Part shown: positions 1 to 64,000 of the stretch, piece by piece
Numbering within the stretch: position 1 is the stretch's first letter
How the letters are laid out: each line of letters begins with the position of its first letter
Source: Arenibacter certesii DSM 19833
Lineage (GTDB): Bacteria; Bacteroidota; Bacteroidia; Flavobacteriales; Flavobacteriaceae
Length of the DNA stretch: 64,000 nucleotides
Direction of reading: 5' to 3'
Assembly: GCF_000429545.1 (NCBI RefSeq)
Contig: NZ_AUCB01000009.1
Span: forward strand, 62,001-126,000
Made by a program: the position numbers and the translations under genes
The notes under the pieces: model-generated
Database searches by the model: none
Told to the model about the DNA's origin: nothing
The model's input: only the letters and a program-made list of their open reading frames with translations

Positions 1-697
1 CATATTTAATAATACTTTCGCCATAACTTGGTGCCTCACTTAATCTCACGTTCCTTTGAATGATGGTGTCAAAAACCATTTCGGAAAAGTGCTTTTTCAC
101 TTCTTCAACAACTTGGTTGGATAAGCGCAATCTGGAATCGTACATGGTGAGTACCATACCTTCTATATCCAAATCTGGATTATGAATTTTTTGAACACTT
201 TTTATAGTATTCAGTAATTTCCCCAATCCTTCCAGTGCAAAGTATTCGCATTGGATAGGGATCATAACGGAATCTGCCGCAGTAAGGGCGTTTAACGTTA
301 AGAGACCCAATGAAGGAGCACAATCTATTAAAATATAATCATATTCGTCTTTTAGGGATCGGATCGCATTCTTCATCATATACTCTCTATCGTCCTTGTC
401 CACCAGTTCAATCTCAATGGCTACCAAGTCGATATGGGAGGGTATAAGATCTAGGTTAGGGGAAGAAGTAGATATTATAGTTTCCCTGGCAGATTTGGTA
501 TGCTCCAATAATTGATAAGTTCCCATTTCTACTGTTTCCACATCCACTCCTAATCCGGAGGTTGCGTTTGCCTGGGGGTCGGCATCAATTAATAAGACCT
601 TTTTTTCCAAAACACCCAAAGCAGCTGCTAGGTTCACCGAAGTGGTGGTTTTACCTACGCCGCCTTTTTGATTTGCAATAGCAATTATTTTGCCCAT
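1..697 (-). CDS. parA: ParA/Soj-family chromosome partitioning ATPase (partial, C-terminus off the left edge)
   Basis: Walker-type ATPase of the ParA/MinD superfamily, which acts with ParB and centromere-like parS sites in chromosome segregation. The frame reads MGKIIAIANQKGGVGKTT at the N-terminus, which is the deviant Walker A motif (KGGVGKTT), followed by VLLIDADPQAN (Walker A') and YDYILIDCAPSLGLLTLNAL (Walker B region). About 232 residues are visible and the frame is still open at base 2, so only the last 20-30 residues of a roughly 255-residue protein are missing. The start at 697 gives the family-typical MGK N-terminus; another ATG two codons upstream (703) is possible. ParB would be expected beyond the left edge. 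It is transcribed away from the mutB end, 149 bases downstream of it. Family assignment is secure; the role in segregation is inferred from the family. Confidence 0.95.
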   Translation of the reverse strand, partial: MGKIIAIANQKGGVGKTTTSVNLAAALGVLEKKVLLIDADPQANATSGLGVDVETVEMGTYQLLEHTKSARETIISTSSPNLDLIPSHIDLVAIEIELVDKDDREYMMKNAIRSLKDEYDYILIDCAPSLGLLTLNALTAADSVMIPIQCEYFALEGLGKLLNTIKSVQKIHNPDLDIEGMVLTMYDSRLRLSNQVVEEVKKHFSEMVFDTIIQRNVRLSEAPSYGESIIKY

Positions 698-791
698 TAT
701 CATAGTAAGTTAGTGGGTAAAAATACGATTATTTACGTTGTTATAAAATGTATTTTGTTAACAGCCGATAAATTAAGCCATGGAGACTGAT

Positions 792-820
792 CTGCTTCCC
801 TGAAAAAAGGCAGGGGGCAG
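792..820. other. Hairpin between mutB and parA
   Basis: CTGC and CCCTG (792-802) can pair with CAGGG and GCAG (811-820) around an A-rich loop, with a small internal mismatch. It lies just after the mutB stop codon, so it could end or stabilise that transcript. No T-run follows on either strand, so it is not a textbook intrinsic terminator. Confidence 0.3.
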
Positions 821-846
821 CGTTGTTAAGGCTGTTTTGACGATAC

Positions 847-3030
847 TTAGTCCAATAGGATATCTAATATTTGAATTGCAGTATCGCTTATTTTTTTACC
901 TGGACCAAAAACGGCTACTGCTCCAGCTTCATATAAAAAATTATAGTCTTGTTTGGGGACTACGCCGCCTACAATTACCATAATATCTTGGCGCCCGTAT
1001 TTTTTTAATGCCTCCAATACTTGGGGCACAAGGGTTTTGTGACCTCCTGCCAAAGAGGATATCCCTAAAATATGGACATCGTTTTCTACCGCCTGTTTCG
1101 CAGCCTCAGCGGGGGTTTGGAACAAGGGGCCAATATCTACATCAAACCCAAGGTCGGCATAGCCTGTAGACACCACTTTTGCACCACGATCATGACCATC
1201 CTGACCCATTTTTGCGATCATTATCCTTGGTCTACGTCCTTCTTGTTCGGCAAACTTGTTGGCCATTTCTCGAGCTTTTTCAAAGCTATTATCGTCTTTT
1301 ATCTCTTTTGAATACACTCCTGTAAATGTTTTTATTACTGCCCTATGTCTGCCAAAGGCATTTTCCAATGCGGTGCTGATTTCTCCCAAAGTAGCTCTTG
1401 CCTTAGCCGCCTTTACCGATAAAGCTAGTAAATTATTTTCACCTTCGGTTGTATCGTAACTATTTTTGGAGGAGGCATATTTCATCTTTATTTCTGCTGC
1501 AGCCGTAAGCTGGTTTAAGGCGTACTGTACATCACTGGCATTTCTATTCGACTTTAGCTGTTGTAATCTTTCAAGCTGTTGTCTACGTACTTCTGCATTA
1601 TCTACTTCCAATATCTGAAAGCTATCTACTTCTTCCTCTGCTTGATAGTTATTGACTCCCACAATAATATCCTGGCCACTGTCTATACGGGCTTGTTTTT
1701 TTGCTGCCGCTTCCTCTATTCTAAGTTTTGGTATTCCTGCCTCTATTGCTTTGGTCATGCCACCCAAATCTTCTACTTCTTGGATTAACTCCCAAGCTTT
1801 TTGAGCTATTTCGTGGGTCAGGGATTCCACATAGTAACTGCCGCCCCAAGGATCAACGGTTTTTGTTATTCCCGTTTCTTCCTGTAGAAATAGTTGGGTG
1901 TTACGTGCTATACGTGCAGAGAAATCGGTAGGAAGGGCTATGGCCTCATCCAAGGCGTTGGTGTGCAAACTTTGGGTTCCTCCAAATACTGCCGCCGAGG
2001 CTTCAATTGTAGTCCTGGCAACATTATTAAAAGGATCTTGTTCAGTAAGGCTCCATCCACTAGTCTGGCTATGGGTGCGCAGTGCCAAGGACTTATTTTT
2101 TTTAGGATTAAACTGTTTTACGAGTTTAGCCCATAACATACGGCCAGCCCTCATTTTAGCGATTTCCATAAAATGGTTCATGCCTATCCCCCAGAAGAAA
2201 GAGAGTCGCGGTGCAAAATGATCTATATCTAGCCCTGCCTTTAATCCCGTCCTAATATATTCTAATCCATCTGCCAAAGTATAAGCTAATTCCAAATCGG
2301 CGGTAGCCCCAGCTTCGTGCATATGGTAACCAGAGATGCTAATACTGTTAAACTTGGGCATATGTTTGCTGGTATATTCAAAAATATCGGCTACAATCTG
2401 CATGGATGGTGTAGGTGGGTAGATATAGGTATTCCTAACCATAAATTCTTTTAGGATATCATTTTGGATAGTACCGGTCAATTGATCCATGGGTACGCCT
2501 TGTTCCTCAGCTGCTATAATATAAAATGCCATTATTGGTAGAACGGCGCCGTTCATGGTCATCGAAACAGACATTTTGTTCAAAGGGATATCCTTAAAGA
2601 GTATTTTCATATCCTCTACCGAGTCTATCGCTACACCGGCTTTGCCTACATCCCCTACAACTCGTTCATGATCGCTATCATATCCTCTATGGGTTGGGAG
2701 GTCAAATGCTACGGATAGACCCTTTTGTCCTGCTTTTAAATTCCGCTGATAGAAAGCGTTGCTCTCCTCAGCTGTTGAAAACCCCGCGTATTGTCTGATG
2801 GTCCATGGACGCTTAACATACATGGTGCTGTATGGCCCTCTTAAATAGGGCGGAATTCCTGCGGCAAAATTTAAATGTGCTAAGCGCTCTGTATCATATT
2901 GGGAATAGGATGATTTTAACGGGATACCCTCGGCAGTCATAAATTGATCCCCATTAAATTTGTGATGGTGGGAACCTTCACTTTTGCCAAGTTTTATATG
3001 TTGGAGATTTTTTCTAGCCATTGTCATCAA
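847..3030 (-). CDS. mutB: Methylmalonyl-CoA mutase, large (catalytic) subunit
   Basis: Interconverts (R)-methylmalonyl-CoA and succinyl-CoA with adenosylcobalamin, in the propionate and branched-chain degradation route. The 727-residue protein has the expected two parts: an N-terminal TIM-barrel substrate domain (about residues 45-560, with [18 protein letters not shown] and [19 protein letters not shown]) and a C-terminal B12-binding domain (about 590-727). The cobalt-ligating histidine is visible in the DxHxxG motif, as [11 protein letters not shown] with His613, followed by the GG loop [10 protein letters not shown]. Length matches the family (about 720-740). The gene for the small subunit lies 111 bases upstream on the same strand, and both follow udk and an FtsB-like gene, so the four are probably one transcription unit. 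Nothing looks damaged. Confidence 0.97.
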
Positions 3031-3141
3031 ATTATTTTAAAATATACCATAGATTATCAGTCTGGAAATTCTCCGTAATCATGCTATGGGGTATTAATTC
3101 TTCTATTAAGTTAACCAAACTTATAATATTAAGACTTAAGT

Positions 3142-4524
3142 TTATTCCTGTTCCAAGCGCTTTTGTTCTAACGCTTCCGATAGCCTTTTTTCTATGATGG
3201 GTTCTATTAAAGTTTTTCTGGTTTTGGTTTTAACAAAAGGATACAGTTCCAGATTATCTTTCATTTGTTGTTCGGCGGCAATATATTTATTAGTTCCAAC
3301 CAAGATAACCTCCTTTTTATTAAACCGTTCCTGTTCTTTGTTTGCACTTTCCTTTATTTTTTTCTGAATGAGCTGTTGTTTCAGTTGCGCTAAGAATCCG
3401 CCTCCAGTTTCTATCTGTTTAAATAGTTCCAAGGCCATCGAAGCCAATTGATGGGTTAAGGTCTCTATGTAATAACTACCATCTGGAGCATTGCCAACCT
3501 TGTTGAAATGGGCTTCTTCTTTTAGGAGTAGTAGTTGGTTTCTGGACATCCTAGATCCAAATGTATTGTCTTTTTTGTATATGGCATCATAGGGTAAGTT
3601 GCAGACCGTATTTGCACCTCCAAGGATGGCCGACATGCATTCCGTAGTAGTGCGCAGCATATTGTTGTTATAGTCGTACAAGGTCTTGTTTCTTTTGGTA
3701 GGCACGGCAATGATATGGCAATTAGGCCCAGCTCCAAATTCCTTTGCTAAAGTGGCGAACAACATTCTAAGGGCTCTGATTTTGGCGATCTCAAAAAAAT
3801 AATTCCCACCAATAGCTACCTTAAAAGTAAAAAAGGTTGTTTTTAAAAGCGCTTTATTTTTATCTTCTAAATGGTTGAGGTACTCATTGGCATGTGCCAT
3901 TGCATAGGCAAGTTGTTGTACTCTGTTGGCACCTGCATTTTCATAAAGGGTAAGGTCAACGCTTAAGGTATTGTCATGGTTTAAGGCAAGGATGCTATCC
4001 ATCTGCTGGTGATCTTGCTTCATATTAGAAAACCAATTCCCGCTTCGAGCTAAATTTCCAATAATATCGATGTTCAGAAAAATATGGTGAGCGTTATTTT
4101 CAGCGAATTTTAAAAGCGATTTACAATACGACTCCGATAAAAACTGCAAGTCAAAATATAGGGTGTGTTTATTTAAATCGATGTGTTGTAGTAACTCCTT
4201 TGGATCTATTTTAGGTGATGGAACGGTAAAATGAAGATCTTCTGCTCCTTTTTTTATGGCATCTAAGGCATTTTTATTGGCCATAACCGCATTTCCCCCA
4301 TAAATGGCCTGTCCAATTCCCCAAGAATTATTTAATTGAAACTTGGGCAAATCTAAGGAGGCCATGTCCTCCATATGGTAGAAAGGCTTTGTTTTTATCC
4401 CTTCTGGGGATTCCCAAATTAACTGTTCATTATAGTCCTCGCCCTTAAGGTCTACCTGTATTAGTTGTTTCCATTCTTTAACGGAAATCTCCCGAAAATC
4501 AAGGAACAGCTTGGAATTACTCAT
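3142..4524 (-). CDS. mutA: Methylmalonyl-CoA mutase, small subunit
   Basis: Partner subunit of the heterodimeric methylmalonyl-CoA mutase; in this family it is a degenerate copy of the large subunit with a structural role. The 460-residue protein shows the mutase barrel pattern seen in the large subunit (NYFFEIAKIRALRMLFATLA, LRTTTECMSAILGGANTV, PDGSYYIETLTHQLA) but the protein stops after the barrel. No DxHxxG cobalamin motif is present, so it cannot bind B12 itself. Actinobacterial small subunits are about 600 residues and keep a degenerate B12 domain; the shorter form is, as far as I know, usual in Flavobacteria. Its start overlaps the end of the FtsB-like gene by 8 bases, which suggests translational coupling. 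The large-subunit gene follows. Confidence 0.93.
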   Translation of the reverse strand: MSNSKLFLDFREISVKEWKQLIQVDLKGEDYNEQLIWESPEGIKTKPFYHMEDMASLDLPKFQLNNSWGIGQAIYGGNAVMANKNALDAIKKGAEDLHFTVPSPKIDPKELLQHIDLNKHTLYFDLQFLSESYCKSLLKFAENNAHHIFLNIDIIGNLARSGNWFSNMKQDHQQMDSILALNHDNTLSVDLTLYENAGANRVQQLAYAMAHANEYLNHLEDKNKALLKTTFFTFKVAIGGNYFFEIAKIRALRMLFATLAKEFGAGPNCHIIAVPTKRNKTLYDYNNNMLRTTTECMSAILGGANTVCNLPYDAIYKKDNTFGSRMSRNQLLLLKEEAHFNKVGNAPDGSYYIETLTHQLASMALELFKQIETGGGFLAQLKQQLIQKKIKESANKEQERFNKKEVILVGTNKYIAAEQQMKDNLELYPFVKTKTRKTLIEPIIEKRLSEALEQKRLEQE

Positions 4525-4849
4525 TTTTCTTAGATTTTATACTGTCTTCGTATTCTATTAAATAAATCTCTTCGTTTTTCTTTTTCAGATAATACTGTTC
4601 CCTAGCAAATTTCTCCAACTCCTCAGGATCTGAAAGCTTTTCTATAATTTTCTTATCCCTAGAAATCTCCTCCTGTAGAAATTCGCGTTGTTTTTCCAGG
4701 TTTCTTATTTCCTTTTTAAGTTCCCAATGTATAAGTAGGGAGTTGGTGTCAAAAAAAACCATCCAAATCAAAAAGGCAGTAAGTACCAATACATACATAT
4801 TGGTCACTATAGCGAACCATTTTTTCTTTCTTATCTCTTTTATTCCCAT
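4517..4849 (-). CDS. Septum formation initiator family protein (FtsB/DivIC-like)
   Basis: Small bitopic membrane protein of 110 residues. One transmembrane helix is visible near residues 16-33 (NMYVLVLTAFLIWMVFF), followed by a charged heptad-rich coiled coil (about 40-80: ELKKEIRNLEKQREFLQEEI) and the family signature KLSDPEELEKFAREQYYLKK. FtsB/DivIC proteins bridge FtsL and FtsQ/DivIB in the divisome; that role is inferred from the family. The gene lies 6 bases after uridine kinase and overlaps mutA by 8 bases, so it is inside the udk-mutA-mutB operon. A division gene coupled to a metabolic operon looks odd, but I recall the same neighbours in other Flavobacteriaceae. Confidence 0.88.
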   Translation of the reverse strand: MGIKEIRKKKWFAIVTNMYVLVLTAFLIWMVFFDTNSLLIHWELKKEIRNLEKQREFLQEEISRDKKIIEKLSDPEELEKFAREQYYLKKKNEEIYLIEYEDSIKSKKNE

Positions 4850-4855
4850 AAATAG

Positions 4856-5464
4856 CTATGCTAGCTTTTGATTAATGATAGACCTAACAATATCTACGGC
4901 AACGGTATTGTATTTGTTGTTGGGGATTATTATATCTGCATACTCCTTGGTAGGTTCAATAAATTGATTGTGCATAGGCTTTAAAGTTTTCTGGTATCTC
5001 TCTAGCACTTCATCAAGATCTCTTCCCCGCTCATTAATATCCCGCTTTAACCTTCTGATTAATCGCTCGTCAGAATCGGCATGCACAAAAATCTTAATGT
5101 CGAACATTTCCCTGATTTGTGGATTTGTCATAATTAAGATTCCCTCAACGATCATCACCTTTCTGGGATGGGTAAGGATGGTATCTTTGGTTCGGTTATG
5201 ATTTACAAAAGAATACACCGGTTGATGAATTGGATTGCCATGTTTTAGTTCATTCAAATGATTTCCCAGCAGTTCAAAATCGATCGCCCGTGGGTGGTCA
5301 AAATTTATCTGCGACCGCTCCTCATAGGAAAGATAAGAAAGGTCGTTATAATAAGAGTCTTGGGAAATTACACCAACCTCCTTATTTGGTAACTCATTGA
5401 TAATCTGGTTTACTACGGTTGTTTTTCCACATCCGGTTCCTCCTGCAATCCCGATAATTAGCAT
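4856..5464 (-). CDS. udk: Uridine kinase
   Basis: Phosphorylates uridine and cytidine to UMP and CMP in pyrimidine salvage. The P-loop GIAGGTGCGKTT is at residues 5-16, followed by the family segments QDSYYNDL, NFDHPRAIDFELL and the lid motif RLIRRLKRDINERGRDLDEVL. The longest open frame starts 24 codons upstream (5536), but that extension is unlike the family. The start at 5464 gives the usual MLIIGIAGG N-terminus and a 202-residue protein of normal length. It also sits 17 bases after a TATTTTTG promoter element on the minus strand (5482-5489), which lies inside the rejected extension. First gene of the udk-ftsB-mutA-mutB unit. Confidence 0.95.
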   Translation of the reverse strand: MLIIGIAGGTGCGKTTVVNQIINELPNKEVGVISQDSYYNDLSYLSYEERSQINFDHPRAIDFELLGNHLNELKHGNPIHQPVYSFVNHNRTKDTILTHPRKVMIVEGILIMTNPQIREMFDIKIFVHADSDERLIRRLKRDINERGRDLDEVLERYQKTLKPMHNQFIEPTKEYADIIIPNNKYNTVAVDIVRSIINQKLA

Positions 5465-5481
5465 TTCTAAATATTTTGTTC

Positions 5482-5489
5482 CAAAAATA
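5482..5489 (-). promoter_or_regulatory. Candidate -7 promoter element for the udk operon
   Basis: TATTTTTG on the minus strand matches the Bacteroidota sigma-ABfr -7 consensus TAnnTTTG exactly. It ends 17 bases before the chosen udk start. No good -33 TTTG was found, so the call rests on the -7 match and position only. Confidence 0.45.
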
Positions 5490-5737
5490 GCGATTTGGGA
5501 TGAAAACCCTGTGATTTTAATTCTATCAATAGGCAAAAGAGATGGATCTATACACTTAGTGCCCTTGGATTTTTATGTGAGTAATATAAAGTTAAGCAGA
5601 TAAAATCCCCATTTATAGAAAGATACTAAAAGATTTAACATTTACAGGTGCGCTTTCGGCCAAAATACCATATAAATAAGGGGAATTAAAATAGTTAGCA
5701 ATCATAAAAATTAACAAGGAGTAATTCTATAAATGAA

Positions 5738-5745
5738 TAATTTTG
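5738..5745 (+). promoter_or_regulatory. Candidate -7 promoter element for the serine hydrolase at 5775
   Basis: TAATTTTG matches TAnnTTTG exactly, and ends 29 bases before the ATG at 5775. It lies in the 310-base divergent region between udk and this gene (5465-5774), which otherwise holds only the udk promoter candidate. No clear -33 element was seen. Confidence 0.45.
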
Positions 5746-5774
5746 TTTAATATGTTGTAACAGCTAAAAACATT

Positions 5775-6695
5775 ATGGGGAATAGATTTTATCTTTTTAT
5801 AATTACCTTATTATCCGCTACAGGAATATATGCCCAAAAAGACCTCCCAATCAGAATAGGGGAATCTCAGGTGAAACCTTTGACGAGTTTGGCAAGCAAT
5901 AGTCTGCAGCAAAGTTTGGAACGCGAACTTATGTCCAATCCCAAGTGGAAAGCCTTAATGAAAAATAGAAAAATGGCTGTAGGAATCGTAGATTTAAAAA
6001 ATCCAGACGAGGCAAAATATGCTAGTATTAATGGCAATTATATGATGTACGCAGCTAGTTTGCCTAAAATTGCAATTTTGCTATCTTCTATGGATGCGTT
6101 AGAAAAAGGGGAGCTTAAGGACAACCAAACAATAAGGGAAGATATGCGGCTCATGATCAGTAGATCTAACAACGCGGCCTCAACAAGGATGATCGATCGA
6201 TTGGGCTATGATAAGATACAATCCGTGATGACCGATCCCAAATATAAGTTTTATGATGAGGAACGTGGTGGCGGACTCTGGGTAGGTAAGCGCTACGGTG
6301 GGGGCGGGGACACCAATAGGGAACCCCTTAAGAATTTATCCCATGCCGCCACGGTAAACCAGGTATGCCGTTATTATTATTTGTTAGCCAATGGTCAATT
6401 GGTTAATAGGGAGAGATCTAAACAGATGCTAGATATAATGGGGGATCCTGAATTGCATCATAAATTTGTAAACACGCTAGACGTTATTGCACCCACTGCA
6501 AAATTGTATCGTAAATCTGGATCTTGGAAAAATTTTCATTCGGACTCGGTCCTAGTATGGGGAAAGAATCCAAATAGACGTTATATCTTAGTTGCTTTGA
6601 TAGATGATGAATCTGGGGAGCAAATAATTCGAGATCTTGTGAAGCCAGTAGAAAAAGTACTACGGGCAGGACGCGCTCAAGTGGCCATTAATTGA
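5775..6695 (+). CDS. Exported serine hydrolase, class A beta-lactamase fold
   Basis: Exported 306-residue protein of the penicillin-binding/class A beta-lactamase superfamily. A signal peptide is seen at residues 1-21, ending in YAQ. The three catalytic elements are present: SxxK as SLPK (Ser95), SxN as SNN (Ser131) and KxG as KSG (Lys247). I do not see the class A Glu166 ExxLN motif clearly, so a true beta-lactamase is less likely than a related hydrolase acting on peptidoglycan peptides or another ester or amide. The substrate cannot be told from sequence. A TAnnTTTG element lies 30 bases upstream of the start. The gene is followed in the same direction by a large membrane protein, then by a second exported serine hydrolase on the opposite strand. 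Confidence 0.85.
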   Translation: MGNRFYLFIITLLSATGIYAQKDLPIRIGESQVKPLTSLASNSLQQSLERELMSNPKWKALMKNRKMAVGIVDLKNPDEAKYASINGNYMMYAASLPKIAILLSSMDALEKGELKDNQTIREDMRLMISRSNNAASTRMIDRLGYDKIQSVMTDPKYKFYDEERGGGLWVGKRYGGGGDTNREPLKNLSHAATVNQVCRYYYLLANGQLVNRERSKQMLDIMGDPELHHKFVNTLDVIAPTAKLYRKSGSWKNFHSDSVLVWGKNPNRRYILVALIDDESGEQIIRDLVKPVEKVLRAGRAQVAIN

Positions 6696-6790
6696 ACCAT
6701 GGTCCATCATCACACATGTTGGGTAATAGGAGCTCCAGTTACCTTTGTTAGCGCTATATATTGTAAATTGGTTTAGTCCTAATAAGTTAT

Positions 6791-9667
6791 TTGGTATTTA
6801 ATTTACATAAAGAACCACATTTGAACTACCTATTATCACTGGTTAAAACATATATTCTAAAAGCTTTTGATCTGAAGGAGGAGGAGTTAAAAAAAACGCT
6901 TCTTCTGCAGTTGAACATATTCCTTATTATAACGGTTCTACTGATTGTAAAACCAACTATCAACTCCTTATTTCTTTCCGAACTTTCCTCTAGTGCTCTT
7001 CCTCTAGGTTATGTGCTAACAGCAATTATGGCTATTGTAGGTTCTTATTTTTATGATAGCGCCATGGAAAAATATGCACTGAACATAATAGTTGATAGGA
7101 CTATTATAGGTTCAGTAATTTCATTGGTGCTATTTGCTATCGCATTTAGTTTTAACCTTGCTAGCGGGTATATTCTTTATATACCATATGTCTGGGTGGC
7201 ATTGTTTGGTCTGCTTACCGCCTCTCAGTTTTGGATAATGGCCAACCTAGTCTATAATGTAAGAGAAGCAAAACGCGTCTTTGGATTTATTGGTGCGGGA
7301 GCTATAGCTGGTGGAATATTTGGGGGGTATTTAACCTCTTTGTTGACCAAGATACTATACACTGAAAATTTGCTGTTTGTTGCAGCGGCCTTGCTTCTAT
7401 GCTGTCTTCCCATTACCCGTTACATATGGAGTACAGAGGTAGTGAAATTAAACCCTTTTCAAGTTTCAGGAAGGTCTACACCTAAAGGAGAATCTCCTTT
7501 TAGACTAATTAAACAATCTAAATTACTAAGCTTAATTGCCCTGGTAATTGGGATTAGTGTGCTAATCGCCAAGCTTGTAGATTATCAATACAGCGATTAT
7601 GCCTCTAGGTTTATACAAAATCAGGATGAGCTGACTTCATTTTTTGGATTTTGGTTTTCCACGCTCAGTGTAATTTCCTTATTAATTCAATTATTTCTTA
7701 CCAAGCGAATTGTGGGGACTTTTGGGGTTGGGAAGTCGTTATTATGGTTGCCCACAGGTATTTTAATTGGGTCGGTTCTATTATTGATTCTTCCCCAGTT
7801 GTGGGTGGTGGTATTTATTAAAATTGTGGATGGGAGTTTAAAGCAGTCCGTAAATAAAGCGGCAACGGAGCTTCTTTCCATCCCCATACCCATAGAAATT
7901 AAAAAGAAGACCAAAACCTTTACTGATGTAGTGGTAGATAGTATCGCAACGGGACTGGCCGGCTTTATTTTGATATTCTTTATCAATGCGCTAGAAATAC
8001 CTTCAACTTACATCAGTTTAATTATTATTATCCTAATTTCTTTATGGTTGTATTTTATCTATCATCTCAGAAGGGAGTATATAATAGCGTTTAAAGGGTT
8101 GTTGGAACAATCTGGTGTAAAAAAGGAAAAGGTAGATAAGAAAGAAATAAAGGTCACGTCCATTATAGATACCGTTGTCCGGGTGCTAAATAGCGGAACG
8201 GAGAATCAGATACTTCACATGCTCCATAAAACTTTAGAGGTGAAGGATGAACGTTTTTTTTATGCCATTAAAAATCTTTTAAGTTATCCTTCTGCCAAGG
8301 TGCGGGCTCTTGCTATAGAGAACCTTTATTTTCTTAACACCGAAAATTTATGTGTACCCATTCAAGATCTGATAATGGATAAAGATCAGCAAGTCACCAC
8401 TTCTGCGTTTAGATACTTACTGAAGAATTACGATCAGGATCAGGTTCAGCTTTTTAATACCTATCTCAATGTGGAGGATAACACCATTGCCAATGCTGCC
8501 TTGGTAGGCTTGTCCTTAGAATTGAGGAACAATACGCTTTTACAAGGCCGTTTTAGTTTGGATAACCGAATAGAAAACGCGTTGTCGCAACTTACCTACT
8601 TAAGCTCCGAGGAGGAGAAAACGAATAAGATACAGGCTATTCTGGAAGCTATAGGAAATGCCAAGGTAGAACGGTTTTACGATGTTATAAAGGTGCATAT
8701 AGATTCCGGAAATAGTGCTGTGGCCAACACTGCAATAATAGCGGCATCCAAAACCTTGAACGAACAGTTCGTGAGTTTAATTGTTGCTAAGTTATCGGGG
8801 AAGGAAACTAGAAAGTCTAGTGTAGAAGCCTTATATTTCTTTGGAGAGCCTATAATTGACATTCTGTACGAAAAGGTATTGAGGGAGAATGAGGTGGAGA
8901 TGGAAGATGCTGCAGTAGTAGTATTGGTAATGGAAAAGTTTGCCTCGCAAAAAGCTGTAAATACTTTGATAAAACTAACTGGAGAAACGGAACATACTAT
9001 AAAAATTGAAGCTATTGAGGTCTTAAAAAGATTGAAATGGAAGTATCCACATTTAAAAATTAACGATCGATTTATTGTGGATAGAATTTTGGACGAATGC
9101 AATCTTTATCAGAATACCCTTTCTGTTATTCATTCCCAGATTATCATCAGATATAAAAGAAATTCCGAGATACCGGAATCGCGCGAAGAAAACGAGGCCA
9201 GAAACGGTTTGATACATTTATTGGAAATGCGATTGGATAGGCAATTACAACGAATCTTTAAGTTTTTGGGTATCAAATACCCTCCACAGGATGTAGACCC
9301 CATACTAAACTCTATACTGCACGGAAAAGAGGAACAACGGATACATGCCATTGAGTTTTTAGATAACATCTTAGATATTCAGCTTAAAAAGGAATTGATT
9401 CCTGTAGCCGAATCCACCCTTTTAGAAACGGGTTCAGAAAAAAAACTAAAGAATTTAAATATTAAGGTGCTAAGTGAGTTTGAATGTTATACTGCCCTCT
9501 TAAAAAGAAAAGATGTTAAATTGAGATTGGCGGTACTTTACCTAATTGAAAAAATTAACGAACCAAAATACAACTCCCTATTGGAAATGGCTTTGGATGA
9601 TTCTCATGAAAAGGTTAGGAAAAAGGCTGCTGAAATCCTTCAATCCACTGAAAAGACTACTTTTTAA
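6791..9667 (+). CDS. Large membrane protein: nucleotide-transporter-like (NTT/MFS fold) domain plus C-terminal HEAT repeats
   Basis: 958-residue protein. Residues about 35-420 hold some ten to twelve hydrophobic segments (LLQLNIFLIITVLLIVKP; FIGAGAIAGGIFGGYLTSLL; SLWLYFIYHLRREYI) arranged like the ATP/ADP translocase (NTT) branch of the MFS fold. Residues about 440-958 are soluble, with repeated paired helices of HEAT type (SYPSAKVRALAIENLYFL; DDSHEKVRKKAAEILQS). Substrate unknown; free-living bacteria rarely import ATP, so a transport role is only a guess. There is no ATG before the first membrane helix: an in-frame stop lies at 6764-6766, and the only usual start codons after it are TTG at 6791 and TTG at 6821, so the start is uncertain. 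The last 11 bases overlap the convergent serine hydrolase gene. Confidence 0.75.
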   Translation: MVFNLHKEPHLNYLLSLVKTYILKAFDLKEEELKKTLLLQLNIFLIITVLLIVKPTINSLFLSELSSSALPLGYVLTAIMAIVGSYFYDSAMEKYALNIIVDRTIIGSVISLVLFAIAFSFNLASGYILYIPYVWVALFGLLTASQFWIMANLVYNVREAKRVFGFIGAGAIAGGIFGGYLTSLLTKILYTENLLFVAAALLLCCLPITRYIWSTEVVKLNPFQVSGRSTPKGESPFRLIKQSKLLSLIALVIGISVLIAKLVDYQYSDYASRFIQNQDELTSFFGFWFSTLSVISLLIQLFLTKRIVGTFGVGKSLLWLPTGILIGSVLLLILPQLWVVVFIKIVDGSLKQSVNKAATELLSIPIPIEIKKKTKTFTDVVVDSIATGLAGFILIFFINALEIPSTYISLIIIILISLWLYFIYHLRREYIIAFKGLLEQSGVKKEKVDKKEIKVTSIIDTVVRVLNSGTENQILHMLHKTLEVKDERFFYAIKNLLSYPSAKVRALAIENLYFLNTENLCVPIQDLIMDKDQQVTTSAFRYLLKNYDQDQVQLFNTYLNVEDNTIANAALVGLSLELRNNTLLQGRFSLDNRIENALSQLTYLSSEEEKTNKIQAILEAIGNAKVERFYDVIKVHIDSGNSAVANTAIIAASKTLNEQFVSLIVAKLSGKETRKSSVEALYFFGEPIIDILYEKVLRENEVEMEDAAVVVLVMEKFASQKAVNTLIKLTGETEHTIKIEAIEVLKRLKWKYPHLKINDRFIVDRILDECNLYQNTLSVIHSQIIIRYKRNSEIPESREENEARNGLIHLLEMRLDRQLQRIFKFLGIKYPPQDVDPILNSILHGKEEQRIHAIEFLDNILDIQLKKELIPVAESTLLETGSEKKLKNLNIKVLSEFECYTALLKRKDVKLRLAVLYLIEKINEPKYNSLLEMALDDSHEKVRKKAAEILQSTEKTTF

Positions 9668-10916
9668 TTATTTTATCAATACTGCTGGCCAGCATCATAT
9701 GGTCTGTGGCCGAATTTTTTCGCAATACATTGGTCATTAAAACCACCATATAGGTACAGTTATCTGGATGTTCTATAATGGCTACGGAGTTCATAAAATT
9801 TGTGATGTTCCCCATATATTTGCCACAAGGTTCACCACTTGTTTTATTACACTGGTACAAACTCCCCGATTTAAAATAAACAGCGGCTTCTTTTAATGAA
9901 GGGGATTGTGCATATCTTATCCTGCGATCCGTCATATACATTAATCGCTTCATCTCAAGGCTCGAGGCTTCATCTATTACATTCCCTTGTTCTAATTGGA
10001 TTAAGAACTTCATTAACCCCAAAGTAGATCCTATACTTCCGCCCTTGTCTCCAACATATTTGTTGGCGCCAGAGGTAAAAAAGCTGCCCAATCGCCATTC
10101 ATCGGAACTTATGTTTAAATTACGTAGTGGTAGGTTTACAATATCGTTGGATAAATCGGTGAGATCTTTTCTAGGGGTAGTGTTGAAATAAGCATCGGCT
10201 TCTTCTTGAGTAAGTTCTGGGTATGCCTGTCCAAAGGCGGCCATTAACAAGGCTTCCCGCCATACTATACTGGCAGCGCCATTATTGCTAACAGAGAGCA
10301 TATGGTCTGCCCATTCAAATAAGGTAAACACGTCACTGGCAACCACCTGTCTTTTAATGAGTTTATTGGTCTCTACATTAAAAATTGGAACGGTATGTGA
10401 ATCTGTTAAGCCCCAGACGCCTGACTTAACGGATTTGGAACGTAATAAATCAATTCTTTTTTCGAAGGAGTCAGGATAAATTTTCGATAATTGGTCAAAT
10501 AGCGCTACCAATACCGCCAATTTACCTACGCTACCCGGTTGATAGCCTGCGGTTTCATTTCGCTTTGCATAGCGAATCTGATTTACATCGGAAATATCCA
10601 AAACTGCAAGAGAATAACTTTTATCCAACCCTTTGAAAAGTCCGTTTATTTCTTTCTGAAAATTTTCGTCTATAGTTAAAATGGATTCCAAACTATCCTT
10701 CTTTTTTGAGAGAAGATTAAGAGTAATTTCCTCGTACGATTTATAAGCTCCGGCAGGTAGGGGGGAGGCTGATTTTATTTCTCCACTTTTAACTAATTCC
10801 AAATACTTTAAACGTTTTATTCCCGTGCGCTCGTATCCATCTATTGGGTAATAATTTACCACAGTAAATGCAGAACAGCATAGTAATAAAAGGGTGTAGA
10901 TGAAATATTTCCGCAT
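9657..10916 (-). CDS. Exported serine hydrolase, class A beta-lactamase fold (coupled to the dikinase-like gene)
   Basis: 419-residue exported protein. The N-terminus is a hydrophobic export signal (IYTLLLLCCSAFTVV, residues 6-20). The catalytic set of the penicillin-recognising superfamily is present: SxxK as SVGK at Ser129, SxN as SNN, and KSG near the C-terminus (YFKSGSLYQ). The core is larger than class A beta-lactamases because of about 100 extra residues between the signal and the SxxK motif. It is not closely similar to the serine hydrolase at 5775. Its start codon is only one base after the stop of the upstream dikinase-like gene, so the two are almost surely translated from one mRNA and may act on the same envelope target. 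Function beyond hydrolase is not known. Confidence 0.82.
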   Translation of the reverse strand: MRKYFIYTLLLLCCSAFTVVNYYPIDGYERTGIKRLKYLELVKSGEIKSASPLPAGAYKSYEEITLNLLSKKKDSLESILTIDENFQKEINGLFKGLDKSYSLAVLDISDVNQIRYAKRNETAGYQPGSVGKLAVLVALFDQLSKIYPDSFEKRIDLLRSKSVKSGVWGLTDSHTVPIFNVETNKLIKRQVVASDVFTLFEWADHMLSVSNNGAASIVWREALLMAAFGQAYPELTQEEADAYFNTTPRKDLTDLSNDIVNLPLRNLNISSDEWRLGSFFTSGANKYVGDKGGSIGSTLGLMKFLIQLEQGNVIDEASSLEMKRLMYMTDRRIRYAQSPSLKEAAVYFKSGSLYQCNKTSGEPCGKYMGNITNFMNSVAIIEHPDNCTYMVVLMTNVLRKNSATDHMMLASSIDKIIKK

Positions 10917-10917
10917 C

Positions 10918-13809
10918 TTATATTTTTTGGGAGAGATTGATTTTTTTGTTCAGATCTATATTTGGGGTTATAGCTTCTAAATAATCGGAGCTTTGTGCTT
11001 TTTTATTTTCCACAAAAGGTCTAATCTGAAACAACCATAACTTATTGTTTTGGAAACCTAGCTCTACATCATAAGCACCTTTATAATCAGTGCTTGTTTC
11101 TTTGGGCATCGTTTCCCTAATAGCATTTGCAAGATCTCTAATATCCTGAACGTTTTGATCGTTTAATATGAAATTTTCAAAGGTAGCTATCTTTTTTTCT
11201 GTTCCTCCTACTGTGGGGAGCCTATTGTAATAAGTTTCCCTGGCAGGTGCAAGCAACTGTTTGCCTCCAGCATCAAATAGCTCGTAGGTTTCTGCAGATT
11301 GCCCGTCTACCGCGCCCCCAGCACCTCTACTAAAGGCTATCGTTAAATCTTCCGGTCTTCCGGAGCTGATTCCCTTGGTAATTAAAACTCCTGAATAATC
11401 TACATCTACACTGGGGATAACCAATATAGATGGGAAAACATTTTCTGGATTCAACAGGAATTTTTGTCTCCATTTAAAACTGCGCTCCGTATAGGGAGAG
11501 GCCCATACATCTTTAATTCCTGCAATTATCTTTTCTTTTGTCACCACATTAAATATGGTTAAATTAAGACCTGCTCCAGTAAAGTCCTTTAGATCCTCCA
11601 TATTGGTGTCACTTCTAAGGAATACTGGAATCTCCCCTAAATTTTCCCCGAGTATATTGGCAAACCCTTTTTCTAGTTGATCAAGAAACTCCGCTTGTAA
11701 GGGAATATTTTTTATAGCTTCTCTTAGCATCTCCAATCTTTGTAATTGATAGTTCTCAACTTCGCTTTGGTTAATTCCTTGGGTCCGCATGGTTTCCGCC
11801 TCTTTAAAAATGGTGTTTAAAAACTCCCAATAGGTAACTTTGCTATCTGGCATAGATTGATCCATATGGGATCTGAAAATTCCAAAGGGAATTACTAGGC
11901 CTTCTACCACTTTGTTAGGGAACATCTTTTTTAATTGACCTAGGTTAGCCGCTTTAGGGCCGCAGAGTTTTCCAGAATCACTGGCATCCACTTCTTTAAG
12001 GTCTAAAATTTTGTTTTCCTGTAATCGGATATTATCAATGGGGACGCGCACCCTATCTTCCCTGCGTTCTTTTTTGGCAAAGAGATTTCGCTCCTCTGGA
12101 GTCATATCATTTTCCAGCTTCATAATCACATTACCTTTATTGGAAACTGCAAAAAATACCACCTCTCCATTATATTGTAGAAGGTTTCTAAGGTTGTCAT
12201 CGGCTAGTGCTGCGTTAGGAATTCCTAAATTCCTAGCCAAAAGTTGTACGTGGGAAACCATATTTCCTTCGGATACGGTGGCAATTCCGGCCACAGGTTT
12301 TAAATCTGCGGGCGGTCGCTGAAATACATATATTTTATCTGAAACTACTTCAATTTCATCTGGGGACCCACTTACAACGACTAGTTCACCCAATGCATAA
12401 CCCGAATTTAAACCGCGAAAGCCGCTTTGGTTATCAATACCCATCACTTTATTGGTGAGTGCCGATTCCTTGGCAATTATATCCCCTAATTCACTAACGG
12501 ACTGCCCCAGGTGTAAGGCTATAGAACCCCTAATTTTATCGTCTATATACCCATATGCTTTGGGCTCAAAACCTGTGTATATATCTACAATATTTTGATA
12601 ATTGGCCTTTACCATAGAAGAACTCCATTCTACTTCCCTACGTGCATGTTCCCATGTTTTGGTAAGTTCCCCTAATGAATTCCCCTTGGAAGCCAAGTTT
12701 AATTGTTGCCATTCTTGGAGTTCTATATATCCTGCCCCAACGTTGGCCATTCCTAAATAGCATACCTTGTCTAAGAGTTCGTTTACGTCTTTGGGCCGCC
12801 ATTCGGGCGTTTTTTTAAAAATTATTTCTTCTAGTTTTAACGAGGCGTCCATTAATTGTAATCTAGCGGCAGCAGATTCTTCTTCTAATATTGCCTTTCT
12901 AATGGAAAGCAGTAATTCTGCCGTTGCCGGAATTAAAAATGCGTTATTTTTTTCCTCTGAATAAAGGTCCGCATACATGATTATATCCTTACCAATCTGT
13001 TTTTCCAAAACAAGGTTTGTTCTTTTTGGCAAAGCAGCAATATCTACAGACTTGTAGAAGGTAGTCATGGTACGGGTTAAAGCATCAATTTTTGAATTGA
13101 CCTCCGAACTTAATTTTCCGCTATGGTTGTTTTTATAATGGGTTACCCTATTAATATCTTCCGCATCGGGCTGACTATGAATTTTTATTCGCAAATCCAT
13201 AAAGCTAGGTGCCATGTCGGAAATCACCTTAGATTCGCTTCTAATTTTTTGCGCTAAATTATCATCTCCTTCGTGCGGTATATCTTTTAAGGATTGTCTG
13301 ATAAGAAAAAAATGTTTTTTTAAATTATCGGTATCGGAGAGCAGCCATTTATAAAAATCAATGCCCCATGCCTCTTCGTCTTCAGACTGTATAGCTCCTC
13401 TATAATATTGCCCTTTTTGTAACACCCATCCGTCGTCAACAGACCTTAAATATTTATCTAGCTGATATTGTTTTAGGCGCGAATGGTTGCTTTCCTTATC
13501 CCAGAACTCTTCCTTATCGGTATAAGCAAGAATTTGACCAAAAAACAAATGGTTGTTCTTACCAAGATCGGTGATCGAGTTTTTGTAGGTAGCATGTTGT
13601 ACTCCAGGGCCAATTTTATCCGGACATGGGTCTTTCGGCAGACGTATACTGCCATCTGTGCAGAACCACCGGATTTCTTTATAAGGACCCCTAATATCCT
13701 TTTTGTAAGAATTGATGAGCTCCTTAATTTCTTGGTTATTCAGTTTTTGTCCCCAAGTAAAATGAGAAATATGTAATAATAGTAGGCAAACAAGCAGTTT
13801 TTTTATCAT
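10918..13809 (-). CDS. Exported PEP/pyruvate-dikinase-like protein with glucan-water-dikinase domain order
   Basis: 963 residues with a clear signal peptide (MIKKLLVCLLLLHISHFTWG, cleavage before Gln21). Residues 21-470 are not recognised, mostly helical in appearance. About 475-560 form a phosphohistidine swivel domain with the catalytic histidine, His520, in NMVSHVQLLARNLGIPNA. About 610-935 form the PPDK_N ATP-grasp domain (CGPKAANLGQL at 617, FLRSDTNMEDLKDFTGAGL, SRGAGGAVDGQSAETYELF). The order swivel then ATP-grasp, with no PEP/pyruvate barrel, is that of plant alpha-glucan water dikinases, where the histidine motif is SHVSVRARN. PEP synthase has the reverse order. Export of an ATP-using dikinase is strange because the periplasm lacks ATP. 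The following serine hydrolase is one base downstream. Confidence 0.8.
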   Translation of the reverse strand: MIKKLLVCLLLLHISHFTWGQKLNNQEIKELINSYKKDIRGPYKEIRWFCTDGSIRLPKDPCPDKIGPGVQHATYKNSITDLGKNNHLFFGQILAYTDKEEFWDKESNHSRLKQYQLDKYLRSVDDGWVLQKGQYYRGAIQSEDEEAWGIDFYKWLLSDTDNLKKHFFLIRQSLKDIPHEGDDNLAQKIRSESKVISDMAPSFMDLRIKIHSQPDAEDINRVTHYKNNHSGKLSSEVNSKIDALTRTMTTFYKSVDIAALPKRTNLVLEKQIGKDIIMYADLYSEEKNNAFLIPATAELLLSIRKAILEEESAAARLQLMDASLKLEEIIFKKTPEWRPKDVNELLDKVCYLGMANVGAGYIELQEWQQLNLASKGNSLGELTKTWEHARREVEWSSSMVKANYQNIVDIYTGFEPKAYGYIDDKIRGSIALHLGQSVSELGDIIAKESALTNKVMGIDNQSGFRGLNSGYALGELVVVSGSPDEIEVVSDKIYVFQRPPADLKPVAGIATVSEGNMVSHVQLLARNLGIPNAALADDNLRNLLQYNGEVVFFAVSNKGNVIMKLENDMTPEERNLFAKKERREDRVRVPIDNIRLQENKILDLKEVDASDSGKLCGPKAANLGQLKKMFPNKVVEGLVIPFGIFRSHMDQSMPDSKVTYWEFLNTIFKEAETMRTQGINQSEVENYQLQRLEMLREAIKNIPLQAEFLDQLEKGFANILGENLGEIPVFLRSDTNMEDLKDFTGAGLNLTIFNVVTKEKIIAGIKDVWASPYTERSFKWRQKFLLNPENVFPSILVIPSVDVDYSGVLITKGISSGRPEDLTIAFSRGAGGAVDGQSAETYELFDAGGKQLLAPARETYYNRLPTVGGTEKKIATFENFILNDQNVQDIRDLANAIRETMPKETSTDYKGAYDVELGFQNNKLWLFQIRPFVENKKAQSSDYLEAITPNIDLNKKINLSQKI

Positions 13810-14260
13810 AAATGGTATGTCACAATAGAGAAAAGATTGATTAAAGGTAATTCCAATTTTTGTAATCCCTTTTTTTAACCCTATAAATTCGGTCAGACTT
13901 TTTTTTTATCGTTGATAGACTTAAAATCGGATATATGATTTCTTGCGAAACTACTTTAACGTATCGGTTGTTTTACTTTAGTTAATATAAAAAGTAGAAT
14001 GACATATAAGTGGGTTATTTGTTTTTTAAGTAACAAAAATTTAATTGTCAATTGATTTTTAAATATAACTCTTATTAGCCCAGTATTAATTGGATAAAAT
14101 TTAGTTAACTTGGAAGGGAATTAAAGGATATAATATACTTCCGTATTTTTAAATAAATATTTAGGGCCGTGTTAAGAGGTTAAGTATTACATGGGGAAAG
14201 TCTTTTTTTAAATACCCCTAAGCGGAACTGATAGCCGGTACATTTAGAGTAGACAGGTTT

Positions 14261-14268
14261 TAATTTTG
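14261..14268 (+). promoter_or_regulatory. Candidate -7 promoter element for the TIM-barrel gene
   Basis: TAATTTTG matches TAnnTTTG and ends 14 bases before the ATG at 14283. It is the only signal I found in the 473-base gap 13810-14282, which is very AT-rich, divergent (outward from both genes) and has no convincing ORF. Confidence 0.45.
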
Positions 14269-14282
14269 TAGAATTGCATTAT

Positions 14283-15176
14283 ATGAATAGAAGAAAATTT
14301 ATTGGCAAAACTGGAGTGTTAGGGGTAGCGGCAATGTTGCCCCTATCTTCTTTTTCCCTGATCACCGCGCCAAAATTTAAGATGGGATATCAATTATTTT
14401 CCATTAGGGATGAAATGGCCAAAGATCCTAAAAGCACTTTGGGGTATTTAAAAGGATTAGGTTATGTGGATTTTGAAATTTATGGATTTGATGCTGAAAA
14501 TGGGAGCTATTACGGTTATTCATCGTCGGATTTTAAACATTTGTTAGACGACTTAGGCCTAACTGTCAGTAGTGGTCATTATAATTTCTCTCCATACCTG
14601 GATAAATCCGAAGATGAACTAAAACGTTTCGTAGATCAGTGTATTGTTGGAGCACAAACATTAAAAAGCGATTACATCACCTTGCCTTGGTTGTCACCTG
14701 AACAAAGGACCATTGATCACTATAAATTAATATCCAAGAAGATGAATACCATCGGAGAACAAATAAAAGATGCAGGTCTAGGGTTTGCCTATCATAACCA
14801 CGGCTATGAATTTGAAGATCAGAATGGGGGCAACGGATTTGATATAATTATAAATGAGACCGACCCTGCACTTGTAAAATTGCAGCTAGATATGTACTGG
14901 GTAATACGTTCTTCTAACCACAGTCCGAAGGAATTAATCCGTAAGCAGCCGAAGCGATATACCATGTGGCATATAAAAGATATGCATAAGATTAGTAGGG
15001 ATTATACCGAACTGGGAAATGGATCCATTAACTACCAAGAAATACTTCCAGACCCCAAGGAATCTGGTTTAGAACATTATTATATAGAACAAGGTGGCAA
15101 TTTCACCGATAATTCCATCAAAAGTGCTGCGACCAGTGCCCAGTATTTTAAGAAAAACCTGCAGCGATATTTATAA
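14283..15176 (+). CDS. Exported sugar phosphate isomerase/epimerase-like TIM barrel protein
   Basis: 297 residues. The N-terminus MNRRKFIGKTGVLGVAAMLP has a twin-arginine (Tat) signal pattern, so the folded protein is probably exported. The rest is a xylose-isomerase-like TIM barrel (AP endonuclease 2 family): KMGYQLFSIRDEM at the first strand, a metal-site histidine in AYHNHGYEFED, LQLDMYWV, and MWHIKDMH near the C-terminus. Such proteins are common in Bacteroidota beside Gfo/Idh oxidoreductases; the substrate is usually unknown, probably a sugar or inositol derivative. The open frame can be extended three codons to a TTG at 14274, but the ATG at 14283 gives the Tat pattern and follows a TAnnTTTG promoter. 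It stands alone, with 211 bases to the next gene, in which I see nothing. Confidence 0.85.
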   Translation: MNRRKFIGKTGVLGVAAMLPLSSFSLITAPKFKMGYQLFSIRDEMAKDPKSTLGYLKGLGYVDFEIYGFDAENGSYYGYSSSDFKHLLDDLGLTVSSGHYNFSPYLDKSEDELKRFVDQCIVGAQTLKSDYITLPWLSPEQRTIDHYKLISKKMNTIGEQIKDAGLGFAYHNHGYEFEDQNGGNGFDIIINETDPALVKLQLDMYWVIRSSNHSPKELIRKQPKRYTMWHIKDMHKISRDYTELGNGSINYQEILPDPKESGLEHYYIEQGGNFTDNSIKSAATSAQYFKKNLQRYL

Positions 15177-15387
15177 TTCCACTGACCTTTGGTGAAAAAT
15201 AGAATTGAAGATCTGAGAATAGGTCTATATAATTTCAGTTATTTTTAGGTCTAAGATTTTAAAAGTGGAGTATTGTAACGTAGTCAGTATTCATTTATTC
15301 TAGTGCTTGGGACAGGCTCAAATGAAATACTAGGAACAAAGTAAAAGGAAAGTATATTGATTATTTTTACCCCTTCCAAATATTTAG

Positions 15388-16503
15388 ATGAAAAGAGCAT
15401 TAGTAAGACTTAGAAATAGCGGCTTTCGAAAATTTATCAAGAGACATGAGAAATACGCTCCCATAATTTTCTTTGTTGCGGGTTTCATTTTTGATTCTTT
15501 AACCCTTGGACGTATTGATAGGTTGTACGATTTGGTAGTGCTATGCCTTCATATGTCCTCCTTAACGATAGCACTATTTCTATATAATTTGGCGGATGAT
15601 GGGCGGTGGAAAAACACCATTTTGGGTCGATATGAGCAGTACTTACCTTTGGCGATCCAGTTTTTCTTTGGAGGCCTCTCCAGCGCTTTTGTTATTTATT
15701 TTTCTAGAAGTGTTTCACTTTCCAGAACTATATCCTTTTTTGTAATTCTCGTGCTATTACTTTTTGCCAACGAGTTGCTCAAGAAAAGGATTTCCAATAA
15801 ATATTTACAGTTTGGAGTATACTTTTTTATAAGCTTCACTTTTTTCACCTTTATTATTCCGGTGTTTATCAGTGAAATGAATACAACTATTTTCCTTATT
15901 TCCGGTGGGGTGAGTTTATTTTGTACGCTCTTGGTAATAACTATCATCTATGGTATTAGTCCAAGTACTAGATCGGAAATCCACTATGGGAAAATAGTTG
16001 GGCTTATTTTATCTATTTATGTACTGATCAATGTTTTTTATTTTTTTAGAATGATACCTCCTGTACCATTGGCAATGCAAACAGGAATGGTAGCGCATAA
16101 TATTGAATTGGAAAATAATAGTTATCATGTAACCTATGAAAGAGATGAGTGGTATGTTTTTTGGAGAGACCATAAATCGGAATATATTCATAAACCTGGT
16201 GAGAATGTATATGTGTTTTCCTCCGTATTTGCTCCCACCGACTTAAAAAAATCCATTTATCATAGGTGGATATGGTATAATGACGATTCTTCACAGTGGG
16301 AGATTATGGATGATATTGGCTATGAAATTACTGGCGGTAGGGATGGAGGTTATCGCGGGTACACTTATAAGAATAATGTTAAACCAGGATTATGGTCTGT
16401 AGAGGTTATAACCGATGAAGAGTTAGTGTTGGGGGTAATCGATTTTGAAATTGTAATTGATTCCACCTTACAACCTAAGCGGGTTGTAAAGCGAAGATTC
16501 TAA
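15388..16503 (+). CDS. DUF2914 domain membrane protein
   Basis: 371-residue protein of unknown function. Residues about 25-235 hold roughly seven or eight transmembrane helices (YAPIIFFVAGFIFDSLTLG; YLQFGVYFFISFTFFTFIIP; LILSIYVLINVFYFF). The last 130 residues are a soluble domain of the DUF2914 type: VYVFSSVFAPTDLKKSIYHR, IGYEITGGRDGGYRGYT and LWSVEVITDEELVLGVIDF. In other bacteria this domain is found after membrane helices or alone in the periplasm; no activity is established that I know of. The start is an ATG preceded by no clear ribosome site, as is common in this group. The gene appears single, with 180-260 bases free on each side. Confidence 0.8.
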   Translation: MKRALVRLRNSGFRKFIKRHEKYAPIIFFVAGFIFDSLTLGRIDRLYDLVVLCLHMSSLTIALFLYNLADDGRWKNTILGRYEQYLPLAIQFFFGGLSSAFVIYFSRSVSLSRTISFFVILVLLLFANELLKKRISNKYLQFGVYFFISFTFFTFIIPVFISEMNTTIFLISGGVSLFCTLLVITIIYGISPSTRSEIHYGKIVGLILSIYVLINVFYFFRMIPPVPLAMQTGMVAHNIELENNSYHVTYERDEWYVFWRDHKSEYIHKPGENVYVFSSVFAPTDLKKSIYHRWIWYNDDSSQWEIMDDIGYEITGGRDGGYRGYTYKNNVKPGLWSVEVITDEELVLGVIDFEIVIDSTLQPKRVVKRRF

Positions 16504-16752
16504 ATGTTCCATCTAGTTTATAAAATTTTAAGTCTTTTTTATGTTTTCCATAAGTAGGTTTTGGTAAAAGCATGGAATTAATTCACCTTCCCAGCCAGCG
16601 GTATAAAATTGTTTGGAGAGCGCAATTAGGGTCAGATTATATACTTAACGATAATAGATTATTTAGCTAGTTTCATTTTATCATAGGTGTCTTTCAACTG
16701 TTATCATTTTGTTATTTTAAAGGCCTTTTTTTCCTATCGTGCTGGATATGAC

Positions 16753-16760
16753 TACTTTTG
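16753..16760 (+). promoter_or_regulatory. TAnnTTTG match next to the Bcr/CflA start
   Basis: TACTTTTG fits the -7 consensus but ends only 4 bases before the ATG at 16765, so transcription would begin at or just inside the start codon. Either the mRNA is leaderless or this match is chance. Confidence 0.25.
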
Positions 16761-16764
16761 CCGG

Positions 16765-17982
16765 ATGCAAAATTCTCAGCAGAGACCTCAATTCGAATTT
16801 GTAGCGATAATGGCCTCCTTAATGTCTATCGTAGCCCTTGCCATAGACGCCATATTGCCTGCTATGGCCACTATAGGAGTAGATGTAGGTAGCCATGATC
16901 CTGTGGAGAACCAGAAATTGATTACCATGATTTTCTTGGGATTGGGAATAGGTCAATTGATGTTAGGGCCTCTTTCAGATAGCTTTGGCCGTAAGCCTAT
17001 TGTATATTTCGGTTTTGTTATTTTCATTATCGCTAGTATTATCTGCGTTTTTGCGCCCAGCTTGGAGTGGATGTTAGCGGGTAGGGTGTTGCAAGGGATA
17101 GGCCTATCGGCTGCACGTTCCATAAGTATTTCCATGATACGCGACTCTTATAGGGGTGATTATATGGCTAAGATTATGTCTTTTGTTACCGCTTTCTTTA
17201 TTTTAGTGCCTATTGTGGCCCCAGCAATGGGAAAATTCTTTTTGGATCGTTTTGGATGGGAATCTATCTTTTTTGTGCAATTAGTGGCCACGGTAGTTAT
17301 AGGAGTATGGTTTTGGAAGCGACAACCAGAAACTTTAAAAACCGACTATAAGATTAAGTTCTCCAAACATATTTATTTAAAAGGTTTAAAGGAACTGCTA
17401 AGGCATAAGGAAAGTATAGCCTTCACTTTGGTGTCGGGGTTAATTACGGGTGCTTTTATGGTGTATTTGAGTTCGGCTCAGCAGGTTTTTGAGGATCAAT
17501 ATGGATTAGCGGATGACTTCCCCTATATTTTTGCAGGTCTAGCGATTTCTGTGGGGATATCTACTCTATTAAACGGAACAATGGTAGTGAGATGGGGTAT
17601 GCGTAAACTTGCTTCTATCTCCCTTAGTTTGTTTTTTGCCATATCATTAACCTATGTAAGCTTGTTCTGGAATTCGAGCAATCCTCCATTATGGGTGTTG
17701 ATCTTTTTTCTTGCCGTTCAATTTTTTGCTTTGGGGTTTTTGTTTGGAAACCTGAGGGCTATTGCCATGGAGCCTATTGGTCATATTGCGGGAATTGGCG
17801 CAGCTATTACCGGGTTTGTATCTACAATGATCGCTATACCTATTGCGACCTATATTGGTAGTTTTATGGAGGGGACAACGCTACCTTTGTTTATTGGATT
17901 TGCTATCTGTGCAGGTCTTTCCCTTTTTATTATGATTGCTGTTCGTAGGAGTGTTATTTTACAGACTGCCTTTGATCGTTAG
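16765..17982 (+). CDS. Bcr/CflA family multidrug efflux MFS transporter
   Basis: 405-residue proton-driven exporter of the 12-helix DHA1 group, in the inner membrane. The MFS signature between helices 2 and 3 is visible as GPLSDSFGRKPIVYFG, followed by motif R-V-L-Q-G-I-G (LAGRVLQGIGLSAARSISIS) typical of helix 4, and VPIVAPAMGKFFLDRFGW, the Bcr/CflA pattern at helix 5. The first helix, MASLMSIVALAIDAILPAM, also fits. The longest frame starts with GTG at 16687 and adds 26 residues rich in aromatics that do not fit; the ATG at 16765 gives MQNSQQRPQFEFVAIMAS. Drug range cannot be predicted. The gene is single, with no regulator beside it. Confidence 0.88.
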   Translation: MQNSQQRPQFEFVAIMASLMSIVALAIDAILPAMATIGVDVGSHDPVENQKLITMIFLGLGIGQLMLGPLSDSFGRKPIVYFGFVIFIIASIICVFAPSLEWMLAGRVLQGIGLSAARSISISMIRDSYRGDYMAKIMSFVTAFFILVPIVAPAMGKFFLDRFGWESIFFVQLVATVVIGVWFWKRQPETLKTDYKIKFSKHIYLKGLKELLRHKESIAFTLVSGLITGAFMVYLSSAQQVFEDQYGLADDFPYIFAGLAISVGISTLLNGTMVVRWGMRKLASISLSLFFAISLTYVSLFWNSSNPPLWVLIFFLAVQFFALGFLFGNLRAIAMEPIGHIAGIGAAITGFVSTMIAIPIATYIGSFMEGTTLPLFIGFAICAGLSLFIMIAVRRSVILQTAFDR

Positions 17983-18195
17983 TTCAAATTTGAATAATAA
18001 CCCTAATTGCACATATATAATATTGCCAATTTTTATAAGGCAAACTATAAATGAATAGCATTGGGTCTGCTATATGAAAATCGATATAGCTTTTTAAGAA
18101 TTTTAAACTGGCAGTATTTATAATAAAGTGGCCGCATTAGTGATTGCAGCGGCATCCTTTTTTATGGAAATAAAAAAGATACAGCGGAAAGCACG

Positions 18196-18225
18196 TGCCA
18201 CTTTATATCTTAATATAAAGTGGCA
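18196..18225 (-). terminator. Perfect 13-bp hairpin downstream of acs
   Basis: TGCCACTTTATAT (18196-18208) and its exact complement (18213-18225) flank a four-base loop. On the minus strand this begins 17 bases after the acs stop, so it probably ends or protects the acetate-module transcript. A T-run does not follow directly, so factor-independent termination is not certain. The surrounding 260-base gap between the MFS gene and acs holds no ORF I can support. Confidence 0.5.
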
Positions 18226-18242
18226 ATGCCCCCAAAAAATAT

Positions 18243-20150
18243 TTAAAGAAGGTTATTTCTAATCTCTTCCACCACTTCTGGGTTTAGAAGGGTACTTGTA
18301 TCACCTAAATTATCCATATCCCTACTGGCTAATTTCCTTAGGATACGTCTCATAATTTTACCAGAACGCGTTTTTGGTAACGCACTAGTGAATTGGATCT
18401 TATCTAACTTGGCAATTGGACCAATGTGTTCCGTAATCATTTGATTGATCTCTTTCCTGAGGTTTTCGTGCATTCGAGATTCTCCAGTCTCCTTTAAGGT
18501 TACGAAACCATAAAGTGCACTTCCTTTAACATCGTGTGGAACACCAACAATGGCCGATTCTGAAACTGCCGGATGCTCGTTTATAGAGTCTTCTATAGGG
18601 GCGGTTCCTAGGTTGTGGCCGGATACTATGATTACGTCATCTACACGTCCTGTAATTCTGTAGTAGCCTACTTCGTCCCTAAAGGCTCCATCGCCAGTGA
18701 AATAATAGTTGGGATAGGTAGAAAAATAAGTTTCCTTGTATCGCTTGTGATTATTCCAAATAGTTCTCGCTATCCCGGGCCATGGGAATTTTATAGATAA
18801 ACGTCCCTCTACTTGATTACCCTTTATTTCTTCACCTTTATCATCCATAATTGCGGGTTGAATTCCAATGAACGGTAGTGTTGCAAAAGTGGGTTTTGTT
18901 GGAGTTACAAAAGGGATGGGAGTAATCATTATACCTCCTGTCTCTGTTTGCCACCAAGTGTCCACTATCGGACTTTTCTTTTTTCCGATTACGTCGTTGT
19001 ACCAGTGCCAGGCTTCTTCGTTTATAGGCTCTCCTACGGATCCTAAAACTTTAAGCGAGCTTAGATCGTGTTTTTTGGTAAATTCTATATTCTGTTTTGC
19101 TAATGCCCTAATTGCTGTTGGAGCAGTATAGAATTGATTAACCTTGTGTTTTTCTACTATCTGCCAAAACCTACTGTAGTCTGGGTAGTTGGGAACCCCC
19201 TCAAACATAAGGGAAGTGGCTCCATTGGCCAAAGGTCCATAGACGATATAACTATGACCGGTAATCCAACCGATATCTGCCGTACACCAGTACACATCAT
19301 GTTCGGTATACTGAAAGACATTTTTAAAGGTATAGGCGGTATATACTAAATAGCCACCAGTGGTATGTACCATTCCCTTAGGGCTTCCTGTAGATCCGGA
19401 GGTATATAGGATGAACAAAGGATCTTCGGCATCCATTATCTCTGGGGCACAATTGGGATCAGCCTTATCTAATAAAGGTTGTAACCATTGATCACGGCCT
19501 TCTACAAAATTAATTTCGGTATTAGTACGCTTTACTAATAAAACGGACTTAACGCCTGGACATTTTTCTAACCCCTCATCTACTATGCTTTTTAGGGCTA
19601 TGGATTTGCTGCCTCTAAAGGAACCATCTGCGGTAATTACCAACTTACAATCGCTATCGTTTATCCTAGAGGATAATGCGGTTGATGAAAACCCAGCAAA
19701 TACCACGGAATGAATTGCTCCAATACGTGCACAAGCCAGTAATGATATGGTTAATTCCGGAATCATTGGGAGGTAGATACATACCCGGTCTCCCTTTTTT
19801 ATACCCTGATCTTTTAAAACATTCGCCAGTTTACATACCCTATCATGTAATTGTTTGTAGGTAATGTGTTCTGCTTCCTCATTAGGGTCGTTGGGTTCAA
19901 AAATAATAGCGGTTTTATCGCCTCTATTTAATAAGTGCCTGTCTATACAGTTTTCAGTAATATTTAGTTTAGCACCCTCAAACCATTTGATTTCCGGAGT
20001 ACTAAAATTCCAGCTAAGGACCTTATCCCATTTTTTACGCCATAAAAAATGTTCTTCTGCGACTTCTCCCCAAAAGTTTTCTGGTTCTCGGATGGATTTC
20101 CGATACACTTGATAGTACTCCTCCAAATGTTTAATGTGATAATTACTCAT
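18243..20150 (-). CDS. acs: Acetate--CoA ligase (acetyl-CoA synthetase)
   Basis: Converts acetate, ATP and CoA to acetyl-CoA, AMP and PPi in the cytoplasm. At 635 residues it has the normal length. Visible motifs are the AMP-binding loop YTSGSTGSPKGMVHTTGGYL (about 265-285), WWQTETGGIMITPIP, the hinge and ribose-binding YFTGDGAFRDE.GYYRITGRVDDVI, and the C-terminal catalytic lysine in PKTRSGKIMRRILR, the site of regulatory acetylation in other bacteria. It follows a Na+/solute symporter gene with a DUF4212 partner, on the same strand with a 153-base gap, so uptake and activation of acetate are encoded together. The gap suggests a separate promoter may exist, but I found no exact TAnnTTTG there. 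Confidence 0.96.
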   Translation of the reverse strand: MSNYHIKHLEEYYQVYRKSIREPENFWGEVAEEHFLWRKKWDKVLSWNFSTPEIKWFEGAKLNITENCIDRHLLNRGDKTAIIFEPNDPNEEAEHITYKQLHDRVCKLANVLKDQGIKKGDRVCIYLPMIPELTISLLACARIGAIHSVVFAGFSSTALSSRINDSDCKLVITADGSFRGSKSIALKSIVDEGLEKCPGVKSVLLVKRTNTEINFVEGRDQWLQPLLDKADPNCAPEIMDAEDPLFILYTSGSTGSPKGMVHTTGGYLVYTAYTFKNVFQYTEHDVYWCTADIGWITGHSYIVYGPLANGATSLMFEGVPNYPDYSRFWQIVEKHKVNQFYTAPTAIRALAKQNIEFTKKHDLSSLKVLGSVGEPINEEAWHWYNDVIGKKKSPIVDTWWQTETGGIMITPIPFVTPTKPTFATLPFIGIQPAIMDDKGEEIKGNQVEGRLSIKFPWPGIARTIWNNHKRYKETYFSTYPNYYFTGDGAFRDEVGYYRITGRVDDVIIVSGHNLGTAPIEDSINEHPAVSESAIVGVPHDVKGSALYGFVTLKETGESRMHENLRKEINQMITEHIGPIAKLDKIQFTSALPKTRSGKIMRRILRKLASRDMDNLGDTSTLLNPEVVEEIRNNLL

Positions 20151-20303
20151 GTTCTATTTGATTTTTTATAAATTTATACAAATCATCTTAATTCGGATAG
20201 TTTTGGGAAACGAATTTGTAAATCCATACTCTTTTGGAAAGGTTATTATGGAATGAAAACAAATATGCCATTTCCTATCCGACATTTATGCTCATAAAAT
20301 AAT

Positions 20304-22001
20304 TTAATGTTCTATTGCATCGCCAGCACCACTGGGAATCCTAATGTGTTCTACGATTTCCTGAACCTCTAATGGGGGTTCTGGGGTAAACTTATTGATG
20401 GCTATTGCAACGATAAAATTAACGATCATAGCTACAGTACCAAATCCCTCTGGGGATATTCCAAACCACCATTCAGATTTGTCTGGGATTTCTCCCAACC
20501 AGCCCAATTTAAATTTTGCCATATAGAATAACATTAGGCTTATCCCTACAATCATACCACCTATAGCTCCTTCTTTGTTCATTTTCTTATAAAATATCCC
20601 TAATACTATAGCTGGGAAAAAAGAAGCGGCGGCCAGTCCAAATGCCAATGCTACTACTGCAGCGACAAATCCTGGTGGGTGGATGCCAAAATACCCTGCA
20701 ACGACTACCGCTACTGTTGCCGCGGCGCGAGCGGACCATAGTTCTCCTTTTTCTGAGATATTGGGCAAAAATATTTTCTTGATAAGGTCGTGGGAAACTG
20801 AGGAGGAAATCACTAATAGTAATCCCGCGGCAGTAGAAAGGGCTGCTGCTAGGCCTCCTGCAGCTACCAAAGCGATCACCCACGCCGGAAGATTGGCGAT
20901 CTCTGGATTGGCCAGCACCATAATATCATTGTCTACCGTAAGTTCATTTTGGTTGGGATCGGCGAGATACTGAATTAATCCATCCCTATTTTTATCTTCA
21001 AAGGATAAGAGTCCGGTTTCTTCCCAATTTTTAAACCATACTGGCATGTCAATATAAGGCTGTTTGCTCACCGTATTTATTAAATTAATTTTAGAAAAAA
21101 CGGAAATAGCGGGAGCTGTAGTGTACAGGATTGCAATCAGTAGGAGTGCCAGTCCTGCCGATTTACGGGCATCTTTAACTCTTTTTACAGTAAAAAACCG
21201 AACAATAACGTGTGGGAGCCCTGCGGTGCCAACCATTAACGCCAAGGTAATAGCAAAGACATCTATCATGGATTTGGATCCGTCCGTGTATTCTGCAAAA
21301 CCCAGTTCGGTAGAGAGTCCATTTAAACGATCCAATAAAAAGGTGCCAGAGCCATCGTTAAAAGTGGTGCCCATTCCCAGCTGTGGAACTGGGTTACCCG
21401 TCATTTGAAAGGAAATATATATAGCGGGTACCATAAAAGCGAAGATCAGAACGCAGTACTGTGCTACTTGAGTATAGGTAATCCCTTTCATACCTCCCAA
21501 AACGGCATAAAACAGTACAATTACCATCCCTATAATGACTCCGGTATCGATCTCCACCTGTAAAAATCTTGAAAAAACAACGCCAACGCCCCTCATTTGG
21601 CCCGCTACATAGGTGAAGGATACGATTAAGGCGCAAAAAACAGCTACCATTCTAGCTGTATTGGAATAGTAGCGTTCCCCAATAAAATCGGGGACTGTAA
21701 ACTTCCCGAATTTCCTAAGGTAGGGGGCAAGTAGTAGTGCTAGTAACACATATCCACCCGTCCACCCCATAAGGTATACCGAGCCATCATACCCTGCAAA
21801 GGCTATAATACCAGCCATAGAGATAAAGGAAGCTGCTGACATCCAGTCGGCCGCAGTAGCCATTCCGTTCGCTAGAGGGGACACTCCGCCACCGGCCACA
21901 TAAAATTCTTTTGTTGAACCTGCCCTGGACCAAATAGCAATTCCGATATAAAGGGCAAAAGTAATTCCTACGAGAAGGTAGGTCCAGGTTTGAACACTCA
22001 T
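20304..22001 (-). CDS. Sodium:solute symporter, probable acetate/cation symporter
   Basis: 565-residue inner-membrane transporter of the SSS family, LeuT fold with about 13 helices. The family signature region is seen in ADWMSAASFISMAG (early helix), YAVLGGMKGITYTQVAQYCV and AALSTAAGLLLVISSSVSHD. A roughly 60-residue insert between helices (INLINTVSKQPYIDMP to AGLPAWV) and the C-terminal tail place it near ActP and the VC_2705-type symporters rather than the glucose or proline branches. The next gene upstream encodes the DUF4212 small protein that typically accompanies this subtype, and acs follows, so acetate or another short carboxylate is the most likely substrate. Substrate is inferred from neighbours, not from binding residues. 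Confidence 0.9.
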   Translation of the reverse strand: MSVQTWTYLLVGITFALYIGIAIWSRAGSTKEFYVAGGGVSPLANGMATAADWMSAASFISMAGIIAFAGYDGSVYLMGWTGGYVLLALLLAPYLRKFGKFTVPDFIGERYYSNTARMVAVFCALIVSFTYVAGQMRGVGVVFSRFLQVEIDTGVIIGMVIVLFYAVLGGMKGITYTQVAQYCVLIFAFMVPAIYISFQMTGNPVPQLGMGTTFNDGSGTFLLDRLNGLSTELGFAEYTDGSKSMIDVFAITLALMVGTAGLPHVIVRFFTVKRVKDARKSAGLALLLIAILYTTAPAISVFSKINLINTVSKQPYIDMPVWFKNWEETGLLSFEDKNRDGLIQYLADPNQNELTVDNDIMVLANPEIANLPAWVIALVAAGGLAAALSTAAGLLLVISSSVSHDLIKKIFLPNISEKGELWSARAAATVAVVVAGYFGIHPPGFVAAVVALAFGLAAASFFPAIVLGIFYKKMNKEGAIGGMIVGISLMLFYMAKFKLGWLGEIPDKSEWWFGISPEGFGTVAMIVNFIVAIAINKFTPEPPLEVQEIVEHIRIPSGAGDAIEH

Positions 22002-22034
22002 AGTGTATGGTTTTGGTTGTTGGTTGGTTAATTT

Positions 22035-22295
22035 TTATTCGTTATAGCCGTATTTTTTGTCCAATTTGTTCATTAGGTAAACGTAGACGAAGATGAGGAC
22101 TACGAAAACATAAATGGATCCTTGTTGTGCAAACCAAAACCCTAGTTTAAATCCTCCGAGTTTAAAAGTATTTAGGAAATCCTTAAAGAGTATCCCAGCA
22201 CCAAAAGAGACCAAAAACCAAATAAAAAGCAGAATGAAGAGATAACGGACGTTTTCTTTCCAATATGCGGTGGCCTTTTTTTGTTTGTCTTCCAT
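22035..22295 (-). CDS. DUF4212 small membrane protein, symporter partner
   Basis: 86-residue protein with two transmembrane helices (YLFILLFIWFLVSFGAGILF and GSIYVFVVLIFVYVYLMN) joined by a short loop containing the family segment FKLGGFKLGFWFAQQGSIYV. DUF4212 proteins are found almost always directly before an SSS symporter, here 33 bases away, and are annotated as its small subunit. The open frame extends to a TTG at 22322, but the ATG at 22295 gives MEDKQKKATAYWKEN, the usual N-terminus, because the AYWKEN motif starts the family domain. First gene of the acetate module. Confidence 0.88.
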   Translation of the reverse strand: MEDKQKKATAYWKENVRYLFILLFIWFLVSFGAGILFKDFLNTFKLGGFKLGFWFAQQGSIYVFVVLIFVYVYLMNKLDKKYGYNE

Positions 22296-22374
22296 GTGGT
22301 TTGGTTTTTTATTTGTTGACAAGTTTTTTGCGTTTTCTAAGGTACGGATTTGAATAATAATCTGATAATTTAAT

Positions 22375-23451
22375 TTATGCTGGTAAGTAGATTACCCCAC
22401 CAGAACAATCGCGTTTTGCTCCGGTAACGGAACGCAAACAATTTATAGAATTCTCCTCTCGTAATACTGCCATGAGGGCGAAGATTAGGGCTTCTTTAAA
22501 CTCTACTAGGAGGTTAGTGGGTTTTACCACTTTGGTGTTACTGCCAACTTTTTCTTGTAATGTTTCCATAAGAAAACCGTTTAGGGCACCTCCCCCTGTA
22601 ACAAAAAGTGTATTTTCTGTTTTGTTTTTTTGCAATTCCACCTGTTTAGCAATTTGGTCACAGATATGGTGGATACTGGTATGTAATAGGTTTTCTATAT
22701 TGTCGTCGTTAGCCTCAACAATGGGAACCACTTGAGCTACAAACCATTCAAAACCAATTGACTTTGGAAAAGGCAGTTTGTAGAATTCTAGGTTGTTTAA
22801 TTGCTCCAGCATGGGCTTGTTGATACTTCCTTTTCTGGCTAGGGCCCCATCCTTGTCATAGTTGAGGTTTATTTTCTGAGTAATGTGGTTAAGAATCATA
22901 TTTGCCAGACCAATATCATAGGCCAATCGTTCCCCATTACGTTCAAAGGAAATATTGCTAATTCCTCCTAAGTTTAGACAATAATCGTACTGCCCAAAAA
23001 AGAGTCGGTCTCCTAAAGGCACCAAAGGTGCTCCTTGTCCGCCCAGCGCCACATCGTTAGAACGGAAATCACAAATTACCTTAATGCCACTTTCATTGGC
23101 TAGATGTTGACCAGAGCCTATTTGAAAAGTGAACCCCTTTTGTGGTTGATGATGAGTGGTATGTCCATGGCTACCTATAAAATGGGCTTCCAATTCATGG
23201 GTCTTAATAAACTCCTTGGATTGTTTTCCTAGCCAGGTTCCATAAGTGTTATGAAATTCTAAAAGCGTATCAGCAGGTAGATAAATTGCATTTTTAAGCT
23301 TCTCTTTTAATGTATCGGAATAGGGAATGCTATCCGTATTTTTTATATCGAAATCCCATCCCGTGGGTGTTTTCCAAATATGGCAATAGGTTAGATCCAA
23401 GCCATCTAGGGAGGTACCGGACATTAATCCCAAAACTTTATAAATTTTCAT
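22375..23451 (-). CDS. anmK: Anhydro-N-acetylmuramic acid kinase
   Basis: Opens and phosphorylates 1,6-anhydro-MurNAc to MurNAc-6-phosphate, an ATP-dependent cytoplasmic step of peptidoglycan recycling. 358 residues, near the 370 of the E. coli enzyme. Motifs seen are the N-terminal phosphate loop GLMSGTSLDGLD, GSHGHTTHHQPQKGFTFQIG, CDFRSNDVALGGQGAPLVP (with the catalytic Asp region) and LNLGGISNIS, plus VTGGGALNGFLM near the C-terminus. The gene follows the NagZ-like fusion gene by 18 bases on the same strand. The product would feed MurQ, whose gene lies at 41306. It is the most downstream gene of a nagX-GH3-anmK run. Confidence 0.95.
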   Translation of the reverse strand: MKIYKVLGLMSGTSLDGLDLTYCHIWKTPTGWDFDIKNTDSIPYSDTLKEKLKNAIYLPADTLLEFHNTYGTWLGKQSKEFIKTHELEAHFIGSHGHTTHHQPQKGFTFQIGSGQHLANESGIKVICDFRSNDVALGGQGAPLVPLGDRLFFGQYDYCLNLGGISNISFERNGERLAYDIGLANMILNHITQKINLNYDKDGALARKGSINKPMLEQLNNLEFYKLPFPKSIGFEWFVAQVVPIVEANDDNIENLLHTSIHHICDQIAKQVELQKNKTENTLFVTGGGALNGFLMETLQEKVGSNTKVVKPTNLLVEFKEALIFALMAVLREENSINCLRSVTGAKRDCSGGVIYLPA

Positions 23452-23469
23452 CCTTTATTGGTTCTAGGA

Positions 23470-26412
23470 TTATTTGATAGCATCGTAAAGAACCTGTTGA
23501 ATATTGGTTCGGGTGTTCAGTTTATACAAGGTGGTATTTTCCCGGGTAGGCAATACTCGGTTCGAAAGAAATAAGTATAATAGCTCCTCCTTTGGGTCCA
23601 TCCAAACCATAATTCCAGTAAATCCAGTATGTCCAAAACTATCGCTACTTGCATCTTTAGCGGTATTGCTATTTACACCTTTGTATTCTAAAAAAGGCTT
23701 GTCGAATCCTAATCCGCGGTGATTATTGTTTTCTGGGAATTGAACTTTGGTAAACTCTTTTACCGTACTTTCCTTAATATATTCTTCGCCTCCGTAGGTA
23801 CCCATATTAAGATACATTTGCATTAACTTGGCTAAATCGTTGGTATTGGAGAACAGACCTGCATTGGCAGAAATGCCGCCCATCATGGCTGCACCTTCAT
23901 CGTGTACGGTACCATGTACTGGTAGGTGCCTAAACATAAAATCGTGCTCGGTAGGTATGATTTGGTTTTTGTTAAACTTTTTATCTGGATTATACGTTAA
24001 GGTGTATGCTCCTAGTTTGTTATAAAAATTCTGATCTACGTAGTTCACAAAATCCTCCTTGGTAATTTCTTCAATCATTGTGGGTAAGAGCATAAAAAGC
24101 AAACCAGAATATTTATATTCCCTTTTTTCTAAGAGAGCCGATTTTTTAATCGCTTTAAATATTTTTTTTTGATAATTGCGGTGTAACCACATATTGGAGC
24201 TGATTTTTATAGGAAACCGAGCCGACGAATCTTTTTTAATAGTACTCCATTTATAGCTTCCATTTTTTCTAAGGGTATTTTTCCAATAGGTGATATAGGG
24301 ATTAAATCCAGCTTGGTGCGCTAGTATTTCCCTAAAATTGGCATCTGCTTTATTGGAGTTTTTAAAATATCTCAGGTAATCATCTATCCCTTTATCGAGG
24401 TCAAACCTTCCTTCATCATACAATTTCATTACAGCAGGAAGAGCAGAGGAAATTTTAGTAACGGATGCTAGATCATAAATATCCTCAAGGGACACTTTTG
24501 TGGTGTCGTTGTATTTTTTTAGACCGTAGGCCTTGTGTAAAACAACTTTCCCATTTTTAGCCACTAAAAGCTGTCCTCCAGGAGTAGCGTTTAAATCAAT
24601 AGCCTGGTTCATTAAAGAATCTACCCCATGGTATAGGGTTTTGGAATCCATCCCAGCATCTTCCGGTAGGGTATATTTAAACCGAATTCCGCCTTTAATG
24701 GTAAGTCCGTCCCCAGCCTTAAATTTTTTCCCGATTCCCACAGGGAGTTGACCATTAGCACCCACACCACCGAAAATTAATTGTGCGGACAAGTCTTGTG
24801 CCGATTCTCCATCCTGATAGCTAACAATAAGCCCCTTGGCATTATCTAAGTTGTTAAGTTTATCTATAGAATATGGGTTTTTAAAATAGGCAACTACCGT
24901 ATTATTAAAAGGTAGGGTTTGAATAAAAGACTGTACGGATTCTGAAAATTTTATGGTGTTTCGTGGTCTGGGAGTGTCATCATGTACACCAACTATAACC
25001 AAGTTGTATTGGGGAAGCTCTTTCTTAATTGCTTCCATTTCCTTTTGGGAGGCTTCCATTGGAAGTGTAAAATGATCTACTTTGGTATATAGATCCAACG
25101 TTTTTTGGAATGTAGTTTTTTTGTCGGCACCAATAGAAACCGACATGATTTTTAAAGTATCCAAGTGTTTTAGAGGAAGGAGGTCTGCCTCATTTTTAAG
25201 TACAGTTAAAGATGCCTCGGTTAGTTTACGCTCTAACAATAAGGCATGTGGATTGTTTATGTCCAGCAGTAGATTGGAAACAGGCAAAGGCTCGTATTTG
25301 TTTAGGTTTACCCATTGCTTAGCCGCAAGGATTTTACGTACCCTGGCATCTATTGTTTTTTGCGAAATGATTCCTTTGTCTACGGCCTTTTTAATTTCAG
25401 TAATTGCTTTGGAGACGTCTTGCACAATCTCTAAAACATCATTACCAGCCAATACAGCTTGTTTATCTACAATCCCAGGTAAATTGCCTTTGGTTACCCC
25501 CTTCATTTCCATAGCATCGGTTACAATAAGACCTTCAAAACCCAATTGGTCTTGTAGTAGGTCGTTGATTATTGCTTTGGAAAGGGTTGAAGGTACCCCG
25601 GATGGGTCTAATGCCGGAATGTTTAAATGGGCTACCATCATGCCATTGATGCCGGCATTTATAAGTTCTTTAAAGGGGTACAGCTCTAGATCGTTTAATC
25701 GCTCTCTAGAGTGGTTTATTTGTGGAAGATCAAAATGGGAATCTGTACTGGTGTCTCCATGACCAGGGAAATGTTTTGCGGTTGTAATTAGTCCTCCATC
25801 TTGCATTCCTTGCATATAGGCAATGCTCTTTTCGGCAACCTTATATTTGTCCTCACCAAAGGATCGGTAGTTAATTACCGGGTTATTCGGGTTGTTATTT
25901 ACATCGGCAACGGGAGCAAAGTTCAGGTGTAATCCTACTCTTTTAATCTGATGCGCCATTTCTTTTCCCATCTCATAGATTAAGTTATCGTCCTGTATTG
26001 CTCCTAGGGCCATTTGGAAGGGAAAACTTATGGTACTATCCAATCGCATCCCCAAGCCCCACTCGGCATCAATTGCTCCCATTAGGGGTACTTTGGAAGC
26101 ATTTTGGTACTCGTTCATCAATTTTACCTGAGTTACGGGATCACCTTGAAAAAAGACCAACCCTCCAATATTCCAATCTTTTATGGTTTTTAGGATATCC
26201 GCTCGGTGTTCCGGCCCACGATTAGAGTAGGCAGACACCCATATAAGTTGTCCAATACGCTCCTGTGGGGTTAGGGATTTCATTATGGAATCTACCCAGG
26301 TACTTTCGGTATATTGTAAGAATTCTGGTGTCTTTTTAGAATTTTCCTGGGCTCGCGAAATTGTAGCAAATAGGCATAGGGTAATGAGTAAGGGTATTTT
26401 TTTAATAGACAT
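23470..26412 (-). CDS. NagZ-like GH3 beta-N-acetylhexosaminidase fused to a class C-type serine hydrolase
   Basis: 980-residue exported fusion. Signal peptide at residues 1-19 (SIKKIPLLITLCLFATISRA). Residues about 35-390 form a family 3 barrel with the NagZ loop KHFPGHGDTSTDSH (about 213-226), which carries the unusual His-Asp acid/base pair, and the nucleophile region IVTDAMEMKG. About 390-590 resembles the GH3 C-terminal domain. About 600-980 is a beta-lactamase/esterase domain with SxxK as SVTK (Ser650), a YSG tyrosine motif and HTG at the end (GHTGFTGIMVW). The known role of such hexosaminidases is removing GlcNAc from muropeptides; the second domain may cut stem peptides. The longer frame from 26478 was rejected because it overlaps the upstream gene and hides the signal peptide. 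Confidence 0.9.
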   Translation of the reverse strand: MSIKKIPLLITLCLFATISRAQENSKKTPEFLQYTESTWVDSIMKSLTPQERIGQLIWVSAYSNRGPEHRADILKTIKDWNIGGLVFFQGDPVTQVKLMNEYQNASKVPLMGAIDAEWGLGMRLDSTISFPFQMALGAIQDDNLIYEMGKEMAHQIKRVGLHLNFAPVADVNNNPNNPVINYRSFGEDKYKVAEKSIAYMQGMQDGGLITTAKHFPGHGDTSTDSHFDLPQINHSRERLNDLELYPFKELINAGINGMMVAHLNIPALDPSGVPSTLSKAIINDLLQDQLGFEGLIVTDAMEMKGVTKGNLPGIVDKQAVLAGNDVLEIVQDVSKAITEIKKAVDKGIISQKTIDARVRKILAAKQWVNLNKYEPLPVSNLLLDINNPHALLLERKLTEASLTVLKNEADLLPLKHLDTLKIMSVSIGADKKTTFQKTLDLYTKVDHFTLPMEASQKEMEAIKKELPQYNLVIVGVHDDTPRPRNTIKFSESVQSFIQTLPFNNTVVAYFKNPYSIDKLNNLDNAKGLIVSYQDGESAQDLSAQLIFGGVGANGQLPVGIGKKFKAGDGLTIKGGIRFKYTLPEDAGMDSKTLYHGVDSLMNQAIDLNATPGGQLLVAKNGKVVLHKAYGLKKYNDTTKVSLEDIYDLASVTKISSALPAVMKLYDEGRFDLDKGIDDYLRYFKNSNKADANFREILAHQAGFNPYITYWKNTLRKNGSYKWSTIKKDSSARFPIKISSNMWLHRNYQKKIFKAIKKSALLEKREYKYSGLLFMLLPTMIEEITKEDFVNYVDQNFYNKLGAYTLTYNPDKKFNKNQIIPTEHDFMFRHLPVHGTVHDEGAAMMGGISANAGLFSNTNDLAKLMQMYLNMGTYGGEEYIKESTVKEFTKVQFPENNNHRGLGFDKPFLEYKGVNSNTAKDASSDSFGHTGFTGIMVWMDPKEELLYLFLSNRVLPTRENTTLYKLNTRTNIQQVLYDAIK

Positions 26413-26426
26413 ATTAGTGTGAATTA

Positions 26427-27557
26427 TTATACTTTTATATATATTTTTTTCTTGTCCAGTACATAGCCCAGTAGCCACATTACTGCTATAAAGCTGATGG
26501 CAAACGCAAGAGAAGCATTTACCTCACTTAGCCAGCTTAAATATAGGTTTTTATACAGCCACGAATGAAGAGAGACTCCGCCAATACGAATCAAACCAAG
26601 AAGTTTTGCGACTACGCCCGATACCACAAAAATAAAAAGAGGATTTTTGCCGAATGCTTCAAAGAAATAGGCCCATTTTTTAAGGTTCAATAACTCTATA
26701 ACATAGATTAAAATGGCCATTACCATTAGCGTCCATCCCGTACTATATAAGACGTAACTACTGGTCCATATAGGTTTGTTAATTGGAAAATATACGTCCC
26801 AAATAAGCGCTATAATTACAAGAACAATGCCCGAGGCTATAAGTTGTAAAACGGTTTTAAGATTTTTGCCTGATTTCTGTACAAAGACGCCAGCCGCGTA
26901 TCCCGCAATAACATTTACAGTAGCGGTTAAGGTACTTAAGAGCCCCTCTGGATCAAAGGGAATACCAAATCCTTTATATATATTTTCTGGCCTAAAAATT
27001 AGATTGTCAAATTTTAGAGCGGCATTATTCTCTAAGCTGAAGGGGTTGGGCGATGATCCAAAAAAATACATTATGGCCCAATAGGCTAGGAGAATTAATA
27101 CTCCGACAATGACAGATTTTTTAAGTTTTAAATAATGAATGATTAAAGAAGCAAAGAGATAACATAATGCAATCCGTTGCAATACCCCCATAATACGGAT
27201 ATTGGCTAAATTTTTAAATGTAATTCCATCATCGGCACGATAAATAAAGGGGAATGCATTTAACAGGAGTCCGATTAAAAATATCATCCCTGCCCGCTTA
27301 ACTATTTTTCTTAAAATTAGGCTGTTTCCCATGGTCTGATATTTTTTCAAACTAAAGCTCATGGCGGTACCCACAACAAAAAGAAAGGAAGGGAATACCC
27401 AATCTGTAGGAGTAAAGCCGTGCCAAGCGGCGTGTTTAAGTGGTGGGTAGATGTGTGACCAGCTTCCTGGGTTGTTTACCATTATCATTAAGGCAATGGT
27501 CATACCTCGTAAAATATCCAAGGCGTAATACCTTTGCGTAGTAATTGTTTTCTCCAT
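26427..27557 (-). CDS. NagX/HGSNAT-like membrane acyltransferase (COG4299, DUF5009)
   Basis: 376-residue inner-membrane protein with about ten or eleven helices. The N-terminal motif ALDILRGMTIALMIMVNNPG, followed by LKHAAWHGFTPTDWVFPSFLFVVG with the conserved histidine, is characteristic of the family related to human heparan-alpha-glucosaminide N-acetyltransferase. It ends with SFIAVMWLLGYVLDKKKIYIKV. Members called NagX in proteobacteria sit in GlcNAc use clusters and are thought to acetylate amino sugars across the membrane; that activity is inferred. Here it directly precedes the NagZ-like hydrolase (14-base gap) and anmK, which fits amino-sugar handling. It is divergent from the phosphodiester glycosidase gene; the 265-base region between holds no clear promoter match. 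Confidence 0.85.
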   Translation of the reverse strand: MEKTITTQRYYALDILRGMTIALMIMVNNPGSWSHIYPPLKHAAWHGFTPTDWVFPSFLFVVGTAMSFSLKKYQTMGNSLILRKIVKRAGMIFLIGLLLNAFPFIYRADDGITFKNLANIRIMGVLQRIALCYLFASLIIHYLKLKKSVIVGVLILLAYWAIMYFFGSSPNPFSLENNAALKFDNLIFRPENIYKGFGIPFDPEGLLSTLTATVNVIAGYAAGVFVQKSGKNLKTVLQLIASGIVLVIIALIWDVYFPINKPIWTSSYVLYSTGWTLMVMAILIYVIELLNLKKWAYFFEAFGKNPLFIFVVSGVVAKLLGLIRIGGVSLHSWLYKNLYLSWLSEVNASLAFAISFIAVMWLLGYVLDKKKIYIKV

Positions 27558-27822
27558 TGATGGTTGGCTTTTTTTAAAGATTTAGATCAAGATTTAATCT
27601 GTTGGTTATTTTAAATTCAAATCTCTAAAAGTAAGGCTTTTTTTCGCAAATTAATAGAGAGTTTACCCCATTTGTTAACTACTCCCACTGTTTTGTAACG
27701 GTTTTGGGTAAAGCGAGTTAAAGACTAGGTTCTGAATAGAGGGAGCTTTATATTTAGGGCTTGTAATTAAATAGTATGTCCATTAATGGTTATTTAATAG
27801 TAACAATTCTATTTCTGTGTAT

Positions 27823-30800
27823 ATGAGTTCTTTTTTATTAGGCAGAGCTAATGCTCATTCTTGTGGGAAATTGCGTTTATCCCTTCCTCTTTTTTTTGTT
27901 TTTATGTTCTTTTTATCGCTCCCTTTATTTTCCCAAGATCTGGGATTGGATTGGAAGCCTCGTGAAGATCTTAATATAGTTTTGCCAAATTCTGTTCAAG
28001 TCTTTGATGCTGCGGGAACATTGGCCGATGGAGAACCTATTAGGGCTGTCTATGCAAAAGTAGATTTACGGGACACAAATTTGGATTTAAGATCAATGGG
28101 CAGCAATACCATTAGGGAGACCACCTTGGAAACATATAAGAAAAATGGCGGTATCCTGGCATTGAACGGGGGGTATTTTGCTCCTACCAGCGCTGTGAGT
28201 CTCATTGTCCAAGACGGAAAAACTGTAGCTCTAGGTCCTACTGGAGATAGGGCGCGTGGCGCATTTGGCTTAGTAGATGGATTGCCAGAAATAGTATGGT
28301 CTACTGGATCTAAGCAAGACGGAGCAATTTGGAAGTATTCCAAGCCTGGAACAAATAAAAAGGGGGTAAAATGGAATCCAGAACAGGCTGTAGGAGCTGG
28401 GCCAGTGTTGTTAAAGAATGGGGAGATTAATGTTACATCGGAGGAAGAAGGCTTTGGCAAGGGGCATTTAATTAGACATCCTAGAAGTGCCATTGGTTAT
28501 GCAGATGAAAATACCTTGTTGATGATGGTGGTAGATGGGCGTCAAGCGGCCAGTGTAGGAGTTACATTGGAAGAGTTGGCTGAACTAATGCTTGGGATAG
28601 GGGCCAAAGAAGCATTGAATTTAGATGGAGGTGGATCTTCAGCAATGGTAGCGGGCAGTGAAGTGGTGAACGTGCCAACAGCTATAACTGGGGGTAATAG
28701 AAATAGTTTACGTAAAAACGCCGGTGCCTTAGTGCTCTCAGAAAAAACACCCACCAAGCATGGTGAAATTATTATTTTGGATACGGATAGTCCTTATTAT
28801 TCCGAAGTCGGGATCTGGAAAAACAGCAGGGACAATAATTATTATGGTGAAACGCCAGCGCGAAGTAGCATGGTAAATAGTATTAATAAGGCCGTATATC
28901 AATTAGAAAATATTAGAAGAAATACCTACCAACTGGGGGCTTGGTATATTAATGATGACGCACATTCTGATGAGGTCTTCTATGTGGTGCACAGTACTTC
29001 TGGAATAGACACCCTTTCTGTTAACCAGCAATCCATATCCCAACCGGGGAAATGGGAAGTGTTGGGGTCATTTCACTTAGGAGCAGGGGATATGATTGAA
29101 ATTATGGGCGGAGGAGAAGGCAAGTTTACCACGGATGCTATACGATTGGTATCCAAGAAAGACTTTCCAGAACTTCCAGAAAGAGGGGCAATGCGAATTG
29201 CGGTGATCAGCGATCTGAACTCTGGTTTGGGTGCTGCAGATTATGAATGGCAGGTAGATAGTATTATGCAACGTATTCCAAGAATATGGAAACCAGATTT
29301 GGTGTTGTGTGGGGGTGATATGGTTGCGGGAATGGGTATCTCGGATACGCTGCAACTTAAAAAGATGTGGGATGGATTTAATAAACATATTATGGATCCC
29401 TTGGATAAAGCCCAAATTCCTTTTGCCTTTACGGTAGGAAATCATGATGGTCCACGATCTTACCCTATAGAACACGAGGCGACCAGAAAATTTTGGGAGA
29501 AGAATATTGAAAGGACTAGGCTGAATTTTGTAGACGTATCCCATTTTCCCCACTACTATTCCTTCGTGAAAGATGGAGTGTTTTTTGTCTCTTGGGAGGC
29601 TTCCTCTTCTGTAATTACCCAGAAAAATTTGGATTGGCTAGAAGAGCAGTTTAAAACATCTGAGGCAAGAAATGCAAAAAATCGTTTCGTAATAGGACAT
29701 ATGCCGTTATATGGGGTGGCTCAAGAGCGGGATTCTAAAGGGAATCTTTTAGAGAATCCTAAAAAGTTGCAACGATTGCTGGAAGATTATAAGGTGCATA
29801 CCTATATCAGTGGACACCAACATGCCTATTATCCTGCAAAAAAAGGGAAGCTAGCATTGTTGAATGCCGGTGCTGCAGGGTCGGGGCCCCGTGCTTGGTT
29901 GGGAGATACCCGCCTTCCAGAAAATACCATTACCATTGTGGATATTTTTGAAGATGGGAAGCGGTTGGAATATACAACCTATAACATAAAAAAGCGGAAT
30001 GCTGCCGAAATGGAAATTTTAGAAACTTCTAGGTATCCTTCCGCTATGTTCGGAGTAAATGGGAACATTATCCGCCGGGATATAAATACCAATTTCACAC
30101 ATGTTGAAGGGAGCTTTAGATCGGTTTTCGATACTGAGGTAGACCATAATAGCGTAGGCCAAGGAATGGTACTTGCAGAAATTCGAGATGATATTTTATA
30201 CCTAGAAGGACAATTGGAGCTTCTGAGCCAAGATTTCACCAAAAATGCTGCTGTGAGTTTGGGAAGTGGGAGAAATACCGAAGCGAGTAATTCTATAAAA
30301 TCATTAAAAGTTACTCGGAGAAAAAAGGGTCAACTAGTATTTAAGGGTGAAATGGCATTGGATCGGGATGTAAAGGAATCTCTTGCAGTAGGAGCTTTAA
30401 ACGTTGAGGTGACATGGAAAGATCAAAAATATAGAAGCCAGCTTTACCCTATTGGCAACAAACCCCCTGAACCAACAGAAATTCTTTCACACCAATCCAA
30501 AAATACCTATGGCATAAGAAATAGTGAAACCCTGTACATGGTGGAGTGGAAGCCTTCAATGGATAGGGATGGCGATTTTGTTTCTTATACGTATCAATTA
30601 GCGAAAGACCCCGATTTTAAGAATGTCTTATGGCAGCATCAAACGGGAAGGGAACCAAGATTTAAGATTGTAGAGCGTATTTGGTTTGAGCTTTTATCTG
30701 GAATTGAAGAAGGGGAGTCAGGAATTTTCTACCATAGGGTGCTTTCTTCCGACGGGAGCAATATCACCCCCTCTTCGACTGAGAAATTACATTTGATAAA

Positions 30801-31683
30801 ATCTAATGAACCCTTGGAGGATTTTGCAGAAATAGTGGCCCCCAATTATGAGTTTGTAGATAAGATAGTCCCATCGGGAGGAGGGTATGGAGCCGTTTGG
30901 GACGGCAATAATAAACTATGGTTGGCCGATTACAATAAGGGCTTTGTGGTTAGAACAGCAGAAGGGGCGCCTGCCAGTTTTTCTCCTTTGCAAAGTGTTA
31001 TGATAAATGGGATAGATTATAAACTCAGTCCAGTGAATGGGGTAGGAGTAGATTTGGACGGACATATTTTAGCCGGAATAAATAGGCGCCTTATAAAGAT
31101 AGATGCGAATACCGGAGAAGGAATTGCGGTATGGGAGGTGCCAGCAGGTGAGCGTGCCATCACAGCGCCGAGGGTAAATGAGCTTGGTGAGATCTATGCC
31201 ATGTCCCTATTTGCGGATGATCCCAATTATGTCTTAAAACAGAATGATAATGATCCTTCAAAATTTGATCTAGTGAGGATCCTAGAACTAAAAGATAGAA
31301 TTCTGGCACGTACGTTCGATATGAGTCCAGATGGATTAAGTCTTTATTTTCCCGATCCTGGGACTGCAAAGATACAGGTATACACCAGTAAAGACGGGCA
31401 GAAGTATGCGGAAAAGGAAGCTATAGTAAGTACCTACGGGGGAAGTAGTGCGCTACGGGTCCCTAGGAAGGAGGCCATGTATGTAGCAACAAGATCTAGC
31501 GGCATTTCTCCATCCACCTTTCACTATAGGAATGCCAATAAAAAACAAGTTTGGACCTTAGAACTACCTGAACTGGATGGAGCAGAACCAAGGGGGCTAG
31601 GAGTGTCACCGGATGAAAAAACACTTATTTTCTGTAGCTGGGACAAAGGCGGTGGCTATTATATGTATCGTTTGAAGGAGTAG
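27823..31683 (+). CDS. Exported phosphodiester glycosidase (NAGPA) and metallophosphoesterase fusion
   Basis: 1286-residue secreted protein. Signal sequence at about 18-38 (LSLPLFFVFMFFLSLPLFSQ). Domains in order: NAGPA-type phosphodiester glycosidase, about 60-305, with GGILALNGGYFAP and NLDGGGSSAMV (Asn266 region); a golvesin/xanthan-lyase-like beta domain, about 315-450 (GAWYINDDAHSDEVFYVVH); a calcineurin-like phosphoesterase, about 457-735, with the metal motifs ISDLNSG, CGGDMV, GNHDGP, GHMPLYG and GHQHAYY; beta-sandwich segments to about 1000; and a probable beta-propeller to the end. The NAGPA domain cleaves GlcNAc-1-phosphodiesters and the second could remove the phosphate, so teichoic-acid or phosphoglycan-like substrates are plausible. 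The frame reaches a GTG at 27817; the ATG at 27823 is preferred. No T9SS C-terminal domain is evident. Confidence 0.85.
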   Translation: MSSFLLGRANAHSCGKLRLSLPLFFVFMFFLSLPLFSQDLGLDWKPREDLNIVLPNSVQVFDAAGTLADGEPIRAVYAKVDLRDTNLDLRSMGSNTIRETTLETYKKNGGILALNGGYFAPTSAVSLIVQDGKTVALGPTGDRARGAFGLVDGLPEIVWSTGSKQDGAIWKYSKPGTNKKGVKWNPEQAVGAGPVLLKNGEINVTSEEEGFGKGHLIRHPRSAIGYADENTLLMMVVDGRQAASVGVTLEELAELMLGIGAKEALNLDGGGSSAMVAGSEVVNVPTAITGGNRNSLRKNAGALVLSEKTPTKHGEIIILDTDSPYYSEVGIWKNSRDNNYYGETPARSSMVNSINKAVYQLENIRRNTYQLGAWYINDDAHSDEVFYVVHSTSGIDTLSVNQQSISQPGKWEVLGSFHLGAGDMIEIMGGGEGKFTTDAIRLVSKKDFPELPERGAMRIAVISDLNSGLGAADYEWQVDSIMQRIPRIWKPDLVLCGGDMVAGMGISDTLQLKKMWDGFNKHIMDPLDKAQIPFAFTVGNHDGPRSYPIEHEATRKFWEKNIERTRLNFVDVSHFPHYYSFVKDGVFFVSWEASSSVITQKNLDWLEEQFKTSEARNAKNRFVIGHMPLYGVAQERDSKGNLLENPKKLQRLLEDYKVHTYISGHQHAYYPAKKGKLALLNAGAAGSGPRAWLGDTRLPENTITIVDIFEDGKRLEYTTYNIKKRNAAEMEILETSRYPSAMFGVNGNIIRRDINTNFTHVEGSFRSVFDTEVDHNSVGQGMVLAEIRDDILYLEGQLELLSQDFTKNAAVSLGSGRNTEASNSIKSLKVTRRKKGQLVFKGEMALDRDVKESLAVGALNVEVTWKDQKYRSQLYPIGNKPPEPTEILSHQSKNTYGIRNSETLYMVEWKPSMDRDGDFVSYTYQLAKDPDFKNVLWQHQTGREPRFKIVERIWFELLSGIEEGESGIFYHRVLSSDGSNITPSSTEKLHLIKSNEPLEDFAEIVAPNYEFVDKIVPSGGGYGAVWDGNNKLWLADYNKGFVVRTAEGAPASFSPLQSVMINGIDYKLSPVNGVGVDLDGHILAGINRRLIKIDANTGEGIAVWEVPAGERAITAPRVNELGEIYAMSLFADDPNYVLKQNDNDPSKFDLVRILELKDRILARTFDMSPDGLSLYFPDPGTAKIQVYTSKDGQKYAEKEAIVSTYGGSSALRVPRKEAMYVATRSSGISPSTFHYRNANKKQVWTLELPELDGAEPRGLGVSPDEKTLIFCSWDKGGGYYMYRLKE

Positions 31684-31790
31684 GAGTGTGGTTTTACCTA
31701 TTTAAATTAAAGGTATTTGTGACTTTGAATTAATAGCGATTACAATGTAAATACCTCATTACCAGTAATTAAAATTTTTCTTTCTAATGT

Positions 31791-31830
31791 TAAACTTCCC
31801 CATCTTTAATTGTTAAAGACAGGAAGTTTA
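31791..31830. terminator. Two-part hairpin between convergent genes
   Basis: TAAACTTCC (31791-31799) pairs with GGAAGTTTA (31822-31830), and inside it CTTTAA (31804-31809) pairs with TTAAAG (31813-31818). It lies in the 222-base gap between the converging glycosidase and symporter genes, where a two-way terminator is expected. No T-run follows directly, so the function is inferred from position. Confidence 0.4.
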
Positions 31831-31905
31831 GTAATAGAGAATGCAATCTGTGTTTAATTTTATTTGCAATTCATTAGCCTTCTGTGCTTATGAAAAGCAA
31901 CTTTT

Positions 31906-33366
31906 TTAGTTAGAGTTGGTGATAACCGTGTTTTTTCTTTGCGTCAACATCCAAAGTCCAATCATGGTTATCATTGCATTGATCAACAATATCTCGAATC
32001 CAAATTTAAAACCATTAAACCAAGCTTCGGAATTTAGATCTAGAACTAAGGACAGTATAGGGGAAAGAATACAGATGTAGGGGACTAGTTTGTCGTTTAT
32101 CTTTTGTTTAAACATAAGTCCGAATGCAAATAGCCCTAACAACGGGCCATAGGTAAATCCGGCGACTTTAAAAACCGCACTTACTACACTACTGTCATTA
32201 AATGCGTTAAAGATGACGATTACCGTAAACATAACCAGAGTAAATCCAATATGTACATACTGCCTTATGTTCTTTTGAGACGATTGTTTTTTTCTGATGT
32301 CAAGAATATCTACACAAAAGGAGGTAGTAAGGGCTGTTAAGGCAGAATCGGCACTTGAAAAAGCTGCGGCTACAATGCCGACCAAGAATACTGTTCCAGC
32401 CAGAATGCCAAAATAGTTTAGTGCCAGAAGGGGGTAAAGATCATCCGTTCTTTCGGGGATTGCGATATTATGGCTTCCTGCGTACTCGTATATTAGAATT
32501 CCAAGGATTAGAAACAACATAGTAGACAGGAAAAAGGTAACTGAAAACCAAAGGATGTTTTTCTGGGCGTCCTTTATATTTCTACAGGTTAAGTTTTTCT
32601 GCATTACGTTTTGATCTAGTCCGTTCATAGCAATGGTAATAAAAACACCTGCTAAAAACGTTTTGAAAAAATTACGATTGGATAGCCAGTCCCATTCAAA
32701 AATTTTGGACATGGGGTTAGAGGATACCACACCATAAAGATCCCCTATTTTTAGGTCTAGATGCTGTAGAATTACCACAATACTTATCACAACCGCAGCT
32801 AATAAGAAAGTGGTTTGCAAGGTGTCTGTGTATACTATGGTCTTAATGCCTGCTTTATACGTGTACAACCATATTAATAAAATGGTGATAAAAACAGTTA
32901 CCCAAAATGGAATGCCAAAAGCATTAAAAAAAGCAATTTGTAAGACTAGTGCGGCTAGAAAGAGCCTGAAAGAGGCTCCAATAGTTTGTGAAATAATGAA
33001 GAATGACGCGCCAGTCCGGTACGATTTCATTCCAAATCGATCATTTAGGTATTCATAGATAGAAATTAGGTTTAGCCTATAAAAAAGTGGGACCAGCACA
33101 AAAGCAATAACGGCATAACCCACCATATTTCCCATTACAAATTGAAGGTAGGTCCACGCAGTATTCCCTACTTCGCCTGGGACAGAAATAAAAGTGACCC
33201 CTGATAAGGAGGCACCTACCATTCCATAAGCCACTAAATACCAAGGCGATTGTTTGTTGCCAGTAAAGAATGTATCATTGTCAGATTTTTTGGAGGTGAA
33301 GTAACTAATGACCATTAGCATTGCAAAATAGGCTGCTATCACTCCAAAAACGATTAATGGGCTCAT
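31906..33366 (-). CDS. Sodium:solute symporter (probable amino-sugar importer)
   Basis: 486-residue SSS-family transporter with about 13 helices. Family features are KQSPWYLVAYGMVGASLSGVTFISVPGEV at the first and second helices, IYEYLNDRFGMKSYRTGASF, FSSADSALTALTTSFCVDIL and GFTYGPLLGLFAFG. It belongs to the sugar/sialic acid side of the family (residues GVTFISVPG, DSALTALTTSF) rather than to the acetate branch represented at 20304. Its gene starts 12 bases after the DigH-like glycosidase gene on the same strand, so the two are co-transcribed. With anmK, murQ and a NagZ-like enzyme nearby, MurNAc, anhydro-MurNAc or a disaccharide are reasonable candidate substrates; this is inferred from context only. 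Confidence 0.88.
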   Translation of the reverse strand: MSPLIVFGVIAAYFAMLMVISYFTSKKSDNDTFFTGNKQSPWYLVAYGMVGASLSGVTFISVPGEVGNTAWTYLQFVMGNMVGYAVIAFVLVPLFYRLNLISIYEYLNDRFGMKSYRTGASFFIISQTIGASFRLFLAALVLQIAFFNAFGIPFWVTVFITILLIWLYTYKAGIKTIVYTDTLQTTFLLAAVVISIVVILQHLDLKIGDLYGVVSSNPMSKIFEWDWLSNRNFFKTFLAGVFITIAMNGLDQNVMQKNLTCRNIKDAQKNILWFSVTFFLSTMLFLILGILIYEYAGSHNIAIPERTDDLYPLLALNYFGILAGTVFLVGIVAAAFSSADSALTALTTSFCVDILDIRKKQSSQKNIRQYVHIGFTLVMFTVIVIFNAFNDSSVVSAVFKVAGFTYGPLLGLFAFGLMFKQKINDKLVPYICILSPILSLVLDLNSEAWFNGFKFGFEILLINAMITMIGLWMLTQRKNTVITNSN

Positions 33367-33378
33367 AGGGATTTGGTT

Positions 33379-34941
33379 TTAATTGATATTTAATTCAAAA
33401 AATTCACTTTGGTTACCCGTTCTATCTACTGCTGATAGTCCAGCTTTTATAATGGGGAATTTACCATTTTCTTGGGTAATAGGGAGGGTCAAGGATGTTG
33501 ATCCTTGGTTTAGGATGGTGTGTTCCCATCTTTTGCCTTGGCGTTGGTAATATACTACCCATCTAAATATCTGAGATTTTTCTGGGTGGCTCCATGTTAA
33601 CTCAATAGCATCTTGTTCTTTTTTTATTTGAAGACTTGGGGGGGTTGGAGGTGTGTTATTCAGCCATGGGGAAGGAGGAACTAAGGTTTTTTTGCTATAA
33701 GGACCATTTTTTATGGCAAGTGCCAAGCTATCATATTTAATTAATGGGGCAATGCTCCAATGAACGGCGCCTTTACTTTTTGGTACCATACCACGAGTAA
33801 TCATAATTTGATTGATAACTTCGTCTGCATTTTTTTCATCTCCTCCAAGACCAATATTCAGCCCTGGCCATAGGTGGACTTGTTTGGTGTTTTCGCTTTG
33901 CCACCAGCCCAAAAGTTCTGGGAAACTTTGTCCTATTTTATTAATTCTCCAGTATAGTTGTGGAGTATAGTAATCTACCCAACCTTCGTTTAACCAAAGT
34001 TTGGCATCTGCATACAGTTTATCGTATTGATCTAGCCCTACAACGGATTCTGGGTAACCAGGTCTCCATATGCCAAAAGGACTAAGGCCAAATTTCACGT
34101 GGGGTTTAGAATCTTTTATCTCGTTATATACATTTTTGATAAAGGTGTTTACACTCTGGCGTCTCCAATCGGATCTGGACAGCTTGCCACCATCATTAAG
34201 ATAGGAAATCCAACTCTTATCATCTGGAAAATCCTTTCCATTGTTATACGAGTCATAGGGGTAAAAATAATCGTCAAAATGGATGCCATCTACATCGTAT
34301 CTATTTACGATATCCATCACCACTGCTAAGGAATGTTCTTGTGTTCCTTTTAGGGATGGATCCATCCAATACATACCATTTTCTAGTGCTACAACTAATT
34401 CGGGATTGGTTTTTATTATGGACGTATTGCTTATTTCACCTCCAGCCGTATGGTGTGCCCTATATGGATTTAGCCATGCATGCAATTCCAATCCTCTCTC
34501 GTGCGCCGCTTGTATCCAAAATTGTAAGGGGTCATAATCTATTTCGGGAGCACTTCCCTGTTTACCGGTTAGGTAATAAGACCAAGGTTCAATGTTACTT
34601 TTGTAAAGCGCATCTGCCTGTGGGCGAACCTGAAATATAACAGCATTAAAATTGTTTTCTTCTAATAAATCCAAAAGTTGTATAGCCTCTTTTTGCTGCT
34701 CATGGACGGGGAGTCCAGGTGAACTTGGCCAATTAATATTTGCCACGGTGGCTACCCATGCAGCTCGAAACTCTTCTACATTATAAGGTGTTTTTGGGTC
34801 CCATTTTACAGTTTTATTATCAGTGTAAACAGTAGAGATAGGCTGTTTGTCTAGGTAAGCGGATATTTTGGATGGTTTGCATCCTACGGACAGGATGCTA
34901 AGAATGCTAAGTAGTATAAGGTGATAAGAATATTTTTTCAT
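33379..34941 (-). CDS. Lipoprotein glycosidase of the GHL10 (DUF187, DigH/YngK-like) type
   Basis: 520-residue lipoprotein: the signal MKKYSYHLILLSILSILSVG is followed by a lipobox cysteine (LSVGC, Cys21). About residues 60-420 form the family 10-like glycosyl hydrolase barrel, with EEFRAAWVATVANINWPSSPG at the first strand, NFNAVIFQVRPQADALY, LELHAWLNPYRAHHTAG, DVDGIHFDDYFYPY and KFGLSPFGIWRPG, all diagnostic of GHL10. The last 90 residues look like a fibronectin-type beta domain. E. coli DigH (formerly YddW), a family member, cuts peptidoglycan strands stripped of stem peptides, which suits the amino-sugar context here. The gene is upstream of a symporter (12-base gap) and downstream of a strong terminator behind susD, so it probably has its own promoter. 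Confidence 0.88.
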   Translation of the reverse strand: MKKYSYHLILLSILSILSVGCKPSKISAYLDKQPISTVYTDNKTVKWDPKTPYNVEEFRAAWVATVANINWPSSPGLPVHEQQKEAIQLLDLLEENNFNAVIFQVRPQADALYKSNIEPWSYYLTGKQGSAPEIDYDPLQFWIQAAHERGLELHAWLNPYRAHHTAGGEISNTSIIKTNPELVVALENGMYWMDPSLKGTQEHSLAVVMDIVNRYDVDGIHFDDYFYPYDSYNNGKDFPDDKSWISYLNDGGKLSRSDWRRQSVNTFIKNVYNEIKDSKPHVKFGLSPFGIWRPGYPESVVGLDQYDKLYADAKLWLNEGWVDYYTPQLYWRINKIGQSFPELLGWWQSENTKQVHLWPGLNIGLGGDEKNADEVINQIMITRGMVPKSKGAVHWSIAPLIKYDSLALAIKNGPYSKKTLVPPSPWLNNTPPTPPSLQIKKEQDAIELTWSHPEKSQIFRWVVYYQRQGKRWEHTILNQGSTSLTLPITQENGKFPIIKAGLSAVDRTGNQSEFFELNIN

Positions 34942-35002
34942 TGAATTTTGAGGATAGAGGGAGGATTATATTGTTATAAAACGATTATTCTAATATTAAA
35001 AA

Positions 35003-35035
35003 AAAGTACTTCAGAGCATTGCTCTGAAGTACTTT
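35003..35035 (-). terminator. Strong intrinsic terminator behind susD
   Basis: A perfect 15-base-pair stem: the arm 35003-35017 (AAAGTACTTCAGAGC) is the exact complement of 35021-35035, with a three-base loop. On the minus strand it is followed by a run of T (A-run at 34998-35005 on the plus strand). It begins 25 bases after the susD stop and closes the susC-susD unit, separating it from the glycosidase and symporter genes. Confidence 0.85.
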
Positions 35036-35059
35036 AGGTATATAATTAACACTTAACTG

Positions 35060-36784
35060 CTATTCCCATCCTGGGTTTTGCTCCAAAGTAACTCCTTGGT
35101 CTTTGTAAAGCGTAATTTGATCTAATGGGATTGGGCTTAGGTAGACCCTTTCATTATCAAATACTCTTAGTGATGCAGAAGCAGAGGCAGGTATAATATA
35201 TCCCTCGTCTCCATCTGTCAATGTGATGTCCTTCAGTTCGCTTTCGGGGTAGTCGGATTTCTTAATCCACGCACCTCGATTAATTTCAGGATTGGCAACC
35301 ATATCTACATATGCCAATTTCTTCCAACGTTTAAGGTCGTCTAATCTATATCCTTCCATTATCAATTCTACCCTTCTTTCTCTACGGACTTCCCAAAGTA
35401 ATGCAGGTACATCCTGATCTCTTTTAGGATCGTCATATACAATACCACCCACAGCAGGCATATCTCCCAATACTTGTAAATGAGGCAAATTAACTCCTAC
35501 GCGGTCTCTCAATACATTAATAGACCTATCCAGATCCCCTTGCGATACGGCAGCACCTCCTAATGTAGCTAATTCAGCTACTGCTTCTATATAATTTAAC
35601 AGTACTTCTCCATAACGAATAATTGGCGCATCGGTTGGATTTAAGTTAGAGCTTCCTATGGGATCGTCCTTTATACTTTCATTTAAAAATTTATGTGTTG
35701 CGATTCCTGTTGTAGAATGGTTGGGCGCAACACCATTAATTCTTAACTCTGATGATACAAAGGTCTCATAAATTCTACCATCTCTGTTGGCCATCACATT
35801 GTCTATACCTTGGTCCCCTTGATACAATGGAGATAGGGAAATTGGCAATCCATCTTCAGTAAGATAAGATTCAATAGCATTTTTTGAAATCCCTGTTTGT
35901 GGTTCCTTATTGTTATAGCTATTTAAGGCATGTGTAAGCAGGCCTGACTCATATTCCTTGTAAAGGATTACCTCTGGATTTGATTTAAGGCTAAGAGAGT
36001 TAAAAACCGCTCTGTAGTTCCCTAAGGAATAATTCCCACTGTTTATGATTTGATCAGCCGCCCATTTGGCAGCTTCCAAATATTCGGAGGCCTTAGCACT
36101 ATTGTTTTCGTGATATTTCTGCCAAGTACCTTCGTATAACATAATACGCGACATAAAGGCGAGTACCACATCCTTATTCACCTCCAAACCATTATTGTCT
36201 ACGGATGCCCTAACGTTGGTGGCAGCAAATTGTAGGTCTTCCAATACCTTATCCATCACAAAAGTACGATCATCCCTAGTTTTGTATAATTGCTCATTAT
36301 CCTCTTCTGATAACTCTTGATCATAGTAGGGTACATCGCCAAATCGGGCTACCAAATCATGGTATTCCATTGCCCTAAAAAACCTGCCAATTCCAGTCCA
36401 GTGGTCTATGGCCTCTTGTTCCATGGGTACAGTTTGTACTCTATTGATAAAGATATTGGCTTTTCTGACCCAACCAAATCCCCATCCTCCGCCGGAAGTG
36501 GGTACTTGTAAGGCAAATCTAGATGGATTGGTAGGTGCAAAATCATCGTTCAGAGTTTGACCTGAAAAGTAATTCCCCCAAGTATAGCCAGAACCGTAGC
36601 CTTTAAAATAACCGGTATAGAAGCCAAAGGCAAATGTTTTTACGTTGCCCTCACTGCTCCAATAGGTCTCGTCTACCAACATATCTTGTGGCGGTACGTC
36701 CAATAGGTCGTCTTCACAGCCTACTAGTACAGTGAGGCTAAGAAAAAATAGTGATATTTTATATATTGTCTTCATATTTTTCAT
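35060..36784 (-). CDS. SusD/RagB family outer-membrane nutrient-binding lipoprotein
   Basis: 574-residue surface lipoprotein. The signal ends in the lipobox LTVLVGC (Cys23), followed by EDDLLDVPPQDM, the usual SusD start. The helical TPR-like core is seen in WVRKANIFINRVQTVP, FRAMEYHDLVARFGDVPYYD, VLAFMSRIMLYEGTWQKYH and RYGEVLLNYIEAVAELATLGG; the C-terminal part has LLWEVRRERRVELIMEGYRLDDLKRW and ends YLSPIPLDQITLYKDQGVTLEQNPGW. SusD proteins form the lid of a SusC TonB-dependent channel and capture glycans or peptides. Start could be Met1 or Met4. It follows the susC pseudogene by 7 bases. The gene is intact, although its partner is broken, and is followed by a strong terminator. The ligand is unknown; neighbours suggest a wall-derived sugar. 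Confidence 0.92.
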   Translation of the reverse strand: MKNMKTIYKISLFFLSLTVLVGCEDDLLDVPPQDMLVDETYWSSEGNVKTFAFGFYTGYFKGYGSGYTWGNYFSGQTLNDDFAPTNPSRFALQVPTSGGGWGFGWVRKANIFINRVQTVPMEQEAIDHWTGIGRFFRAMEYHDLVARFGDVPYYDQELSEEDNEQLYKTRDDRTFVMDKVLEDLQFAATNVRASVDNNGLEVNKDVVLAFMSRIMLYEGTWQKYHENNSAKASEYLEAAKWAADQIINSGNYSLGNYRAVFNSLSLKSNPEVILYKEYESGLLTHALNSYNNKEPQTGISKNAIESYLTEDGLPISLSPLYQGDQGIDNVMANRDGRIYETFVSSELRINGVAPNHSTTGIATHKFLNESIKDDPIGSSNLNPTDAPIIRYGEVLLNYIEAVAELATLGGAAVSQGDLDRSINVLRDRVGVNLPHLQVLGDMPAVGGIVYDDPKRDQDVPALLWEVRRERRVELIMEGYRLDDLKRWKKLAYVDMVANPEINRGAWIKKSDYPESELKDITLTDGDEGYIIPASASASLRVFDNERVYLSPIPLDQITLYKDQGVTLEQNPGWE

Positions 36785-36791
36785 TTAAAAA

Positions 36792-39700
36792 TTATAGGGA
36801 TAATTGAAGTCCAAAAGAGTACGATCTTCTAAATGGATAAACTCTTCCAAAGCTAGAGGTATCATTGGTTCCAGCGTTGGTATAGTCAACTTCTGGATCT
36901 ACTGGAATTTGTACTCCACTAATTTCAAATAAGTTTTCACCACTTAGATATAATCTTAATTTGTTCACTCTTAATTTGTTTAACACCGATTCTGGAAAAG
37001 AGTAACCTAGGGTAATGTTCTTCATACGTAGGTAAGACATATTAAGCAAATACTTAGTCTGTGGCAAAAAGTTCATTGAACTATTACTCTGGCCCTGATC
37101 GTTTGGTCTAGGGTAGTACGCGTTAGTGTTCTCAGGAGTCCAATGATCTAATTGGTGCTCATACCATCCTTCGCCGTATCTGTATCCTGGGATAAACACC
37201 GGACCATTAGCCCAGAAATCACGTTTTCCTACCCCTTGCATAAATACGCTAAGGTCTATGCCTTTAAAATCGGCACCCAATTGAATACCGTACTGATATC
37301 TAGGAGTTGAATTACCAATTACCTTCATGTCTCCAGAATCTCCAACAGTTCTACTGCCATAATCTATAACTCCATCTCCATTAAGGTCTTTAAACTTTAC
37401 ATCACCAGGGCCATATTTAAACCAACCGTTGGTTTCAAAAAGACTTTGATCTGCAACCCCATTGGCGTAAGAGCCATCAGAATTAAAGTCGTCTTCAGTG
37501 AAGAATCTATCCGTTTCATATCCCCAAATTTCTCCTAGGACTTTACCTTCATAATTAGAGGTGATACCTTTTGTAGTGTTTGAGTATTTTGTTAGTTTTT
37601 CTTTAAAATCTGTCAAGGTAACCAATGCACTTACTTTAAGGTCATTGTCAAACTGGTGTTTGTAATCCAAGCTCAGCTCCCAACCCTTGGTCTGTAACTC
37701 TCCGTAATTACGTCTTGGAGAAGAAGTTCCAAAGCTGCTGGGAAGGGTTATTCCGGAACTGTGCATGTCACTAACCGTTCTCTCGTACCAGTCAAAGGTC
37801 ATTCCAAGTTTGTTGTTGAAAAATCTAGCATCCAAACCAACATCTAAAGTGGTCACCGTTTCCCAAGTTAAAGAGGAAGGCAACGCGCCTGGAGTTCCTA
37901 CAGTAACTTGATTGTTTCCATCTATTAGCCATTCAGAAGAACTAGAGGACATAATTCTATAAATACTGGATAAATAGGTATTTTGGTTTCCTACTGAACC
38001 ATAAGAAGCTCTTAGTTTTAAGAAGGAAAGTGTTGGATATAAAGACTCCATGAAATTCTCTTCAGTTAGGATATAATCCTGCAGATACAGAAGGGAAAGA
38101 ACCCCATTTTTTGTCAGATGATAACCTAGACGAACCATCATACCTAGCATTTAGTTCCAATAGTAACTTATTTTTGTAGGCGTAGTTAATTCTTCCAAAG
38201 AAACCTAAAGTGTTCCATTTGTTTCTATCTCCTCCAATAAACATATCTCCAGTTGCCAGTGCTAATTCTCCTTGGTCTGGATTTAGAAGATTTCTTCTTT
38301 GGGAGTAGTGGTGCCAATAATCATATTTTTCCATATCCCCTCCAAAGGTGAATTTAAACTCGTGATCATCAAAAGCCTTATCGTAAACTAGATATGCTTT
38401 TGCGGTATTTCTTCTGCTCCAACTAGAGTTGTATTGTACACGGTCATAAGCAGAGCTACTATAAGGTACATAAGAAAAATCGGCACCCTGTGCCCAAAAG
38501 TTATAGGCATATAAAGTTCCTCCAACCTGCTTTTCGTGGTCTTCAACCCTGTCATGGGTAAAGTCAAAATTAATGGCTAAATCTTCAATAGGGGTTATGG
38601 TAGTTCCTAAATTAATACGAGATAAGCTAGAGTTATTTTCGTTCATTTTAGCCTGTTCCACTTCTGAAATATGATTTCTAAACGGTTTACCGTCTACAGT
38701 ACCATATGGATAGAATGCCGGCCATCTAGTAGTGTAGTACCATGCATCATAAGTTGCAGAGCCAAACTTAAATGGATCTGTTTGTGAAGAGTTATTATGC
38801 ATCACTTTAGCTCTGATATCTAACCAGTCCGTTATAGTAGAATTAATACTAAGGTTTAAGTTATATCGCTCATAAGTATCGGGATTTGTTTTATACACCC
38901 CACCTTGGTTCAGGTACCCCAATCCAAGATAGTAAGTAGTGTTTTCTCCTCCTCCGGTAAGCGAAAAATCTTGCTTTTGCTGTGGAGCCCACTCTTTAAC
39001 AAACAGTTTGCTAGGATTCCAAGACCTATAGAAAAACTAGTTTCCGTCCCTTATTTCATAATCTCTACCTTCAACCATTTCCATCCCTAAGTCCTGTCCG
39101 CCATATTGTGCTTCCCAATCCCTCATTTTTTCAATAGCCAATTGGTCTATTCTCATCCCTACTACGCCAAAGGATTTTAAAGATGGAATTCTTCTATTAA
39201 CGGCAGCAAACGCCATTTCGGCACCATCAGCTGCAGGTGCTACTTTAGGGGTAACCGTAGGGGTCGCCCATGAAAAGTTGTTAGAATAGTTGACTGATGG
39301 AGCTCTATTCTTTCTCCCTTTTTTGGTAGTAATTAAAATAACTCCCCAAGCTCCCCTTGATCCATAGATAGAGGTAGAGGCTGCATCCTTTAATACGGAT
39401 ATTTCCTCAATGTCTTCTGGGTTAATGGACTGTAAACTTGGGATTTCTACGTTATCTACCAAGATTAGTGGTTGTGCGCCGCCACCTGTACCTAAGGTGC
39501 CAACAGATCCCCTTAGTTTAATAGTAGGATTTTCTCCGATCTGTCCACTTGGAGACGTTATAGTAAGTCCAGGAGTAGCTCCCTGTAGCCCTCTAGCTAC
39601 GTCGGTAATGGGTCTAGAGGTGAGTACCTCGGTATCTACCCCGGTCACAGCTCCAGTTACATTTCTTTTTTTCTGACTTCCATATCCAACTACAACTACC

Positions 39701-40017
39701 TCATCCAAGCCTTCTACATTGGTCTGAAGGGTAATGGTGAAGTTGGTTTTGTTCCCTACCGTGATTTCCTGTTGTAGAAATCCTAAGGAAGAAAATACAA
39801 GTACAGTATTACCACTTTCTGGTACCTGAAGTGAAAATTTTCCGTCAAAATCGGATATGGTACCGTTAGATGTGTTTTTCACGTAAATTCCTGCTCCAGG
39901 AATGGGCACCCCTTCAGGGTCGTAAATCTCCCCTGTAACGGTTTTGGTCTGTCCCCATACTTGTATGGAACACAGGAGCGCCAAGAACAAAAATGATTTT
40001 TGAAATCTTTTTTCCAT
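36792..40017 (-). pseudogene. SusC/RagA TonB-dependent transporter with an in-frame stop and a frameshift
   Basis: A full-length SusC gene, about 1074 codons once repaired. The start has a signal peptide ending VWGQ, a carboxypeptidase-regulatory-like domain (about 25-105), the linker EGLDEVVVVGYGSQKKRNVTG and a plug domain (to about 240) with SIYGSRGAWGVILITTKKG. Lesion one: TAG at 39037-39039 after GRDYEIRDGN; the same frame continues directly as FFYRSWNPSKLFVKEWAPQQ, normal SusC sequence. Lesion two: near 38070-38080 one extra base shifts the frame; the first frame ends SVSAGLYPN and a stop, the second resumes ILTEENFMESLYPTLSFLK, so the original was close to SVSAGYILTEENF. The C-terminal barrel end, YPFRRSYSFGLQLSL, is intact. 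Two separate lesions suggest true decay, but assembly error is possible. SusD follows by 7 bases. Confidence 0.85.
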
Positions 40018-40159
40018 AATCTGTGTTAGTTTAATTAGTTAGTCTAAATCGTTTCAAAACGAGTAATAAAAAAGGTCCTGTTAAATGCAATTTTTTAGGT
40101 AATCTTAAGTCGTTAATTTTAGGTTAATAAAATATTCAATTACGAGTTTTACTTGCTCA

Positions 40160-40253
40160 TTTGCAATGCAGTTTTTTGCGATTTATTAGAATATGTAATC
40201 CTACGCCTTTCAAAAATAGGCAATAATTAGAATTATTTGCAATTTTTTGCAAT
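40160..40253. promoter_or_regulatory. Cluster of TTTGCAAT direct repeats, candidate operator
   Basis: Exact TTTGCAAT occurs at 40160-40167, 40236-40243 and 40246-40253, with a one-mismatch copy TTTGCGAT at 40175-40182. The last two are exactly 10 bases apart, one DNA turn, so would present the same face. They lie between the divergent susC and DeoR-type genes and overlap the -33 region of the candidate susC promoter. DeoR-family proteins often bind direct repeats, so this is the probable operator. Confidence 0.5.
40211..40218 (-). promoter_or_regulatory. Candidate -7 element of the susC promoter
   Basis: TATTTTTG on the minus strand fits TAnnTTTG. A TTG (minus strand, 40240-40242) lies 21 bases upstream, a reasonable -33 distance, and is inside the TTTGCAAT repeats. 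It would give a leader of nearly 190 bases before the susC start, which is long but not rare for susC genes. Confidence 0.4.
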
Positions 40254-40301
40254 TATTTTTCTATTTTTATTCAGTTTGCTGCAAGCGGATGATTAATTGT
40301 T

Positions 40302-40309
40302 TATATTTG
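40302..40309 (+). promoter_or_regulatory. Candidate -7 promoter element for the DeoR-type regulator
   Basis: TATATTTG matches TAnnTTTG and ends 17 bases before the ATG at 40327. A TTTG at 40275-40278 lies 23 bases upstream of it, slightly long for the -33 element. Confidence 0.5.
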
Positions 40310-40326
40310 TTATTATAGTTATAATT

Positions 40327-41076
40327 ATGTTAAAGGCAGAAAGACAGCAAATCATTTTAAATGAGGTTAGAAGGCATAATAGGGTGTTATTACCCGATAT
40401 GGCCGACCTCGTTAATGTGTCCGTTGACACAGTTAGGCGAGATATTACTGAATTGCATCGGAAAAAGAAGCTGAAAAAAGTACATGGGGGTGCTATTTCC
40501 TTGGGCTTTCATAATTATAATTTTCAGGGAGTTGAAATATATTCCAAAGATGAGAAATCAATAATAGGAGAAAAGGCAATAACCTTATTAAGGGATGGAC
40601 AGGTTATACTGTTGACCGGTGGAACCACTAATATGGAAATGGCCAGGTTGTTGCCCACCAATTTAAAATTAACCTGTTTTACGCCTAGTCTGCCGGTGGC
40701 TACGCAACTACTGACAAAACCGAATGTAGAAATAATTTTTATTGGTGGAAGAGTCTCCAAGGATTCTCAGATCACCGTAGGAGGTAGTGCTATTCATATG
40801 TTATCCGAGTTTTCGGTTGATCTGTGTTTTTTAGGAACTCATTCCATTGATCTATCATATGGATTATCGGAATTTGACTGGGAGATTGTGCAGTTAAAGA
40901 AATCGATGATTAAAGCCTCCCGAAAAATAGTGGCCCCTGTGATATCAGAAAAACTAAATACCATTCAGCGTTACAAGATTTGCGATATAGAAGGTATTGA
41001 TACATTGATAACCGAATTAGATCCCGAAAATCCGCTACTGGATATGTATAGGAACAAGAGATTTAATATACTATAA
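40327..41076 (+). CDS. DeoR/GlpR family transcriptional repressor
   Basis: 249-residue regulator. Residues 1-55 are the DeoR winged helix-turn-helix (MLKAERQQIILNEVRRHNRV, then VNVSVDTVRRDITELHRKKK), and the rest is the sugar-phosphate-sensing domain with VILLTGGTTNMEMARLLP, NVEIIFIGGRVSKDSQITVGG and DLCFLGTHSIDLSYGLSEFD. Proteins of this kind repress sugar genes and are released by a phosphorylated sugar. The frame extends to a GTG or similar codon at 40297, but the ATG at 40327 gives the family N-terminus and follows a TAnnTTTG element. Divergent from susC, with TTTGCAAT repeats between, and upstream of murQ on the same strand (229-base gap). A MurNAc or GlcNAc phosphate would be the natural effector; this is inference. 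Confidence 0.9.
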   Translation: MLKAERQQIILNEVRRHNRVLLPDMADLVNVSVDTVRRDITELHRKKKLKKVHGGAISLGFHNYNFQGVEIYSKDEKSIIGEKAITLLRDGQVILLTGGTTNMEMARLLPTNLKLTCFTPSLPVATQLLTKPNVEIIFIGGRVSKDSQITVGGSAIHMLSEFSVDLCFLGTHSIDLSYGLSEFDWEIVQLKKSMIKASRKIVAPVISEKLNTIQRYKICDIEGIDTLITELDPENPLLDMYRNKRFNIL

Positions 41077-41305
41077 GATGAGACGGTTTAATGGCTGTTT
41101 TATAGGATTTAAAATTATCGAGAGTTGGTTTATGGAGGTGTAAAATGCAAGAGATTATCAAGAAATAAGAATTATTTAGAAGTTCAATTTCTTTATTAGT
41201 AGACTTAGGTAAAGTATCTTTAGCACCTTTTTTAAGCCTAGTTTAAGATTATAATACCAAGAGATCAGCTTTAATTTATTAGTAAACACTACAATTTTAT
41301 TAAGT

Positions 41306-42121
41306 ATGTCAGAGTATAAGAGAATTACCGAAATGCCTTCTAACTTCAATGACCTGGAATTTATGGATACCAATGTTATCCTTTCCAGTATTAATGAAGA
41401 GGACAAGAAAATTGCAGCGGCGGTAGAAAAGGAAATTCCTTCCATTACTAAATTGGTAGATGCCCTGGTGGAAAGATTTAATAAAGGGGGACGTATGTTC
41501 TACATCGGAGCAGGTACTAGCGGGAGATTGGGTATTTTGGATGCCTCAGAGATTCCGCCCACATATGGGATGCCTTACGACCGTGTTATTGGTCTAATAG
41601 CAGGTGGAGATATTGCCATCCGAAAAGCAGTGGAAAATGCAGAGGATGATCCCGACCAAGCTTGGAAAGATCTTATAGCCTATGGTATTAATGAAAATGA
41701 TGCTGTTGTTGGAATAGCCGCCTCGGGAACCACCCCTTACGTTATTGGTGGGGTGAAAGAAGCAAAAGCCAAGGGTTTGCTTACCGCATGTGTTACCAAT
41801 AATCCAGGCTCTCCATTAGCAGAAGCAGTTGAAATTCCCATTGCGGTAAATGTAGGTCCAGAATTCGTTACCGGAAGTACAAGAATGAAAAGTGGTACCT
41901 CCCAGAAATTAGTCCTCAATATGATATCTACTGCCCTAATGATCAAAATTGGGAGAGTAAAGGGAAACAAGATGGTGAATATGCAGCTCAGTAATATAAA
42001 ACTTGTAGACCGTGGTACCCGATATTTAGTAGAGGAACTTAACTTGGATTATAAGGAGGCCGAAACTTTGTTAAAAAAATTTGGTTCCGTTAAAAAGGTA
42101 ATAGATGCCCAAAAAGGCTAG
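41306..42121 (+). CDS. murQ: N-acetylmuramic acid 6-phosphate etherase
   Basis: Cleaves the lactyl ether of MurNAc-6-phosphate, giving GlcNAc-6-phosphate and D-lactate, in the cytoplasm. 271 residues, slightly shorter than E. coli MurQ (298). It is a SIS-fold protein with the sugar-phosphate loop GRMFYIGAGTSGRLGILDASE, the MurQ signature IPPTYG, GIAASGTTPYVIGGV and the second conserved stretch VGPEFVTGSTRMKSGTSQKLVLNM, with the catalytic glutamates in DASEIPP and in the NAEDD segment. It uses the product of AnmK, encoded at 22375. No MurNAc-PTS or MurK kinase gene is present in the window. Likely under control of the DeoR-type gene just upstream. Its end is 2 bases from the end of the convergent cytochrome gene. 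Confidence 0.96.
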   Translation: MSEYKRITEMPSNFNDLEFMDTNVILSSINEEDKKIAAAVEKEIPSITKLVDALVERFNKGGRMFYIGAGTSGRLGILDASEIPPTYGMPYDRVIGLIAGGDIAIRKAVENAEDDPDQAWKDLIAYGINENDAVVGIAASGTTPYVIGGVKEAKAKGLLTACVTNNPGSPLAEAVEIPIAVNVGPEFVTGSTRMKSGTSQKLVLNMISTALMIKIGRVKGNKMVNMQLSNIKLVDRGTRYLVEELNLDYKEAETLLKKFGSVKKVIDAQKG

Positions 42122-42123
42122 CA

Positions 42124-42528
42124 CTACTTTTTCTGGATTTTAGAGACTTCTTCCGGGGTAACAAAGTCTTTGCCTTTGTTGCCCCAAGAATTGAGTATGT
42201 AGTTCATTACATCGGCTATTTCCTCGTCATCCAATCCCATCGCAGGCATGGTATTATTATAAGTAATACCATTGACCACTATTTCTCCTTGTTGGCCAAA
42301 TTTTATGCCCCGTATACTTTCTTCCCTATTTTTTAATAAGTAATCTGATTTGGCCAATGGTGGGAAAGTCTTCTCTACACCCTTCCCATTGGGTAAATGG
42401 CAGGTAACACAAAAATCAGAATAAATATCCGCTCCTCGTTTAATGCTTTCCTCTAGCGCTTTATCTTGTGAAAGAAAAAGGGTAAGGGTAATTAGTGCAC
42501 TTATATAGGTTATTATTATAAACTTCAT
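42124..42528 (-). CDS. Exported c-type cytochrome, single haem
   Basis: 134-residue protein with an N-terminal signal (MKFIIITYISALITLTLFLS) and one haem attachment site CVTCH at about residues 40-44. The sixth ligand is probably the methionine in NTMPAMGLDDEEIADVMNYIL, the standard class I cytochrome c ending. It is a short periplasmic or anchored electron carrier. It lies 115 bases downstream of a PQQ-dependent sugar dehydrogenase gene on the same strand. Such pairs are common: the dehydrogenase passes electrons to the cytochrome, which links to the terminal oxidase. Confident for the family; the partnership is inferred. Confidence 0.9.
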   Translation of the reverse strand: MKFIIITYISALITLTLFLSQDKALEESIKRGADIYSDFCVTCHLPNGKGVEKTFPPLAKSDYLLKNREESIRGIKFGQQGEIVVNGITYNNTMPAMGLDDEEIADVMNYILNSWGNKGKDFVTPEEVSKIQKK

Positions 42529-42643
42529 GGAGATTTTCTTAGCTATTTATATAGATTAGAGTTGCGTTTTATCCATTTAATGTGGGAGAGAGGCTTTGAG
42601 CTACTACCCCCACATTAGTATGATCTTATGTATTTAAAATAAA

Positions 42644-43765
42644 TTATATTTTTGGTACTAATTTATAAATGCCCTTGCCTTCTACTGAAACATAAATAAA
42701 TCCGTCTGGCGCCTGTTTTACATCACGAATCCTACCCAGATCGGGCATAAGCTTTTCGCGATACACCACTTTATTGTTTTTCAGTTCTAAGCGTTCCAAA
42801 TATTGGAATTTTAAAGATCCTATCAATAGACTTCCTTTCCAACTAGGATATTTATCACTGGTTACAAAAGTCATTCCGCTAGGGGCAATTGAAGGAACCC
42901 AGTAGTGAAGTGGATCTTCCATCCCTTTCTTTTTTGTCTGGTCGGTAATTGGGGTGCCACTATAATTTATTCCATAGGTAATCACTGGCCATCCGTAATT
43001 TTTACCTTTTCCTACAATATTTATTTCATCCCCGCCCTGTGGGCCGTGTTCATTTGTCCAGATATCTCCCGTATATGGGTTCTTAACCATTCCTTGCGGA
43101 TTGCGGTGACCGTAGCTGTAAATTGCAGTTTTTGCGCCCTCAGAATTAACAAATGGATTGTCAGACGGAATGCTTCCATCCCTATTTATGCGGTAAACTT
43201 TTCCTCCATCCTTTGTAATGTCCTGCGGATTCACATCCCGATCCCCACGATCTCCAATGGAAAAATATAAATATCCGTCATTGTCAAATTCAATCCTAGA
43301 ACCAAAATGTTGACCTTTAGTTGAGTTTGGACTTGCCTTATAGAGTACTTCGTTATTGGTTAAGCTATTGCCATTTAATTTTGCACGCATTATTGCGGTA
43401 TTACCTCCTTTGTCCTCCCCTTCTTCAGATGAGTATGAAATATATATCCAGCCGTTGTTTTTATAATCCGGATCTATAGCTATATCCAGCAACCCACCCT
43501 GTCCTCGGTTGTATATGGTAGGGGAGTTGTTGATGATAGATTTGTTGCCATCCTTAAAACGTATTAAATCCCCGGACTTTTCGGTAATCAGGATACTTCC
43601 ATCGGGCAAGAATGCCATTCCCCATGCAATTGGTAAATCATCTATAATGAGTTGTGGAGTGAAAGTTATTTTATCAGGCGTGCTCACTTCATTTTCACCC
43701 TGTTGCGCACAGGATAAATTTAATCCTAGGAGTACCAAGACGAGGAAGGAAATACTATTCTTCAT
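42644..43765 (-). CDS. PQQ-dependent sugar dehydrogenase (aldose sugar dehydrogenase type)
   Basis: 373-residue lipoprotein: signal MKNSISFLVLVLLGLNLS then Cys19 (LNLSC). The remainder is the six-bladed beta-propeller of soluble quinoprotein glucose dehydrogenase and YliI: GMAFLPDGSILITEKSGDLI, GQGGLLDIAIDPDYKNNGWIY, HFGSRIEFDNDGYLYFSIGD, SYGHRNPQGMVKNPYTGDIW, NEHGPQGGDEINIVGKGKNY and IAPSGMTFVTSDKYPSW. The catalytic histidine fits the HFGSR segment and the PQQ-binding arginines lie in GHRNPQG. It oxidises aldoses to lactones in the periplasm. The downstream gene for a c-type cytochrome is the likely electron acceptor. No PQQ synthesis gene is in the window, so cofactor supply cannot be judged. 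Confidence 0.9.
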   Translation of the reverse strand: MKNSISFLVLVLLGLNLSCAQQGENEVSTPDKITFTPQLIIDDLPIAWGMAFLPDGSILITEKSGDLIRFKDGNKSIINNSPTIYNRGQGGLLDIAIDPDYKNNGWIYISYSSEEGEDKGGNTAIMRAKLNGNSLTNNEVLYKASPNSTKGQHFGSRIEFDNDGYLYFSIGDRGDRDVNPQDITKDGGKVYRINRDGSIPSDNPFVNSEGAKTAIYSYGHRNPQGMVKNPYTGDIWTNEHGPQGGDEINIVGKGKNYGWPVITYGINYSGTPITDQTKKKGMEDPLHYWVPSIAPSGMTFVTSDKYPSWKGSLLIGSLKFQYLERLELKNNKVVYREKLMPDLGRIRDVKQAPDGFIYVSVEGKGIYKLVPKI

Positions 43766-43896
43766 ATTTAAACGTTTAATAATTAATAATTTGGCTTTAG
43801 ACGATAAAGATAATTATAAAATATAAGTATAAACTAGTACTACAAAATATACTTTGAACCCAAATCCAAATATATTTTGAAAAACCTACTTAACGT

Positions 43897-46800
43897 ATGC
43901 TATCACCCAAACCACGGCATTATTGGTATGTCGCATTTTTACTTCTGGTATCAATAGTATGCAGTTCTGCAATAGCAAAATCTGTTGTCCATAAAATGAC
44001 TGCTGATATTCCCTCAGCACTTAGTATTGTTAATTCCGAAGTAGCTTTAATGCTTGAAGCCGACAAGGAGCTTGCCCCTTTAAAAATTAAAGATTTAACG
44101 CTTTTACAACCGAATACCACCCCTGCTGTGATGTTCGCAACAATTATTACCAATGCGGATGCATATGATAATTGCAACAATGATGGTAGTTCCATGGCAA
44201 GCTATGCCCTATGTGGTGATTTTGATGATAGATTAGTGGCGTTACAGGGTTCCTACAGTAGTTATGATTGGCAACAATTTTCTCCTGGTAGCGGATGTAC
44301 TTTTAACGTGGATGATAAATGTGCCAATACCAATATAGGTTGCTGGAATACAATAAGTACCAACAATATATTTAACATAGATGCAAGCAGCATCAGTTCT
44401 TCCACCGGTGCAGGCTATAGGGTAAGAGTAAATGGAACGGGGCCGTATTATTACTTTAATGTAAAGAAAAGCACTATTACCCAAACTTTTGTAAAGAGAG
44501 ACTTTGTCTGTGGGACTCCTGGAAGGATTCAAATCACCAATCTATCTAGTTCCTATGAGTACAGTATAGATAATGGAATTGGTTTTGGGCCGTGGCAGGG
44601 AGCTATTTTTAGTGATTTGGTTCCTGGGACCTATGTAGTAAAAGCTAGATTGCAAAACACCCAAAATACTTGTGAATACCTATATGATCCCATTGTTATT
44701 GAACAAAGGGATATCGATATCGAAATGACCTATGTGGACGCCCAGTGTAGCGGGGATACTGGGAGTATTTCAGTGGCAGTGCGTAATGTGCCAGGACCCT
44801 ATAAATATACCTTATTGGATGCTAGTGGTTCTCCGCAAGAATTCACTTCATTTATAGCTGCCGATAATTATATTTTTAGTGCCGTTGGTTTTGGAACCTA
44901 CAGTGTTAGTGTAGAAACACAACAATGTAAAGGGGATACAGCTTTAGGAATTCCGCCCCCTTCCCAGGACCTGGATGTTAATGGAAATCCCATTGTGATC
45001 GGGGAAGGAATGGTTGCTATGGATGCATCAACGGAGGTCAATAATAGTTTTGGATGCAGCGTTGCCAGCGTAGATATTTCTGTTAAGACCTCAGGGGGAA
45101 CAGCACCATATACCTTTGTGGTAAACGGTACGGGTCCATCCAGTAGTGCTTATACTAGTGATGCAGTCTATACCGTAACTAGCCCTGGATCTTATGATTT
45201 TTTAATTACAGATAGCAAAGGGTGTACCATTACTGCATCTGCCAATGTAGAGGAATTAACTCCTCCAAACATCATGGTAAGTGGCATAGATGGTAACTGT
45301 ACCAACGGGGGGGCTAAATTAGATTTTAATGTGGTGGATGCAAAGGGGTATAACCTATCCTTTAGGGCATCGCCTAGTGATACTTGGAGTACCAATCCTA
45401 TGATTACCGTTCCAGCGGGCAGCTACCCTACCATACAAGTACGTTACCAACAAGGTGGTTTTGACTGTATTATGGATATGTCTAATTCTGTTACTGTTGC
45501 TACTACAGGAGCCATATCTGGAAATGCAGTAAAAATATTAGATAGGACATGTGATGGTATGGGTGGCCCCATTGGAGGACAAATTGAATTTCAAGGCCCT
45601 TTTTCGGGAGGTTCTGGCAGTGGCTATGTCTTTAGTGTTTCTGGAGATGCCCCCGTTAACTTTAGTACTAAGACGGTCTATAGTAATTTGGCTCCGGGGA
45701 CCTATACCCCAATAATAAGGGATAATGGTGGGTGTAGATTAGAACTGACCCCGATAACAATTAGTGATATAGATCCACCAAAAGCAATTTCTTTTTCCCA
45801 GAACAATATAAACTGTTCTGTGGGGACCGTAGATGTACAATTGACCGTAACTAGTAATCATTCAATTACAAAATATGAGGTGGTTGGCCCGGGTCCAAAT
45901 ATTGACAATGGGTCTAATGATACTTTTACTGGTTTAAATACTGCAACGGCATACCAATTTAGGGTAACTGATGTAAATGGTTGTACTTACACTAAAAGTT
46001 TTACGGCAGCAAATATTAGTTCTATACGGGCACGGGTTAAATCGGGTGGGGATACACAGGTCTGTACCGGAGCAACTGATGGTACTGGTAGTTTTATTAT
46101 AGACGGATTTGCCAATAGCTATACCTATACTATTAACGGTGGACCTGAAAGTGTGCCACAAAATAGTAGTGAAGTGGTGTTGCCACCATCTGGAATGGGA
46201 ACTTATGAAATTACGGTAACGGATATTGATACGGGGTGTACGGAAACCGCTTCCATTACTATTCTGGAGCCTTCCACCTTGTTATCATTAACGGGTACTG
46301 TTACAGATATGAGCTGTGCCAATAGTAACAGGGGTAGGGTAGTGGCCAATTCTACCGGTGGTTGGAGCAATCATAGATATACCTTAACACCGCCAACGGG
46401 GGCAGTTATTGGACCAACATCCAATAGAACGTTTGCAAATCTCAGCCAAGTAGGAGCATATACCATGACTGTTACTGACTCTGAGGGGTGTGTTGAAACA
46501 TTTAATTTTAACCTTACCTCCATAAGCGCTCCAACCCTTACACTGGATTCAGGAGCCTCAGATTTTTGCTTTATTCCTGGTACAGGGGCCACTGTAGCCG
46601 TGAGTTCTGCAGAAGGTAGCGCACCTTTGAGTAGCCATCAGTATCAAATTAATGGGATTACGTCTTGGCAGTCAAGTCCTGTATTCACTGGAGTGCCTCA
46701 AGGAAACCATACTATTCAGGTAAGGGATGGTAATAATTGTAGTCACAGTATAAATGTTACAGTGAGAGGTAGATTGCGGGTGACCACTGCTATAGAAAGC

Positions 46801-49800
46801 GATATTCCTTGTGGTACAGACCCAGGCCAAGTACGTGTACGTGTTTCAGGAGGATACCTTTCCGGACCTGGCCCTAAGCAATACGAAGTTAGCTCGGACA
46901 GCGGTAGTAGCTTTGGTCCCCCGCAAGCGTTGATGTCCACTAATTTTCTTTTTGATACTTCAACTCCAGGAATTTACATCTTCCGTGTAACGGATAATGA
47001 AGGATGTGTGTCGGAATCAAATCCTTTGGTTATGGATCCTCCCGTGGGAATTGACGCATCGGCAAATGTAGCAGCTGCTAGTTGTGGGCGAACGAATAAT
47101 GGTATTATTACTGTAGTTCCTAATGCTGCGATTGGTGTGCCTCCATATGAAGTTAATTTTGATGGAAGAGGCTTTTCTTCTCAAACTACGTACTCTAATT
47201 TAAATGCAGGACAAACCTATTCTTATATAGTAAGGGATTCTAGGGGATGTGTTTTTACAGGGAGTGAGACCATAGGTACAAATAGCGCTCTTCCACCTAA
47301 TGCCACTGTTTTAGCAGTTGATGCAACGTGTTCTCCTAGTGGGGTTTATGGTGAGATAGAAGTAACTGGTGTATCTGATGGAAGCCCAAACTTCACCTTT
47401 ATACTACAAAATCAATTTGGTGCAGAGGTAACCCGTAGCGGGCCTACCGCGTCTACTTCACATACATTTGGCGGACTTACTCCTGGTACCTATACTGTTG
47501 TGACGATGGATTCTGCTGGTTGTAGAGATCTAGATACGGTTAGCATTGGTCAAAATATGGTGACTGTAGTGCCAGACCCTATTACTCCTCTTACTTGTAG
47601 TACTACCGGTTTTACAAACACTGTGGAGATTAACGGTGGTATTGGTCCGTTTGAAATTCGACTGGTGGAAGACCCCGCCAATTCATTTGAACCGGTTAAC
47701 TCTCCATTGAGAAGACATACATTTAATGGATTACAGTTTGGGATTACTTATACCGTGGAGGTACTAGATACAAATACAGGATGTATTTATGTAGATAGCA
47801 TAGAACCTGTAGATGGACCCACTTTATTGGACGTAACGGCAACGTCTACGACAGGATTCTGTGATGTTAATAGAAATGGCGAAATTGTATATACTATAGA
47901 TGGATTTAATCTTGGTGATGAACTAAGAATAGAACTGGTGAACAATAGCAACGGATCTACAATGGAATTAGCAACGGTGATTCCAACATCTGTCTCATAT
48001 TCTAATAGTCATTTAACATTGTCCGGTAACTATCAGATTTTGGTAACCAATGTAACCGATGAATGTACGGATTCAGCCTCTATTACAATTGACCCAAACC
48101 TACCTTCGATCGATATTTTAACGCAGCGTCCTGCAAATTGTAATGCCGATGGATCTATTACTGTTCAAGGCACGGGTGGGACCGGAGCGCCGTATGAATT
48201 TGCGTTTATGGATCAAGGAAATACACCTAACTTAGGAGATTTTGTAACAGAAACCACCTTTTTTGCTCCCGCAGGGAATTATGATGTTTATGTTAAGGAT
48301 ACTAATGGTTGTACTTCTTTTAACATAGCTACCGTAATCCAGTTAGAGCCTAATGTAACACCTCCAGTAATAACTGTTGTTAACCAATGTGATGTTAACG
48401 CTACGTCATTTGAGGTCTATGTCTCTGTACCTAGCACCATAAATACACCTCGTTTCACCTTGGGAGGGGAATCCCAATTTGGAGTGTTAAATGGGGCTCT
48501 ATATGAAGCTACTTTTTATGTGAATAGTCCAGGGTCCTATCCTGTTGAACTCGTAGATGGGAATGGTTGTACTATCCAAGCGAATGCAGAGGTTTATGAA
48601 TTCCTAGCCGTAAGTGGAGGATTTTCTACCGATCCCGATTGTTTTAATCCGGATGGAACAATTACTTCAGAAGTAGTAGGGGGTAGCAACAACTTTAGCT
48701 ATCAATTGCAAAATGAAAGTGGCGGCAATATTGGAACTCCCCTACTTGGGGATCGATTAGCTGGGATTTTCACAGGACTCGTTGCAGGAAATTATAGAAT
48801 ATATATTGAAGATACGGAAACTTTATGTAATGATACGGTTATTGTGAACTTAGAAAGCCCTATAGCTCCGGTAATTGCAGAAGTGAATAAACAAGACATT
48901 TTTTGTAATGGTGCCAATAACGGAAGTATAAATATTCTCCTTCAGACTGGTAGTGAGTTGAATGGTCCTATAGAGTATCAATTATTGGATTTTGATACTA
49001 GAGCGCTGATCACTAATAATACTTCCGGTTCTTTTGGTAATCTTTCCCCAGGACGTTATGAGGTAGAAGTAATTTCTGCAAGAAATTGTTCAGACCAGTC
49101 GGGCTTAATTGATGTGGAGGAGCCATTAGATTTTACGATATCTGCCAGTGCACCGGATTTTGCTTGTGAAGTTGGGGCCAACAGGTATAGTTCTACCATA
49201 ATTACGGTAAATGTTGAGGATCCAGGAACAGAGGGCTCTGGGTATCAGTTTAGTATAACAGGGCATGGTAACTATCAAACGTCCAACACTTTTGAAATAA
49301 TTGATAATGGAAATCCTAGAGATATTACAGTATATGCAGTTGATGGTAATGGGTGTAGAACAGAATTTGTTATACCAACCATTAACCCGCCAACGGATGT
49401 GGTACCTACATTATCAGTAGATAAGGTCTTAGATTGTAAGGATCCTGAACAAATTAGGATAGATGTGGTTGGTACTAACAACTTTACCGTTACTATTAAC
49501 TCCATAGTTCCTATGGCGCCGATAACCGTTTCTGGAGACAATTTTGTTATAATTGATTTACCCGCTGCGGGAGACTATCTTTTTGAAATTACGGATAATA
49601 TAGGGAGTTGTACGTACCCTTTACCGAAACATACAGTTAATGAGCCTATTGTGCCAATGGCAGTCATCAATGAAGTTAAACCAATTACTTGTTTTGGAGC
49701 AGATGACGGAGAGTTGACGATAAATGTAACAAATTACTCTGGGAATTATACCTATAATGTATATAGAAGTAATGATATATCGGCTTCTACTTCCATTAGA

Positions 49801-52374
49801 ACAGGCATGTCTAATACTAACAATAATCCAGAGAGAATCACCGATCTTCCGGGAGGTAACTTTTATGTGGTCATCAGCTCAGATGATGTTCCTTATTGTT
49901 CTGGGAGTAGTAATGTAGCAACCATTAGAACGCCAAATGGTCCTTTATCCGTTAGCGGTATGGAAATAGGCAACGTTAGTTGTAATGATAATAGAGGCAA
50001 AATAGTAGCTACAGGACTGGGTGGTTGGGATATTGCACCTTATGAATATTCTCTCTCTTTAGAATCTCCATTGGGAAGCAATAACTTTATAGAAACCGTG
50101 GCCTTTACTGTAAACAGTGAATTTAATGGTCTTTCTAGTGGGAATTATAAGATTGCTATAAGAGATGTAGAGGGATGTGAGGCTACGTATGATATATTAC
50201 TTAGTCCGATAGAGCCAGTAGTTGCAGCAATAAGGGAACCACAAGGTTTAGTTTGTCCTGGTGGGAATAATGCTGTCTTGGAAGCGTACGATCCTACCAC
50301 GGGCGATGTGGTAACCGGAACCTCAGGAGCTTCTGGCGGAGTTGTAGGTGCAGGCTACAAATACCAGTTGCTTTATTTGGGCAGCGATGATATAAACGAT
50401 GAGTTGTCTAGAGGTGGATTGCAGGATTCACCAACATTTGAAGGGGTTACGGGCGGATTTATTAGTGCAGGTTGGTATGCTATAGAAGTTTCCTCAAGTT
50501 ATGAATGTATTGGGCACACCCAACCTTATTATGTTAATCCGCCAGCGCCCATTCAGCCCAGACTAGTACAAGTTCAAGCGCCAGGATGTGGCGGAGCCGG
50601 ACAAATAAGACTTAGTGTGCAAAATCCAGAGTCAGGTTATGTTTATGAATATAGACTATATAATGCCCCTCCTTCCGACCCTTATGTAGAAATGATAGGT
50701 ACCTCGGTTTTGATGGATGTTGGACCAGGATTTTATCGGTATGATATTCGTAAGAAAGATATTTCTGGGGCCAATGTTTGTAAAAGTGTTAGATCACAAG
50801 GAATAAGTCTTGTTGATGCGGAACAGGTAGAGTTGGTTCCTAATATGCCCGATGATATTTCGTGTGCTTCCGAAATGGACGGTAGAATAGAGTCTTTTGC
50901 AGCTGGTGGAGTTGGTAATTATCAATATACCCTTTATGCAGGCGATCCTGGAGATCCTTTTTCTCCAAATGCTACGTCAACTATCATAAGACCAGCACAA
51001 GATCATGGAACTTTTGAAGAGTTGCTAGAAGGAATGGAGTACTATATTGGGGTAACAAGTGGTCTTAGTTGTGGTGAAGTAAAAGGCCCAATGGAGATTG
51101 TTAGACCCGCTGTTATAGAATTCAACGCCGTTCCTAATCAGGTAAGCTGTTATGGACAGGAGGATGGTTCTATTTCTATAGATTTAATCTCTGGTGGAGA
51201 GGGGTTGGTGCAATTTGCAATTTCCCCTGATTTTAATAAGTTTTATAGTGACCCGGTATCTCCCAATGCGTACACTTTTACAGATCTTGCACCTGGTGAT
51301 TATGAAGTATTGATTCAGGATGAAAAAGGGTGTAGTGAGAAGGTTGTGTTGACTATTTCACAACCAGATGCCCTCTCTGCTTCCTTTATTTCCTCCTCTG
51401 AAACATGTATTAATGCGTCAGATGGATCTGCACAACTAACTGCCAGCGGGGGAACCCCATTTTTGGATGTGCTTAGCGGAGCAACTTATTTTGAGACAAA
51501 AATCATAGGTCCCAATTCTATCGGAGATGAGGTTTTTTCAAGAAATGATTCTTTGTTTATGGATAACCTCATAGGCGGGAAGACCTACGTGGTCTTCATC
51601 CGAGATGCTATGGGCTGTGAAACCGATGTTATTGTGCCTATATCAATTGGAGTAGATCTAACTTCGGAACCTAATGTAGAATATGGTTGTGAAGGGATAT
51701 TTCCTAACAATACAGTTAATATTAGAATGGCAGATACTACCTTGTTGTCACATTTGTTATTTTCTTTGGATGAAGATGATTTAACTGTGGCCAATACACA
51801 GACCACTTTTGGAAATCTACCAGCGGGTGACCACACGGTGTACATCTATCATGAGAATGGTTGTAGTACCTACGTTGAATTTTCGATAGATGCTTTTGAC
51901 CCACTCACTTTAGTAGCTGTAAAAACTGGCCCCAATGAAATAACGGCAACTGCAACAGGAGGATTTGGGGGATATGAATTTTTCTTCCAAGGAGAATCCC
52001 AAGGTAGTGATAATGTTTTCTTATCCAATCAGGATGCTAATGTAACCGTTCGAGTAGTAGATCAAAACGGGTGTGAGGCTTTAGTTTCCATACCTTTTAA
52101 ATTTACAGGCCAGCTAAATATCCCTAATTTCTTTACTCCCAATGGAGATGGTAAGAACGATACGTGGTTCCCTGGGAACAAGGATTTTTTCCCTAATATG
52201 GAAGTAAAGATCTATGATCGTTACGGTAGGGTTGTGGCTGTTTTAAATGAGGTGTCCGGCTGGGATGGCACCTATGAAGGAAGAGAAATGCCATCTGGTG
52301 ATTATTGGTATGAAGTAAATGCGAATGACCAGGAAAAACAAAGGTTTATGGGACATTTCACGCTCTATAGGTAA
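43897..52374 (+). CDS. Giant SprB-repeat adhesin-like protein with T9SS type B C-terminal domain
   Basis: 2825 residues, the largest gene in the window. Signal peptide at about 10-28 (YVAFLLLVSIVCSSAIAKS). The middle is made of about 25-30 beta-rich units of 80-100 residues, each beginning with a Cys and a G-rich phrase, such as ITCFGADDGELTINV, VSCYGQEDGSISIDLISGG and DISCASEMDGRIESFAAGG, followed by a Y-x-[FVY] strand and GxYxVxVxDxxGC. This is the SprB/PKD-like repeat pattern of gliding adhesins. The last ~85 residues (NIPNFFTPNGDGKNDTWFPG to HFTLYR) are the gliding-motility-associated, T9SS type B sorting domain, with YDRYGRVV and GWDGTYEGREMPSGDYWY. It is probably exported and anchored on the cell surface. 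No PorP/SprF-like gene is adjacent. A hairpin terminator follows. Confidence 0.92.
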   Translation: MLSPKPRHYWYVAFLLLVSIVCSSAIAKSVVHKMTADIPSALSIVNSEVALMLEADKELAPLKIKDLTLLQPNTTPAVMFATIITNADAYDNCNNDGSSMASYALCGDFDDRLVALQGSYSSYDWQQFSPGSGCTFNVDDKCANTNIGCWNTISTNNIFNIDASSISSSTGAGYRVRVNGTGPYYYFNVKKSTITQTFVKRDFVCGTPGRIQITNLSSSYEYSIDNGIGFGPWQGAIFSDLVPGTYVVKARLQNTQNTCEYLYDPIVIEQRDIDIEMTYVDAQCSGDTGSISVAVRNVPGPYKYTLLDASGSPQEFTSFIAADNYIFSAVGFGTYSVSVETQQCKGDTALGIPPPSQDLDVNGNPIVIGEGMVAMDASTEVNNSFGCSVASVDISVKTSGGTAPYTFVVNGTGPSSSAYTSDAVYTVTSPGSYDFLITDSKGCTITASANVEELTPPNIMVSGIDGNCTNGGAKLDFNVVDAKGYNLSFRASPSDTWSTNPMITVPAGSYPTIQVRYQQGGFDCIMDMSNSVTVATTGAISGNAVKILDRTCDGMGGPIGGQIEFQGPFSGGSGSGYVFSVSGDAPVNFSTKTVYSNLAPGTYTPIIRDNGGCRLELTPITISDIDPPKAISFSQNNINCSVGTVDVQLTVTSNHSITKYEVVGPGPNIDNGSNDTFTGLNTATAYQFRVTDVNGCTYTKSFTAANISSIRARVKSGGDTQVCTGATDGTGSFIIDGFANSYTYTINGGPESVPQNSSEVVLPPSGMGTYEITVTDIDTGCTETASITILEPSTLLSLTGTVTDMSCANSNRGRVVANSTGGWSNHRYTLTPPTGAVIGPTSNRTFANLSQVGAYTMTVTDSEGCVETFNFNLTSISAPTLTLDSGASDFCFIPGTGATVAVSSAEGSAPLSSHQYQINGITSWQSSPVFTGVPQGNHTIQVRDGNNCSHSINVTVRGRLRVTTAIESDIPCGTDPGQVRVRVSGGYLSGPGPKQYEVSSDSGSSFGPPQALMSTNFLFDTSTPGIYIFRVTDNEGCVSESNPLVMDPPVGIDASANVAAASCGRTNNGIITVVPNAAIGVPPYEVNFDGRGFSSQTTYSNLNAGQTYSYIVRDSRGCVFTGSETIGTNSALPPNATVLAVDATCSPSGVYGEIEVTGVSDGSPNFTFILQNQFGAEVTRSGPTASTSHTFGGLTPGTYTVVTMDSAGCRDLDTVSIGQNMVTVVPDPITPLTCSTTGFTNTVEINGGIGPFEIRLVEDPANSFEPVNSPLRRHTFNGLQFGITYTVEVLDTNTGCIYVDSIEPVDGPTLLDVTATSTTGFCDVNRNGEIVYTIDGFNLGDELRIELVNNSNGSTMELATVIPTSVSYSNSHLTLSGNYQILVTNVTDECTDSASITIDPNLPSIDILTQRPANCNADGSITVQGTGGTGAPYEFAFMDQGNTPNLGDFVTETTFFAPAGNYDVYVKDTNGCTSFNIATVIQLEPNVTPPVITVVNQCDVNATSFEVYVSVPSTINTPRFTLGGESQFGVLNGALYEATFYVNSPGSYPVELVDGNGCTIQANAEVYEFLAVSGGFSTDPDCFNPDGTITSEVVGGSNNFSYQLQNESGGNIGTPLLGDRLAGIFTGLVAGNYRIYIEDTETLCNDTVIVNLESPIAPVIAEVNKQDIFCNGANNGSINILLQTGSELNGPIEYQLLDFDTRALITNNTSGSFGNLSPGRYEVEVISARNCSDQSGLIDVEEPLDFTISASAPDFACEVGANRYSSTIITVNVEDPGTEGSGYQFSITGHGNYQTSNTFEIIDNGNPRDITVYAVDGNGCRTEFVIPTINPPTDVVPTLSVDKVLDCKDPEQIRIDVVGTNNFTVTINSIVPMAPITVSGDNFVIIDLPAAGDYLFEITDNIGSCTYPLPKHTVNEPIVPMAVINEVKPITCFGADDGELTINVTNYSGNYTYNVYRSNDISASTSIRTGMSNTNNNPERITDLPGGNFYVVISSDDVPYCSGSSNVATIRTPNGPLSVSGMEIGNVSCNDNRGKIVATGLGGWDIAPYEYSLSLESPLGSNNFIETVAFTVNSEFNGLSSGNYKIAIRDVEGCEATYDILLSPIEPVVAAIREPQGLVCPGGNNAVLEAYDPTTGDVVTGTSGASGGVVGAGYKYQLLYLGSDDINDELSRGGLQDSPTFEGVTGGFISAGWYAIEVSSSYECIGHTQPYYVNPPAPIQPRLVQVQAPGCGGAGQIRLSVQNPESGYVYEYRLYNAPPSDPYVEMIGTSVLMDVGPGFYRYDIRKKDISGANVCKSVRSQGISLVDAEQVELVPNMPDDISCASEMDGRIESFAAGGVGNYQYTLYAGDPGDPFSPNATSTIIRPAQDHGTFEELLEGMEYYIGVTSGLSCGEVKGPMEIVRPAVIEFNAVPNQVSCYGQEDGSISIDLISGGEGLVQFAISPDFNKFYSDPVSPNAYTFTDLAPGDYEVLIQDEKGCSEKVVLTISQPDALSASFISSSETCINASDGSAQLTASGGTPFLDVLSGATYFETKIIGPNSIGDEVFSRNDSLFMDNLIGGKTYVVFIRDAMGCETDVIVPISIGVDLTSEPNVEYGCEGIFPNNTVNIRMADTTLLSHLLFSLDEDDLTVANTQTTFGNLPAGDHTVYIYHENGCSTYVEFSIDAFDPLTLVAVKTGPNEITATATGGFGGYEFFFQGESQGSDNVFLSNQDANVTVRVVDQNGCEALVSIPFKFTGQLNIPNFFTPNGDGKNDTWFPGNKDFFPNMEVKIYDRYGRVVAVLNEVSGWDGTYEGREMPSGDYWYEVNANDQEKQRFMGHFTLYR

Positions 52375-52391
52375 TGTAATTATTAATCATA

Positions 52392-52425
52392 AAAAGCGGC
52401 TATCCATTAATAGATAACCGCTTTT
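52392..52425 (+). terminator. Intrinsic terminator after the giant adhesin gene
   Basis: AAAAGCGGCTATC (52392-52404) pairs with GATAACCGCTTTT (52413-52425) with one C-A mismatch, giving an A-rich/T-rich flanked stem typical of a two-way terminator. It lies 17 bases after the stop codon and 53 bases before the converging pafA-like gene ends. Confidence 0.75.
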
Positions 52426-52477
52426 ATATAATGTTTTATTTCAAATGTTATGGTCCTTACCTAAAGGATCTTGCCAT

Positions 52478-54127
52478 CTATTCTTCGATTAAAATTTCAT
52501 TCAAGACTTTTCCAATACTGCCATTGGGCACCTGAATTTTTAAAAGGTATGCTAATGTTGGAGCTATATCCGACATATGGGCCTGTTGGGAAGATCTTCC
52601 GTTCTTAATTCCCCATCCCATCCATAACATAGGGATCCTGGCGTCGTCCGGATTCCAAACCGAATGACCAGAACCTTTGGTTGTTAAGGACTTTGCATCG
52701 GCATTGAACACAAAATGAATGCCTCCGGTCCTTTCTGGATGATGGCTATTGATCATTCTTTGTTTTATTTGTTCTGGAATAGCCGCATCCCCAATCTTAT
52801 TAAAATCGGCAACAAAAAGTATTTCTGGATTCCTTCTAAGATATCTCATGCAAATATCCCGCATCTCCTGTTCATCCAATTGGTGCTCATTAATCAATTT
52901 ATAATCAAAACGTACCTGATTGTATCCCGTACTATTTACCAAACCATCAACTTGAAACCTTTTCTTTAACAATTCATTGAGGTCTTCTTTTAGATTGGAC
53001 TTAACAGTATGTACAGGCAGCTTATTTTCATGTAGGAATTGCGGGTTGTGATTTGCTCCATGATCTGCGGTAAGGAAGATAGTATATTTGCCTTTTCCTA
53101 TTTTTTGATCTAGATATTTAAAAAACGCTCCCAATTCTTTATCTAACCTAAGGTATGTATCCTCAACCTCCACCGAGTTTACTCCAAAGGTATGTCCAAT
53201 AGCATCGGTAGAAGATAGGCTAATGGCCAATAGATCGGTATCTTCTCCTTTTCCTAAATTTTCCTTATCAATTGTCTCTTTTGCAAAATCGAGTAAAATA
53301 CTATTGCCGTGTGGGGTAGTATAAATTACACTATAATCGTCCTTAGTGAACAATTTTGAGGTTTTTACTGGGAAAACGGCTTCGTCTTGACCCTTGAGCG
53401 TTCCTTCATAGGGTTTGTTATCGGCAGTGCTCTGGGTATAAGTTTTAATGTCATATAGGGTATTCCAATCCTTTTTTAAATATTTGGACGCGTAGTTTCT
53501 ACCGTTAAAATTATCTACCCATTTTGGAAGTTCCTCCATATAATACGTACTGGAAACCCATTTTCCGGTCTTGGCTTCAAACCAATAGGCGGCATCTGCG
53601 GCATGGCCAGCAGGTAATATAGCCCCCCTATCTTTTAAAGAAATCCCAATAACTTTTGATCTAAAGTTGGTAGCCAATTTTAGTTCATCCCCAATGGTGT
53701 TAGATAACATATTCACCGGAGATCGCTTCCCATGATCCGAAGTGGTCCCTACGCTCTCTACCGATGCATCTCCTACGCAATTCACCGTTTCCCCGGTAGT
53801 ATTAAAAGTAATGCTATTCCCTGTTATACCATGAATAGCAGGAACAGATCCCGTATAAACGGTACTATGACCAATTCCTGTAACCGTTGGAATGTAGTCT
53901 ATATAAGTGTTTTCGTTAGAAAAGCCCTCCTTCAGTATTCTTTTAAAACCATCCGAACCATATCTCTCGTGAAATAGATATAAGTAATCCCATCGCATCT
54001 GATCTATCATAATTCCGACCACTAATTTTGGACGCGGAATGGGATCAGAATTGGTTTCGATCGGGGATGTAAATCCACTACTAATAAATAGGATAGCTAA
54101 TGCCAGCAAACAACTTTTGAACTTCAT
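52478..54127 (-). CDS. PafA-type alkaline phosphatase
   Basis: 549-residue periplasmic phosphomonoesterase of the alkaline phosphatase superfamily. Signal peptide KFKSCLLALAILFISSGFTS. The two-zinc site residues are seen in VVGIMIDQMRWDYL (Asp), IPTVTGIGHSTVYTGSVPAI (nucleophile Thr), SLSSTDAIGHTFG (Asp, His), TADHGANHNPQF (Asp, His) and GSGHSVWNPDDARIP (His). Use of Thr, not Ser, is the PafA mark; in Flavobacteria PafA is a high-affinity enzyme that releases phosphate from organic phosphates and, in known cases, is made even when phosphate is plentiful. The longest frame starts at 54208, but the ATG at 54127 begins the signal peptide. Single gene, converging on the adhesin gene; the 263-base gap upstream holds no clear signal. 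Confidence 0.92.
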   Translation of the reverse strand: MKFKSCLLALAILFISSGFTSPIETNSDPIPRPKLVVGIMIDQMRWDYLYLFHERYGSDGFKRILKEGFSNENTYIDYIPTVTGIGHSTVYTGSVPAIHGITGNSITFNTTGETVNCVGDASVESVGTTSDHGKRSPVNMLSNTIGDELKLATNFRSKVIGISLKDRGAILPAGHAADAAYWFEAKTGKWVSSTYYMEELPKWVDNFNGRNYASKYLKKDWNTLYDIKTYTQSTADNKPYEGTLKGQDEAVFPVKTSKLFTKDDYSVIYTTPHGNSILLDFAKETIDKENLGKGEDTDLLAISLSSTDAIGHTFGVNSVEVEDTYLRLDKELGAFFKYLDQKIGKGKYTIFLTADHGANHNPQFLHENKLPVHTVKSNLKEDLNELLKKRFQVDGLVNSTGYNQVRFDYKLINEHQLDEQEMRDICMRYLRRNPEILFVADFNKIGDAAIPEQIKQRMINSHHPERTGGIHFVFNADAKSLTTKGSGHSVWNPDDARIPMLWMGWGIKNGRSSQQAHMSDIAPTLAYLLKIQVPNGSIGKVLNEILIEE

Positions 54128-54390
54128 AGTAACACAATTTGAATTGAAATGATAAAGAAAAACACATCTTATAGGGTCTATAAAATATAAAACCGAATGA
54201 AAGTACATAAATACGTTGAAATATGAAAATAAGGTATAATATTAAGCCCTGATTGATTAAGTCTTAATGTTGTATGATGTTAAACAAAAATCACTGTTTT
54301 AAGATTAAATTGTGCTCTAGAATTTAATATTATCGATTATTCAGAAAGGTCAAATAATAACATTATGGACACAATTGGATTAGTGACTGT

Positions 54391-55134
54391 TTAAAATAAG
54401 TACTTTAAAGATTGCGTTAGTAATAGTATGCCGATGCCGATTAATCCTATATATACATATTTTAAAAAAGCGCCATCTTGTAATTGATGGTTTAAATATC
54501 TACCTAGGAAAATGGTAGGGAGAATTATTGGGATAGAAATTAAAAAATAATAAGTTACGGTGGAGTTCCATAGTCCTTGGTACCAATAACCAACCATTCC
54601 AAAAATACTTGCGGGTAGAAAATAGGCTTGTAACGTAGCTCTAAACTGTTTGGCAGACCAATTACGCATATTTCCATACATTACAATTGGTGGGCCGTTT
54701 AATCCATATGCTCCCCCTAAAACACCTGAGAAAAATCCGCATAAAAATAGCCAAAGCTTATTGTCTGACCTTAACTTAAAATTATTCTTTGATAAAAGAG
54801 CGTATAGAGAATATAGGATAATGAGAATGCCCAAACCTGATTTAACCAGATTTTCATTTCCATAAATAAGTAAAAACAACCCTAATGGAATGCCTATAAA
54901 TGCGAAAATAGTCAGCCATTTTGCACTTTTAAAATGTATTTGTTTTCGATCTTGTACCACTACAACCGTTGCAATTAAAACGGATGCGAGTACGGAAAGT
55001 GGAACAGCAACTTCAATAGGTATAAAAAAAATAAGTAAGGGGACTGCAACTAAAGATTCTCCAAACCCAAAGGTGGAACGGACTAAGGTGGCAACGAAAA
55101 GAATGACTAGTATGTAAGATGTTAAGCTATCCAT
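54391..55134 (-). CDS. TauE/SafE family sulfite/anion permease
   Basis: 247-residue inner-membrane protein with about eight helices and the internal repeat of the family (COG0730/DUF81). The N-terminal repeat is visible as RSTFGFGESLVAVPLLIFFI, followed by AKWLTIFAFIGIPLGLFLL, and the second half repeats as LCGFFSGVLGGAYGLNGPPIVMY, with the typical G-G-x-x-G-x-x-G-P-x-x-x pattern. Family members export sulfite, sulfoacetate or other anions; the substrate of this one is not known. It stands alone, with no sulfur gene beside it. It is divergent from the aldo/keto reductase gene, separated by 257 bases without an exact promoter match. Confidence 0.85.
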   Translation of the reverse strand: MDSLTSYILVILFVATLVRSTFGFGESLVAVPLLIFFIPIEVAVPLSVLASVLIATVVVVQDRKQIHFKSAKWLTIFAFIGIPLGLFLLIYGNENLVKSGLGILIILYSLYALLSKNNFKLRSDNKLWLFLCGFFSGVLGGAYGLNGPPIVMYGNMRNWSAKQFRATLQAYFLPASIFGMVGYWYQGLWNSTVTYYFLISIPIILPTIFLGRYLNHQLQDGAFLKYVYIGLIGIGILLLTQSLKYLF

Positions 55135-55391
55135 GTTCTAAGGTGGCTAAACTAATAAATTTAAGGTTGAGAAAAGTAGGGTAATAGTAAAGCACAACCT
55201 AGTTATAACCTTGATTTTAATTATTCTTTTTTCATTTGTAATACTGCGTCTTATATTTTTACGGTACTTCCAAAGCTAGATGATTGTGAACAGTGATCTT
55301 CTCCATTAAAGTTTTTTTATCTTAGGGGATTGTTTGGATATCGTAAAGAGCAATATTCAATTGATGAACCTATAAATGAAAAATTAATATA

Positions 55392-56408
55392 ATGAAAGTA
55401 AACGATTCTTTTGGTCCTAGACCTTATAAGGCGAACGATACCCGTTATGATAGTATGCAATACCGCCGTTGTGGCAATAGTGGTATTCTTATGCCCCTTA
55501 TTTCCTTGGGTCTATGGCATAATTTTGGTCACACGAATGACTTGGAGACTGGACGCGGACTATTGCGTTGCGCTTTTGATAATGGTATAACCCATTTTGA
55601 TTTGGCCAATAATTACGGTCCCCCTTATGGTGCTGCCGAAGAAAATTTTGGCCGACTCTTTAAAGAAGATTTTAAGCCTTATCGGGATGAGCTTTTAATT
55701 TCTAGTAAAGCTGGTTGGGATATGTGGCCCGGGCCGTACGGAAATTATGGATCCCGAAAATATTTGGTAGCATCTTGTAATCAGAGTCTTGAGCGAATGG
55801 GGCTAGAATATGTGGATATTTTTTACCATCATAGGCCCGATCCAGACACTCCCTTAGAGGAAACTATGGGAGCTCTACATCATTTGGTGCAAAGTGGGAA
55901 AGCACTTTATGCTGGTATTTCACAATATCCAGCAGCGTTAACTGCAAAAGCGGCAAAAATTATGAAGGACCTGGGAACGCCCTTATTAATTCATCAGCCT
56001 AGGTATAATATGTTAGACCGTTGGGTAGAGGATGGATTGCTACAGGAGTTGGAAAACCAGGGAATGGGTTCAATTGCCTTTTCCCCATTAGAACAAGGTA
56101 TACTTACCAATAAGTATTTAAATGGCATCCCAAAAGATAGTCGCGCTAAAAAAGATGGGCGTTATCTTAAAGAAGAGCAAATAACACCAAGTTTATTGGA
56201 GCAGGTAGCCCAACTAAATGCCATTGCTAATAATAGGGGGCAGAGTCTTGCTCAAATGGCGATAGCATGGTTGTTAAAGGATGAACGGATCTCTACCGTA
56301 CTTGTAGGGGTAAGTAGAGAAGAACAATTACTTGATAATATTGAGTCATTAAAAAATTTAAGTTTTTCTGAATCTGAATTAAATGATATAAAAAAGGTAT
56401 TGGGGTAA
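55392..56408 (+). CDS. Aldo/keto reductase, YghZ (glyceraldehyde-3-phosphate reductase) type
   Basis: 338-residue NADPH-dependent cytoplasmic reductase. The catalytic tetrad is seen: Asp in THFDLANNYGPPYG, Tyr in the same segment, Lys in ISSKAGWDMWPGPYG and His in DIFYHHRPDPDTPLEE. The C-terminal cofactor part is VLVGVSREEQLLDNI. The whole N-terminus, including MQYRRCGNSGILMPLISLGLWHNFG, is typical of the YghZ/potassium-channel beta-like branch, which reduces L-glyceraldehyde-3-phosphate and methylglyoxal in E. coli. It could serve detoxification of aldehydes. Starts at ATG after a short AT-rich leader; ends before a strong terminator. Confidence 0.92.
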   Translation: MKVNDSFGPRPYKANDTRYDSMQYRRCGNSGILMPLISLGLWHNFGHTNDLETGRGLLRCAFDNGITHFDLANNYGPPYGAAEENFGRLFKEDFKPYRDELLISSKAGWDMWPGPYGNYGSRKYLVASCNQSLERMGLEYVDIFYHHRPDPDTPLEETMGALHHLVQSGKALYAGISQYPAALTAKAAKIMKDLGTPLLIHQPRYNMLDRWVEDGLLQELENQGMGSIAFSPLEQGILTNKYLNGIPKDSRAKKDGRYLKEEQITPSLLEQVAQLNAIANNRGQSLAQMAIAWLLKDERISTVLVGVSREEQLLDNIESLKNLSFSESELNDIKKVLG

Positions 56409-56431
56409 AATTCCCCTGAACTAGTATGATT

Positions 56432-56466
56432 AAACTCCTTCCTTTGTATAGGGAAGGAGTTTTTTT
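56432..56466 (+). terminator. Intrinsic terminator after the aldo/keto reductase
   Basis: AACTCCTTCC (56433-56442) pairs perfectly with GGAAGGAGTT (56452-56461), followed by an unbroken run of T to 56466. Classic intrinsic terminator, 24 bases after the stop codon. Confidence 0.9.
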
Positions 56467-56717
56467 GATTAAAGGGGCATTTAAGGTATACGATTTTTTT
56501 AGGATTTCGCTATAAGAAAATGCTCTTGAACAATTTTCCTTCGTAGTTTTTCTTCTATATTTTAGTAGGCATCACCAAGTTTTATGATGTATTCACGATT
56601 TTTTTTATGATTTTTCTTTCCCTTTCCTAAAATTAAATCGGATTGATCTTTTTTAGTTGACTGGGACAAAATTATTCTCAATAAGGGTTTTATTGGTTAG
56701 GTGGTGAGTGATAAGGT

Positions 56718-56736
56718 ATTAGGTGTAACACCTAAT
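56718..56736. promoter_or_regulatory. 19-base palindrome ATTAGGTGT-A-ACACCTAAT
   Basis: Two perfect 9-base arms around a single central base, in the long gap before the YceI gene, 141 bases upstream of its start. The size and symmetry suit a dimeric repressor such as a MarR or LysR type. No repressor gene lies beside it. The 469-base gap (56409-56877) also holds a terminator and the tandem repeat described next, but no ORF I can support. Confidence 0.4.
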
Positions 56737-56841
56737 TGAATCCCTATCAATAATTGAGCTGAATTTAATAGCTATATGTTTTTCCTGACCAAAACCTGAC
56801 AAATCTCATTCTTTTAAGGTTTTAAAATCTGGAGTTTTGCT

Positions 56842-56880
56842 GCATATTATTAAAGCATATTATTAAAGCAAATTATTATG
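56842..56880. repeat. 13-base tandem repeat ending in the YceI start codon
   Basis: GCATATTATTAAA is present twice exactly (56842-56854, 56855-56867) and a third time as GCAAATTATTATG (56868-56880), whose last three bases are the ATG. The array is the whole leader just before the start. Copy-number change would alter the distance from promoter to start by 13 bases without touching the protein. Confidence 0.8.
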
Positions 56881-57462
56881 AGAAAATTTAATGTCAATAG
56901 GATCGTTACCGGAATGTTATTTATGGTCCTACTTTTTTCCAATACGCTTACAGCCCAGAAATACAACCTAGTAAACGGGGAGTCATCACTAGTTGTATTA
57001 GGTACTTCTAGTTTACACGATTGGGAGGTTACTGCCGAAAAGCAAACAGGCCTATTGGTCGTTACCAATGCAGAAACTGGAGCGTTAGGACAGCTAAGTA
57101 TTGAGGTGATTGCAGAAAGCCTAAAAAGCGGAAAGTCGGCAATGGATAAAAACACCTATAAAGCCTTAAATACCAACAACCATAAAACAATTTTGTTCAA
57201 GCTATCCGAGGTAAAGGAGGTTAAACAGAATGGTACTGGAAAATTCAAAATGAAAACTTCAGGAGACCTAACTATTGCAGGGGTAAAGAAGGCTATATCG
57301 CTAGATTTGGATTTGGTGCTTATTGGTAACAAGGCAACGCTTAACGGAACTAAAAAGTTAAAAATGACCGATTTTAAAATCGACCCTCCTAAGGCTTTGT
57401 TAGGTACCATTACCACAGGTGATGACATCACCATAAAATTCAACACCGTATTAACTAAATAG
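56878..57462 (+). CDS. YceI family exported lipid-binding protein (first copy)
   Basis: 194-residue protein with a signal peptide (VTGMLFMVLLFSNTLTAQ, residues 10-27). The rest is the YceI lipocalin-like beta-barrel: SSLVVLGTSSLHDWEVTAEK, then LKSGKSAMDKNTYKALNTNN and KMKTSGDLTIAGVKKAISLDL, ending KMTDFKIDPPKALLGTITTG and DDITIKFNTVLTK. YceI barrels bind isoprenoid lipids in known structures. Here the protein precedes an outer-membrane porin gene (26-base gap) and another YceI gene, suggesting one operon. The group may be a periplasmic carrier or a part of cell-envelope stress response; the ligand is unknown. The leader contains the 13-base tandem repeat. Confidence 0.9.
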   Translation: MRKFNVNRIVTGMLFMVLLFSNTLTAQKYNLVNGESSLVVLGTSSLHDWEVTAEKQTGLLVVTNAETGALGQLSIEVIAESLKSGKSAMDKNTYKALNTNNHKTILFKLSEVKEVKQNGTGKFKMKTSGDLTIAGVKKAISLDLDLVLIGNKATLNGTKKLKMTDFKIDPPKALLGTITTGDDITIKFNTVLTK

Positions 57463-57488
57463 AATTATAATTAATTAAAGATAGAAAT

Positions 57489-58757
57489 ATGAGATCAATT
57501 ATTAAAAACGCGGTTTGTGCCACACTAGTTTTAGCCGGATTAGGCTTAAATGCACAAGATAGAAACTTAGACAATTATAGACAGCCCGATAAGAGGGGAA
57601 TAAATGTTTTTGAGGCGCCAAAAGATTCAGTTTCCAATTTCGATGGATTGAAAGTAAGAATTGGGGGATCGTCTACCTTACAGTATCAGGCAGTAGATCA
57701 TAGCAATTCTGGAGCTGTAGCCCTTAAAGATATTGGATACAATTTTAATTTGGCAACAGCGAACCTCGATTTGGATGTAGCTTTGTTTGATGGGATAAGA
57801 ATGCATTTAAGAACCTATCTGTCATCCAGACACCATCCTGAACCATATGTTAAAGGAGGATATTTCCAGATAGACAAACTAGATTTTATCCGTGAAGGAT
57901 TTATGGAAGAAGTAATGAAGTATGTAACCATTAAGGTGGGACATATGGAAAATAACTATGGAGATGCCCACTTTAGAAGAACGGATAATGCCCAGGCAAT
58001 GTACAATCCTTTTGTAGGAAACCTTATTATGGATGCCTTTACTACTGAGGTAGGAGGGGAAGTTTACTTCCAAAAGAATGGATTTATAAGTATGGTAGGA
58101 ATTTCCAATGGTAAACTGAATCAGGCTGTTAATGAAGTGGATGGATCAACAGGTGGAGCCTCTTTCTTGGCAAAATTAGGGTATGATAAACAGAGAACAG
58201 AAGATTTAAGATACCGAATCACTGGATCGGTATACACTACTGGATATGTGCCAAACTCTTATTTGTATAACGCAGACCGTGCTGGATCTAGATACTATTT
58301 TGTAATGGAAGATGAAAACGCTTCTACTAGCGGTAATTTCAGGTCAGGAAGATATAATCCAGACATGAGGAACCAAATAACAGCTTTTATGATCAATCCA
58401 TTTGTAAAATATAGGGGATTGGAGTTTTTCGGAACTTTTGAGCATACCAGCGGAAAAGCGAATACCGAGACTTCCAAAAGAACAGCAACCCAATATGCTG
58501 GAGAATTGGTATACCGATTTGGCCATGATGAGAATTATTTCTTAGGAGGAAGATATAATGTGGTAAATGGAGAGGAAATGAGTGGCGATGACATAGAAAT
58601 ATCAAGATTCCAATTGGGAGCTGGTTGGTTTATGACAAAAAATATTCTTGCCAAAGTAGAATATGTTAACCAGCAATATAGTGGATACCCAACTACTAAT
58701 ATCCTAAATGATGGTGAGTTTAAAGGTTTGATGCTAGAGGCGGTTATTAGTTTTTAA
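57489..58757 (+). CDS. Outer-membrane beta-barrel porin-like protein
   Basis: 422-residue exported protein. Signal peptide KNAVCATLVLAGLGLNAQ (residues 6-23). The rest has alternating hydrophobic/polar strands ending in aromatic residues, a likely barrel of about 16 strands: VRIGGSSTLQYQAVDH, VALFDGIRMHLRTYLSS, VTIKVGHMENNYGDAHFRR, and the C-terminal strands YRFGHDENYFLGGRYNV, FQLGAGWFMTKNILAKVEYV and KGLMLEAVISF, with the closing aromatic Phe required for barrel assembly. No plug or TonB box is present, so it is a passive channel, perhaps for anions or acids. I do not recognise the exact family. It lies between two YceI genes on the same strand. Confidence 0.75.
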   Translation: MRSIIKNAVCATLVLAGLGLNAQDRNLDNYRQPDKRGINVFEAPKDSVSNFDGLKVRIGGSSTLQYQAVDHSNSGAVALKDIGYNFNLATANLDLDVALFDGIRMHLRTYLSSRHHPEPYVKGGYFQIDKLDFIREGFMEEVMKYVTIKVGHMENNYGDAHFRRTDNAQAMYNPFVGNLIMDAFTTEVGGEVYFQKNGFISMVGISNGKLNQAVNEVDGSTGGASFLAKLGYDKQRTEDLRYRITGSVYTTGYVPNSYLYNADRAGSRYYFVMEDENASTSGNFRSGRYNPDMRNQITAFMINPFVKYRGLEFFGTFEHTSGKANTETSKRTATQYAGELVYRFGHDENYFLGGRYNVVNGEEMSGDDIEISRFQLGAGWFMTKNILAKVEYVNQQYSGYPTTNILNDGEFKGLMLEAVISF

Positions 58758-58778
58758 ATTTAAAGATTAAAATTAATT

Positions 58779-58812
58779 GGCCCGAGCGCGATCGGTTATT
58801 GTCGCTCGGGCC
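58779..58812 (+). other. GC-rich perfect hairpin between porin and second YceI gene
   Basis: GGCCCGAGCG (58779-58788) pairs exactly with CGCTCGGGCC (58803-58812) around a 14-base loop. It stands out from the AT-rich neighbourhood. It lies 21 bases after the porin stop and 40 before the next start. With no T-run, it may reduce rather than stop transcription, or mark a processing site between the genes. Confidence 0.6.
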
Positions 58813-58852
58813 TATTAATAAGCTTAAAAAAATAGCCATTAAAACAATACAG

Positions 58853-59437
58853 ATGAAGAAGATCTTGTACTTCGCTACATTATTTTTACTACTGGCCTTT
58901 ACTAACAAAGATTCAATAATAAACCATACCACGGTTTATATCGCTCCGCAGAGCAGATTAATGATTTCTGGAACTACCAATGTCAATACTTTTAGTTGTG
59001 ATTTTGATATGGATAGATTGGAAAAATCCGTTCCAATTTATTACGAAAAAGTAGGCGGGAAGTATATTTTTAAAAAAGCTACCCTAGTCTTGAACAACTC
59101 AGGTTTTAATTGTGGGAGCAAAGGAATAAATAGTGACTTTCATGAGCTGTTACAATCGGAAGCGTATCCACAAATAGTATTAAAGCTTAAACAGATAGAA
59201 GGAAACCTCTATAATGACTCTCCGATAAATGTTACTGTGGATATAAAAATTTCTGGCCATACAAATTCGTATACTATTCCCGTAAACCTATCAGAAGGTG
59301 GTCTTAGTAGTGTTTCTGGAACACTGAATTTAAGTTTGGGCGACTTTAAACTTAAGGCCCCTAAAAAAATGTTGGGACTCATTGTAGTTCACGATACTAT
59401 CAGTATAGATTTTGATTTAGCATTGCAGATGGATTAG
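58853..59437 (+). CDS. YceI-like exported protein (second copy)
   Basis: 194 residues, the same length as the first copy, with a signal sequence (KKILYFATLFLLLAFTN) at the start. The YceI barrel is more diverged: APQSRLMISGTTNVNTFSCD, GINSDFHELLQSEAYPQIVL and VDIKISGHTNSYTIPVNL, ending LKAPKKMLGLIVVHDTISID and FDLALQMD. The frame extends to a GTG/TTG at 58799, which covers part of the hairpin; the ATG at 58853 begins the signal peptide. Two Cys (Cys in TFSCDF and in FNCGSKG) may form a disulfide. Co-occurrence with the porin and the first YceI suggests a shared envelope job, which is unknown. Confidence 0.85.
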   Translation: MKKILYFATLFLLLAFTNKDSIINHTTVYIAPQSRLMISGTTNVNTFSCDFDMDRLEKSVPIYYEKVGGKYIFKKATLVLNNSGFNCGSKGINSDFHELLQSEAYPQIVLKLKQIEGNLYNDSPINVTVDIKISGHTNSYTIPVNLSEGGLSSVSGTLNLSLGDFKLKAPKKMLGLIVVHDTISIDFDLALQMD

Positions 59438-59493
59438 GATTTCCACTATAAGTGCTATCTGTAAAAAAAATATGGAGAACGTCCTTTTTTTTC

Positions 59494-59658
59494 TTAGGGT
59501 AGCTTTTCCAACATTTTTTCACTCGATAATCGAGATTTGAATGCTCGGAGTCTTGCCTGCCCATATCCATTTAGGCGGGCCTCAAAATCAATACGTTTTT
59601 CTCCTTTTAATGCCTTGTAGGCTTGCCCCGAGGTGGTTTGCTTTTTACCTTTTCCCAT
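59494..59658 (-). CDS. Small basic hypothetical protein (54 residues)
   Basis: A 54-residue open frame, MGKGKKQTTSGQAYKALKGE and on to SEKMLEKLP, starting 14 bases after the stop of the Gfo/Idh gene on the same strand. A GAGAAG stretch just before the ATG could act as a ribosome site. It is hydrophilic and rich in Lys, Arg and Gly, with no membrane or signal segment. I do not recognise it. A CCTGCC..GGCGGG inverted repeat, similar to one at 61927, falls inside it, so part of the frame may derive from a dispersed repeat. If real, it would be co-transcribed with the oxidoreductase. Confidence 0.4.
   Translation of the reverse strand: MGKGKKQTTSGQAYKALKGEKRIDFEARLNGYGQARLRAFKSRLSSEKMLEKLP
59555..59580. 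repeat. Imperfect inverted repeat GCCTGCC/GGCGGGC, copy 1
   Basis: GCCTGCC (59555-59561) can pair with GGCGGGC (59574-59580), allowing one G-T pair. A related unit occurs at 61926-61954 with different loop sequence. It may be a small dispersed palindromic element. Confidence 0.35.
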
Positions 59659-59672
59659 CTTCTCACCATAAT

Positions 59673-61049
59673 CTATAAAAAATCCTTAGGATGTGGATGT
59701 GTCCAAGGTGCCCGATACTCCCGTTGCAAAAGGGCGGTAGCTTCCTCATCGTTTACTACTATAATTTTGTTGGGGTCATAGATCAACGGCCTACCAGTGG
59801 CCATGGATAGGTTAGCCAAAATACAACTTGCGGTAGAAATATGTCCTTCTCGGATATCGGCAATAGGCAACGTATTCTGGTCTATAGCCGCAAGGAAATC
59901 CAACATGTGAAGTCGTGTAGCCGGAGCCGCATTTAATTCAATATCCTTTTCGGTAAGGTCTTCTGGGTACTTCTCCTTCTCATAGATTACATCCCTATGT
60001 ATTTTCTCTCCATCGCCATGAGGAATAAAATCGTATTTCATGGTACTGCCCATGAGTGTTCCTTTTTCGCCGTAGAGTTTAAACGCCCACGGATATTCGG
60101 GATCTGCTGGAGTGCCCCATGTACGGTGTTGCCATACGCAGTTTAGTTCTTCAAATTCAAAAATAGCGGTTTGTGTATCGGCAATATTGGATTTTCCCTC
60201 TTTCTGCACATAGATGCCTCCTGTAGCGCTTATTTTCTTTGGCCAGTCCAACTCTAGCATCCAGCGCACAGTGTCTAGCATATGCACACACATATCGCCC
60301 GTTATGCCATTTCCGTATTCCATAAACGCACGCCACCATCTTCTATGCGGGAGGCCGTCATACGGTCTAAGGGGAGCCGGACCTGTCCACATTTCATAAT
60401 CCAAAAAATCGGGGATGGGTTGTAAGGGAGGGTTATCATTAGCTCTCATGTGGTAGTAACAGCACATTTCTACATGGGATACCTTTCCCAATAAGCCCGC
60501 ATCCACAATATTCTTTTTTGCCTCTATAAGGTGGGGTGTGCTTTTCCTTTGCGTACCTACCTGTACAATCCTATTATATTTACGAGCTGCAGCCACCATA
60601 GCCTCGCCTTCTACCACATCGGTGCTTATGGGTTTTTGTACGTAAACATGGGCACCGGATTTCAGGGCCTCTATGGTCTGTAGCGCATGCCAATGGTCAG
60701 GAGTACCAATAATTACGATATCCAAATCCCTTTCTGCGAGCATTTTTCTATAATCCCTATACATTCTAGGCGTCTTTTTAGATTGTTGGCGCTGACTGAT
60801 TAAGGCGGCCGCTTCAGTTAGTAGTTTATTATCTACATCGCAAATAGAAACCACGTTTACCTGTGTCACCTGCATCAGCCTAAATAGGTCGCTCTTACCG
60901 TACCAGCCAGTTCCAATGAGTCCTACGCGCCATGGCCTATTGCGGTGCATCAAATCAAATCCATAGGCGCCAAAAGATGAGAGTACCATGGAAGCAGTGG
61001 CCCCTTTTATAAAATTTCTCCTATTGATATTGAATATTTTTTGATCCAT
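59673..61049 (-). CDS. Tat-exported Gfo/Idh/MocA family oxidoreductase
   Basis: 458-residue protein. The N-terminus has a Tat signal, with RRNFIKGATASMVLSSFGAY at residues 10-29. Next comes the Rossmann fold: VGLIGTGWYGKSDLFRL, VVSICDVD, and DIVIIGTPDHWHALQTIEAL, followed by the conserved VQKPISTDVVEGEAMVAAA with the catalytic Lys of EKP type (here QKP). The C-terminal half is the alpha/beta substrate domain (HVEMCCYYHMRANDNPP; GDMCVHMLDTVRWMLEL). Such exported enzymes in Bacteroidota have been linked to sugar or glycoside hydrolysis by NAD-dependent oxidation; the substrate here is not known. Single gene with possible small ORF behind it. GHIST and RLHMLDF near the end are typical. Confidence 0.9.
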   Translation of the reverse strand: MDQKIFNINRRNFIKGATASMVLSSFGAYGFDLMHRNRPWRVGLIGTGWYGKSDLFRLMQVTQVNVVSICDVDNKLLTEAAALISQRQQSKKTPRMYRDYRKMLAERDLDIVIIGTPDHWHALQTIEALKSGAHVYVQKPISTDVVEGEAMVAAARKYNRIVQVGTQRKSTPHLIEAKKNIVDAGLLGKVSHVEMCCYYHMRANDNPPLQPIPDFLDYEMWTGPAPLRPYDGLPHRRWWRAFMEYGNGITGDMCVHMLDTVRWMLELDWPKKISATGGIYVQKEGKSNIADTQTAIFEFEELNCVWQHRTWGTPADPEYPWAFKLYGEKGTLMGSTMKYDFIPHGDGEKIHRDVIYEKEKYPEDLTEKDIELNAAPATRLHMLDFLAAIDQNTLPIADIREGHISTASCILANLSMATGRPLIYDPNKIIVVNDEEATALLQREYRAPWTHPHPKDFL

Positions 61050-61180
61050 GGTTTTCAGATTTTATTGCTCTTTTACCTAGTTGGTAAGTGCTTAGATATA
61101 ATATTTAAAGTTTGATTGTTGCAACGGGAATCGTGGTGCAACCGTTTAAAGATAGCAAAAAATGAAATACGGGGTACTTC

Positions 61181-61894
61181 CTACTTATTATTGTGAAGTT
61201 CTTTAATTTGGGCCATTATGTCGTCCATCATTTCTATTTGTATCTGCTGGATGGTCAATAACTCTTGCTGTTGGTGAATGATGAGGTGGTCTATTTTTTC
61301 ATGCAGTATTCGTATTTCCAATTCTGATTTTAAATTGATCATATAATCTTGTTTTGCACGATCCCTGTCTTTTTCTTCCTGTCTGTTCTGACTCATCATT
61401 ATTACAGGAGCTTGAAGGGCAGCTAAACAGGATAGAATTAAATTTAATAGGATAAAGGGGTAGGGATCAAATCCCTTATTGAACAAGAATATTATATTGA
61501 TCATCATCCAAATAAGAATGAATATTCCAAAGAGGATTATAAACTTCCAACTCCCTCCGAAGCTTGCAACCTTATCTGCCAAACGTTGTCCAACGGTGTT
61601 GTTTTCCTGTTCTTCTAACACGTCCCTTTTGGTGGAAATAGTTTTTTCGTTGTGGATAGTTTGCAGCACGTCTTCTTCTAAAGTGGTGAGTTCCCCCACC
61701 TCACGGATGAGATATTCAGAAAGGTATTTTTGTCGGTATTGATTCAGTTCGGATACAGAAATAGTACTTTTATTACTAAGTATGGGATGTTCTTTTTTAA
61801 TTAAATCGTATATCGATTTTCTGATCGTTTTTGCTGGAGCCTGCTCGCTGATGGGATATTCCTTTTGGGAAATTGCACTGATAAATGTTTTCAT
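61181..61894 (-). CDS. DUF1003 membrane protein
   Basis: 237-residue protein of unknown function. Its last half holds two helices, WKFIILFGIFILIWMMINII and FDPYPFILLNLILSCLAALQ, followed by the family signature APVIMMSQNRQEEKDRDRA and a charged coiled tail (IRILHEKIDHLIIHQQQELL, about 200-237). The signature is diagnostic of DUF1003 (COG4420). The longest frame adds 60 residues to 62074, but these cover a repeat-like sequence and the ATG at 61894 gives MKTFISAISQKEYPISEQAP, a more natural N-terminus. Residues 1-90 resemble a soluble helical region. Neighbours give no hint; the function is not known. Confidence 0.85.
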   Translation of the reverse strand: MKTFISAISQKEYPISEQAPAKTIRKSIYDLIKKEHPILSNKSTISVSELNQYRQKYLSEYLIREVGELTTLEEDVLQTIHNEKTISTKRDVLEEQENNTVGQRLADKVASFGGSWKFIILFGIFILIWMMINIIFLFNKGFDPYPFILLNLILSCLAALQAPVIMMSQNRQEEKDRDRAKQDYMINLKSELEIRILHEKIDHLIIHQQQELLTIQQIQIEMMDDIMAQIKELHNNK

Positions 61895-61925
61895 AGGTAA
61901 ACTTTTATTGTTTTTTAACGGCCCT

Positions 61926-61954
61926 ACCTGCCCGACTACGTGGTTCAGGCGGGT
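61926..61954. repeat. Imperfect inverted repeat ACCTGCC/GGCGGGT, copy 2
   Basis: ACCTGCC (61926-61932) pairs with GGCGGGT (61948-61954), allowing one G-T pair. The unit is related to copy 1 at 59555. It sits in the 231-base divergent gap between the DUF1003 and permease genes, which holds nothing else I can name. Confidence 0.35.
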
Positions 61955-62125
61955 GCGCTTCGCATTTCTTGTTTTTTTTATTTGCGACAAGTGTTTGGTC
62001 ACACTAATATTATAACTCAATGATTTATACCTTAAAAGTAATTCATTTTTAAGTCCGAATAAACTTAATATCACCGATTTACCCGTACCTTTAAGTAGGA
62101 TTTCTTTTCTCTAATTAGTTGGTAG

Positions 62126-63856
62126 ATGAAGAAAAAATTGAATCAACTGGAAGCTACCGCAATTTGCGGTAATGATATAAGCTCTTCTTGTTTATATGTG
62201 TCTGCATTGGCTATTGTCTATGCGGGACAATATGCTTGGATATCTCTTTTAATTGTAGCAGGGGTATTATATCTGTTTAGAGGGGTCTATGGAGAGGTAG
62301 TGGGTGCGCTCCCATTAAATGGGGGTGCCTACAATGCGCTTTTGAATACCACCAAAAAATCTACGGCTTCGTTGGCAGCTTCCTTAACCGTGCTTTCTTA
62401 TATGGCCACCGCAGTTATATCTGCCAGTGAGGCGGTAAAATACGCCTATAGCATTTGGTCTGTGTTTCCTGTAGTCCCCGTAACTATAGGACTATTGGCA
62501 GTCTTTATGGGATTGGTCATTATTGGAATCGGGGAATCTTCTAAAGTTGCCATTATAATATTTGTTTTTCATCTTTTTTCCTTGACCCTCTTATGTGCCT
62601 ACTGTATCCTATTTTTTATAGAAAACGGAGTGGATATTCTTTTGTCAAATTTTAGAACTCCGATAGAAGGAAGTGTTTTAAATGCGTTGTTCTTAGGGTT
62701 TTCAGCGGCCATGTTGGGGATAAGTGGCTTTGAAAGTTCGGCCAATTATGTGGAGGAGCAACAAGAGGGGGTGTTTCCTAAAACACTGCGTAATATGTGG
62801 ATCGTAGTTACTGTTTTTAATCCGTTGATTGCTTTTTTGGCATTGGCAATTGTGCCGATGGCCAACATCAGTTCTAATCAAGATGCCTTATTATCGTATT
62901 TAGGCGGTGTGTCGGGAGGCAATTGGCTTTCCCTGCTGATTGGTATCGATGCGGCATTGGTTTTAAGTGGAGCGGTTCTTACTTCCTTTGTAGGGGTAGG
63001 CGGACTAATGGAGCGCATGGCCTTGGATAGAATTTTGCCAAAATTTATGTTAAAAAGAAACCAGAGGAGTAGCCCCTATATGATATATATTATATTCTTT
63101 ATATTATGTGTTTCTATCTTATTGGTGACTAAAGGCAACCTCGCAAAACTGGCTGGGGTATATACTATTGCCTTTCTGTCCGTAATGGTTCTTTTTGGGA
63201 TCGGAAATATGTTGCTGAAGATCAATCGTTCCAAATTACCTCGTCCTGAAAGAGCAAGCTGGCCAGGATTAATTTTGGCTATTTCTGCTGTTATGGTTGC
63301 TATGCTAGGGAATATTATCCTAAATCCTTATTATTTGATGATTTTTGCGGAATATCTAATTCCAACCTTATTTGTGGTATTCTTTATGTTGTACCGGACC
63401 GCTATATTTAAAATTATTTTGGTGGTTTTAACCTATGTATTTCCAGATAGGGGTCCTCTTTTTAAAACTTTACATCGACGCACCCAACGTATGCTTACCA
63501 CAATAAATAAGCAGCAATTTGTCTTTTTCACCAAGCATGACGATGTAGCTACCTTAAACAAGGTAATGCTTTATATTACGCGGAACGAACCCACCAAGAT
63601 TCTGAAAATTGTTGCTGTGTTAGATAAAAACGATACCATCCCTATCAGGTTAAAACAGGATATAGATGTGCTGAATAGAGCCTATCCAAAGATCAATATT
63701 CAATTTATTGTTGAGGAGGGAGTTTTTGGTCCCGCTAAAATTAAAGAGTTCTCCAAGCGATGGAGTATTCCCACAAATTTCATGTTTATAGGTTCTCCTA
63801 GTGACAAGTTTCCCCATAAAATTCAAGAATTAGGTGAGGTTAGGATGATTGTTTAA
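62126..63856 (+). CDS. APC superfamily amino acid permease with C-terminal soluble domain
   Basis: 576-residue inner-membrane transporter. About 12 helices occupy residues 20-450. The first, AICGNDISSSCLYVSALAIV, has the broken-helix glycine pattern of the APC fold, followed by LNGGAYNALLNTTKKSTASL and LGISGFESSANYVEEQQEGV (the G-F-E-S-x-x-N motif of helix 6). The last ~125 residues are soluble (FVFFTKHDDVATLNKVMLYI to VRMIV) and resemble a universal-stress-like alpha/beta domain, which may be regulatory. Substrate is unknown; amino acids are the usual choice. The gene is divergent from the DUF1003 gene and is the last intact one. About 140 bases follow to the window end with no gene I can support. 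Confidence 0.85.
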   Translation: MKKKLNQLEATAICGNDISSSCLYVSALAIVYAGQYAWISLLIVAGVLYLFRGVYGEVVGALPLNGGAYNALLNTTKKSTASLAASLTVLSYMATAVISASEAVKYAYSIWSVFPVVPVTIGLLAVFMGLVIIGIGESSKVAIIIFVFHLFSLTLLCAYCILFFIENGVDILLSNFRTPIEGSVLNALFLGFSAAMLGISGFESSANYVEEQQEGVFPKTLRNMWIVVTVFNPLIAFLALAIVPMANISSNQDALLSYLGGVSGGNWLSLLIGIDAALVLSGAVLTSFVGVGGLMERMALDRILPKFMLKRNQRSSPYMIYIIFFILCVSILLVTKGNLAKLAGVYTIAFLSVMVLFGIGNMLLKINRSKLPRPERASWPGLILAISAVMVAMLGNIILNPYYLMIFAEYLIPTLFVVFFMLYRTAIFKIILVVLTYVFPDRGPLFKTLHRRTQRMLTTINKQQFVFFTKHDDVATLNKVMLYITRNEPTKILKIVAVLDKNDTIPIRLKQDIDVLNRAYPKINIQFIVEEGVFGPAKIKEFSKRWSIPTNFMFIGSPSDKFPHKIQELGEVRMIV

Positions 63857-64000
63857 TCGAACCTTACAGGGTTATCGCAGTAAGATCTTGAAAAGTTCAT
63901 AGGGATAGCTCCTACCTTTACTTTATATACTTTACTGGGAATATTTATTTCTGCAGCACTTATTTCTCAATGCGCTGGGATTATTCTGCAACATCAAAGG

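What the first reader, a model, noticed from the sequence alone, without database searches (positions are those of the whole stretch)
10918..13809. An exported dikinase with the domain order of plant glucan water dikinases
The protein has a clear signal peptide, a swivel domain with a phosphohistidine (His520 in SHVQLLARN), then a C-terminal ATP-grasp domain. This order and the histidine motif match plant starch dikinases (SHVSVRARN), not PEP synthase or PPDK. Yet ATP is not found outside the cytoplasm. Either it uses another phosphate donor, works in reverse, or the catalytic core has been reused. The 450-residue N-terminal part is unassigned and may bind a glycan. The histidine and ATP-grasp residues look kept, so it is probably active.
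Basis: partly seen in the sequence, partly recalled or inferred. Interest (0 to 1): 0.7.

Follow-up and report, generated by a model that had tools for sequence, protein, structure and literature searches.

The report
Exported dikinase with a nucleotide-transporter partner
A seemingly secreted ATP-using enzyme of marine flavobacteria is inherited together with two envelope serine enzymes and, in most genomes checked, a relative of the ATP transporters of plastids and intracellular parasites, which hints at ATP-driven chemistry outside the cell membrane, where ATP is not expected.

Summary
The gene is real, on the minus strand: 963 aa, signal peptide, ~440-aa helical domain, phosphohistidine swivel (His520), C-terminal PPDK_N ATP-grasp. 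His520 and six ATP-site residues matched to E. coli PpsA are kept in 29 of 29 homologues. The domain order is that of plant GWD, but the glucan link is thin: Pfam's GWD phosphohistidine model hits 3 of 24 rows weakly, and the nearest solved relatives are PEP synthase and rifampin phosphotransferase.

The main result lies outside the coordinates. The dikinase (DIK) belongs to a four-gene module with two beta-lactamase-fold proteins (BLA2, BLA1) and a nucleotide translocase fused to HEAT repeats (NTT-HEAT). In 395 genomes of the phylum, DIK, BLA2 and BLA1 occur in exactly the same 13; the matching NTT clade in 11 of these and in no other. In one genome all four are scattered yet present. Best reading: an envelope phosphotransfer system acting on a substrate the serine enzymes also handle. 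Cargo, direction and acceptor are inferred. Against it: two of the 13 genomes lack this NTT clade, and two residues recalled as essential in plant NTT are not kept.

The parts
10918..13809 (-). DIK: exported dikinase, 963 aa
13750..13809 (-). DIK residues 1-20, signal peptide ending ...TWG|Q
   Evidence: Sequence; same type of N-terminus in 26 of 28 homologues by a simple rule
12430..13749 (-). DIK residues 21-460, mostly helical domain of unknown function, with invariant C50 and C62
   Evidence: Model of residues 22-592, pLDDT 82.9, pTM 0.72; C50 and C62 in 29 of 29
12115..12417 (-). DIK residues about 465-565, phosphohistidine swivel; His520 codon at 12250-12252
   Evidence: PEP-utilizers match 503-538, 20 of 24 homologues; His520 in 29 of 29
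10975..12009 (-). DIK residues about 601-945, ATP-grasp (PPDK_N)
   Evidence: Pfam PF01326 615-943, E 2.3e-26; best folds RPH, HpeI, PEP synthase; residues kept
9657..10916 (-). BLA2: beta-lactamase-fold serine enzyme (PF13354) with a hydrophobic N-terminus, one base downstream of DIK
   Evidence: S129xxK132, S210xN212, K349SG351 residues kept in 29 of 29 copies; next to DIK in 27 of 28 loci
6791..9667 (+). NTT-HEAT: NTT-type nucleotide translocase domain (hydrophobic segments within residues 33-428) fused to HEAT repeats; convergent with BLA2, 11-base overlap
   Evidence: Pfam TLC 29.6 bits against cut-off 21, HEAT_2; TLC in 14 of 16 homologues; similar to solved ADP,ATP carriers 9j3n and 9j3j; topology
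5775..6695 (+). BLA1: second beta-lactamase-fold serine enzyme (PF13354) with signal peptide, 95 bases upstream of NTT-HEAT on the same strand
   Evidence: S95xxK98, S131xN133, K247SG249 residues kept in 28 of 28 copies; [AGS]|Q signal peptide in 23 of 25

Best explanation
The four genes encode one cell-envelope phosphotransfer system. DIK is exported, probably by Sec. In the envelope its ATP-grasp phosphorylates His520 from ATP (beta-phosphate), releasing AMP and phosphate, and the swivel passes the phosphate to an acceptor held by the N-terminal helical domain. ATP crosses the inner membrane through the NTT part of NTT-HEAT, probably in exchange for spent nucleotide, with the HEAT domain probably on the cytoplasmic side. 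BLA2 and BLA1 are acyl-serine enzymes of the penicillin-recognising fold that act on the same or a linked envelope substrate; my best guess is a peptidoglycan-derived or similar acyl/amide compound (about 0.3). Shown by computation: domain make-up, kept catalytic residues, export-type N-termini of DIK and BLA1, and co-inheritance of the parts. Inferred: catalysis, ATP as cargo, direction of transport, topology, the acceptor, the role of the serine enzymes.
For: Linkage: BLA2 is the next gene to DIK in 27 of 28 loci, NTT-HEAT is present in 24 of 28 and BLA1 in 25 of 28, two or three of the misses being contig ends. Co-occurrence in one draw of 395 phylum genomes: full-length DIK, BLA2 and BLA1 in the same 13, and the NTT clade of at least 781 bits in 11 of these and in none of the other 382; identical sets of 13 have probability 10^-23.9 if genomes were independent, which they are not. 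In G354 the four genes are unlinked yet all present. At least five genomes of genus g146 and three of g166 lack DIK, BLA2 and BLA1 together while a genus-mate has all three. Catalytic residues kept in all copies. NTT domain. Two invariant Cys in DIK, and a Cys pair in BLA2 kept in 28 of 29 with both lost together in L015, as disulphides would give. A TerC gene, of a family shown to metalate exported enzymes in Bacillus (PMC10550928, abstract), is inside or next to the module in 4 of 28 loci.
Against: G358 and G373 have DIK, BLA2 and BLA1 together but only distant NTT matches elsewhere in the genome (139 and 523 bits). Of four AtNTT1 residues that I recall as essential (K155, E245, E385, K527), my reading by eye of the alignment keeps two (E385 as D264, K527 as K375) and loses two; the first stretch of that alignment has a negative score, so this is uncertain. 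No NTT-HEAT protein had a known cargo in the 2017 paper (PMC5381601). BLA2 has no [AGS]|Q signal site (0 of 26), so it may be an anchored protein. C616 of DIK is Cys in 25 of 29, so not all Cys fit the disulphide argument. No activity, location or transport was measured.
Confidence: 0.45

Rival explanations
1. The four proteins form a module, but NTT-HEAT carries something other than ATP (another nucleotide, or the phosphorylated product of DIK), and DIK works on ATP released by lysed cells or on another donor.
For: Only two of four recalled AtNTT1 residues kept (by eye); G358 and G373 do without this NTT clade; NTT relatives with other cargoes are known (an S-adenosylmethionine carrier and NAD transport appear in the reference list of PMC5381601).
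Against: The ATP site of DIK is complete in 29 of 29 copies, and the partner transporter belongs to the ADP/ATP carrier family by Pfam.
Confidence: 0.22
2. A periplasmic glycan dikinase, working like plant GWD, phosphorylates an alpha-glucan or another polysaccharide.
For: Swivel-then-ATP-grasp order as in GWD, whose C-terminus is PPDK-like (PMC5575247, passage); GWD1_pHisD hits in 3 of 24; L059 has GDE and MGH1-like genes upstream of BLA1.
Against: No carbohydrate-binding module found; no glycan gene recurs in distant loci; the two acyl-serine partners are unexplained.
Confidence: 0.12
3. An envelope drug-inactivating or toxin-inactivating set: DIK as an exported relative of rifampin phosphotransferase, BLA1 and BLA2 as hydrolases.
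For: Closest folds include RPH for both models; beta-lactamase fold of both partners; patchy distribution, 13 of 395 genomes.
Against: The RPH match of the N-terminal model has very low TM-scores (0.15 and 0.10); the match for the ATP-grasp is generic to the superfamily; a dedicated nucleotide transporter would be an unusual part of such a set.
Confidence: 0.1
4. DIK runs in reverse: it makes ATP outside the membrane from AMP and a phosphorylated envelope compound, and NTT-HEAT imports the ATP.
For: PPDK is reversible (recalled); characterised parasite NTTs import ATP (PMC5381601, abstract and passages).
Against: No candidate high-energy phosphate donor in the periplasm; the role of two acyl-serine enzymes would be unexplained.
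Confidence: 0.05

Closest known systems
PEP synthase and rifampin phosphotransferase (PPDK_N dikinases)
   Same: ATP-grasp of the PPDK_N family with the same six residues as E. coli PpsA, phosphohistidine swivel; best sequence matches (8a8e, E 4.8e-13) and folds (RPH 5hv2).
   Different: Swivel lies before, not after, the ATP-grasp; signal peptide; a different N-terminal domain; no NCBIfam PEP synthase model reaches its cut-off (best 87.6 bits against 598).
Plant glucan, water dikinase (GWD) and PWD
   Same: Histidine domain followed by C-terminal nucleotide-binding domain; dikinase chemistry with phosphohistidine as described for GWD (PMC7569903, passage); PF22973 hits in 3 of 24. The shared SHV...ARN motif is recalled.
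   Different: No CBM45/CBM20; exported bacterial protein; partners are an NTT-HEAT and two serine enzymes; no evidence of glucan as acceptor.
NTT-HEAT fusions (Major et al. 2017, PMC5381601)
   Same: NTT domain followed by HEAT repeats; the paper lists 43 Bacteroidetes NTT sequences and calls the HEAT fusion widely conserved in bacteria.
   Different: A distinct clade by profile score, tied to an exported dikinase and two serine enzymes; the passages that I read mention only a cyclic-nucleotide-binding partner.
Class A beta-lactamase/DD-peptidase fold (PF13354)
   Same: BLA2 in 17 of 17 scanned and the window's BLA1 match; SxxK, SxN and KSG residues kept.
   Different: No NCBIfam model above its cut-off for either; no close solved relative (best E 0.068 and 0.037); substrate unknown.

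Membership tests
PPDK_N-type dikinase superfamily | PPDK_N ATP-grasp domain above Pfam cut-off | tested here: met
   93.3 bits against 27; 24 of 24 rows
PPDK_N-type dikinase superfamily | ATP-site residues kept | tested here: met
   Six of six, 29 of 29 copies
PPDK_N-type dikinase superfamily | Phosphohistidine swivel domain | tested here: inconclusive
   PEP-utilizers matches 20 of 24 but the window's match (16 bits) is below the cut-off of 23.1; His520 kept in 29 of 29
PPDK_N-type dikinase superfamily | ATP to AMP + Pi with phosphohistidine intermediate | not testable with these tools
   Needs enzyme assay
PEP synthase / PPDK | Order ATP-grasp, swivel, PEP/pyruvate barrel | tested here: not met
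   Swivel 503-538 precedes ATP-grasp 615-943; no PEP-utilizers C-terminal barrel among the Pfam hits
Glucan, water dikinase | GWD phosphohistidine domain | tested here: inconclusive
   PF22973 in 3 of 24 rows, best E 0.012, not the window's
Glucan, water dikinase | Carbohydrate-binding module | tested here: not met
   No CBM among Pfam hits of 24 rows at E 0.1
Glucan, water dikinase | Phosphorylates alpha-glucan | not testable with these tools
   Needs assay
NTT (ADP/ATP translocase) family | TLC domain above Pfam cut-off | tested here: met
   29.6 bits against 21 for the window protein; matches in 14 of 16 homologues
NTT (ADP/ATP translocase) family | Four charged residues recalled as essential in AtNTT1 | tested here: inconclusive
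   Two kept, one as E to D, two not, read by eye with recalled numbering
NTT (ADP/ATP translocase) family | Transport of adenine nucleotides | not testable with these tools
   Needs transport assay
Penicillin-recognising serine enzymes (BLA1, BLA2) | SxxK, SxN and KSG-type active-site residues | tested here: met
   BLA2 29 of 29, BLA1 28 of 28 for the six positions each
Class A beta-lactamase proper (BLA1, BLA2) | Omega-loop glutamate for deacylation | not tested
   Not mapped; no model of these proteins was made

The most novel reading that the evidence does not exclude
Free-living Bacteroidota run a true ATP-dependent phosphotransfer reaction outside the cytoplasmic membrane, fed by a dedicated nucleotide translocase; this would give NTT-HEAT fusions a first known role and break the rule that envelope enzymes cannot use ATP.
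Probability: 0.4. Interest if true: 0.92.

Novelty: new variant of a known kind. Interest (0 to 1): 0.75.

Why it matters
Envelope enzymes of Gram-negative bacteria are generally thought to have no ATP at hand (recalled). A nucleotide-translocase homologue co-inherited with an exported enzyme that has a complete ATP site makes periplasmic ATP a directly testable idea. It also offers a physiological partner for NTT-HEAT fusions, which were described in 2017 as widespread in bacteria, including Chlamydia, and uncharacterised (PMC5381601, passages and section 5 part 2). A suggestive parallel: plant plastids also pair an NTT with a His/ATP-grasp dikinase, GWD (recalled; an analogy, not homology of the systems).

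Tried and rejected
Chance or mis-called ORF: rejected, full-length homologues at 40-94% identity with invariant active sites. Cytosolic enzyme with a false signal peptide: disfavoured. Ordinary PEP synthase: rejected by order and scores. Known anti-phage system: PADLOC gave no hit for DIK, BLA1 or BLA2 and only a HEAT-repeat overlap for NTT-HEAT. Plasmid-borne relatives: tblastn of PLSDB found 24 records, none covering 80% of the query; the ten listed match only within residues 588-941. More dikinases in two class-level draws (108 and 109 genomes): only the six already known, at E 1e-30. Whole-protein structure model: poor (pLDDT 63.9), used only for a fold search that hits the ATP-grasp. Fold search of residues 22-592: no convincing assignment beyond a remote RPH match; nothing under E 0.4 in the viral library. 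Neighbours of seven other NTT loci: no DIK, BLA1 or BLA2 by blastp; ten proteins from five of the seven were scanned with Pfam without a common theme. Profile caution: the NTT, BLA2 and BLA1 profiles (A2, A3, A4) were built partly from genomes later scored, 16, 17 and 16 rows out of 25, 28 and 26 linked copies then held, some of them partial; G354 is in none of the three and in not the dikinase profile A1 either, and still scores 815, 590 and 408 bits. Rows dropped: A5 holds 24 of 29 dikinases (L005, L007, L009, L013, L014 left out as near duplicates); restores all 29. Papers: ten counted searches; no title in the listings described this module, but several listings showed only part of the matches (for example 15 of 191 and 12 of 368), the library lacks most subscription journals, and the structure paper on NTTs was not found.
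Full report
WHAT IS THERE. The finding's coordinates hold a 963-codon ORF on the minus strand. Pfam places PPDK_N at 615-943 and a weak, sub-threshold PEP-utilizers match at 503-538. Residues 1-20 look like a signal peptide of the Bacteroidota type (hydrophobic core, then [AGS]|Q). A simple rule for such peptides passes in 26 of 28 homologues, against 39 of 222 other ORFs of at least 200 aa in the same loci. One row that I had trimmed (L010) also has one upstream. The window lies in a 5.0-Mb assembly of 83 contigs; its closest named relative here is Arenibacter latericius (94%).

IS IT LIKELY ACTIVE? Aligned with E. coli PpsA, K619, R732, D914, E916, Q928 and R930 match K27, R127, D318, E320, Q334 and R336. 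All six, and His520, are kept in 29 of 29 copies. Whether it uses ATP was not measured.

DOMAIN ORDER AND RELATIVES. Swivel, then C-terminal ATP-grasp, is confirmed. [quoted passage not shown] Sequence search of solved structures finds PEP synthases, including entries of Listeria rifampin phosphotransferase that are named PEP synthase there; the best folds are RPH, HpeI and PEP synthase (from a poor whole-protein model, pLDDT 63.9). A second model, of residues 22-592 (24 rows, pLDDT 82.9, pTM 0.72), shows a mostly helical N-terminal domain. Its only PDB match under E 0.001 is RPH, with very low TM-scores (0.15 and 0.10). That is compatible with a circular permutation of an RPH-like helical-domain/His/ATP-grasp set but does not show it. 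Pfam's GWD phosphohistidine model reaches 3 of 24 rows.

THE MODULE. Beside DIK lie BLA2 (one base downstream, same strand), then convergent NTT-HEAT (11-base overlap with BLA2), with BLA1 95 bases upstream of NTT-HEAT on its strand. In 16 loci from named genomes BLA2 is the next gene in 16 of 16, NTT-HEAT and BLA1 follow in 15 of 16, the miss being a contig end. Clustering of neighbouring ORFs over the 28 loci finds no other family in more than 7 loci, and none in more than 2 of the 12 distant ones.

CO-INHERITANCE. In one draw of 395 phylum genomes full-length DIK is in 13 (21 genomes pass E 0.001, the other 8 matching only part of the ATP-grasp), BLA2 in 13 and BLA1 in 13, at E 1e-10: the same genomes. 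The NTT profile matches 42 of 395; the 11 with at least 781 bits are all DIK genomes, and the best genome without DIK scores 563.5. Against this, G358 and G373 have DIK, BLA2 and BLA1 together but only distant NTTs elsewhere (139 and 523 bits). In G354 the four lie at C1:547689, C1:397893, C1:309477 and C2:106574, unlinked yet all present, which argues for joint function rather than hitch-hiking. The 10^-23.9 figure for identical sets ignores relatedness, and no phylogenetically corrected test was made. Within genera g146 and g166 at least five and three genomes lack DIK, BLA2 and BLA1 while a genus-mate has them all, as gain or loss of a unit would give. Identity matrices of the four proteins correlate, r 0.75-0.93 over 14-17 loci, Mantel p 0.001, as shared descent would give.

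WHERE THE ATP COULD COME FROM. The NTT domain passes Pfam's TLC cut-off (29.6 against 21 bits), TLC matches 14 of 16 homologues, and the closest solved sequences are ADP,ATP carrier protein 1 (9j3n; from Chlamydia, recalled) and its chloroplastic namesake (9j3j), E 1e-4 and 3e-4. HEAT fusions of NTTs are known, widespread and were of unknown function in 2017 (PMC5381601, passages and section 5 part 2). Caution: by my reading of the alignment only two of four AtNTT1 residues recalled as essential are kept, one of them as E to D. A TerC gene in 4 of 28 loci (L004, L007 and L014 between BLA2 and NTT-HEAT; L055 just upstream of DIK, in another class) fits the need of an exported ATP-grasp for divalent metal (Pfam done for L004 and L055 only; PMC10550928, abstract).

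COMPARTMENT. C50 and C62 of DIK are kept in 29 of 29. C356 and C364 of BLA2 are kept in 28 of 29, and the one exception, L015 (a truncated copy), lacks both. This is what disulphides in an oxidising compartment would give. C616 of DIK is Cys in 25 of 29, and BLA1 has no invariant Cys, so the argument is partial. BLA2 has a hydrophobic N-terminus but no [AGS]|Q site (0 of 26); anchor or signal peptide is open.

MECHANISM. I commit to: ATP out through NTT-HEAT; His520 phosphorylation outside the membrane; transfer to an acceptor on the helical domain; processing of the same or a linked substrate by two acyl-serine enzymes. Shown: parts, residues, co-inheritance. Inferred: everything dynamic. The acceptor is the weakest point; a peptidoglycan-type substrate is a guess from the serine-enzyme fold.

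VERDICT. Each part belongs to a known superfamily, so I file it as a new variant of a known kind; the system as a whole matched nothing in the searches listed under Tried and rejected.

Noticed in passing
L004:14133-15119, L055:5697-6659 (also L007, L014): A TerC-family membrane protein gene lies inside or just upstream of the module in 4 of 28 loci; TerC proteins metalate exported enzymes in Bacillus.
   Followed up: partly
L056 and G354:C1/C2 (L121, L122, L123): One genome keeps all four components at four unlinked places, a natural test that they belong together.
   Followed up: yes
L058:5093-6610: In a locus without NTT-HEAT, an MFS transporter gene is divergent from and next to DIK; it could replace the NTT.
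   Followed up: partly
L059:1956-6747: Genes for a glycogen-debranching-type enzyme and an MGH1-like glycoside hydrolase lie just upstream of BLA1 in one locus without NTT-HEAT.
   Followed up: no
L119:3376-9054: Another NTT-HEAT clade sits beside a CNNM-type metal-transporter gene and a Mur ligase gene.
   Followed up: no
window 43897-52374: 2825-aa protein with SprB repeats and a CHU_C type IX secretion domain, a probable gliding adhesin.
   Followed up: no
window 22375-26478: Anhydro-MurNAc kinase (AnmK) beside a glycosyl hydrolase 3/beta-lactamase-domain fusion: a peptidoglycan-recycling pair about 9 kb from DIK; AnmK is also present in L002 but is not part of the recurrent module.
   Followed up: no
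window 27817-31683: 1288-aa fusion of NAGPA phosphodiester glycosidase, Golvesin_C and metallophosphatase domains.
   Followed up: no
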